Source of the DNA: Chromatiales bacterium
GTDB lineage: Bacteria; Pseudomonadota; Gammaproteobacteria; Chromatiales; Chromatiaceae
DNA length: 32,575 nucleotides
Direction of reading: 5' to 3'
NCBI GenBank assembly: GCA_024762475.1
Contig: JANTHJ010000024.1
Location: 1-32,575, forward strand
Under the pieces are notes generated by a model. That model was given only the letters and a program-made list of their open reading frames with translations. It did no database searches and had not been told where the DNA came from. The position numbers were made by a program, and so were the translations under genes. Below are positions 1 to 32,575 of this stretch, one piece after another (the first letter of the stretch is position 1; each line of letters begins with the position of its first letter).

Positions 1-791
1 GGGCGGGCCGATTTGTAAAATTTTCGGACACTTCAGCCGAGGACGAGGCACATGGCCAACGGCGCACGGACCTCATTTCGAGATATGAAGTCAGCCACCC
101 GCTTGGTATGGCAACCCGGCGGTGAAGCGCTTGCTGTTAATAAGTAGTAGCCCCTTATCGGATGCATCTCATGGAGAACCCAATAACCTCATCCCGTAAA
201 TTGTAACTAGCCCGTAATACCCGGTTTTTTCACTATTTTTTTCCACCCAAGAATGCGTCGGAAATAGTTGTGAAATACGCAGGGCGATTCGACTCGCGAT
301 CTCAGCAGGCCAAAGCGATTGGAAAATACCGGAGGATTCGCGCGTAACTGGCGATCATCAAGTACTCTGGTAGTGAGAGCACGTCGACCGGATTCGGTGC
401 CGCGATGTCGTCTGTATACTTCATCGCGCCTGCTGAGCGCCGGTTCGCTTCGGTCGAGCAACGCATTGTGGGCCGGAGTGTCCATTTTTTTTACAGTGGC
501 GATCCACTCCTCAGAGGCACAAGTGAGGAAGATTGCGTAACCGCTCGTAAATTAGAGGCAAAACCATTGGTGGCTTGAAAATTGCTTGATCTTACTAATG
601 TAAGCCCACGGTGTTTCCCTCCTCTCGTGGTTGGGTAGCTAGAGATGCTGGCAAAAGACAGATTCCGAGAACCAATTGACGCCACCCGATGCTCACTGGA
701 GAGGCGGCCGCACGGCCCATTGGCGGGACATCCACGTGGCGCTCTCGAGGCCAGCCCTGCCACGAAGAAGATCAGGGTCGGGGCCTGAACC
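1..791. other. Gene-free upstream region and leader of the giant-protein gene
   Basis: No convincing gene is visible in these 791 bases. The short open frames on both strands lack plausible protein composition and ribosome binding sites. The stretch is less GC-rich than the genes that follow. It has two T-rich runs near 222-245, which could end transcription coming from the left, although the hairpin in front of them is weak. The only strong signal is the sigma-54-type element at 571-586. It would leave an untranslated leader of about 190 bases before the start codon at 792. I looked for a c-di-GMP riboswitch in the leader and did not recognise one. Confidence 0.5.
571..586 (+). promoter_or_regulatory. 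Putative sigma-54 (RpoN) promoter
   Basis: The bases TGGCTTGAAAATTGCT match the -24/-12 consensus TGGCACGNNNNTTGCW at all specified positions except two (A5 and C6). The invariant GG and GC are exactly 10 bases apart. The orientation faces the large gene at 792. No similar element was found before the other genes of the cluster, so this may drive the whole run from 792 onward. A sigma-54 promoter needs an enhancer-binding activator; none is encoded in the window and no activator site was recognised. Confidence 0.55.
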
Positions 792-3700
792 ATGTCGCGA
801 CTGCTGGATTCCTACCACAAGGCCACCGAGGCGCGAGAACAGCGACTCCGCGCCAGTGACACGCCACCGCCGGCACCCCGCACCCCGCACCCCATCGAAG
901 CTGCGCCGGCCCCTGGAAGCAATGTTGGCGACAGGATCCCGCCGGCCGCCCGCACGGGTAGCGTCCGAATCACCCACCGCAAGGACCAGTCAGAGACGAC
1001 GCCGGACATCGACGCCATTCGCATGACGGAGGAGTTCCCTGCTCGCCCGCAGGCGATCGACGACGGGATCGACCCGCCTCCCTCCCCGTTTCGCCAGCGC
1101 GCGGTCACCGCCGGCCTGCTGCTGTTGACTGTGGCCGTGGCGACCGTGGGTAGCTGGCCATACCGCGGCTACCTAGCCAAATGGCTGATTCCCCCCGATG
1201 CAACGACGCAGAGCGTCGAGGAAGGACGCCTGCAGGCCCCGGACAAGGCCAGTGGCATCGACAGTCTGGCGATACTCCCGGCCACTGCCGCCGGCTCGCC
1301 AGGGGCAGTGCACGACGCGGACTCCCCACTCGTTCCCGCATCCGGCCCCATCCACCCGCAACCGCAGGCCACGCATTCGTCGCACGTCGGAGGGGGTTCC
1401 GCACCGCAGGACAGACCGGTCACGCCACCCCCGCGCGAAGGCGCACAAACGCCGGACGGATCGGCACCCCGCTCGGCGAGTGACTCGGACAGGGATCAGG
1501 AGAGCCCCCGACGACGCACCCTGGCGCCGGGCATCGCGGGTGCGCCTTGGGGAGGGAGCCGCAGAGGGGCTCAAGGTGTAGCAGGCGCGATCACGGGAGG
1601 GCACGCCGCAACGCCCACAGGTGGTGCCGGCAGTCCTTCCAGTTCGGGCGCGGCGCGGCCGGGCAATCGGGCGCAGGCCCTGCTCTCATCCGGCGCGCCG
1701 GGTTCAAACATTGGTCCGGGCGGAGGTCCGGACTTACCTGCAGCCGGGTTGAGTACGCCCTCAAGTCCGGGCAACGGCGGCGCGCCAACGCCGGCACAGG
1801 CGTTGCTAACAACTCCCCCGGCCGGGCGGTCCCCCAGCGATGGAGACACAGGAAGCGCGGGTACGCTGCTCAACGACCCGATGCCGCTGCCGGAGGACCC
1901 AGCCGATCCCGAGCAAGGCCTGCCGCGCAAGACCGGGGCAGCCCGGGACCTCTTGGCCGGGCAAGGGGACCTGCCCATCGGCCCACCCGGCACGGATGTG
2001 GACACCCAGGCTCCCGTCCCGACCGGCGGCATCGCGAGTCCATCGGCAGCGGATCTGCTGAATCCGGCCAGCCCTACAGACGCCAACCGAAACCCGGTCG
2101 GCGCTCCCGAGCAAGCTACAAGGGAAACAGCAACGCCCGCCGAGACAGGCGGCCCTCCCCCCTCGGCACAGGACCTGCTCACCGGCAGCGCCAGCTCACC
2201 CCCCGATCCGCCACAGGGGGACGTGAATGCCGACACCCCACCCACCATGGACAGCCCCACAGGATCATCGCTCCCCGGCCCGGCCAGCGGTGGCGACGCT
2301 TCTGTCAGCAACCTGAACCCGCCTGACACCTCAGACCTTCCGGATCCCGGTCTTCCTGCCCTTACGGATAGAGGGGGCGCGTCCTCCAGCCCGGATAACG
2401 CCACGCCCTCTTCGATACGCAATCCTCCCACTGAAAATGGGATCCTGCCTTTTGGCAACCCCGATACCAATGCCGGGACGGGAGATCTTCCAGCACTGTC
2501 GGATGGCGACACCCCAATGCCACAGGGGCCCGTGCCCCTCTCGATGTCGGGCCATCCCGAAACCGGGATCATCGACGCTCTGCCCGAGCCTGCCGAGCCG
2601 CCGCCCCAGCCTGTCGACGCGCCCTCAGCCACCGCCACAGATACACCCTTGTCGGCATCGCCACAGACCGACAATACCGCGTCTCCTGAACAAGGAATGC
2701 CGGGCGAACCGAGCCCTAGCGGCGGTGGGGACGCCGCGCCGGCGGACACTCAGAGCACGGGGAGCCCCGTGGCGGGAAATCCTTCTCCCGGCGACACCGG
2801 CGATCCAGGCCCCGAACAAGGTGGCCCAACCTCTCCCTCTTCCAGTTCCACGCCATATGACGGCGGCAATACTCAAGACACCCCGGGCACCGTCGTCGAT
2901 GCCCCTGCTCCGAATTCACCTGCGCCCGTGGCCATGCCCACGAGCAGCGGCAGTTCCGGTTCAGCTCCCGAGCCGGGAAGCACTGGGTCAATCGGCATCC
3001 AATCGTCGGAAGAAAGCCATCCGCAAACCACTGACGGTCAGCCTACGGCCGGGGGCGATTCGACAACGTACTCCTCTTTCTTGGCATCCCTATTCCCTAT
3101 CGGCGCACAGACGCCGTCGGCGTCCACGCGTAGCGATTTATCTCTTGCGGTCGATATCGACGGGGCCCTGATGCTGCCGAATCCCTACGCCCTGTTCACC
3201 ACCGGTGCCGACACCCGCACCAAGGCCTCTGCGGATGTGACCGATGGGCCTATAAGCGGACACATCGCCGACGCCATAAACTCTGCCGAGATACTGCCGG
3301 GAGACATCGTGGCGCAAGGCGGCACTGCTCTCTCACCAAAGCGGATTGCCACGATGGACTTTGCGGGCTTCACCCGCGCTGAGTCGCTGTTCGACCAGCC
3401 CCTCGGGGCCTGGGCCGAGAGCATAGGAGGTGCAGGGGTCGACCGCATCGCCGTTGTGCCCCTGACTTCCGACGCCTCGATCGACCTGAGTTGGGATATC
3501 AATCACCTGGCCGTCGAAACCAGTCCGTCGAATGCGCTGTCGGTCATGCGGCACGTGGCGGCAGTGACGCAAACGCCGGCGAACGGCGACACTTCGCAAG
3601 CCATCACCACCTTGTTGGGCTTCAGCATCATCTCACAAAATGGCCATCGCACCGTTACCACCTATGAATTGCCAGGCTCCACGGCCATCGGGGACTGGTT

Positions 3701-4970
3701 GGCGGCCGCCGGCGACCCGAACTCCGCGAACCGCCCGGGACCCACCGTTGCCGTCCCGTTGACGGACCGGTTCATTGATCCGCTGACGCGCCTGCCCGGG
3801 ACGGATGTCTCCCTCAATGTGGCGCAATACGAGTATTCGATCGAGGCGCCAGCGGTAGCAGTGCGCCCCGTCGCGGAGCGGACCGGGGCCATAGACAGCG
3901 GCGCAATGGTCCGTTGGGACGCCGCAGGAAAGCGCCTCACCTTCGATCCCATTCCCATTGAGATCCTCTCTACCGACGGGCAGTCAAAGTTGGCCGCCCA
4001 GTTCCGCCATGACCCCCTGGCCGGGGCCCATATTGAGATCGACCCGCTGCTGTACGCGGGCAGCCTCAATGGCCGGAACTATTTCCTTGGTAACGAGGTT
4101 CGCCTGCTCGCGGGTAATGGCGCGGTATTGTTTCAGGGCGCCATACCCACCGTGGTCTATGATGACAGCCTGTACTCCGAGAGCGGCTTCAATCTCTTCT
4201 CTCCGCTGCTTTCCATGGCCTGGCAAGAAGGGGATGGATCATCCTGGATGGACCAGTTCGTCAGCCGTATGGATGCGCAAGACCTGTTCATGCCGGAGCT
4301 GTTCATCGGATTCGAACTCCCCGACTCGCCGATCGAAGACTGGCTGTCCAATGACTTCGAGGCCTCCGCGGACGTCTTGTTGTCCTTTGCCACGTCCCCA
4401 GCGGTCAATGATTCGTACTCCGAGACGTCCGAGACCCTGGCAGATACCCCAGCCGGCGCCTTGGCGAATCTGCGGACCGACTACGAGCCCACCGCCTCCC
4501 TGGAGGAAAGCGACCAGATCGGCACCTCTGGCATTTCGCTGCCCGAATACGACCCATGGACACAAGCACGCACCGCACGCGTGGCAGCGCGGCGCGCATC
4601 GGCTCGCCGCACGGCCAGTCCTGCCCAGGCACAGGCCCTGCCAGCACTCGCCAAGCCAATTTCGCCGCAGACCGAAGCGGTGCCCATCGCTAGTGCCAGC
4701 CACGACCCGGGACAGCCGCCCGCCGCTGAACGGGACGTTATTGAGCCCATGATCGCTGCATTCTCGAGGCAACTGCCAACCCAGGCGCTAGAGCCGAACC
4801 CACGTGCCTACGCCAGGAAATTAGCCCCTAGAACCCCGCTTCCCAAGGCCGCCAGACGAGCCTCTGCACCCGCGGTAAGCTCGGCCTCTACTGGATTGTT
4901 GTTGACCGTCGGCATGTCTATACTCATTGTGGCAGGCAGACGGCGGCGTCGAGTATCTGCCAGGGACTAG
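792..4970 (+). CDS. Giant Pro/Ser/Gly-rich protein, membrane segment near each end
   Basis: This is a 1392-residue protein that I cannot assign to a family. Residues 1-103 are charged and probably cytoplasmic; the first 20 (MSRLLDSYHKATEAREQRLR) faintly recall the start of GspB proteins. A hydrophobic segment lies at about 104-121. Residues 130-760 are low-complexity Pro/Ser/Gly/Asp sequence carrying an A-x-[A/D]-L-L motif several times between 294 and 463. Residues 760-1190 have ordinary composition and may form a folded domain. An Ala/Arg/Pro linker follows, then a second hydrophobic segment (1366-1382) and five arginines (1383-1387). That ending resembles C-terminal sorting tails such as PEP-CTERM, but no VPEP-like motif is present. 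The ribosome binding site is weak, so the start is only probable. The gene leads a co-directional cluster with a FapF-like barrel. It could be the exported or anchored surface protein, or a periplasm-spanning partner of the GspA-like ATPase. Confidence 0.7.
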   Translation: MSRLLDSYHKATEAREQRLRASDTPPPAPRTPHPIEAAPAPGSNVGDRIPPAARTGSVRITHRKDQSETTPDIDAIRMTEEFPARPQAIDDGIDPPPSPFRQRAVTAGLLLLTVAVATVGSWPYRGYLAKWLIPPDATTQSVEEGRLQAPDKASGIDSLAILPATAAGSPGAVHDADSPLVPASGPIHPQPQATHSSHVGGGSAPQDRPVTPPPREGAQTPDGSAPRSASDSDRDQESPRRRTLAPGIAGAPWGGSRRGAQGVAGAITGGHAATPTGGAGSPSSSGAARPGNRAQALLSSGAPGSNIGPGGGPDLPAAGLSTPSSPGNGGAPTPAQALLTTPPAGRSPSDGDTGSAGTLLNDPMPLPEDPADPEQGLPRKTGAARDLLAGQGDLPIGPPGTDVDTQAPVPTGGIASPSAADLLNPASPTDANRNPVGAPEQATRETATPAETGGPPPSAQDLLTGSASSPPDPPQGDVNADTPPTMDSPTGSSLPGPASGGDASVSNLNPPDTSDLPDPGLPALTDRGGASSSPDNATPSSIRNPPTENGILPFGNPDTNAGTGDLPALSDGDTPMPQGPVPLSMSGHPETGIIDALPEPAEPPPQPVDAPSATATDTPLSASPQTDNTASPEQGMPGEPSPSGGGDAAPADTQSTGSPVAGNPSPGDTGDPGPEQGGPTSPSSSSTPYDGGNTQDTPGTVVDAPAPNSPAPVAMPTSSGSSGSAPEPGSTGSIGIQSSEESHPQTTDGQPTAGGDSTTYSSFLASLFPIGAQTPSASTRSDLSLAVDIDGALMLPNPYALFTTGADTRTKASADVTDGPISGHIADAINSAEILPGDIVAQGGTALSPKRIATMDFAGFTRAESLFDQPLGAWAESIGGAGVDRIAVVPLTSDASIDLSWDINHLAVETSPSNALSVMRHVAAVTQTPANGDTSQAITTLLGFSIISQNGHRTVTTYELPGSTAIGDWLAAAGDPNSANRPGPTVAVPLTDRFIDPLTRLPGTDVSLNVAQYEYSIEAPAVAVRPVAERTGAIDSGAMVRWDAAGKRLTFDPIPIEILSTDGQSKLAAQFRHDPLAGAHIEIDPLLYAGSLNGRNYFLGNEVRLLAGNGAVLFQGAIPTVVYDDSLYSESGFNLFSPLLSMAWQEGDGSSWMDQFVSRMDAQDLFMPELFIGFELPDSPIEDWLSNDFEASADVLLSFATSPAVNDSYSETSETLADTPAGALANLRTDYEPTASLEESDQIGTSGISLPEYDPWTQARTARVAARRASARRTASPAQAQALPALAKPISPQTEAVPIASASHDPGQPPAAERDVIEPMIAAFSRQLPTQALEPNPRAYARKLAPRTPLPKAARRASAPAVSSASTGLLLTVGMSILIVAGRRRRRVSARD
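1671..2180 (+). repeat. Degenerate A-x-[A/D]-L-L peptide repeats in the giant protein
   Basis: Within the disordered region the motif occurs as AQALL (residues 294-298), AQALL (335-339), ARDLL (384-388), AADLL (419-423) and AQDLL (459-463), with a weaker AGTLL at 356-360. Spacings are roughly 35-49 residues and the intervening Pro/Gly/Ser sequence is not conserved. The first copy is preceded by Asn-Arg, as in the small secreted protein encoded at 11962-12387. Conservation only in short amphipathic patches points to binding motifs or stacking segments on a flexible tether. Confidence 0.6.
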
Positions 4971-5151
4971 TAAACGCATAGTCAGGGATGCCACTGTCCA
5001 TAATCATAAAGATGCAGTACGGGCTTCGACTCATGTTCGAGGCGAATTTGCAAATGGGGAGTCGTGCCAATTCCTTTGCCACCCCCGGTCTGGGGCCGTT
5101 ACCGGTCCTTCGCTTGGTTTTCAATCTGACAAAGAGAAGATAGGGAAAGAA

Positions 5152-6372
5152 ATGAAAACATACGGGAAGCATCACATCACCATTCGAAAGCCCCTCCTGC
5201 TAGCCACTTTGGTGGTTTTTGGCATCCAACCATTAATGGCAGCGCCGAGTTCTGAAGCATTGCTGCTCCAGGAATTGAGAAAGCGGGACGCGGTCATTGC
5301 GCAGCTGATCCAGCGTGTCGAACGACTCGAAAAAAGCCTGAAGGCAGCCGTTACACGCATCGAGGCAAAACCGGACACCGGCGATGTGAAACACCAGATC
5401 GACGACCTGCAGAGCAGGCTCGAGAGACTCGCCCAGGCCAAGACCGCCGGCGAAGCGCCGCCGACCGGCATCGGCTCGGGTGCGAGAAAGAAGAAGGCCA
5501 ACCGGCCAGGTGCGGTTCAAGTGGACGAATACGCCGCGGAGCGGGCGCTGGAGCGCACCCTGGCCAACGAAGGCGCATTGCTGCTGCCGTACGGCGTGTA
5601 TGAGATTTCGCCCTTCATTTCCTATACCCGCCGGGATCGGCTATCGCCAGTCTATGAGGACGCCAGTGGTGCCGCCCTCCCCGGCGGAAGCCACCAGCAG
5701 TCTAAACGGGACTCGTTCAACATAGGCGTCGGCATTCGGGTGGGCCTGCCCTACGACAGCCAGCTCGAGCTGACCTTCCCCTACAGAGTCGTGCATCAGG
5801 AAACGATCGTCACGGTGCCCTCATCCGGCGCGTCGCTCAGCAACAAAACGGGACGCTCTATCGGTGATGTCTCGGTCGGGCTTGCCAAGACACTATTCCG
5901 CGAGGAGGGATGGCGGCCAGACTTGATCGGGCGACTGGTCTGGAACTCTGCGACCGGAGAGCAAAGCGACAACGGCGTCTCCCTGGGCCTCGGTTTCAAC
6001 GAACTGACCGCCTCGCTGACCGCATTGAAGCGACAGGACCCGCTCGCCTTCACGGCCACCCTGGGCTATACCAAAACGCTGGAGAAGAACGGTATCGAAC
6101 CGGGTGACCAGTATTCTCTGGCGTTAGGCACCTCGATCGCTGCCAGTCCCACCACATCGCTTTCATTCACCCTGTCACAGGTCTTCGGGCAGGAAAGCAA
6201 AATCAACGGCCAAACAAGCCGCGGCAGCTCGATCAACAGCAGCCAGTTCCTCGTCGGCGTCTCCAGCTCGATTTCGCGTCTGGCCCTGTTGTCATTCAGT
6301 GCCGGCATCGGCCTTACAGAAGATGCGCCGGACTATACCTTCAGCTTCTCTCTGCCTATTCGGTTCTATTAA
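5152..6372 (+). CDS. FapF-like outer-membrane beta-barrel with N-terminal coiled coil
   Basis: The 406-residue product has a signal peptide (about 1-30, ending LMA-A). Two coiled-coil stretches follow (about 37-70 and 79-95), then a basic linker and a helix with the motif AERALERTLANEGALLLPYG at about 128-147. From about 150 to the end it alternates like a beta-barrel and closes with an aromatic C-terminus (RFY). This order of coiled coil, helical plug and barrel is that of FapF, the trimeric outer-membrane pore that secretes functional amyloid in Pseudomonas; the helix-to-barrel junction also resembles FapF from memory. The frame is open further upstream, but ATG 5152 has a purine-rich AGGGAAAG ribosome site and begins the signal peptide. 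It sits 181 bases after the giant protein, a plausible substrate. A general alpha-type porin is the main alternative. Confidence 0.72.
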   Translation: MKTYGKHHITIRKPLLLATLVVFGIQPLMAAPSSEALLLQELRKRDAVIAQLIQRVERLEKSLKAAVTRIEAKPDTGDVKHQIDDLQSRLERLAQAKTAGEAPPTGIGSGARKKKANRPGAVQVDEYAAERALERTLANEGALLLPYGVYEISPFISYTRRDRLSPVYEDASGAALPGGSHQQSKRDSFNIGVGIRVGLPYDSQLELTFPYRVVHQETIVTVPSSGASLSNKTGRSIGDVSVGLAKTLFREEGWRPDLIGRLVWNSATGEQSDNGVSLGLGFNELTASLTALKRQDPLAFTATLGYTKTLEKNGIEPGDQYSLALGTSIAASPTTSLSFTLSQVFGQESKINGQTSRGSSINSSQFLVGVSSSISRLALLSFSAGIGLTEDAPDYTFSFSLPIRFY

Positions 6373-6492
6373 CAGGGTTCGACAGGGGTGGTGTGCGGAG
6401 CCTCGTCATGGCCACACGGTTCGGTTCCCGGACCGAGGCCCACCGCGGTCACGGCGAGCGCGGCCTGCACTGCACCGCCGATCCCTCGATGA

Positions 6493-8844
6493 ATGGGTCG
6501 GCTCGACGTGATTGACAAGGACTCTTTGCAAGGCGTACTGCGCACCTGGCGTAACCATGTTCTGCCAGATGCGGACAGCTGCCTGCAACGCCTGTTCGTG
6601 AGTGCGCACGAGGTTCTCTTCGAGTATGCCCGCAAGGCCGAGAGTAATGCCATCCAGACGGCCTTCATCGCTGGACGACGCGAGCTGGATTTCAGACAAA
6701 CGGCTGTTCGCAAGGCGTTTCAGGACAGCCTGCGAAAGAAGTTGTTCGAGTGTCTTGACCCGTCACAGCGGCCGAATGCGCCCGGCTCAGAGACCCTGAG
6801 TCTGGTCAGCAAAGACAGTTTCGAGCGCAGCCTTGCGCTAAAGACCATCTCCGAGCAGGCCCTCGAGCGGCACCGCGAGCTGTACTACGCGCTTTCGCTT
6901 CGTCTGGGCGTGATTGCCGGCCGAAACGCGGTCGAACACGAAACGCTCCCAGCCGGTCCCCATCAGCTCGCTGGCATATTCGAACAGGCGGCGCAATCGC
7001 TGCAGGTCGAACGCCAGGTACTGCTTGCGCTCTACACGTTGTTCGAGCACGAGGTCATTCGCGCCACACCTGCCTGGCACGAAGATCTCAACGAGGCGTT
7101 GTGCAAGTTGGGAGTCCTGCCCAATATCACCTATCGGGTGAAAACCGATCCGGGCTCTCTTGCCGCCGAGGGGGACAGCGAGCCTGTGCCCCGCAGCGAG
7201 GGCGCCACCAAGCCTGATTCGAGGGGCCATCCGGCCAGCAAATGGGTCGACAACCATCGCAGCGCCAGCCACGCTCCGAGTTCGCGGGACAGGAGCTTCC
7301 ATCCTGGCGATGTAACACACCCTGTAACCCGTCCGGACACAGCCAGCGACGCCGGCTCTGCTCCCCGGACTCCACCTGGCGAATCGGACCCGACCACTGC
7401 ACCACCGGCTGGCAGCAACCCCCAACTCGGAGAGCAGATGCTGGGTCGCATACGCGAATTGCTGTCCGTGCGTCGAACCAGACAGGGTCAATCCGCAAAT
7501 GGCGAAGTACGTCCGGATCCAGCAAACCCTGCACCGGCATCCGCGGTTAGTGCGGCGATCGAACATCCTGCTGTGCGTCGCGCGGCGCGCCTTCCGGAAA
7601 CCGAGATACTCAAGGAAGGTATAGACAAAGTAACCATCTCGAGGGCGCTACTGTTACGCATCAACATGACCTTGCGCGCCCAGCGTGAGAAAATCAAAGA
7701 GGTTGTTGGCGACGACAGGCTGAGCTATTTCGACGAGGATACCATCGAGGTCGTCGGACTCCTGTTCGAAGAGATGCTCGATGAGCCGCATCTAGGGAAC
7801 GTTGCAAAGGCGCTGCTCAGTCGCCTCCATACGCCCTTTCTCAAACTCGCCATCCGCGATCCTTCCCTGCTTACCCGACCCGATCATCCGGCACGCCACC
7901 TGTTCGATAATGTCATCTATGCCGCTTCACGGTGGGTCGATGAAAGTGATCTGACGCAAGGGATCTACCCGCGATTGCAGCGTGTCGTCACCCTGATCGT
8001 GACGACTCAGGAGCTGTCCACCGACCTGCTTCAGGAACTCGACGAAGGACTGTCTGCCGAAATAGAACTACGCGCGGAGCGTCAAAAAAAGCGCGAAGCG
8101 CGGACCGTCGAATCCGAGCAGGGCCGCGAAAAGCTCGAGCAGGCGAAAGCGGCGGCCGCCAAGGCAGCAGAGCTTCTCACAGCAGCCAAAGAGACGCCAA
8201 AAACACTCAGCGATTTCCTCTCCGGCCCCTGGGCCGACTACCTCACCCTGGTCTACCTTCGCAGCAATGGTGAGCTGAATGCCGCCCCGTGGCGCGACGC
8301 GGTGGAACTGGGCTGTAACCTGCGCAATCTCATCGTTCGCCACATCCAGGGCGAAACGGTCGACGATGCGGAAGTATCAGACCTGCGGCGCGCCATTGCC
8401 CACCGCCTCGGGGATGCAGTTCCACATCTACAGGCACAAGTCGAGAAGGTATTCTCGCTATTCGACTCCGACCAGGAGGTCGTCCTCGCCGCGCCGGAAT
8501 CGACTCCGACCGCACCGCAGCCTGCAGCGCCGGTCGATCAGGTCCCGCTCGGTGACTCGGCGAAGAATCTGCTCGAGCGTCTACCGACCCTGCCGCCAGG
8601 TACCTGGGTAGTGTTCAAGAACCATGGCGATTCCGGTCAGACGCTCAAGCTGTCCTGGTACAACGACCGGACCGAGCGTTTTCTGTTCGTCGATCAGGCC
8701 GGGGCCAAGGCACTTGTGGTGCCGCTCCGCAAACTGGCCGCGCAAATCGACAGCGAACAGGCCCACGTCTTGTTGTCGACCGGTACATCCTATGTCGAAT
8801 CCTCACTGCAACGGGCGTTGGAAAGACTGAAGAAACAGGCCTGA
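6493..8844 (+). CDS. DUF1631 family protein
   Basis: The 783-residue cytoplasmic protein matches the DUF1631 layout. A conserved helical N-terminal part (about 1-220) is followed by a poorly conserved Pro/Ser/Thr-rich linker (about 220-360), a second helical block (about 380-640, with a Lys/Glu/Ala-rich helix near 535-575) and a C-terminal small domain (about 695-780). The last domain has the family pattern of W-V-V-F, L-S-W and R-F-L-F-V-D. Family members are mostly in gammaproteobacteria and have no firm biochemical function; some are misnamed thymidine phosphorylase. The start is uncertain because no clear ribosome site precedes ATG 6493 and a GTG lies at 6508. It is followed by a PilZ gene 25 bases later, so the two probably share a transcript and perhaps a c-di-GMP-related role. 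Confidence 0.85.
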   Translation: MGRLDVIDKDSLQGVLRTWRNHVLPDADSCLQRLFVSAHEVLFEYARKAESNAIQTAFIAGRRELDFRQTAVRKAFQDSLRKKLFECLDPSQRPNAPGSETLSLVSKDSFERSLALKTISEQALERHRELYYALSLRLGVIAGRNAVEHETLPAGPHQLAGIFEQAAQSLQVERQVLLALYTLFEHEVIRATPAWHEDLNEALCKLGVLPNITYRVKTDPGSLAAEGDSEPVPRSEGATKPDSRGHPASKWVDNHRSASHAPSSRDRSFHPGDVTHPVTRPDTASDAGSAPRTPPGESDPTTAPPAGSNPQLGEQMLGRIRELLSVRRTRQGQSANGEVRPDPANPAPASAVSAAIEHPAVRRAARLPETEILKEGIDKVTISRALLLRINMTLRAQREKIKEVVGDDRLSYFDEDTIEVVGLLFEEMLDEPHLGNVAKALLSRLHTPFLKLAIRDPSLLTRPDHPARHLFDNVIYAASRWVDESDLTQGIYPRLQRVVTLIVTTQELSTDLLQELDEGLSAEIELRAERQKKREARTVESEQGREKLEQAKAAAAKAAELLTAAKETPKTLSDFLSGPWADYLTLVYLRSNGELNAAPWRDAVELGCNLRNLIVRHIQGETVDDAEVSDLRRAIAHRLGDAVPHLQAQVEKVFSLFDSDQEVVLAAPESTPTAPQPAAPVDQVPLGDSAKNLLERLPTLPPGTWVVFKNHGDSGQTLKLSWYNDRTERFLFVDQAGAKALVVPLRKLAAQIDSEQAHVLLSTGTSYVESSLQRALERLKKQA

Positions 8845-8869
8845 AGCGACTACCGTTCCGAGAATCAAT

Positions 8870-9217
8870 ATGGAGAAACGCAAAGATCGCCGAATACCAC
8901 TGGCCCATAGCGGCTGGCGGGCACGCCTGGTCGATCAAATGACCGGCAATATACTGGGCGAAGTGGTCAACCTGTCCCCGGGCGGCATGATGCTGCTCGC
9001 GGTCGAAACGATCACCACCGGCAGGCTATATCAGGTCATGTGTATCGCATCAGATGGGAGTGGTCAGGAGCGACGGTTCAGCGCCGGTATTACCGTGCTC
9101 TGGCGTAGCGAGGCGAATCAGAAGCCCGGCTGCTGGGCGGGTCTGAAGATCATCGACCTCGACGCTGAATCGCAGCAATGTCTGATCGATATTGGCCGCG
9201 CCCTGGCGGAGGCATGA
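8870..9217 (+). CDS. Single-domain PilZ protein, probable c-di-GMP receptor
   Basis: The 115-residue protein is one PilZ domain. The arginine motif lies at the N-terminus (RKDRR, residues 4-8), and the second ligand motif NLSPGG appears in the first part of the barrel. A later W-A-G-L-K segment is also typical. These are the residues that bind cyclic di-GMP in characterised PilZ domains. It has no membrane segment or partner domain, so it probably acts as a small cytoplasmic adaptor. It lies between the DUF1631 gene and the GspA-like ATPase gene, which suggests that export by this cluster responds to c-di-GMP. It is translated 25 bases after the DUF1631 stop codon. Confidence 0.88.
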   Translation: MEKRKDRRIPLAHSGWRARLVDQMTGNILGEVVNLSPGGMMLLAVETITTGRLYQVMCIASDGSGQERRFSAGITVLWRSEANQKPGCWAGLKIIDLDAESQQCLIDIGRALAEA

Positions 9218-9370
9218 ACAAAGCTGACGACTGCCCCTGCTCGTCTCCGACGTCGACTTGGCGCAGACCCCTGTACCCGAGACCCTGCGTGGACAAGCGC
9301 CATCGCTTGGTCGCATAATTGAAACGAAGGTGCTTGTCAACATGGCAACCGTCCAACAAGGAAAGTCATC

Positions 9371-11791
9371 GTGAGCATAAGCAGCGTCTATGAAAAATAC
9401 TTCGGGCTCGGCGAGCATCCATTCTCGATCACCCCCGACCCTCGCTTCGTCTACCTGAGCGACAAGCATCGCGCGGCCCTCGAGCACCTGAAACAGGGCG
9501 CGGTAGGCGGCGCGAATGGCTTCGTGCTGCTGACAGGCGATGTCGGCACCGGTAAGACCACGCTTTGCCGCACCTTCCTCGAGCAGGTTCCGCCCAAGAC
9601 AGAGGTAGCACTGATCCTGAACCCGGTCCTCACCCTGAACGAATTTCTGCAGACCATCTGCGAGGAACTCGACCTGGTCATCGAGGGCAGCCGCGAGTCG
9701 AACAAGAACCTGATCGACCATCTCAATCGGTTCCTGGTGCAGGTGTATGCGCTCGGTCAGAAAACCATTCTGATCGTTGACGAGGCGCAGGACCTGTCAC
9801 ATGAATTGCTGGAGCAGATTCGTCTCCTCACCAATCTCGAGACCAACTCTGACAAGTTGCTACTGATCTTCCTGATCGGTCAGCCTGAGCTGCGCGACAT
9901 ACTGGACCGCCCGGATATGCAGCAGGTCTCGCAACGAATCACTTCGCGGTACCACCTTGGGCCCCTGGACAAGGAAGAGACGCGCGCCTACATCGAGAGG
10001 CGACTCGAAGTGGCCGGTGGAAGTGACATCGAGTTTACTGCATCGGCAATCCGCAGAATCTATGCCTTCTCCGGAGGCGTCCCACGACTGATCAATGTGC
10101 TGTGCGACAAGGCACTGCTGTGTGCCTACGAGAATGCAACACAAAAGATCACTGGCACGATCATCAAGGAGGCCGAGGAGCGAGTCCGTGGCAACCTCAC
10201 TCGTTCGAGTTCCCATTGGGGCAGGAAGGCGGCAGGAATCGCCATGGCCGGGATCGCACTGGCCGCGATCATCGTTGGGGTTGGCTATTGGATCCAAGGG
10301 ACCGGCTGGCCCCCAGAGTTCGGGCCATCATCCGAGACCACCGCCATCGTCGACAAACGTGCCGCGGCGCCCGTCGTCGCTTCCGCGGACACTCAGCCAG
10401 ACCCGGCGGCAGCGTCCAATGGCACGGGGGAGCGGAACGAGACGGGTTCACCCTTCCGCACCGATCGCGCGGAATCATCGAATAATAAGGTTGCTATGAC
10501 AGCCGTTTCGCAAGGTCAATCGACCGCAAAGCCATCACCCGAGAAAACCGATAGATCCGAGCCTGCGGCAGTACTGGCAGAGTCCTCAACGGCATCGGTA
10601 TCACTGCCGTTGCCGCAAACTTCGCAAGGTGGACCAACTGCGGCCACGCAACTACCGGCGTCAGACGGCGAAGCGCCTGCGGAATCGAAGGCAAAGATTG
10701 CCGACATGCCCGCAGACCTGGCGGGCACTATGCCATCTGCCGGCGCTGCCTCTCTCGCTTCGACGCCGATCGCCTCCGATGCAGCCAATCCAACCACGCC
10801 TAGCCCCGGCAGCGGCGCCGGCGACGCGACCGGTGGATTCGCCGCGGACTCCGTCGCGAGAACTCAATCAGAGCCTACGCAACGCGCCCCGAGCGGGGGA
10901 ATGATCCCGAAAGAGCCGCCCTCGCCCACCACCACGGTCGCGGCACTGGATGACGCTCGCGCGGCCTCCGCGATACCGGAATCGCAGTCGTCGGACATGC
11001 TCACAGAGCATGTCGAAGGGATCACCGCCACCCCGAGCCCCGATAGCGGCAGCGCCCAGGGTCGCAGCGATACAGCGACGACCGCCGACGGACCACAAGC
11101 CGGCACCACCCCCTCCCCCACCATGATGGCAAAGGCCACGAAAGGAAGGATTCGGGGAGAAGGTGCCACTGCTGCGCAGAGCCAAGCAAGGCCCAAGACC
11201 AAACAACCCTCACGCAGGGCCAAAACCCTTACCAGCTACACAAGAACAGTAGCGGAACGGAAACTTCTGAACCTATGGGGCGTGCCGGGCGATCCGCCGG
11301 CCAATATGAGCTTGTGCCAGTTTGCTCGACAAAATGGTCTCGATTGCCTCAGTGACAGCCGCGGCCTCAAGTTCCTCTACATCTTCAATCGACCCGCCCT
11401 GGTGTCCATCCGGGTGGACAATCTCAAGTCGTATGCTGTCGTCACCAAGGCCACTCCGGAGAAGGTCGTGCTTGACGTGCTCGATCGCACCCATGAAATA
11501 CCGGCCAAGTTGTTCCCCAACATCTGGGATGGGCGCTTCGTCGTCCTCTACCGCGCGCCAAAAGAGTTTCGCGGCGCACTGACCCCAGGTTACCGAGGAG
11601 AAAAGGCCCTAAGGGTGCGCCAGATCATGGACCAGATCGAGGGCAAGCAAACCAGCGGAGACGCCTACGACCCGGAACTCGTTTCGCGGGTCAAGCAATT
11701 CCAGAGAAGCATTGGACTCAAACCTGACGGCATCGTCGGTCCACGGACCCTCATGGTGATGCGCAACAAGCTTGCCAAGCTCAAGCAATGA
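9371..11791 (+). CDS. GspA/ExeA-type AAA+ ATPase with peptidoglycan-binding C-terminus
   Basis: The 806-residue inner-membrane protein starts with GTG preceded by AAGGAAAG. Its N-terminal domain opens with the ExeA-like YFGLGEHPFSITPDPRF (10-26), a Walker A GDVGTGKTT (56-64) and Walker B LIVDEAQ (134-140). A transmembrane helix at about 286-306 is followed by roughly 300 residues of Ser/Pro/Ala/Thr-rich linker. A C39-peptidase-like domain with a cysteine in SLCQFARQNG (about 647-656) comes next, then a peptidoglycan-binding domain (about 748-806). ExeA with ExeB uses ATP to help assemble the type II secretin across peptidoglycan. No other type II secretion gene is nearby, so here it may insert or position the FapF-like pore. 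The linker makes the protein about 250 residues longer than ExeA (about 550 residues, from memory). Confidence 0.88.
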   Translation: MSISSVYEKYFGLGEHPFSITPDPRFVYLSDKHRAALEHLKQGAVGGANGFVLLTGDVGTGKTTLCRTFLEQVPPKTEVALILNPVLTLNEFLQTICEELDLVIEGSRESNKNLIDHLNRFLVQVYALGQKTILIVDEAQDLSHELLEQIRLLTNLETNSDKLLLIFLIGQPELRDILDRPDMQQVSQRITSRYHLGPLDKEETRAYIERRLEVAGGSDIEFTASAIRRIYAFSGGVPRLINVLCDKALLCAYENATQKITGTIIKEAEERVRGNLTRSSSHWGRKAAGIAMAGIALAAIIVGVGYWIQGTGWPPEFGPSSETTAIVDKRAAAPVVASADTQPDPAAASNGTGERNETGSPFRTDRAESSNNKVAMTAVSQGQSTAKPSPEKTDRSEPAAVLAESSTASVSLPLPQTSQGGPTAATQLPASDGEAPAESKAKIADMPADLAGTMPSAGAASLASTPIASDAANPTTPSPGSGAGDATGGFAADSVARTQSEPTQRAPSGGMIPKEPPSPTTTVAALDDARAASAIPESQSSDMLTEHVEGITATPSPDSGSAQGRSDTATTADGPQAGTTPSPTMMAKATKGRIRGEGATAAQSQARPKTKQPSRRAKTLTSYTRTVAERKLLNLWGVPGDPPANMSLCQFARQNGLDCLSDSRGLKFLYIFNRPALVSIRVDNLKSYAVVTKATPEKVVLDVLDRTHEIPAKLFPNIWDGRFVVLYRAPKEFRGALTPGYRGEKALRVRQIMDQIEGKQTSGDAYDPELVSRVKQFQRSIGLKPDGIVGPRTLMVMRNKLAKLKQ

Positions 11792-11881
11792 ATGGGGTCG
11801 ATGTGCAAATGTATGCGCGTCGGACCCAGAGGCCTCCCACAGGGCGGATCAGCCACACCCTCCTGCGAACACAGCACGACG

Positions 11882-11959
11882 CACACGGCCATTCGTGTGG
11901 AAAGTTCTCGGCACGCTGCGCCGGACTTCCCGGCGCCCTGCAGCTCCGGATTCCCCGGA
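11882..11959. terminator. Three consecutive hairpins between convergent genes
   Basis: Three perfect inverted repeats follow one another: CACACG/CGTGTG (11882-11899), CGCCGG/CCGGCG (11919-11935) and TCCGG/CCGGA (11945-11959). They lie between the stop of the GspA-like gene (11791) and the stop of the convergent small secreted gene (11962). No T-run follows any of them, so intrinsic termination is doubtful. Their position suggests a transcript end or 3' protection. Confidence 0.35.
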
Positions 11960-11961
11960 TG

Positions 11962-12387
11962 CTACCTACCGAAACCCATCTGCTGCAATAGACTTGCAGC
12001 CCGATTCAGGCCTTGCGCGGGAGCCACCTGGACAACACTGGTATTGACCGACGAACTCGAACGCGAGGTAGAGCCGTCCTGAGTCTGGGGAATACCGGGA
12101 GGAAGCACGGGGCCAGTAGACCCGCCTCCGAAGCTTCCACCCAACAAGGCACTCGCCCGGTTGCCGGTCGAGCCTCCGGTCGTCGCTGGGGGCGTACTCG
12201 TAGTGGGGCCAGAATAGGTGTAGGTGGAAACTGTCGCATCCTCCACTCCCGTTGCATCCGCTAGCGCCGTAGCGGTCGCCCCGCCGGCGGCCACTGCATC
12301 GAGCTCTACCCCCGACAATGTCTGCCCCGCTGCGAACGCGGCAGATGAAGACACAGATAAACAGAGTATTAACAAGTGCTTATTCAT
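11962..12387 (-). CDS. Small secreted Ser/Gly/Thr-rich protein, candidate exported subunit
   Basis: The 141-residue protein starts at ATG 12387, preceded on its strand by GGAGGG about five bases away. A longer frame upstream is overruled by this site and by the signal peptide (about 1-20, MNKHLLILCLSVSSSAAFAA). Right after the cleavage point comes LSGVELDAVAAGG (24-36), which resembles the double-glycine leader pattern seen in several small proteobacterial exported proteins. The rest is Ser/Thr/Gly/Pro-rich with two short repeats, NRASALL (76-82) and NRAASLL (128-134). The same motif occurs in the giant protein at 792-4970. It converges on the GspA-like gene and is monocistronic. It could be a fibre subunit or nucleator for the FapF-like pore; no family was recognised. 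Confidence 0.72.
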   Translation of the reverse strand: MNKHLLILCLSVSSSAAFAAGQTLSGVELDAVAAGGATATALADATGVEDATVSTYTYSGPTTSTPPATTGGSTGNRASALLGGSFGGGSTGPVLPPGIPQTQDGSTSRSSSSVNTSVVQVAPAQGLNRAASLLQQMGFGR

Positions 12388-12542
12388 ATTTCCCTCCAGC
12401 GCCATGGGCCATATTTCCCTGGCATCCAAGTACAAATATAGCAAAACAACTGGCGCCGTCATCAAAATCTGCTTTCTCGCAGCCCACCTTCGGGTATGGC
12501 TCCCGTAAAGGAACATCTGATCGATTCTCGTGCGAGCAGATT

Positions 12543-12558
12543 GCGGTGAAAAAACCGC
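12543..12558 (-). terminator. Weak stem-loop downstream of the DedA-PAP2-LssY gene
   Basis: GCGGT and ACCGC form a 5-bp stem around an A-rich loop (T-rich on the minus strand), just after the stop codon at 12564. The tract lies inside the loop rather than after the stem, so this is not a classical intrinsic terminator. It is the only terminator-like structure between this gene and the next minus-strand gene. Confidence 0.3.
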
Positions 12559-12563
12559 CCTGC

Positions 12564-14717
12564 TCAAGGTCGCCGCACCCCCTCCCCGCACACCTTGTGC
12601 AACCCAGGCGCCTGGCCACGCAGATCGAGTAAGGCCATCTTCCCGCTGCTGAAGAAGGGCATCCCCAGCAGGTAGTTGCCGATCTCCGCCTTGCCCAGTT
12701 TCACCTGGCAGCTGGCCGCGGGTGGCGTCGTGTTTTTCAACGACTGCATCAGCCGTTCGATGGCGATGTCGGTATCCGGTGCGATCCGGTGCAGCACACC
12801 CCAGTACATGCCGATATAGCCGCGGGTGACGCCGACATAGACCGGCGCCCCTTCCACTCGCCACGGCGTTTTCCACAGTCGCAGGGTGTCGATCACCCGC
12901 TCCCCGTCGACCTGGGCCGCCCTTTCAAAACCAAGGTCGTTGATGTGGCCGTTCCAGAAGACCGGCGCCAGCGGTGCGTTGACGTAATCCATCCCGTCTT
13001 TGAGCAGTTTCAGCAGATGGCGCGGACCCGGCGGATCGGCCGCTTGCCAGCCTGCGGCCTCGAGTCGCTGCACCAGCGTTGCCTCGTCCGGCGCCACGAA
13101 GGCCACGGACAACGGCTGCGCCGGCGCGCCGAGCAGGGTCTCGGTATGGGTCAGTCCCTGCTCCCGGATGAAGGTCGCCAGTGGCTGGTCCACGATCTTG
13201 GGGACTACGGGCGGCGGGGTATTGACCTTGGGATGCCAATGCAGCGCATAGGCGCCATACCACGCTGCCGCCAGCACCGTTAACGCCCCAAGGATCATGC
13301 GCCGCTTCGGCGCAAGGGGTGCCCGCCAGTCGATCCAGCCCCGGTCGGTGGCCCATTCGCTGATGCTGATGGCGATCACCAGCCACCCGGCCCCCACCAG
13401 GTAACCCGCCCAGACATCGCTCAAATAGTGCACCCCCAATACAATCCGGCTCAGACCGATCGCCAAGATGATCAGCAGGGTCAGCAGCAAACGATTGATG
13501 CGCGAGCGCAGGTCCGGGGCCGAGCGCATCAGGACATAGCCCAGGAACCCATAGAACCCCATGGCGATCGAGGCATGCCCACTGGGGAACGAATAGGAGT
13601 GCTCGAGCAACACCGCCTCCACCGGACGCGGCCGATGAAAGGCGGCCTTGCTCAATGCCGTGAAAATCGCCGTACCGGCTGCCGACACGAGCAGCGAAGC
13701 CGCCAGCCAGCGCCCCCGGCAGATCCAGCACCCGAGGGCCGCCAACAGGATCAGCGGTCCGGCCACCGCGGGAACGCCCAGCGCGGTGATCCAGGTGAAC
13801 ACCGGGATGATCTCCGGCGGCCGGAATCGCGCCATCAGCTGCGCCACCGCCTGATCCACCGCCACGATGGGGTCGGAGGTGAGGAAGTCTTCTACGATAC
13901 CGCCGAACAGGATGGCGACATACAGCAGCGACAGCGACAACAGGGTCAGCGGCAACCCCGAGAACTGGTGACGGTTGAGCCGCTGCCCGACAATCCTCAT
14001 CACGTGGGGATGGCGCCGCGCGAACTGCCTCAGATAGGGGTTGGCTGCCAGTGCCAAGGCTATTGAACGATACAGTGACCTGAGCAGCAACCAGACCTGC
14101 GGCCCCTGGCGGACCAGAATATGCTTGAGATACCACAGCGCGAGCCATAGCAGCAGGAGTGCCAGGAACAGCAGCCCGATCCGCGACATCCAGGCCTGGG
14201 CCAGCGCCAACGACTGGCCGAACAAATAGCCCCCGCCGATCCATTGCAGGCCCCAGCCGATGCCACCGAGCAGGTTCCAAAACAGAAAGACCCCCTGGTG
14301 CATGCCGGCGGAACCGGCGACGAACGGAGCAATCTCCTTGATGCTGGGGATGAAGCGGCCAAGGAACACACTCTTGGCACCATTGCGGTCGAAAAAGTCG
14401 TGCGCCTGTTGGAAGTGTTCCGGCTTGAGAAACCAGACGCCGCCCTTGAGCCAGCGCCGTCCATAGCGCTTGCCCAGCCAGTAGTTGAGGTTGTCTCCCA
14501 GCACCGCGCCGGCGACACCGAACCAGAACACCCCTGCGAAATCGACCGTCCCGGTCGCACTCAAGGCCCCCAGCAGCAACAGCAGGGTGGAACCCGGCAC
14601 CAGCAGACCAACCACCAGCGCGGTCTCGACGAAGGCCGCGATGAAGGCCGCCCAGTAGGCCAGCGAGTGGAAGTGCTCGATGCTGGGGAGCAGTGATTGG
14701 TAAAGCTGTTCGATCAT
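12564..14717 (-). CDS. DedA-PAP2-LssY three-domain membrane protein
   Basis: The 717-residue protein joins three modules. Residues about 1-200 are DedA/SNARE-associated, with the typical GAVLGDNLNYWLGKRYG (70-86) and LGRFIPSIKEIAPFVAG (119-135). Residues about 260-460 are a PAP2 phosphatase with all three signature motifs: K357-x6-R364-P365, PSGH (378-381) and SRIVLGVHYLSD (423-434). Residues about 520-690 match the LssY C-terminal domain. DedA proteins recycle undecaprenyl phosphate or move lipids across the inner membrane, and PAP2 enzymes remove phosphate from lipid phosphates. The fusion probably handles a lipid-linked phosphate at the periplasmic face. No clear ribosome site precedes the start. 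It diverges from the MFS gene, so the box at 14921 could affect both. Confidence 0.9.
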   Translation of the reverse strand: MIEQLYQSLLPSIEHFHSLAYWAAFIAAFVETALVVGLLVPGSTLLLLLGALSATGTVDFAGVFWFGVAGAVLGDNLNYWLGKRYGRRWLKGGVWFLKPEHFQQAHDFFDRNGAKSVFLGRFIPSIKEIAPFVAGSAGMHQGVFLFWNLLGGIGWGLQWIGGGYLFGQSLALAQAWMSRIGLLFLALLLLWLALWYLKHILVRQGPQVWLLLRSLYRSIALALAANPYLRQFARRHPHVMRIVGQRLNRHQFSGLPLTLLSLSLLYVAILFGGIVEDFLTSDPIVAVDQAVAQLMARFRPPEIIPVFTWITALGVPAVAGPLILLAALGCWICRGRWLAASLLVSAAGTAIFTALSKAAFHRPRPVEAVLLEHSYSFPSGHASIAMGFYGFLGYVLMRSAPDLRSRINRLLLTLLIILAIGLSRIVLGVHYLSDVWAGYLVGAGWLVIAISISEWATDRGWIDWRAPLAPKRRMILGALTVLAAAWYGAYALHWHPKVNTPPPVVPKIVDQPLATFIREQGLTHTETLLGAPAQPLSVAFVAPDEATLVQRLEAAGWQAADPPGPRHLLKLLKDGMDYVNAPLAPVFWNGHINDLGFERAAQVDGERVIDTLRLWKTPWRVEGAPVYVGVTRGYIGMYWGVLHRIAPDTDIAIERLMQSLKNTTPPAASCQVKLGKAEIGNYLLGMPFFSSGKMALLDLRGQAPGLHKVCGEGVRRP

Positions 14718-14750
14718 AATCAGGTGTTGAACATCACGACAAAGCCAGGG

Positions 14751-14853
14751 TGTCGGAATGAACTCCGACCTACAGTTTCGGCATGATGCTGGTGCAGGTC
14801 GGGTTTCAACCCGACATCCGAGCCCGTCGTGTCGGAATGAACTCCGACCTGCA
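14751..14853. repeat. Cluster of three REP-like palindromes
   Basis: Two nearly identical copies of TGTCGGAATGAACTCCGACC (14751-14770 and 14830-14849) flank a related palindrome in the opposite orientation, AGGTCGGGTTTCAACCCGAC (14796-14815). Stems are 6-8 bp and perfect (GTCGGA/TCCGAC; GTCGGGTT/AACCCGAC). Such dispersed palindromes are common in genomes of gammaproteobacterial sulfur bacteria, as I recall. They sit between two divergent genes, 34 bases upstream of the DedA-PAP2-LssY start, so they are more likely genomic repeats than terminators. Confidence 0.7.
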
Positions 14854-14920
14854 CGCGAGTGGAGCCATGCCCACGCAAAAGAGCGTCATTGTACAGCGCG
14901 GGCTCCGCCTCATTCCGAAA

Positions 14921-14965
14921 CTTGCCAAACGGTAATGTAGGCAGGCCATCCCGGCGGTGGATAAT
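14921..14965 (+). promoter_or_regulatory. Shared OmpR-type box and -10 element before the MFS gene
   Basis: CTTGCCAAACGGTAATGT (14921-14938) is one of five similar 18-bp boxes in the window. A -10-like GATAAT lies at 14960-14965, 39 bases after the start of the box. The same distance separates the box and the TATCAT before the response-regulator gene. This -10 implies a transcript beginning near 14972, which favours ATG 14999 over GTG 14957 as the MFS start codon. Confidence 0.5.
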
Positions 14966-14998
14966 GCGACCCAGCCTCTCTTAATCTGTGTACCCGTC

Positions 14999-16159
14999 AT
15001 GCTTGGCCTGCCCAGAACCGTCATCGTCCTTGGACTGGTCTCGTTCCTGAACGATACCGCCAGCGAGATGATCACACCCCTGCTGCCGCTGTTCCTGACC
15101 GCCACCCTGGGAGCCGGCCCCGCCATCGTGGGCCTGGTCGAAGGGGTTGCCGAGGCGACCGCCAGCCTGCTCAAGCTGGTCTCGGGTCGGCTGGCCGACC
15201 GGGGATGGAACCACAAGGGGCTGGTGCTCGGCGGCTACAGCGTATCGAATCTTGCGCGGCCCCTCATCGGCCTGGCCCTGGGCTGGAGCTGGGTGCTGTT
15301 GCTGCGCTTTCTCGACCGGGTTGGCAAGGGCATTCGCACCTCGCCGCGGGACGCCCTGATCGCCGCCAGCACCGACGAGAGCCGGCGTGGGCGCTCCTTC
15401 GGCTTCCATCGCGCGCTGGACAATGCCGGCGCCATGGTCGGCCCGCTCATCGCCTTCGGTCTGCTCAGCGCACAGCTGCCGCTGCAGCACGTGTTTCTTT
15501 GGTCGCTGGTCCCCGGTCTGATGGTGCTGGCGCTGCTCATCTGGGGACTGGACGGCACCCCTGCCCCGGTCGCTCACCCGGATCGATCCCCGCTGCGCTG
15601 GTCGATGCTCGATGGCCGCGTGCGCGGACTGATCCTCGCAGCGGGCGGACTGGCCCTGGCCAGCGCACCCGAGGCCTTCCTGGTGCTGTGGGCCAGCGAC
15701 CGTGGCCTGGCCATTGCCTGGGTGCCATTGATCTGGGCCGGCGCCAGCGCGGTCAAGGCGGTGGTGGCAGGCCCCGCGGGGGCGCTGTCGGATCGCTTCG
15801 GGCGGGTGCCCGTGCTGCTCACTGGCTGGGGACTGCGCATCGCGCTGTTGCTGGCCCTCGCGTTCTCCGCCCATGGCCAGGGCGAGGCCCTGACCTGGGG
15901 GCTCTTCCTCGCCTATGGCGGCGCGCTGGCGGTCACCGAGGGGGCCGAGCGCGCCTTGATCGGCGACTTCAGCCGGGCCTCGCAAAGAGGGACCGCCTTC
16001 GGCCTCTACCACATGACCACCGGCCTGGCCGCGCTGCCCGGCGCGTTGCTGTTCGGCGTGCTCTGGCAGGGGCTGGGGGCCGAGATGGCTTTTGTTATTG
16101 CAGCCATGATTGCTGCGATCTCAGCCTTGGCACTGATCAGATCGACCAGATCCGCCTGA
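14999..16159 (+). CDS. MFS transporter
   Basis: The 386-residue protein has about 12 hydrophobic segments and major facilitator features. An N-terminal SFLNDTASEMITPLLPLFL is followed by the loop GRLADRGWNHKG and the segment DRVGKGIRTSPRDALI, which is characteristic of one MFS subgroup often labelled arabinose-efflux-like; substrates of that subgroup are uncertain. A second GALSDRFGRVPVL loop marks the C-terminal half. A GTG at 14957 would add 14 residues, but a -10-like element overlaps that region, so ATG 14999 is preferred; neither start has a good ribosome site. It is transcribed away from the DedA fusion and carries the shared regulatory box. It may export a toxic or lipid-like compound, but the sequence does not say which. 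Confidence 0.85.
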   Translation: MLGLPRTVIVLGLVSFLNDTASEMITPLLPLFLTATLGAGPAIVGLVEGVAEATASLLKLVSGRLADRGWNHKGLVLGGYSVSNLARPLIGLALGWSWVLLLRFLDRVGKGIRTSPRDALIAASTDESRRGRSFGFHRALDNAGAMVGPLIAFGLLSAQLPLQHVFLWSLVPGLMVLALLIWGLDGTPAPVAHPDRSPLRWSMLDGRVRGLILAAGGLALASAPEAFLVLWASDRGLAIAWVPLIWAGASAVKAVVAGPAGALSDRFGRVPVLLTGWGLRIALLLALAFSAHGQGEALTWGLFLAYGGALAVTEGAERALIGDFSRASQRGTAFGLYHMTTGLAALPGALLFGVLWQGLGAEMAFVIAAMIAAISALALIRSTRSA

Positions 16160-16350
16160 ATTCGAGGATTCGAAAAAAGCTTGTCTGGCTTGGACAGAGA
16201 AATGATCGGCGCAAGAAGAGGCGGCGCAGGCAGGCACGCCTTTGTCGAATCGACGCAACGCCGTACCGGAACATCTAGCGAGCTCTGGATGTGGCGTTGC
16301 TACCGCTTGAGTTACCACTCCAGGGTCCATGTTCAGCACACTCCACCAAC

Positions 16351-16405
16351 CTTTCCAATCGGTAATGTTCCCGTAAGTCAGCCGCAAGGTGCCCTCCCCG
16401 ATACT
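16351..16405 (+). promoter_or_regulatory. Promoter of the first pepSY gene with 11-bp phased half-sites
   Basis: This lies in the 294-base gene-free stretch before the gene at 16454; nothing else was recognised there. It starts with the shared box CTTTCCAATCGGTAATGT (16351-16368). Half-sites GTAATG (16362), GTAAGT (16373) and GCAAGG (16384) are exactly 11 bases apart, the spacing expected of a direct-repeat-binding OmpR-family regulator. A -10-like GATACT lies at 16400-16405. Half-site order, spacing and the 13-bp segment GCCGCAAGGTGCC are reproduced before the second pepSY gene. Confidence 0.6.
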
Positions 16406-16453
16406 TTCTCCATCGTCTGAATACAGACGCGATTCATACACAGGAGAAAGTCC

Positions 16454-16975
16454 ATGAAGAAGTTTCAAGCATCCGTTATCGCCCTGACCGTCGGCAGTGT
16501 TCTGGCCGGCAGCGGCCTCTATGCCTTCGCCGAAAACGCGAAAACCGCAGGCAATCAGCCCTTCGAGGGCATCGTGGTCGAGGATGTCGTGGTAGTCGAT
16601 CAACTGCCCACCGAGGTACAGAGCGGCTCGATCAAGGTCGGCGGGGCGAACGAGCAGGCGATGGCTGGCATGGCCAAGCTGGGCGCCTTCGACGCGCTGC
16701 AGATCGCCACCAGGGCCAACCCCGGCAAGGTGGTTGAGCTGCAACTGGACGAAGAGAACGGTTTCCTGATCTGGGAGGTGACCGAGATGACTGCCGATGG
16801 CCAGGAATTGCAACTCAAGCTGGACGCTGGCGACGGACGCCTGCTGGCCGCGGAGTCCGGTGATCACAACGGTGACGAGGCAGACGACGACCACGAGGAC
16901 CGGAACGAGGGCCACAGTAGTTGGAAGTTCTGGGAGGACCACGACGAGGACGAGAAAGGAGGGGACCGCGACTGA
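16454..16975 (+). CDS. Secreted PepSY-domain protein with acidic tail (copy 1)
   Basis: The 173-residue protein has a strong AGGAGA ribosome site and a signal peptide (about 1-26). A PepSY-like domain spans about 65-137, and the C-terminal tail (136-173) is rich in Asp, Glu and His with two Trp. PepSY domains often act as periplasmic inhibitors or sensors next to proteases or two-component systems. The acidic tail could bind divalent metal or cationic peptides. The paralogue at 24202 shares LPTE near the domain start, then GSI-x-V and NE-x-AMA, and LQLKLDAG/IQLKLDAG near the end. It is followed by a large hairpin and then an ABC-exporter operon, and its promoter carries the phased regulatory box. 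Confidence 0.85.
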   Translation: MKKFQASVIALTVGSVLAGSGLYAFAENAKTAGNQPFEGIVVEDVVVVDQLPTEVQSGSIKVGGANEQAMAGMAKLGAFDALQIATRANPGKVVELQLDEENGFLIWEVTEMTADGQELQLKLDAGDGRLLAAESGDHNGDEADDDHEDRNEGHSSWKFWEDHDEDEKGGDRD

Positions 16976-16994
16976 GCGGCTCCTGCCAAACGAG

Positions 16995-17035
16995 GGCCGG
17001 CGGCGCCGATCCCGCAAGGCGCCGCCAGTCCGGCC
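16995..17035 (+). other. Large GC-rich hairpin between pepSY copy 1 and the ABC genes
   Basis: GGCGGCGCC (16999-17007) and GGCGCCGCC (17018-17026) form a perfect 9-bp stem around a 10-base loop. An outer GGCC pair (16995-16998 with 17032-17035) can extend it past a small bulge. No T-run follows. In this 87-base gap it could protect the upstream message or reduce read-through into the ABC genes. A comparable hairpin follows the second pepSY gene. Confidence 0.6.
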
Positions 17036-17062
17036 TTCACGTTCCCAAAGGGAGGAACCAAG

Positions 17063-17989
17063 ATGTTGATCGACGCAAATCACCTCGCGCTGACCCTGGA
17101 TGGCAATACCATCCTCAAGGACGTCAGCCTGCACATGGACAAGGGCCAGATCTACGGCCTGCTCGGACCCAACGGGGCCGGCAAGAGCACCACCATCGCG
17201 CTCCTGCTGGGACTCTATCGGGCGGACAAGGGCCACCTGATGCGCTTTTCTGAAGCAGAGACCGATCTCGTATCGATCCGCCGCCGCATCGGGGTCATGC
17301 CGGAGTTCGCCGGTTTCTACGAATGGATGAGCGCACGGGAATATCTCATCTGGTATGCCGGGTTCTATGGCGGTTTGCAGACACCGCCCGATGCCCTCCT
17401 CGCAAGGGTCGGCCTCGCGCAGGCCGGCGCCAAACCCATCTCCCAGTTTTCGCGCGGCATGAAGCAGCGCCTGGCCCTGGCACGGGCACTGGTACATGGG
17501 CCGGAGCTACTGATCCTCGACGAGCCCACCAATGGCCTCGACCCTCGCGGCCGGCGCGAGATTCACGACCTGCTGATCGAGTTGGCGCAGCAAGAGAAGG
17601 TCGGGATTCTATTGTGCACCCACCTGTTGGACGATGTCGAACGACTGTGCACCCGTATCGGGATCATCGACAAGGGCCAGACGGTGCTCGAGGACGATCT
17701 CGATCGCCTCCTGCATGATGCCGGTAGGCCCCGCTACCGTCTTCACATGACGGACGTCCCCACCGTGCAATCGCTCCCACCATCCGTCAACCTGATCGAT
17801 TGGGATGGCAGTTGGTACACCGTCGAAATCGAACCTTCCCAAGACGCGGGTATCGCCCAGACGTGGGAGTCGCTGCTTTCTCTTGGCTGGTCCTTCGACG
17901 AGATCCACAGGGAGAAAGACACCCTTGAGGCACGCTACCTGACGCTGACCGGCGGCGAGAGGGCGACATCACAGGAGAAGGCCGCATGA
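17063..17989 (+). CDS. ABC transporter ATP-binding protein
   Basis: The 308-residue protein is the nucleotide-binding subunit of an ABC-2 type exporter. It shows Walker A GPNGAGKST (35-43), the signature FSRGMKQR (129-136; the usual LSGGQ is degenerate, as is common in ABC-2 ATPases), Walker B LLILDEPTNGLDP and a switch histidine in LLCTHLLDD. About 80 residues after the core form the usual C-terminal extension of this group. The ribosome site GGGAGG precedes ATG 17063. The stop overlaps the permease start by four bases, which indicates translational coupling. The substrate cannot be read from the sequence. Confidence 0.93.
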   Translation: MLIDANHLALTLDGNTILKDVSLHMDKGQIYGLLGPNGAGKSTTIALLLGLYRADKGHLMRFSEAETDLVSIRRRIGVMPEFAGFYEWMSAREYLIWYAGFYGGLQTPPDALLARVGLAQAGAKPISQFSRGMKQRLALARALVHGPELLILDEPTNGLDPRGRREIHDLLIELAQQEKVGILLCTHLLDDVERLCTRIGIIDKGQTVLEDDLDRLLHDAGRPRYRLHMTDVPTVQSLPPSVNLIDWDGSWYTVEIEPSQDAGIAQTWESLLSLGWSFDEIHREKDTLEARYLTLTGGERATSQEKAA

Positions 17990-18741
17990 ACGCTTCATCT
18001 CTCATCGCCACTAAGGAACGCAGCGCCCTGCTGCAAAACCAACGGGGGCTGGCCTGGCTACTCGCGTATGCGGGCATCCTGTCCGCCTTTGCCCTGTTGT
18101 TGATCAGCAATCGGGAACTGAGCCTGCTCGACAATGCCCAGGTGGTCTACATGATGGCGGGCACGGTCACCGCTGCCGGGGCACTGATCGCGGTGATCAT
18201 GGGGTCGGACGCCTACGCCGGTGAACGCGAGCGCGGCACCCTGGTGCCACTGCTCACTGCGCCCATCTCGACGGGTGATTTGCTGATGGGCAAGGCAATT
18301 GGCCTCGCCAGCGCCTGGGGCATCATGTACCTGCTGTCCCTTCCCTACCTATGGGCAGTGGGCGCTGGCGGCCAGAACCTGGGACAAGCCATCTTCTACC
18401 TGGGCCTGTTCGGAACGCCTGTGGTATTGGGCTTCGGCTATCTGGCCATGGCCCTGTCGGCGCGCAGCGGCAGTGTCATGTCCTCGCTGCTGACCAGCCT
18501 GATCATCCTGCTGTTTTCGGCCAGCCCGCTGCTGATCGGACCGGGCCTGCGTAACAGCGCCATCGGCAAGGCGTTGGATGCTGTCAATCCGTTCTCGGGT
18601 GCCCTCAACACCTACGACGCGGTCATCATCGACAGTGATCCCTTCCTGTCACAACTGGGCCGGCTGGTACTGGTATTGCTCTGGTTGGGGATCATGTTCG
18701 GTGTGGCACGGCTGAGCGCCCGGCGCCCTGCCTTCCGCTGA
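17986..18741 (+). CDS. ABC-2 type transporter permease
   Basis: The 251-residue protein has about six membrane segments and the ABC-2 permease motif DAYAGERERGTLVPLLTAPIS after the second segment, where the ATPase docks. It overlaps the ATPase gene by four bases and is followed by a secreted protein gene 25 bases later, so the three genes probably form one exporter operon. Permeases of this kind move lipids, polysaccharides, peptides or metal-linked cargo outward. No specific substrate can be assigned. Confidence 0.9.
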   Translation: MNASSLIATKERSALLQNQRGLAWLLAYAGILSAFALLLISNRELSLLDNAQVVYMMAGTVTAAGALIAVIMGSDAYAGERERGTLVPLLTAPISTGDLLMGKAIGLASAWGIMYLLSLPYLWAVGAGGQNLGQAIFYLGLFGTPVVLGFGYLAMALSARSGSVMSSLLTSLIILLFSASPLLIGPGLRNSAIGKALDAVNPFSGALNTYDAVIIDSDPFLSQLGRLVLVLLWLGIMFGVARLSARRPAFR

Positions 18742-18766
18742 TACGTCTGCTGACAGGAGAAAGACA

Positions 18767-19297
18767 ATGAAACACCTCAAATACCTTCTGGCCGGCTCCT
18801 TGCTGCTCTTAAGCACCCTGGCCTCGGCGGCCAGTTTGCAGCTGCAGCTGAAGTCCGACCCGGCCAATCCAGGTCATCCCACGATGGGCGACTGGATGCA
18901 CTTCAACAGCGTGATAACCAACAGCGGTCAGCAACCGATCGAGGGGCTGGTGGCCTGGATCAGCCTGGTCCAGGTCACCCCCGGCAAGGAACAGCCCATG
19001 GACCTCGAGGACTGGAGCGCCCACAAGGCGGTGACGGGGACCGCGCTTGCTCCCGGTGCCAGCCTGCAGACCCAATGGCCGATGCGCCTGATACAGAGCG
19101 GCGACTACCGGGTCGTGATCAGCACCACGGACCGGAACAACAAGACCGTCTTTACCAGTCCGACACTGCAATTCCATGTAGCACAGAAGCCTGTTGTCGA
19201 ATCCACCCGGATACTGCCCGTCGCGCTCGGCATCCCCCTATTGATAGGCGGATTGCTCGGGACGCAGAGGTTCCGGCATCGACACCGCTCGGCCTGA
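18767..19297 (+). CDS. Periplasmic protein with C-terminal membrane anchor, exporter accessory
   Basis: The 176-residue protein has a signal peptide (about 1-21, ending ASA), an extracytoplasmic domain of about 120 residues that looks like a beta-sandwich, and a C-terminal membrane segment (about 150-167) followed by a basic tail. The pattern W-M-H-F-N-S-V-I-T-N-S-G near 44-55 is typical of Ig-like domains found with ABC-2 exporters. A good AGGAGA ribosome site precedes it. Position directly after the permease suggests an accessory subunit. No family name was recognised. Confidence 0.8.
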   Translation: MKHLKYLLAGSLLLLSTLASAASLQLQLKSDPANPGHPTMGDWMHFNSVITNSGQQPIEGLVAWISLVQVTPGKEQPMDLEDWSAHKAVTGTALAPGASLQTQWPMRLIQSGDYRVVISTTDRNNKTVFTSPTLQFHVAQKPVVESTRILPVALGIPLLIGGLLGTQRFRHRHRSA

Positions 19298-19352
19298 ATC
19301 ACCCAGACGACTGTTTCTTTCCGGAATCACACACCCATAAGGAGTCGAAAAA

Positions 19353-20153
19353 ATGTCCGTAATCACCTCCGACAACATGAAACAGGCGCTGTTGCGCGTA
19401 CCCGAGGTCACACTCGTTTTCTGGATCATCAAGACGCTGTCCACCACTGTCGGTGAGACCGGTGCCGACTTCCTGGCCTTTGACCTGGGCTGGGGCATGC
19501 CGGTTACCACCGTGCTGATGGTCGGCATCATGGTCGTGCTGCTGTATTTGCAATTTGGCAAGCTCAAGCGCTACGTGCCGGCCAATTACTGGACCCTGGT
19601 GGTGCTGATGAGCGTAGTCGGCACCCTGATCACCGACATGCTGGTCGACCTTGCCGGGGTCAGTCTTGTCACCCTGAGCATTGTGTTCACGGTGATGATG
19701 CTTGCCGGTTTCTATCTCTGGTACCGGGAAGAAGGAACCCTGTCGATTCACTCTATCGATACAGGCAAACGTGAGGCGTGGTACTGGGTCGTCATCCTGC
19801 TGGCCTTTTCCCTCGGCACCGGTGTTGGTGACCTGATCTCCGAGCACTTCGCCCTCGGTTACGACAAGGCCCTGCTGCTGTTCAGTGGACTGATTGCTGC
19901 GGTTGCCGTCGCCTACTACGTCTTCAAGCTCAACGCGGTCACGGCATTCTGGATCGCCTATGTATTGACCCGGCCGCTGGGGGCATCGCTGGGCGATTTC
20001 ATGATCCAGACGCCAGCGGATGGCGGCCTTGGGATCAATATGATGGCCGTCAATATCGCTTTTCTTGGCGCCATTGTTTCGCTGGTCGGATATGAGCTGT
20101 TTCGGATCAAGCAGGCCCTCTTGGCGCAGATGGTGGAAACACCAACGGATTGA
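19353..20153 (+). CDS. DUF347/COG4705-type multi-repeat membrane protein
   Basis: The 266-residue protein is almost entirely membrane-embedded. A short motif recurs roughly every second helix: KTLSTTVGETGAD, SVVGTLITD, SLGTGVGDLISE and RPLGASLGD. This fourfold T/G-x-x-G-[D/E] pattern in polar helix starts is the hallmark of the DUF347 repeat found in COG4705 membrane proteins, whose function I do not know to be established. A strong AAGGAG precedes the start. It follows the ABC accessory gene by 55 bases and may belong to the same transcript. The conserved acidic and Gly residues in helices fit an ion transporter, which is inference only. Confidence 0.85.
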   Translation: MSVITSDNMKQALLRVPEVTLVFWIIKTLSTTVGETGADFLAFDLGWGMPVTTVLMVGIMVVLLYLQFGKLKRYVPANYWTLVVLMSVVGTLITDMLVDLAGVSLVTLSIVFTVMMLAGFYLWYREEGTLSIHSIDTGKREAWYWVVILLAFSLGTGVGDLISEHFALGYDKALLLFSGLIAAVAVAYYVFKLNAVTAFWIAYVLTRPLGASLGDFMIQTPADGGLGINMMAVNIAFLGAIVSLVGYELFRIKQALLAQMVETPTD

Positions 20154-20256
20154 GAAGGCTGCCCGAGTGACCGGCGCGGACCTGGGCCTCCATCGGCCCG
20201 GTCGATCCGGGACGCTCGATCATCATTGAACGGCAAACTCACTGAGCGCCAATCGA

Positions 20257-21354
20257 ATGCACATAGTGGATATCACAATGTTTTGGGCGCCAGCCTCCGG
20301 GGGTGTTCGCACTTACCTCGAAGCGAAAGCAGCGTGGCTACGGCAACAGCCCGACATCCAGCACACGCTGCTGGTACCCGGTGCATCGGCAAGGCACGAC
20401 GGTGACACTCGGACCCTGCCCGCCCCCTCTCTGCCCTTTGCCAACGGCTACCGCTTTCCTCTACGCAAACAGGCCTGGATCGATCAGTTGATCGAGATGC
20501 GGCCCGACATCATTGAGGCCAACGACCCCTATGTTCCCGCCTGGGCCGCCCTGGAGGCAGGCCGTCGACTGGGCGTACCGGTGATCGGCTTCTATCATTC
20601 CGATCTGCCGCGCCTGGTGGGTAGTCGCGCGGGGCACTGGACCAACCGCCTGATGAACCGCTACGTGCACAACCTCTACCGTCGGTTCGATCGCGTGCTG
20701 GCGCCTTCGCAGGTCATGGCCGACAATCTGCATGCATTGGATGTGCGCAAGGCCCATGTGCAGCCGCTGGGGGTGGATGCCCGCTGCTTCCATCCGGACA
20801 AACGGACAGGCCGGCTGCGTGCCCGGCTCGGGCTCGGTGACGACACCCGGTTGCTGGTATTTGGCGGGCGGGGCGCGCGGGAAAAGAACCTGCCCGTCCT
20901 GCTGGAGAGTATGCGTCTGTTGGGCGCGCGCTATCACCTGCACCTGGTCGGCTCGCACATGCCAAGGCAGCTGCCAACCAATGTAACAACCAGCGACCGT
21001 TTTGCCTCACAAGATGAACTGGCAGGAATGCTCGCCGACAGTGACGCACTGGTCCATGCGGGGGATCGTGAGACCTTTGGATTGATCGTTCTCGAGGCCA
21101 TGGCCAGTGGCCTGCCGGTAGTTGGGGTGGATGCCGGTGCCATTGCCGAATTGATCGTGCCGGGCACCGGTCTGCTCGCCGAACCGCTGTCGGCCACTTC
21201 CATGGCGGAGACAGTCCAGCATCTTTTTCGACGCGACTGGCAGGAAATGGGGCAACAGGCACGTCGACACGTGGAGAACACCTATTCCTGGGACAACGTG
21301 TTCCGGTTACTGTTGGCCCACTATCGCGAACTCGGCGGCGCTACCGAACTCTAA
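20257..21354 (+). CDS. Family 4 glycosyltransferase (GT-B fold)
   Basis: The 365-residue protein has the two-domain GT4 layout. The N-terminal acceptor domain contains the glycine loop APASGGVRTYLEA (near 8-20). The C-terminal donor domain contains GGRGAREKN (near 205-213) and the E-x7-E element ETFGLIVLE (271-279), followed by AMASGLPVVG. The sequence resembles GDP-mannose-dependent or similar alpha-mannosyltransferases acting on lipid acceptors, such as MgtA/PimB-type enzymes. It lacks a signal peptide and probably works at the cytoplasmic membrane. Its neighbours in envelope lipid metabolism suggest a glycolipid or lipid-linked glycan product, but donor and acceptor are not determined. Confidence 0.9.
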   Translation: MHIVDITMFWAPASGGVRTYLEAKAAWLRQQPDIQHTLLVPGASARHDGDTRTLPAPSLPFANGYRFPLRKQAWIDQLIEMRPDIIEANDPYVPAWAALEAGRRLGVPVIGFYHSDLPRLVGSRAGHWTNRLMNRYVHNLYRRFDRVLAPSQVMADNLHALDVRKAHVQPLGVDARCFHPDKRTGRLRARLGLGDDTRLLVFGGRGAREKNLPVLLESMRLLGARYHLHLVGSHMPRQLPTNVTTSDRFASQDELAGMLADSDALVHAGDRETFGLIVLEAMASGLPVVGVDAGAIAELIVPGTGLLAEPLSATSMAETVQHLFRRDWQEMGQQARRHVENTYSWDNVFRLLLAHYRELGGATEL

Positions 21355-21484
21355 TCGAGAACCTGCCAATGGGCGAGCAGCGCCGCACGGCACGGCTACC
21401 ACATGGCGCGCCACCGGTTTGGCGCCCGGCAGCTGGAGACATCCGTGTGCCCGCCAGCCCTGAGGATTGATGGAGGCGAAACCC

Positions 21485-21904
21485 GTGACAAAGATTCGGA
21501 GCATGAACCGGAGAAAGCGCTACTGGATATGGCTGGCCGCAGCCCTATTGCCCGGACTCATGATCTATGCCGCCCTCGTGGCACATGGGTCCGCGCCCGA
21601 CTTTTACGCTGAACCTCGTGCCGCACTGACGACGGCGCGCCAGCATCTACAGCTGGCTTACGGGGAGGGACAGGCGTTGCGCGAAGACCTCGCCATCGAA
21701 CATCGCGAGATCGAGATGACCCTCAAGGCCCTGCAACAGGCGAGACTGGCCGACGAGGGCCGCACTCGTGTTTCCGAACTCGCCACCCGCGTGCAAAGAC
21801 TGGAACAGCCGGACGAACTGGGGAAGATGACTCCGCAACAGTTGCGTCGAGAATATGAGAGTATCCTGGCCGATCTGCAACAACTGATCGACGAGAATCA
21901 TTAG
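21485..21904 (+). CDS. Single-pass membrane protein with periplasmic coiled coil, unknown function
   Basis: The protein is about 139 residues, with a basic N-terminus, one membrane segment (about 12-33) and a long alpha-helical region rich in Glu, Arg, Gln and Leu that probably forms a coiled coil. The start is uncertain. GTG 21485 has GGAGG eight bases upstream and is preferred. ATG 21470 would add five residues, with GAGG four bases before it. No family was recognised. It lies between a glycosyltransferase gene and a DUF202 gene and may be a structural or assembly factor of the envelope. Confidence 0.65.
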   Translation: MTKIRSMNRRKRYWIWLAAALLPGLMIYAALVAHGSAPDFYAEPRAALTTARQHLQLAYGEGQALREDLAIEHREIEMTLKALQQARLADEGRTRVSELATRVQRLEQPDELGKMTPQQLRREYESILADLQQLIDENH

Positions 21905-22164
21905 CCTGAAAATTGCACCACCCGAACGGTGATTCCTATGCAACACTGTGAAATGATCAATGAAGCTTTTAGCTGCTCGAAGCGTTCGCCCGCGACAGAT
22001 TGCAGGGGTCATCGTTCTATTCCGATTCGAGCGGATTCCCGCTCGCCATGGCTTGATCTTCCCCCAGACAATGGCCACGGCTATCCCTTGCGGCCCAGGC
22101 CGGCGCCCCACCGGCTGCGAATTCCGCCTGCTCTCGGGATGCTGACGCAACTTCCGGATCAGCC
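21905..22164. other. Intergenic region with a duplicated upstream sequence
   Basis: No convincing gene is visible in these 260 bases; the open frame at 21929-22177 is poor in composition and overlaps the next gene. The stretch at 21909-21941 begins AAAATTGCACCA and closely resembles the sequence at 31241-31276, directly upstream of the CorA-type gene, apart from a few one- or two-base gaps. This could be a shared leader or regulatory site. I cannot name it. Confidence 0.4.
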
Positions 22165-22533
22165 ATGTCCTACCTGAACGACCCACGGGTTCTTTTTGCC
22201 GCCGAACGCACCCTACTGGCCTGGAACCGCACCGCGATTGCGCTCATCACCCTGGGCTTTGTGATCGAGCGATTCGGTCTGTTCATCAAAATAATGCACA
22301 TCAACATGGTGCCGGGCCAGCGGGAGCTGTCCTTCTGGCTGGGTCTTTCCCTCATCGCCGGCTCCGTCGTGGTCAACAGTCTCTCGATCTGGCAGTTTCT
22401 CCGCGTACGCAAGAGTCTGTCGCCCGAAGAAATACCCGATCGTTACATGACCTGGCTGGCAGCCAGTCTCAACCTGCTGGTTGCACTGTTCGGCGGTGGC
22501 CTGATCTTCTACCTGGCACGGGGCTTTCTGTGA
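22165..22533 (+). CDS. DUF202 family small membrane protein
   Basis: The 122-residue protein shows the DUF202 (YidH-like) signature: FAAERTLLAWNRTAIALI near the N-terminus, followed by three membrane segments. The RTxLAWxRT core is the conserved part of the family, whose members are inner-membrane proteins of unknown or variable function. The ribosome site is weak, but the conserved N-terminus supports ATG 22165. It lies 91 bases before a cardiolipin synthase gene and could be co-expressed with it. Confidence 0.85.
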   Translation: MSYLNDPRVLFAAERTLLAWNRTAIALITLGFVIERFGLFIKIMHINMVPGQRELSFWLGLSLIAGSVVVNSLSIWQFLRVRKSLSPEEIPDRYMTWLAASLNLLVALFGGGLIFYLARGFL

Positions 22534-22613
22534 CAGCGAGGATATTCGGGAATCGACACATTCCCCTTGCAGCCATTGAGCGCACTCACTGGGTTCGCAG
22601 TGCATCTGATGTT

Positions 22614-22623
22614 GTGTCGACAC
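22614..22623. promoter_or_regulatory. Perfect 10-bp palindrome directly before the cardiolipin synthase start
   Basis: GTGTCGACAC is a perfect palindrome that ends one base before ATG 22625, where a ribosome site would be expected. It could be an operator, but it is short and may be chance. Confidence 0.25.
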
Positions 22624-22624
22624 G

Positions 22625-24064
22625 ATGGTTCCAGAAACAGCGGCCGGGCGTTTGTATATGTTCGAAGACTGGCATGAATTGATAAGATGGGTTCTTACCA
22701 CCCACGCCAGCCTGTGGCTTGGCGCCTTCATCGTGTTGCTGCTGTTATCGGGCATGCTCCGCGAGCGGCGCAACCCCAGCGCGTCGGCCGCCTGGTTGAT
22801 ATTCATGCTGGCCGCACCCTATGTCGGAGTCCCGCTCTATCTCGCACTGGGCACGCGCAAGCTGAAGTCTCTGGCACGCCAGAAACAGCGCCTGTTCGCT
22901 GGGCGAACCTCGCTCACACATCGAGACTCCGCTCTTCGGAATCTACTCGCCCATCTGGGTGTACCTGACCCCACCACTGCAACCGGATTCAATCTGCACA
23001 CAGATGCCCAATCGGCTTATGTCCGCCTTATGGCGCTTCTCGACGGAGCGAAGCAAAACATTGACATCGAGATCTTTATTCTGGCTGGCGACACCACGGG
23101 TCAGAGTCTGATAAATCAGTTGGCCCGGTGCGCGCAACGTGGCGTTCGCGTGCGCCTGTTACTCGACGGCGTGGGTTCTTTCCTGTTGTCCAGGAAACAC
23201 CTGCAGCCGTTGGTCCTGGCCGGTGGCGAGGCGGCCTGGTTCATCCCGGTACTGCACAGACCGCTGAGAGGTCGCACCAATCTTCGCAATCACCGAAAAC
23301 AGGTCCTGATCGATCAGGAAAAAGTCTGGAGCGGTGGTCGCAACCTCGCCGATGAATACCTTCAGGGCGAAAATGAGACGCACTGGTATGACCTGAGCTT
23401 CGACCTTGAAGGGCCGGCAGCGATCGATTATCAGACACTCTTCGAAGCGGACTGGGCCTTTGCCAACAAGATCCGTCCCGGTGTTGTAGAAAAACTCCTG
23501 GTGTCGCCCGATAGCAGCCCGCCGTCACACGAAGTGCAGATCCTGCCTGCCGGGCCGGACATGGACGAAGACGTCCTGGAGCAAACCCTGATCACGCTGA
23601 TTCGGGGCGCGGAACAGCGGATTCTGATTACCACGCCCTACTTCATTCCGACTGAAACGCTGCAAACCCTCCTATCGAATAGTGCCCGTAGCGGCATCCA
23701 GGTGGACCTGCTACTCCCGGAAAAGTCCAATCATCGCATTGCCGATTATGTGCGCAATCGGTTCTTACGTGAGCTACACAAGGCTGGAGTGAACATTTAC
23801 ACCCTGTCCGATGGGATGCTGCACGCCAAGGCATGGGCAATCGATGACCGGTACGCTGTCATTGGCTCCGCCAACGCCGATCTTCGCAGCTTGCGACTGA
23901 ATTTCGAACTGATGACCCTGCTGTACGGGCAACAGGATGTTATCGCCGTGCGCGATTGGGTGGATGGCCACCTCTCCCACGCTCACCTCTGGAGACCACC
24001 TCCCCGCAACCCGCTGCGAGAAACTATTGAAGGATTGCTCATGCTGCTCTCTTTCCAACTCTGA
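22625..24064 (+). CDS. cls: Cardiolipin synthase, phospholipase D superfamily
   Basis: The 479-residue protein has an N-terminal membrane anchor of two helices (about 25-45 and 55-75) and two HKD motifs. The first is HRKQVLID with its following SGGRN (from about 222), the second HAKAWAID followed by IGSAN (from about 399). This arrangement is that of bacterial ClsA-type enzymes, which join two phosphatidylglycerol molecules to give cardiolipin and glycerol at the inner membrane. Two possible starts exist, ATG 22625 and ATG 22658; neither has a clear ribosome site and the shorter form begins closer to the membrane anchor. Whether it corresponds to ClsA, ClsB or ClsC of E. coli was not settled, but the anchor favours ClsA. 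Confidence 0.9.
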   Translation: MVPETAAGRLYMFEDWHELIRWVLTTHASLWLGAFIVLLLLSGMLRERRNPSASAAWLIFMLAAPYVGVPLYLALGTRKLKSLARQKQRLFAGRTSLTHRDSALRNLLAHLGVPDPTTATGFNLHTDAQSAYVRLMALLDGAKQNIDIEIFILAGDTTGQSLINQLARCAQRGVRVRLLLDGVGSFLLSRKHLQPLVLAGGEAAWFIPVLHRPLRGRTNLRNHRKQVLIDQEKVWSGGRNLADEYLQGENETHWYDLSFDLEGPAAIDYQTLFEADWAFANKIRPGVVEKLLVSPDSSPPSHEVQILPAGPDMDEDVLEQTLITLIRGAEQRILITTPYFIPTETLQTLLSNSARSGIQVDLLLPEKSNHRIADYVRNRFLRELHKAGVNIYTLSDGMLHAKAWAIDDRYAVIGSANADLRSLRLNFELMTLLYGQQDVIAVRDWVDGHLSHAHLWRPPPRNPLRETIEGLLMLLSFQL

Positions 24065-24088
24065 CCCTTCGAACCCAAGGCAAGAAAC

Positions 24089-24143
24089 CTTGCTGATCTG
24101 CAATGTTGCGGCAAAGCGGCCGCAAGGTGCCACCCCGTATTCT
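24089..24143 (+). promoter_or_regulatory. Promoter of the second pepSY gene with 11-bp phased half-sites
   Basis: A diverged box CTTGCTGATCTGCAATGT (24089-24106) starts the element. Half-sites GCAATG (24100), GCAAAG (24111) and GCAAGG (24122) are exactly 11 bases apart. GCCGCAAGGTGCC occupies 24119-24131, and a -10-like TATTCT lies at 24138-24143. Every offset equals that of the promoter at 16351, so gene and promoter were probably duplicated together. Confidence 0.55.
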
Positions 24144-24201
24144 GTCTCCAACGTCGAAAGAAGACGTTTACGTTAAGACAAACCTCAACAGGAGATAGAC
24201 G

Positions 24202-24684
24202 ATGAAAACGTATCGAAAAGGTGTATTGGCTCTGACTCTGGCCTCGCTGCTTGCCGGCGGTGCTGCCCTCGCCACCTCGGCCGGCGGCGCCGGCAATCCG
24301 GCGAAGGGGCCGGCGGCAATGCAGAACCTGCCCACAGAAGCTCGAAACGGCTCCATCCAAGTGAAGGGCGAGAACGAGCGCGCTATGGCGGCCCAGGCCC
24401 GGGTCAGCGCTGCAGAGGCGGCGCGCATCGCGGCCAGCGCGCATCCGGGAAAGATCGTCGAAACCCAACTCGGCAACGAGAACGGGACGCTCATCTGGGA
24501 AGTGACCCAGTTGGATGCCCAAGGCCGGGAGATCCAGCTGAAGCTGGATGCGGGTAACGGCAAGCTGCTGGCTGCCGAGTTCGGTGACCATGAAAACGGG
24601 AACTATGAGGACCGCGAGGACTCAGATGCCGACGAGGGGCGCCATGGCGCACATGAAGACGAAGGCCAGGAACGTGACGGATAA
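24202..24684 (+). CDS. Secreted PepSY-domain protein with acidic tail (copy 2)
   Basis: The 160-residue protein is a paralogue of the one at 16454. It has AGGAGA before its start, a signal peptide (about 1-25), the shared LPTE and NE-x-AMA motifs, a PepSY-like domain (about 55-128) and a Glu/Asp/His-rich tail (128-160). It lacks the insertion of about ten residues found before LPTE in copy 1. Regulation appears to be shared through the phased promoter. A long hairpin follows at 24704, then a small membrane protein gene. Likely roles are periplasmic sensing or binding of metal or cationic stressors, inferred from the acidic tail and neighbours. Confidence 0.85.
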   Translation: MKTYRKGVLALTLASLLAGGAALATSAGGAGNPAKGPAAMQNLPTEARNGSIQVKGENERAMAAQARVSAAEAARIAASAHPGKIVETQLGNENGTLIWEVTQLDAQGREIQLKLDAGNGKLLAAEFGDHENGNYEDREDSDADEGRHGAHEDEGQERDG

Positions 24685-24703
24685 CTGACCCCCTACCCAC
24701 ACA

Positions 24704-24738
24704 GATGGCGTGCAGGCCGGATCGGCCTGTACACCATC
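24704..24738 (+). other. Long hairpin after pepSY copy 2
   Basis: A 16-position stem is formed by GATGGCGTGCAGGCCG and CGGCCTGTACACCATC around a three-base loop, with one mismatch and one G-T wobble. No T-run follows. It lies in the 89-base gap before the small membrane protein gene and corresponds in position to the hairpin at 16995, although the sequences are unrelated. Confidence 0.6.
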
Positions 24739-24773
24739 CCTGCAAAACACTGTAAGCAAGAGGTGGAACAATC

Positions 24774-24986
24774 ATGTACCAGCAAACCCCGAAAATCGGC
24801 ATCGCAGACAAACTCGTTATTGGATTGATGACCGTCGTGCTCTTTGTCGCCGGCTTCTTCGCCAGTCTCCTGGCGCTGGCAATCGGCGGAGCCATGGCCC
24901 TGTTTGTCCTGGGCAAGGCCTGGTGGTCGAATCGGCGTGCACAAGCGCAATGTATCGAGGGCGAATATCAGGTGCTGCACGAATAG
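24774..24986 (+). CDS. Small membrane protein, unknown function
   Basis: The 70-residue protein has two hydrophobic stretches (about 13-34 and 35-48) and a basic then acidic tail ending near IEGEYQVLHE. That type of tail (IEGEY/F) occurs in other small proteobacterial inner-membrane proteins that I cannot name. A purine-rich AAGAGG ribosome site precedes it. It lies 89 bases after pepSY copy 2, so it is probably read through the hairpin from the same promoter. Possible partner of the PepSY protein, by position only. Confidence 0.7.
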   Translation: MYQQTPKIGIADKLVIGLMTVVLFVAGFFASLLALAIGGAMALFVLGKAWWSNRRAQAQCIEGEYQVLHE

Positions 24987-25001
24987 CCGAATGGCCCTAA
25001 C

Positions 25002-25019
25002 CTTGCCAAACCGTAATGT
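25002..25019 (+). promoter_or_regulatory. Shared OmpR-type box before the DUF4389 gene
   Basis: CTTGCCAAACCGTAATGT differs by one base from the box before the MFS gene. It starts 90 bases upstream of the start codon at 25092, which suggests that the DUF4389-phosphoesterase-lipase group has its own promoter rather than depending on pepSY copy 2. No confident -10 was found at the expected distance. Confidence 0.5.
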
Positions 25020-25091
25020 TTGATATCTTGTTAGACGTGTCCTGCGGCCCCACCATGGGTCAACGACATCAATGAATGGAGACCTGTCTCA

Positions 25092-25412
25092 ATGGATAAA
25101 TCCGAACAACCGGCCCAGACCCCGCTCAGCTGGGAACGCATTCTCAACATGCTGGTTCTGTCCGTGGCCTATGCCGTCGCAGAGACCGTGCTGATCGTGC
25201 TGATCGTCGGCCAGATCCTGTTCCGCCTGGTCAGCAAACAGCCAAACGAGCCGATGCGCCGTCTGGGCAAACAGTTATCCGACTACCTCTACCAGATCCT
25301 GCTGTATCTGTCGTTCAACAGCGAAGAACGGCCCTTCCCATTCCAGACCTGGGCGGCGAGTCGGGAACGCAGCATCATCGTTCCCGACACAGACCCTCAG
25401 GGCAACCGATAA
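25092..25412 (+). CDS. DUF4389 family membrane protein
   Basis: The 106-residue protein has one long hydrophobic stretch (about 18-46) and the family's C-terminal signature, YQILLYLSFNSEERPFPF (71-88). DUF4389 proteins are inner-membrane proteins of unknown function. The upstream GGAGA is about 10 bases from ATG 25092. A metallophosphoesterase gene begins 36 bases after the stop, so co-transcription is likely, driven from the box at 25002. Confidence 0.88.
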   Translation: MDKSEQPAQTPLSWERILNMLVLSVAYAVAETVLIVLIVGQILFRLVSKQPNEPMRRLGKQLSDYLYQILLYLSFNSEERPFPFQTWAASRERSIIVPDTDPQGNR

Positions 25413-25447
25413 CAGCCACATAGTCCATCCGCCACCCGGGGTGCGGG

Positions 25448-26509
25448 ATGTTGCGCCTGAAGCAGCTCGTCGAGGCCTATTTCAGACGGCGCACCGCCTT
25501 GCGGGTCGCGCTGCTGGCCTTGATTGCCACCATCTGGGGTTACTCGGAATATAGTGACTGGTACGTCATTCCCGAGAGTAACCTGAACTACAAGGCAATA
25601 CGCGAAATTCGGGAAAACTACCGTGAAGGACCCCTGACCTTTGCAGTCGTGGGAGACAACAAGAACAGCCCGATATTCGATACGGTCATCCAGCGGATCA
25701 ACCAGGACAAGGACATTCAGTTCGTGGTGTTGCTCGGCGATCTGGTGCAATACCCAACGGTCGAGACCTACCGGGCCTTTTTGGCCCAACGGGACGATCT
25801 GCATCCGCCTTCGGTGGCCGTTCCGGGCAATCACGACGTGGCATTCAAGAACCATTACTTCTATCACACCATTTTCGGCCGTTTCTACTACAGCTTTGCG
25901 GTGGGTGACTCGCTGTTCATCATGCTGGACGACAGCAATGAGCAGCGGATCGACGATGAGCAGTTCGCATGGCTCCGCGACCAGCTTCAGCGAGGGCAGA
26001 ATTACAAAAACCGCTTTGTTTTCATGCATGTCCCGCTGTGGGACCCGCGCGGTGTCGATGAGCGTGGGGTGCGCTTTGCACACGCCCTCGGTGACAGTGA
26101 TGCGGCCCGGGAACTGGAAACGCTGTTTCGAAAGAATGCAGTGACCTTGCTGTTCGAAGGCCATATCCATGCCTACTACAACCTCAAGGACAGCCAACCG
26201 CCCCGGATCATCACCGGTGGCGGCGGAGCGGCCCTGAGCGGAACCGATCCCCAACATGCGTTCCACCACTACCTCAAGGTGACGGTAGACAAAGAAGGCG
26301 CTGCCACCTCGGTGGTCAAGCTCGACCAGACCGGTCACGTGCGCTCGTGGCAGCAATACCTGACGAACGCCAAACTCTACATCTCGACCTTTGTTCATCT
26401 CTATACACTGCAACTCATCCTCGGTCTGCTCGTGTTATTGCTCCTGGCAGATATCGGGTCCGAGTTCCTGCGCCAGAGAAAAGAGCATGACCAGCAGAAC
26501 GCGCGATGA
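25448..26509 (+). CDS. Membrane-anchored calcineurin-like metallophosphoesterase
   Basis: The 353-residue protein has an N-terminal membrane helix (about 18-36), a periplasmic metallophosphoesterase domain and a second helix near 318-338. Metal-binding motifs are GDN (69-71, where the usual GDxH histidine is absent), LGD, GNHD (127-130), a later H in FMHVP and GHIH (238-241). The fold hydrolyses phosphate esters with two metals; placement outside the membrane suggests a lipid-linked or envelope phosphate substrate. It overlaps the lipase gene by 23 bases, which argues for coupled translation. Specific substrate unknown. Confidence 0.85.
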   Translation: MLRLKQLVEAYFRRRTALRVALLALIATIWGYSEYSDWYVIPESNLNYKAIREIRENYREGPLTFAVVGDNKNSPIFDTVIQRINQDKDIQFVVLLGDLVQYPTVETYRAFLAQRDDLHPPSVAVPGNHDVAFKNHYFYHTIFGRFYYSFAVGDSLFIMLDDSNEQRIDDEQFAWLRDQLQRGQNYKNRFVFMHVPLWDPRGVDERGVRFAHALGDSDAARELETLFRKNAVTLLFEGHIHAYYNLKDSQPPRIITGGGGAALSGTDPQHAFHHYLKVTVDKEGAATSVVKLDQTGHVRSWQQYLTNAKLYISTFVHLYTLQLILGLLVLLLLADIGSEFLRQRKEHDQQNAR

Positions 26510-27347
26510 TGGCTGGTGCGAGCGGGATGCACTGTTTTATCCGGAACGTTACCCGGCGTTTCGAGATGCCGGGACGGTGCACCCCTTCGAGCCCGAGGCG
26601 CCGCTTTCGTCCGTAAACGCCTGGTGGCTCGCCAATGCGTCACATCTTGCCTATTACGACGAAGACGACCTTGTCCGGGCGTTGTCGCTACAAGGCTTTG
26701 CGTTGAGTCACTTTGCCAGCCAAAGGGGGAGCCAGGCCTACCTTGCGGAAAGTGACCACATCGCAATACTGGCGTTCCGGGGTACGCGCCACTCAGAGTT
26801 CTCCAACCTCCGCAATGACATCGACATCCGGCGCCTTCCGGTTGTCCGCAATGTATTCGTGCATCATGGGTTCCTTCGCTCGCTGATGGCGATATGGGCC
26901 GGCCTGGAGACCGCACTGGCACAGGTCGAGAAACCCGTCTGGTATACCGGCCATAGTCTTGGCGGCGCCATGGCGCTGCTCGCCTCCCTGCTCAGGCCGC
27001 CGACGGCCACGCATGTCTTTGGCGCCCCCCGGGTAGGCAACGAATCCTTTGCCGGCCTGATCGGCGGGCTGCCAGTCGCCGACTATGTCAATTGCTGCGA
27101 TATCGTGCCACGCCTTCCCCCCGCAGCACTTGGTTTCTCCGACGCAGGCAGCAAACGATACCTCACCGCGGACCACCGACTGCTGAGCAGTCCAGGCCCC
27201 TGGGAAAGGCGCCTGGACTGGCTCAGGGGTCAGATCATGTTTGCCCGTCGCACCGACTGGCTTCGGCCGGAATGTGTCGGCCTGCGCGCGCTTTCAGACC
27301 ATATCGTCCTCAACTACTCGGCGGCGATCCGGCAGGTCATCAACTGA
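26487..27347 (+). CDS. Class 3 lipase family protein
   Basis: The 286-residue alpha/beta hydrolase has the nucleophile elbow GHSLGG (Ser157), an aspartate in DIVPRLPP (Asp205) and a C-terminal histidine in DHIVLNY (His272), a complete class 3 lipase triad. FRGTR upstream would supply the oxyanion region. The open frame extends back to 26391, but ATG 26487 is chosen because it lies at the end of the phosphoesterase gene with AAAAGAG before it. No signal peptide is visible, so it may act in the cytoplasm or at the inner leaflet, perhaps as a phospholipase or acylglycerol lipase. It is the last gene before the two-component system. Confidence 0.88.
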   Translation: MTSRTRDDGWCERDALFYPERYPAFRDAGTVHPFEPEAPLSSVNAWWLANASHLAYYDEDDLVRALSLQGFALSHFASQRGSQAYLAESDHIAILAFRGTRHSEFSNLRNDIDIRRLPVVRNVFVHHGFLRSLMAIWAGLETALAQVEKPVWYTGHSLGGAMALLASLLRPPTATHVFGAPRVGNESFAGLIGGLPVADYVNCCDIVPRLPPAALGFSDAGSKRYLTADHRLLSSPGPWERRLDWLRGQIMFARRTDWLRPECVGLRALSDHIVLNYSAAIRQVIN

Positions 27348-27365
27348 CACCACTGCGTACCGAAC

Positions 27366-27410
27366 CTTTCCAGATCGTAACTTTGAAACGCCTGGTCCGC
27401 CGCTTATCAT
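27366..27410 (+). promoter_or_regulatory. Shared OmpR-type box and -10 before the response-regulator gene
   Basis: CTTTCCAGATCGTAACTT (27366-27383) is the most diverged copy after the one at 24089. A -10-like TATCAT lies at 27405-27410, 39 bases after the box start, as before the MFS gene. The -10 is only a few bases before ATG 27417, so transcripts from it would be nearly leaderless. This supports autoregulation of the two-component operon. Confidence 0.5.
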
Positions 27411-27416
27411 GATCCA

Positions 27417-28094
27417 ATGCACCTGTTACTCATCGAAGACGACCAGGAAGCGGCTGCCTGGCTCAGCAAGGGCCTCCAGTCCATGGGGCATGTGGTCGAT
27501 CATGCGCCCGACGGCGAGGACGGCTTGCACCTCGCGCTGACCGGCGACTATGACGTGCTCATCGTCGATCGCATGCTGCCCAAGCGCGACGGATTGTCGA
27601 TCATCCGCATGTTGCGCGCGGATGGGGACCTGACCCCGGCGCTGGTCCTGAGCGCCCTGGGCGAGGTGGACGACCGCGTACAAGGGCTGCGCGCCGGCGG
27701 GGACGACTACCTGGTCAAACCTTATGCCTTCGAGGAGCTGCTTGCCCGGCTGGAAGTGCTGACGCGCAGGCACAAGGAGCAGGCACCTGCCACGCAGTTG
27801 AAGGCCGCAGATCTCGTGCTCGACCTCACCACGCACAAAGTCACCCGCGCTGGAAAAACGATTCGGCTGCAGCCCAAGGAGCTGCAGTTGCTCGAGTACC
27901 TGATGCGTCACCAGGACCAGATCGTCACCCGCAATATGCTTTTGGAGCACGTCTGGGACCTGCATTTCGATCCCCAGACCAATGTGGTCGATACCCAGAT
28001 CTCCCGCCTGCGCGGAAAGATCGACAAGGATTTCGATAAGCCGCTGTTGCATACCATACGCGGGCGCGGCTACCGCCTGAGCGAAAATGAATAG
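27417..28094 (+). CDS. OmpR-family response regulator
   Basis: The 225-residue protein has a receiver domain with the acidic pair D8-D9, phosphoacceptor D51 in IVDRMLPKRDG and K101 in YLVKPY. A winged-helix DNA-binding domain of the OmpR/PhoB type follows (about 127-223, with LQPKELQLLEYLMRH and the RGRGYRL ending). It overlaps the kinase gene by eight bases. A copy of the 18-bp box lies in its own promoter and four more lie before envelope genes in the window, so it is the obvious candidate to bind them. The exact subfamily (QseB, PmrA, CpxR or other) was not settled. Confidence 0.95.
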   Translation: MHLLLIEDDQEAAAWLSKGLQSMGHVVDHAPDGEDGLHLALTGDYDVLIVDRMLPKRDGLSIIRMLRADGDLTPALVLSALGEVDDRVQGLRAGGDDYLVKPYAFEELLARLEVLTRRHKEQAPATQLKAADLVLDLTTHKVTRAGKTIRLQPKELQLLEYLMRHQDQIVTRNMLLEHVWDLHFDPQTNVVDTQISRLRGKIDKDFDKPLLHTIRGRGYRLSENE

Positions 28095-29493
28095 ACTCCT
28101 GCGCACCAGCGCTATCCGCCTTTCGCTGCGCTATGCCATGTTCTACATGCTGGTGGCCGGGGCCGGTCTTGCCATCCTTTATTGGGCCACCAGCCGCTAT
28201 GTCGACGCCCAGATTGAGGCAGGCCTCGAACATCATCTCAAGACCCTGACAAAACTCTTTGAAAACAAGGGGGCCGAAGGGCTCAGACGGGCACTGGAAC
28301 GTCGCGGTATCGCAGCAGAGCCGGAGAATCATCGTTTCGCGCTCTACGTGGACAAGTCGGGCAAGCGGCTCGCGGGTGACCTCAAGGCCTGGCCGCCAAG
28401 GGCGAAGCCAAACGGCCGGGTATCGAATGTCTGGATCGAAGACGAGCTCATCCCTTTCGCCATGGAGGACCACGACGGCTACTGGCCTACCATAGCCACC
28501 ACCCTGCCCGATGGCAGCCGTATCCTGGTTGCGCAAAGCGTGCGCCAGGCCGAGGATCTGCAGGAATTCATTCTGGCCACCCTGTTTGCGACCTTTACGC
28601 TGGTTATCGGCCTGACCCTGGCCCTGGGGTGGCGCATGGGACGACAGCTCTTGACACGCATCGACCAGATCAATGCAACTGCCGGGAAGATCCTGAATGG
28701 ACACCTGGATCAGCGCATCCCGGTCACCGGAAGGGGCGATGAGTTCGACGAGCTCGCGCAGAAGCTCAACGCCATGCTGGATCACATCAATCGCCTGATC
28801 AATGGCATGCGCCAGGTCACAGACAATGTCGCACATGATCTGAGACGCCCCTTGACGCGTCTGCGCAACCGTCTCGATGTGACCCTGCTCGAATCGCGCG
28901 ACGCAGAAGACTACCGACAGGCCCTGGAGTCGACTCGTGGCGATATCGAGGAGGTATTGAAGACTTTCAATGCCCTGCTGGAGATCGCCCAGGCAGAATC
29001 GGGGCATTTTCGGGGCGAGATCGAAGTGTTATCGCTGTCGGAACTGGCAAGCCAGATGGGTGAGATGTATGTCGACCTGTTCGACGCCGAGGGACAGCAC
29101 CTCGTTTTAGCCATCGAGCCAGGCATCTGCGTTCGGGGCAACCGCCAGCTTCTGGCACAGTCGATCAGCAACCTGCTCGAGAATGCGCACAAATACGCTG
29201 GCAGCAAGGCCCAGGTCACGCTTTCCCTGCAAGGCGACCAGGCGGGGGCCGTGCTGTCGGTGGGCGACAACGGGCCCGGCATCCCAAAGGATCAGCAAGA
29301 AAATGTCCTGCGCCGCTACGTTCGTCTCGATAGGGCCCGCAGCACGCCAGGCAATGGCCTGGGCCTCAGCCTGGTCAATGCGATTGCGCAGTTGCACCAT
29401 GCGCGGCTGATGATCGAGGACAATGCCCCGGGGCTGGCCGTATCGTTGCATTTCGACGCCGTCGCTTGCCCCTCAGAGCAAACGCCGGCATAG
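28087..29493 (+). CDS. Sensor histidine kinase with HAMP domain
   Basis: The 468-residue inner-membrane kinase has two membrane helices (about 15-35 and 160-182) flanking a periplasmic sensor domain of about 125 residues. A HAMP linker (about 180-235) and a dimerisation domain with the phosphorylated H250 in NVAHDLRRPLTRLR follow. The ATPase domain shows N-box NLLENAHKYA, G1 box DNGPGIP and G2 box GNGLGLSLV. The stimulus is unknown; acidic and aromatic residues in the sensor (near 117-133) leave room for cation or metal sensing. It overlaps the regulator gene and is followed nine bases later by a PAP2 phosphatase gene. Confidence 0.93.
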   Translation: MNRLLRTSAIRLSLRYAMFYMLVAGAGLAILYWATSRYVDAQIEAGLEHHLKTLTKLFENKGAEGLRRALERRGIAAEPENHRFALYVDKSGKRLAGDLKAWPPRAKPNGRVSNVWIEDELIPFAMEDHDGYWPTIATTLPDGSRILVAQSVRQAEDLQEFILATLFATFTLVIGLTLALGWRMGRQLLTRIDQINATAGKILNGHLDQRIPVTGRGDEFDELAQKLNAMLDHINRLINGMRQVTDNVAHDLRRPLTRLRNRLDVTLLESRDAEDYRQALESTRGDIEEVLKTFNALLEIAQAESGHFRGEIEVLSLSELASQMGEMYVDLFDAEGQHLVLAIEPGICVRGNRQLLAQSISNLLENAHKYAGSKAQVTLSLQGDQAGAVLSVGDNGPGIPKDQQENVLRRYVRLDRARSTPGNGLGLSLVNAIAQLHHARLMIEDNAPGLAVSLHFDAVACPSEQTPA

Positions 29494-29502
29494 GCCATCG
29501 AC

Positions 29503-30099
29503 ATGCTGGAATCTCTGGAATCGCTGAATCGTTCGCTGTTTCTTGCGATCAATTCCAGCGCGCATCCACCGGCGGTCCTGTATTGGTTCGCCTGGTGCAG
29601 CGCGGAGGTGCTGATCTATATCCTGGCGGCAGGACTGGCGCTTGGCTGGCTGCGTAGGAGCACCGGGATTCGTCGAACACTGGTCTATGCCGGACTCTTG
29701 GCTGGCACCGCGCTCCTTTTCAATCAATTGATTGGCATGATCTGGTATCACCCCCGCCCTTTCGAAATCGGCCTCGGGCATACCCTGGCATCGCACAAAC
29801 CCGAGACCTCCTTCCCGAGCGATCATGCCACGGTATTTTTCAGCGTCACTCTGGCACTGCTGCTTCGCCCGGAATCGAGGGCGTGGGGGCTGGTTCTGGT
29901 GCCAATCAGTCTGCTGGTGGCTTGGAGCCGGATATGGCTCGGTCTTCACTATCCGCTGGACATGCTGGGTTCGCTGTTGGTGTCCGGCGGGGTCGTCGCC
30001 GTCTTGACCCGGCCGTTCTGGCTTGTTTCGGGTTGGCTGAACGACAAGGGTGAGAGGCTCTTGGATAGGCTATTCGCGTATCGGTCCAGATCCCCCTGA
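29503..30099 (+). CDS. PAP2 phosphatase, undecaprenyl-diphosphatase-like
   Basis: The 198-residue membrane protein carries PAP2 motifs: R85-P86 in WYHPRPF (the usual upstream lysine is missing), PSDH (105-108) and SRIWLGLHYPLD (142-153). It resembles BcrC/YbjG-type enzymes that dephosphorylate undecaprenyl diphosphate and contribute to bacitracin and envelope-stress resistance. The nine-base gap after the histidine kinase gene implies that it is part of the regulated operon, matching a role in the response that the kinase triggers. Confidence 0.9.
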   Translation: MLESLESLNRSLFLAINSSAHPPAVLYWFAWCSAEVLIYILAAGLALGWLRRSTGIRRTLVYAGLLAGTALLFNQLIGMIWYHPRPFEIGLGHTLASHKPETSFPSDHATVFFSVTLALLLRPESRAWGLVLVPISLLVAWSRIWLGLHYPLDMLGSLLVSGGVVAVLTRPFWLVSGWLNDKGERLLDRLFAYRSRSP

Positions 30100-30189
30100 G
30101 GGTCGCCGCCTCTGCCGACAGCGTTCGTCCAGGCGCGAAAAGCCGGTTATGCTATCGGTTCAATCGATCAACAAGGAATGTGATCAAAG

Positions 30190-31035
30190 ATGAAACCAAA
30201 GATCTCTGCCGCCTGCCTGCTTGCCCTCACCCTCCTCGCTCTGCCACTTCGCGCCGCAGTGCCCGAACTGCTGCTGCTGTCACGTTACGAGCCGGGCGTG
30301 GACATCAAGGGCTGGCTCATGAGCGAAAAGCTCGACGGGATCCGTGCCTACTGGGATGGGCACCGGCTGCTGTCACGCAAGGGCCATCCGTTTACCGCTC
30401 CCGACTGGTTCACCGCACCGCTGCCACCCTTCGCCCTGGATGGCGAACTCTGGATCAGACGCGGGCGTTTCGAAGAGGCCGCCTCAATCACATCACGCAA
30501 GCAACCGCACCCGGGCTGGCGGCGCATCAGTTACAACATCTTCGAGGTGCCGGGTGCGCCGGGAGGACTGGAGGCCCGCCTGCAAAGGCTGAGACAGTAC
30601 CTGACCGAACACCCGGTTGCCCACCTTCGCATCATTCCACAACAACGCTGCCGCGGAACTGCCCAACTGCAGGCATTCCTGGCCAAAGTTATCGAAGCCG
30701 GAGGCGAAGGCGTCGTCCTGCGCAACCCGGCCTCTGGCTACGAGACCGGTCGCAGTCGCAACGCCCTCAAGGTCAAGTCTTTCGACGACATGGAAGGCCG
30801 GGTACTCGGCTATCGTCCCGGCACCGGAAAATACACCGGGATGACCGGCGCCCTGTGGGTGGAGATCGACGGTGGCCAGCGCTTCTACATCGGCTCGGGC
30901 CTGAGCGATGCCAAGCGGGCCGATCCTCCACCTGTCGGCAGCCTGATCACCTTCCGCTACCAAGGGTTCACGCGCAACGGGATTCCCCGCTTTCCATCTT
31001 TTCTTCGCGTGAGAACCTACCCGCCCACGCCTTGA
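30190..31035 (+). CDS. ligE: Periplasmic ATP-dependent DNA ligase, LigE type
   Basis: The 281-residue enzyme starts with a signal peptide (about 1-23, ending RAA). It contains the adenylation motif EKLDGIRAYWDG with catalytic Lys47, motif III ALDGELW (E86), motif IV EGVVLRNP and motif V ALKVKSFDD, then a short OB domain. This is the minimal ligase architecture of LigE, which seals nicks in DNA outside the cytoplasm; in Neisseria it has been connected with extracellular DNA and biofilm. It is separated from the PAP2 gene by 90 bases and faces no shared box, so it is probably independently expressed. Confidence 0.9.
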   Translation: MKPKISAACLLALTLLALPLRAAVPELLLLSRYEPGVDIKGWLMSEKLDGIRAYWDGHRLLSRKGHPFTAPDWFTAPLPPFALDGELWIRRGRFEEAASITSRKQPHPGWRRISYNIFEVPGAPGGLEARLQRLRQYLTEHPVAHLRIIPQQRCRGTAQLQAFLAKVIEAGGEGVVLRNPASGYETGRSRNALKVKSFDDMEGRVLGYRPGTGKYTGMTGALWVEIDGGQRFYIGSGLSDAKRADPPPVGSLITFRYQGFTRNGIPRFPSFLRVRTYPPTP

Positions 31036-31272
31036 AAACGCGACACGTCTATTCCTTGTTCTTTGAGACACCGGTCGTACTGCAGCAGTTGGCACCCGAA
31101 CACACTCGTGGGCAGGCAGCAAACCGATGCGTACGATTGACCACTGGCTTACCTGCGGGGACTTCGGGCTCAGCGCATAAATGCTTTTTTGCTCGCCGCC
31201 GCACCGCGTGGTTAACTATTGGCTGAGAACTGCCAGCCCCAAAATTGCACCAGCCGAAGAGGTCGAATTCCG
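31036..31272. other. Intergenic region before the CorA-type gene
   Basis: No gene is visible in 237 bases. A short GCAT/ATGC inverted repeat followed by six T lies near 31178-31187; its two-base loop makes it a poor terminator. The segment 31241-31276, beginning AAAATTGCACCA, resembles the sequence at 21909 and includes the probable AAGAGG ribosome site of the next gene. Confidence 0.4.
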
Positions 31273-32346
<1,074 letters not shown>

Positions 32347-32575
32347 GAGCCGGGACACAGCATGCCCGGGCGCGGAGGGTGACCTTGGCCAGGAAGCAAC
32401 CTTTGCGCGAGGAACGCCGCCTCTCTGTCGTTTTCTGACAGGAACACCCCACCTTCGCAGGCCTGCCAGGTGGGAGCGCCAGGCGACTTGCCGCCAGCAC
32501 CGAGGCGCCGTGTGATCTGCATGGCGAGATCGAACTTTTCCCTAAGGAAAACTCGCAGTTCGAAGCAGGAATCAA
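32347..32575. other. Gene-free right end
   Basis: No convincing gene is visible in these 229 bases; minus-strand open frames lack coding character. Two small inverted repeats (CCGGG/CCCGG near 32352-32372 and CTGTC/GACAG at 32425-32441) may mark the end of the corA transcript, without T-runs. Confidence 0.4.

Follow-up and report, generated by a model that had tools for sequence, protein, structure and literature searches.

Inverted-repeat operators and an adjacent OmpR-family two-component system as a probable local control circuit in a Chromatiales bacterium

Five boxes and the adjacent two-component system in a 32,575-nucleotide stretch of Chromatiales DNA (the window) very probably make up a small, self-contained control circuit, as judged from the sequence. 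The sites, their conservation and their co-occurrence with the system are direct observations. A likely reading of them is an autoregulated local circuit, in which the regulator would activate five promoters through 22-bp dyads. The initial annotation, which placed the boxes, that of the regulator's own promoter included, under the control of the neighbouring OmpR-family regulator, is supported by conservation, co-occurrence and operator class.

Operator sites and the genes downstream

The boxes were confirmed at 14921-14938, 16351-16368, 24089-24106, 25002-25019 and 27366-27383. Their placement in promoter regions was borne out, all five being intergenic and 5' of genes on our own gene list, according to which intergenic DNA makes up 13% of positions 792-32346. 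The sites are real, but the unit, given earlier as 18 bp, is better read as a 22-bp imperfect palindrome (consensus AACMTTKCC-N4-GGYAAKGTT) with the core CTTKC-N6-GTAAT, also written CTTKC-N6-GYAAT:

14918..14939 (+): operator 1, 22-bp dyad, flanked by the DedA-PAP2-LssY gene (-) and the MFS gene (+)
16348..16369 (+): operator 2, 22-bp dyad, pepSY1 operon
24086..24107 (+): operator 3, 22-bp dyad, pepSY2 operon
24999..25020 (+): operator 4, 22-bp dyad, DUF4389 operon
27363..27384 (+): operator 5, 22-bp dyad, operon of the regulator itself, its end 32 bases 5' of the ATG; lowest score

Operators 1 to 5 pair 5, 8, 9, 6 and 6 bases out of 11, respectively; counts of at least 8 and at least 9 occur at 0.2% and 0.02% of window positions. 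The copy at 24089, described as diverged and indeed identical to that at 25002 at 13 of 18 bases (hand count), has the best symmetry of the five (9/11). Scores are 0-5 when the dyad centre is shifted by 1-3 bases, and single boxes reach 6 and 7 when it is shifted by 4-6. A purely direct-repeat reading of the box core is ruled out by the core symmetry, and is retained for the pepSY arrays described below.

The genes concerned are the following:

12564..14717 (-): DedA-PAP2-LssY_C protein, divergent from operator 1
14999..16159 (+): MFS transporter
16454..16975 (+): PepSY protein 1, with a long Asp/His-rich tail
17063..18741 (+): ABC exporter ATPase and ABC-2 permease
18767..19297 (+): small conserved protein without Pfam match
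19353..20153 (+): DUF347 membrane protein, 48% identical to MmfC1
24202..24684 (+): PepSY protein 2
25092..27347 (+): DUF4389 protein, metallophosphoesterase and class 3 lipase
27417..28094 (+): response regulator of the OmpR family, best matched by CusR/CopR/CzcR models, under curated cut-offs
28087..29493 (+): sensor histidine kinase with HAMP, HisKA and HATPase domains, best matched by the heavy-metal kinase model, under cut-off
29503..30099 (+): PAP2 phosphatase, undecaprenyl-diphosphatase-like (under cut-off), 43% identical to MmfB of Tn6048

The boxed groups proposed as targets are supported, but the list was incomplete, the box at 14921 also facing the DedA-PAP2-LssY gene. In the window, as in G129, G051, G133 and bin10046, the gene for the small conserved protein adjoins that of the ABC permease. 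The MFS gene of G030 lies directly 3' of the kinase gene, on the same strand.

With up to 3 mismatches the box pattern has 3 matches in the window, 0.01 being expected. A looser pattern (up to 2 mismatches) found the four strong copies and one other place in the whole 3.01-Mb genome, where a reversed control pattern gave 2 and 3 matches. A genome-wide scan with a symmetric box model, in which 150 of 736 first-look candidates were scored, returned four places at E<=10, all inside the window. The model passes four of the five sites both in the window and in G129; the regulator's own box at 27366 is too weak to be recovered by the scan. No site of comparable strength was found outside the window in the genome-wide searches, nor was the scattering through coding sequence that the initial annotation had named as counting against a regulon.

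Conservation and co-occurrence with the system

Comparisons covered one family (146 genomes) and one named bin, bin10046, and genome counts are therefore not independent. Over the five promoters, 104 of 110 box positions are identical in G129, and the surrounding intergenic DNA is less identical (0.16-0.81, pepSY2 flanks highest). Operator 1 is kept at 22/22 in G129, against 42/259 for the rest of the intergenic stretch. Operators 2, 3 and 4 match at 21, 21 and 20 of 22 positions in G129 and at 19, 20 and 20 in bin10046, operator 5 at 20/22 in G129. All three boxes visible in a third syntenic locus (L093) are kept.

A model built from the window boxes alone recovered the same promoters in four other genomes: four places in G129, all within the locus; the pepSY1 promoter in G051; a pepSY-DUF347 operon in G088, with a second site (C86:16511) close to a contig end; the pepSY operon and the MFS gene in G133, on contigs other than that of the kinase. 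The pepSY1 gene resides in 5 of the 146 family genomes, all with kinase and box, and these five are among the nine genomes having a box at E<=1 (chance 2.4e-7, relatedness ignored). Neither the kinase (E<=1e-100) nor the regulator (E<=1e-60) was found in six genus-mates; four of these lack a site at E<=5, and two have one site each (E 2.3 and 3.4).

In six of nine genomes, window included, the top-scoring site of the regulator promoter has its end 31-33 bases 5' of the ATG. No site was found in the regulator promoter of G088, and the best one in G051 is no better than shuffles (P 0.16). G060, G131, G030 and G097 carry the kinase, with no site at E<=5. MFS relatives (47-48%) in G103 and G021 have weak nearby matrix scores (7.2-8.2), not counted as boxes. 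For a DbfQRS-like PepSY module, with a span of up to four genes set between PepSY gene and kinase or regulator, the loci differ: pepSY2 lies five genes away from the regulator in the window, and two genes away in G051.

Sites in relatives outside the family (alphaproteobacteria, Methylophaga) are no better than those in resampled whole loci. In Rhizobium lusitanum (L098) dyad-like sites scoring 17.6, 12.7 and 10.9 precede the DUF347, glycosyltransferase and regulator genes; over 40 resamples of this locus the best score averaged 9.6 and peaked at 17.9. Nothing above the resampled range was found in Agrobacterium, Sinorhizobium, Shinella, Indioceanicola and UR115. A Methylophaga dyad (17.2) is above shuffles of its own promoter (0/500), and below the whole-locus resample maximum (19.5). 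Three of nine distant regulator promoters (L046, L051, L053) have a shuffle P < 0.05, with scores of 0.8-8.4 and at other distances. In a plasmid collection, relatives lie behind a DegP-like protease in Sinorhizobium, and in Methylophaga next to genes for lipid A phosphoethanolamine transferase, PAP2 and diacylglycerol kinase.

Proposed circuit and alternative readings

The regulator scores 242.7 bits against TIGR01387, one of its two best models (cut-off 279.2), the kinase 183 bits against TIGR01386, its best model (cut-off 292.55). The operators are laid out as published CusR/CopR/CzcR operators, an inverted repeat with GTAAT half-site and 6-base spacer, and regulator class and operator class agree. 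In the proposed circuit, kinase 28087 and regulator 27417 would form an autoregulated pair, the phosphorylated regulator binding the 22-bp inverted repeat as a dimer and activating the five promoters, all contained in 12.5 kb. The binding and activation steps, the promoter positions, the feedback and the signal are predictions of this model. The promoter elements it draws on, -10 assignments being partly by eye and poor for DUF4389, are:

14960..14965 (+): putative -10 GATAAT, MFS promoter, 22 bases past the box end
16373..16388 (+): GTAAG-N6-GCAAG, pair of additional half-sites, +11 and +22 relative to the GTAAT of the dyad, pepSY1
16400..16405 (+): putative -10 GATACT, pepSY1
24111..24126 (+): GCAAA-N6-GCAAG, pair of additional half-sites, +11 and +22, pepSY2
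24138..24143 (+): putative -10 TATTCT, pepSY2
27405..27410 (+): putative -10 TATCAT, regulator operon

Reckoned from the putative -10, the dyad centre would lie near -43 in the promoters of the MFS gene and the regulator, a position common among activators that contact RNA polymerase. In the pepSY promoters the dyad would be one helical turn further upstream, with two more half-sites, in 11-bp steps, occupying the interval up to 11 bases 5' of the -10, and regulator molecules could line up on these arrays, replacing the missing -35. Half-sites in 11-bp steps are found at the pepSY promoters only, and are absent from the other boxed promoters; the two promoters being paralogous, part of what they share in these half-sites reflects common descent.

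The products (PepSY, ABC exporter, DUF347, MFS, PAP2 phosphatases, lipid-active enzymes) would serve an envelope response, to metal ions or membrane damage, and PepSY would probably act back on the kinase, by analogy with DbfQ acting on DbfS. The envelope stress and lipid remodelling initially proposed have partial support only, and a metal-linked envelope role is an equally good reading, because the regulator is CusR/CopR-like and the PepSY-PAP2-DUF347 set is shared with the Zn- and Pb-induced mmf cluster. That the boxes are a regulon of this system, but with a heavy-metal response (Zn/Pb/Cu-type ions at the envelope) as its biology and not a general envelope stress, is a serious contender, rated somewhat short of even. 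Besides the best model scores of regulator and kinase, the Asp/His-rich tail of PepSY1 points this way, as does DUF347, proposed as a lead/metal transporter (PMC4531530). However, no family match to an RND metal efflux pump, a P-type ATPase or a copper oxidase was found among the boxed genes, and no ExxE motif was found in the kinase sensor, read by hand (its structure model is of low confidence, mean pLDDT 58.1). His49-His50 is not conserved, being present in two of the eight readable kinases, window included (8 of 12 rows; G088, G030, G087 and G023 left out). The gene neighbourhoods of the plasmid-collection relatives also speak against it.

Repression of some promoters by the regulator, above all that of DUF4389, is unlikely. 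The dyad is nearest to the putative start at DUF4389, where the -10 is uncertain, and its position varies by one and two helical turns among promoters (partly by eye). Moreover, Pseudomonas CopR hinders one promoter and activates another from a shared site (PMC11195947). Yet the MFS, pepSY1 and pepSY2 promoters have no clear -35 and have sites 5' of the -10, which suggests activation.

Binding of the boxes by a different transcription factor is less probable still. Regulators of the CopR/CusR/CzcR class cross-bind, one palindrome being common to all three in Pseudomonas (PMC11195947), and G065 has a strong site 5' of a different CusR-like regulator (54%). But the next best regulator of the genome is 40% identical, and identities for the five other regulators it contains at E<=1e-25 are 34-41%; sites and system are jointly missing in four of the six genus-mates, the other two having weak places; and the MFS orthologues of G050 and G012, two genomes in which no kinase was found, have no box. 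A mobile or duplicated repeat devoid of regulatory meaning is a very improbable source of the boxes: the pepSY1 and pepSY2 promoters are similar beyond the box, but those of MFS, DUF4389 and the regulator have little in common except the box, whose orientation and place are constant across genomes while the flanks diverge.

Within the favored autoregulated circuit, it is tentatively proposed, with considerable doubt, that a regulator of CusR-like type was rewired, passing from the control of metal efflux to that of an envelope module, and that it uses one half-site in two architectures: the lone palindrome for effectors and regulator, the palindrome extended by 11-bp-spaced direct repeats for PepSY. 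If so, the extended array would set a threshold of its own for PepSY, which presumably restrains the kinase from the periplasm, and would give the circuit a built-in negative feedback with separate gain. The analysis provides a concrete operator and target list for a two-component system so far uncharacterised, and links PepSY proteins to a candidate operator architecture of their own, testable promoter by promoter.

Comparison with known systems

CusR, CopR and CzcR (Pseudomonas, E. coli) recognize an inverted repeat whose GTAAT half-site lies about 6 bases from its partner, and control very small, local, autoregulated regulons (PMC11195947). Inverted-repeat operator, GTAAT half-site and a local regulon, here predicted, are common features. 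In contrast, five operators are here found in one locus, regulator and kinase are under curated cut-offs, and the targets are PepSY, lipid and DUF genes rather than copper or zinc resistance genes.

DbfQRS of Vibrio cholerae is sensitive to membrane integrity, DbfQ acting on DbfS (PMC12714742). PepSY genes lie beside the two-component system there, as in BqsRS with PA2658/PA2659 of Pseudomonas aeruginosa. Unlike either, the system described here has a CusR-like regulator, pepSY genes with their own operators and a wider boxed set. BqsR binds TTAAG-N6-TTAAG direct repeats.

ColRS of Pseudomonas putida is metal-responsive and controls LPS and phospholipid genes; ColS senses through ExxE, and colRS expression is reported to be unaffected by metals (PMC4074579). 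The sensor described here lacks ExxE, and its operon carries its own candidate operator.

The mmf cluster of Tn6048 (Cupriavidus, pAKD16), reported as Zn- and Pb-induced, likewise combines PepSY, PAP2/undecaprenyl-diphosphatase and DUF347 genes, its core, with a two-component system; the function of the set is described as unknown. Homologues occur together, PepSY2 matching MmfA weakly (E 0.001) next to the PAP2 and DUF347 identities listed above. ABC exporter, lipase and DUF4389 genes, present here, are not listed for mmf. The two are not the same regulatory system: MmfR and MmfS are 30% and 26% identical to the local regulator and kinase, MmfR fits best the PmrA/QseB class, and no dyad was found upstream of mmfA. 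The occurrence of PepSY-PAP2-DUF347 under different regulator classes hints at the set as the functional unit in its own right.

Location and symmetry of the boxes

The initial annotation had proposed that five 18-bp boxes define a probable envelope regulon of the local two-component system, and a box is present at each of the five positions it named:

14921, box ahead of the MFS gene (start 14999, + strand), operator 1
16351, box ahead of pepSY1
24089, box ahead of pepSY2
25002, box ahead of the DUF4389 gene
27366, box ahead of the regulator gene
27417–28094, + strand, OmpR-family regulator
28087–29493, + strand, sensor kinase
29503–30099, + strand, PAP2 phosphatase

The four strong boxes are the sole good matches to the pattern in the 3.01 Mb of the window's own genome; with up to two mismatches the pattern finds one further place, the reversed control pattern five. 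All five boxes are intergenic, in a compared stretch 87% coding on the gene list drawn up here. Boxes are not strewn through coding sequence genome-wide, the outcome that the annotation had named as refuting. A search model built solely from the five boxes and their reverse complements hits four places in this genome at E ≤ 10 (150 of 736 candidates scored), all inside the window.

Aligned on their centre, the boxes form a 22-bp inverted repeat, AACMTTKCC-N4-GGYAAKGTT, with 5 (MFS), 8 (pepSY1), 9 (pepSY2), 6 (DUF4389) and 6 (regulator) pairs out of 11. The copy at 24089, previously labelled diverged, is the most symmetric of all. Among 200,000 sets of five positions drawn from the window, none reached the pair sum of 34; the symmetry centre had been picked after the boxes were seen. 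Moving the centre by 1–3 bases leaves 0–5 pairs; moves of 4–6 bases bring single window boxes up to 6 and 7.

Conservation and distribution of the boxes

Between the window and G129, one of the 146 genomes of the family set, 104 of 110 box positions are identical over the five promoters (22, 21, 21, 20 and 20 of 22, in the order listed). Outside the box, identity over each stretch is 0.16, 0.28, 0.81, 0.61 and 0.49, length differences being scored as mismatches and the G129 regulator stretch being cut at an arbitrary start; at pepSY2 the flanks are likewise conserved, not the box alone. A third syntenic locus, in a Thiotrichales bin, shows three of these promoters on its contig, and each has kept the box. 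Among nine genomes compared, the best site ahead of the regulator ends 32 bases from the ATG in the window, G129, G060 and G131, 33 in G097 and 31 in G051; five of these six sites score better than shuffled versions of the same promoter (P<0.05), the exception being G051 (P 0.16). The distance is 53 bases in G133 and 73 in G030 (both P<0.01), and no site was found in the G088 regulator promoter. Nine more distant kinase-regulator pairs gave best scores ≤8.4, at 42–144 bases.

The model was run on 14 other genomes at E ≤ 5. Four places were found in G129, every one in the syntenic locus, and the pepSY1 site in G051; G088 has one site ahead of a pepSY-DUF347 operon and another close to a contig end, G133 has sites ahead of a pepSY-DUF347-ABC operon and of an MFS gene, both on contigs different from that of the kinase. 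No site was detected at this threshold in G060, G131, G030 and G097, which carry the kinase, nor in four of six genus-mates in which neither kinase nor regulator was found; the remaining two give a single place apiece (E 2.3 and 3.4), and no window protein was matched in the surrounding 5 and 10 kb at E ≤ 0.01.

PepSY1 (E ≤ 1e-10) occurs in five family genomes only, the window's own, G129, G051, G088 and G133, all five having a kinase at least 49% identical and all five being among the nine with a box at E ≤ 1. The chance of this overlap is 2.4e-7 for independent genomes, which these are not. In G065 a near-perfect palindrome (L105 1501–1522, 9 of 11 pairs) lies about 190 bases ahead of another CusR-like regulator (54% identity), which suggests a half-site code in common. 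The G059 box place falls within an actin-like reading frame; this frame (L107 1114–2202) is a full-length member of the actin family (Pfam Actin, 446 bits) on a contig of a window-family bacterial genome, either a bacterial actin-related protein, or a transfer, or contamination. No window homologue was found in the 3 kb compared around the G062 and G017 places.

Operator 1 lies ahead of the MFS gene, as annotated, and also faces a divergent DedA-PAP2-LssY_C gene which the annotation had left out. G051 lacks the MFS gene at this position, and a search at E ≤ 1e-80 gave no match in the rest of that genome either; the DedA-PAP2-LssY gene is kept, and the box still stands there (17.0 in the window-trained matrix). 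Operator 1 may serve both genes. MFS orthologues in G050 (72%) and G012 (65%), genomes outside the list of those with a kinase match, have no box in their 1.5-kb flanks; more distant relatives in G103 and G021 gave weak scores only (7.2–8.2), and in G030 an MFS gene directly follows the kinase on the same strand. The intergenic stretch ahead of operator 1, shorter in G129 than in the window, contains repeated TGTCGGAATGAACTCCGACCT units at 14750–14850, which look like an inserted REP-like repeat.

Two promoter architectures

In all ten pepSY promoters GNAA recurs 3' of the dyad at +11, and nine of them repeat it at +22, one diverged G051 copy located by eye being among the ten; as pepSY1 and pepSY2 promoters share an origin by duplication, these represent fewer than ten independent events. 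The half-sites are constant, the six-base spacers variable. GNAA was found at neither position in nine non-pepSY promoters. The putative -10 lies 32 bases past the box in the two window pepSY promoters and 21–22 bases past it at MFS and regulator, both in the window and in G129. The pepSY array would thus end about 11 bases ahead of the -10, and Pho boxes are similarly placed.

Boxed genes and related systems

Products of the boxed genes are two PepSY proteins, an ABC exporter, a DUF347 protein, the MFS transporter, a DUF4389 protein, a metallophosphoesterase, a lipase and an undecaprenyl-diphosphatase-like PAP2 phosphatase; in the matrix scan the intervening cardiolipin synthase, glycosyltransferase and DUF202 genes are without a box. 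The genes at 792–11791, among them a low-complexity frame of 1392 residues and an ExeA/GspA-like ATPase gene recognised by reading of the sequence only, apparently bear no relation to the boxes. PepSY1 orthologues (window 16454–16975; L070 2340–2822; L072 5207–5716) share a long, possibly metal- or membrane-binding Asp/His-rich tail that contains a WKFW motif. The kinase sensor (28180–28593) has at least two acidic residues directly ahead of [YF]WP in all eight readable relatives, window included, a candidate cation-sensing patch.

Among the matches listed in a plasmid collection, the Methylophaga relative of the system is oriented divergently to genes for lipid A phosphoethanolamine transferase, PAP2 and diacylglycerol kinase; the Agrobacterium one is accompanied by copper proteins and by PepSY, ABC, DedA-PAP2 and DUF347-like genes, and the Sinorhizobium one is located behind a trypsin-PDZ, DegP-like protease. 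The Sinorhizobium stretch (L102 1–2100) also carries feuN-feuP-feuQ, by annotation a modulator beside a two-component system, in idea like PepSY-kinase pairs. On an Enterobacter plasmid, mcr-10.1 adjoins a gene for a DUF347-like membrane protein (L100 5995–6762) with 52% identity to the window's, which again connects DUF347 with lipid A phosphoethanolamine genes.

The Tn6048 mmf cluster, reported as Zn- and Pb-induced and of unknown function (PMC12029693; PMC2864759), shares PepSY, PAP2 (43%) and DUF347 (48%) with the boxed set; its regulator, in contrast, belongs to a different class, and the PepSY gene mmfA has no dyad upstream. There is precedent for a PepSY protein acting on the kinase in Vibrio cholerae, whose DbfQ interacts with DbfS as part of a system that is sensitive to membrane integrity (PMC12714742). 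Gene content, plasmid relatives, mmf induction and the DbfQ precedent leave two readings standing: envelope and lipid genes are indeed boxed, as the proposal of envelope stress and lipid remodelling had it, and a metal reading stands equally beside it. Metal and envelope responses can be one, as ColRS shows (PMC4074579).

Top models for the regulator are a copper/silver regulator and the heavy-metal subfamily, for the kinase a heavy-metal kinase, all with scores below curated cut-offs; the five other regulators of the genome (E ≤ 1e-25) are 34–41% identical to the local one. Neither this operator nor this gene set was found in titles and abstract openings of the open-licence papers listed for PepSY, CusR/HprR sites and mmfR/Tn6048. 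The box core, CTTKC-N6-GTAAT, is laid out like the operators published for CusR (ATTCATnnATGTAAT, as printed), CopR (CTGACAn5GTAAT) and CzcR (GAAACn6GTAAT) (PMC11195947). Sequence comparison lends good support to a candidate regulon that is real, local and conserved, its operator of a known class and its arrangement new.
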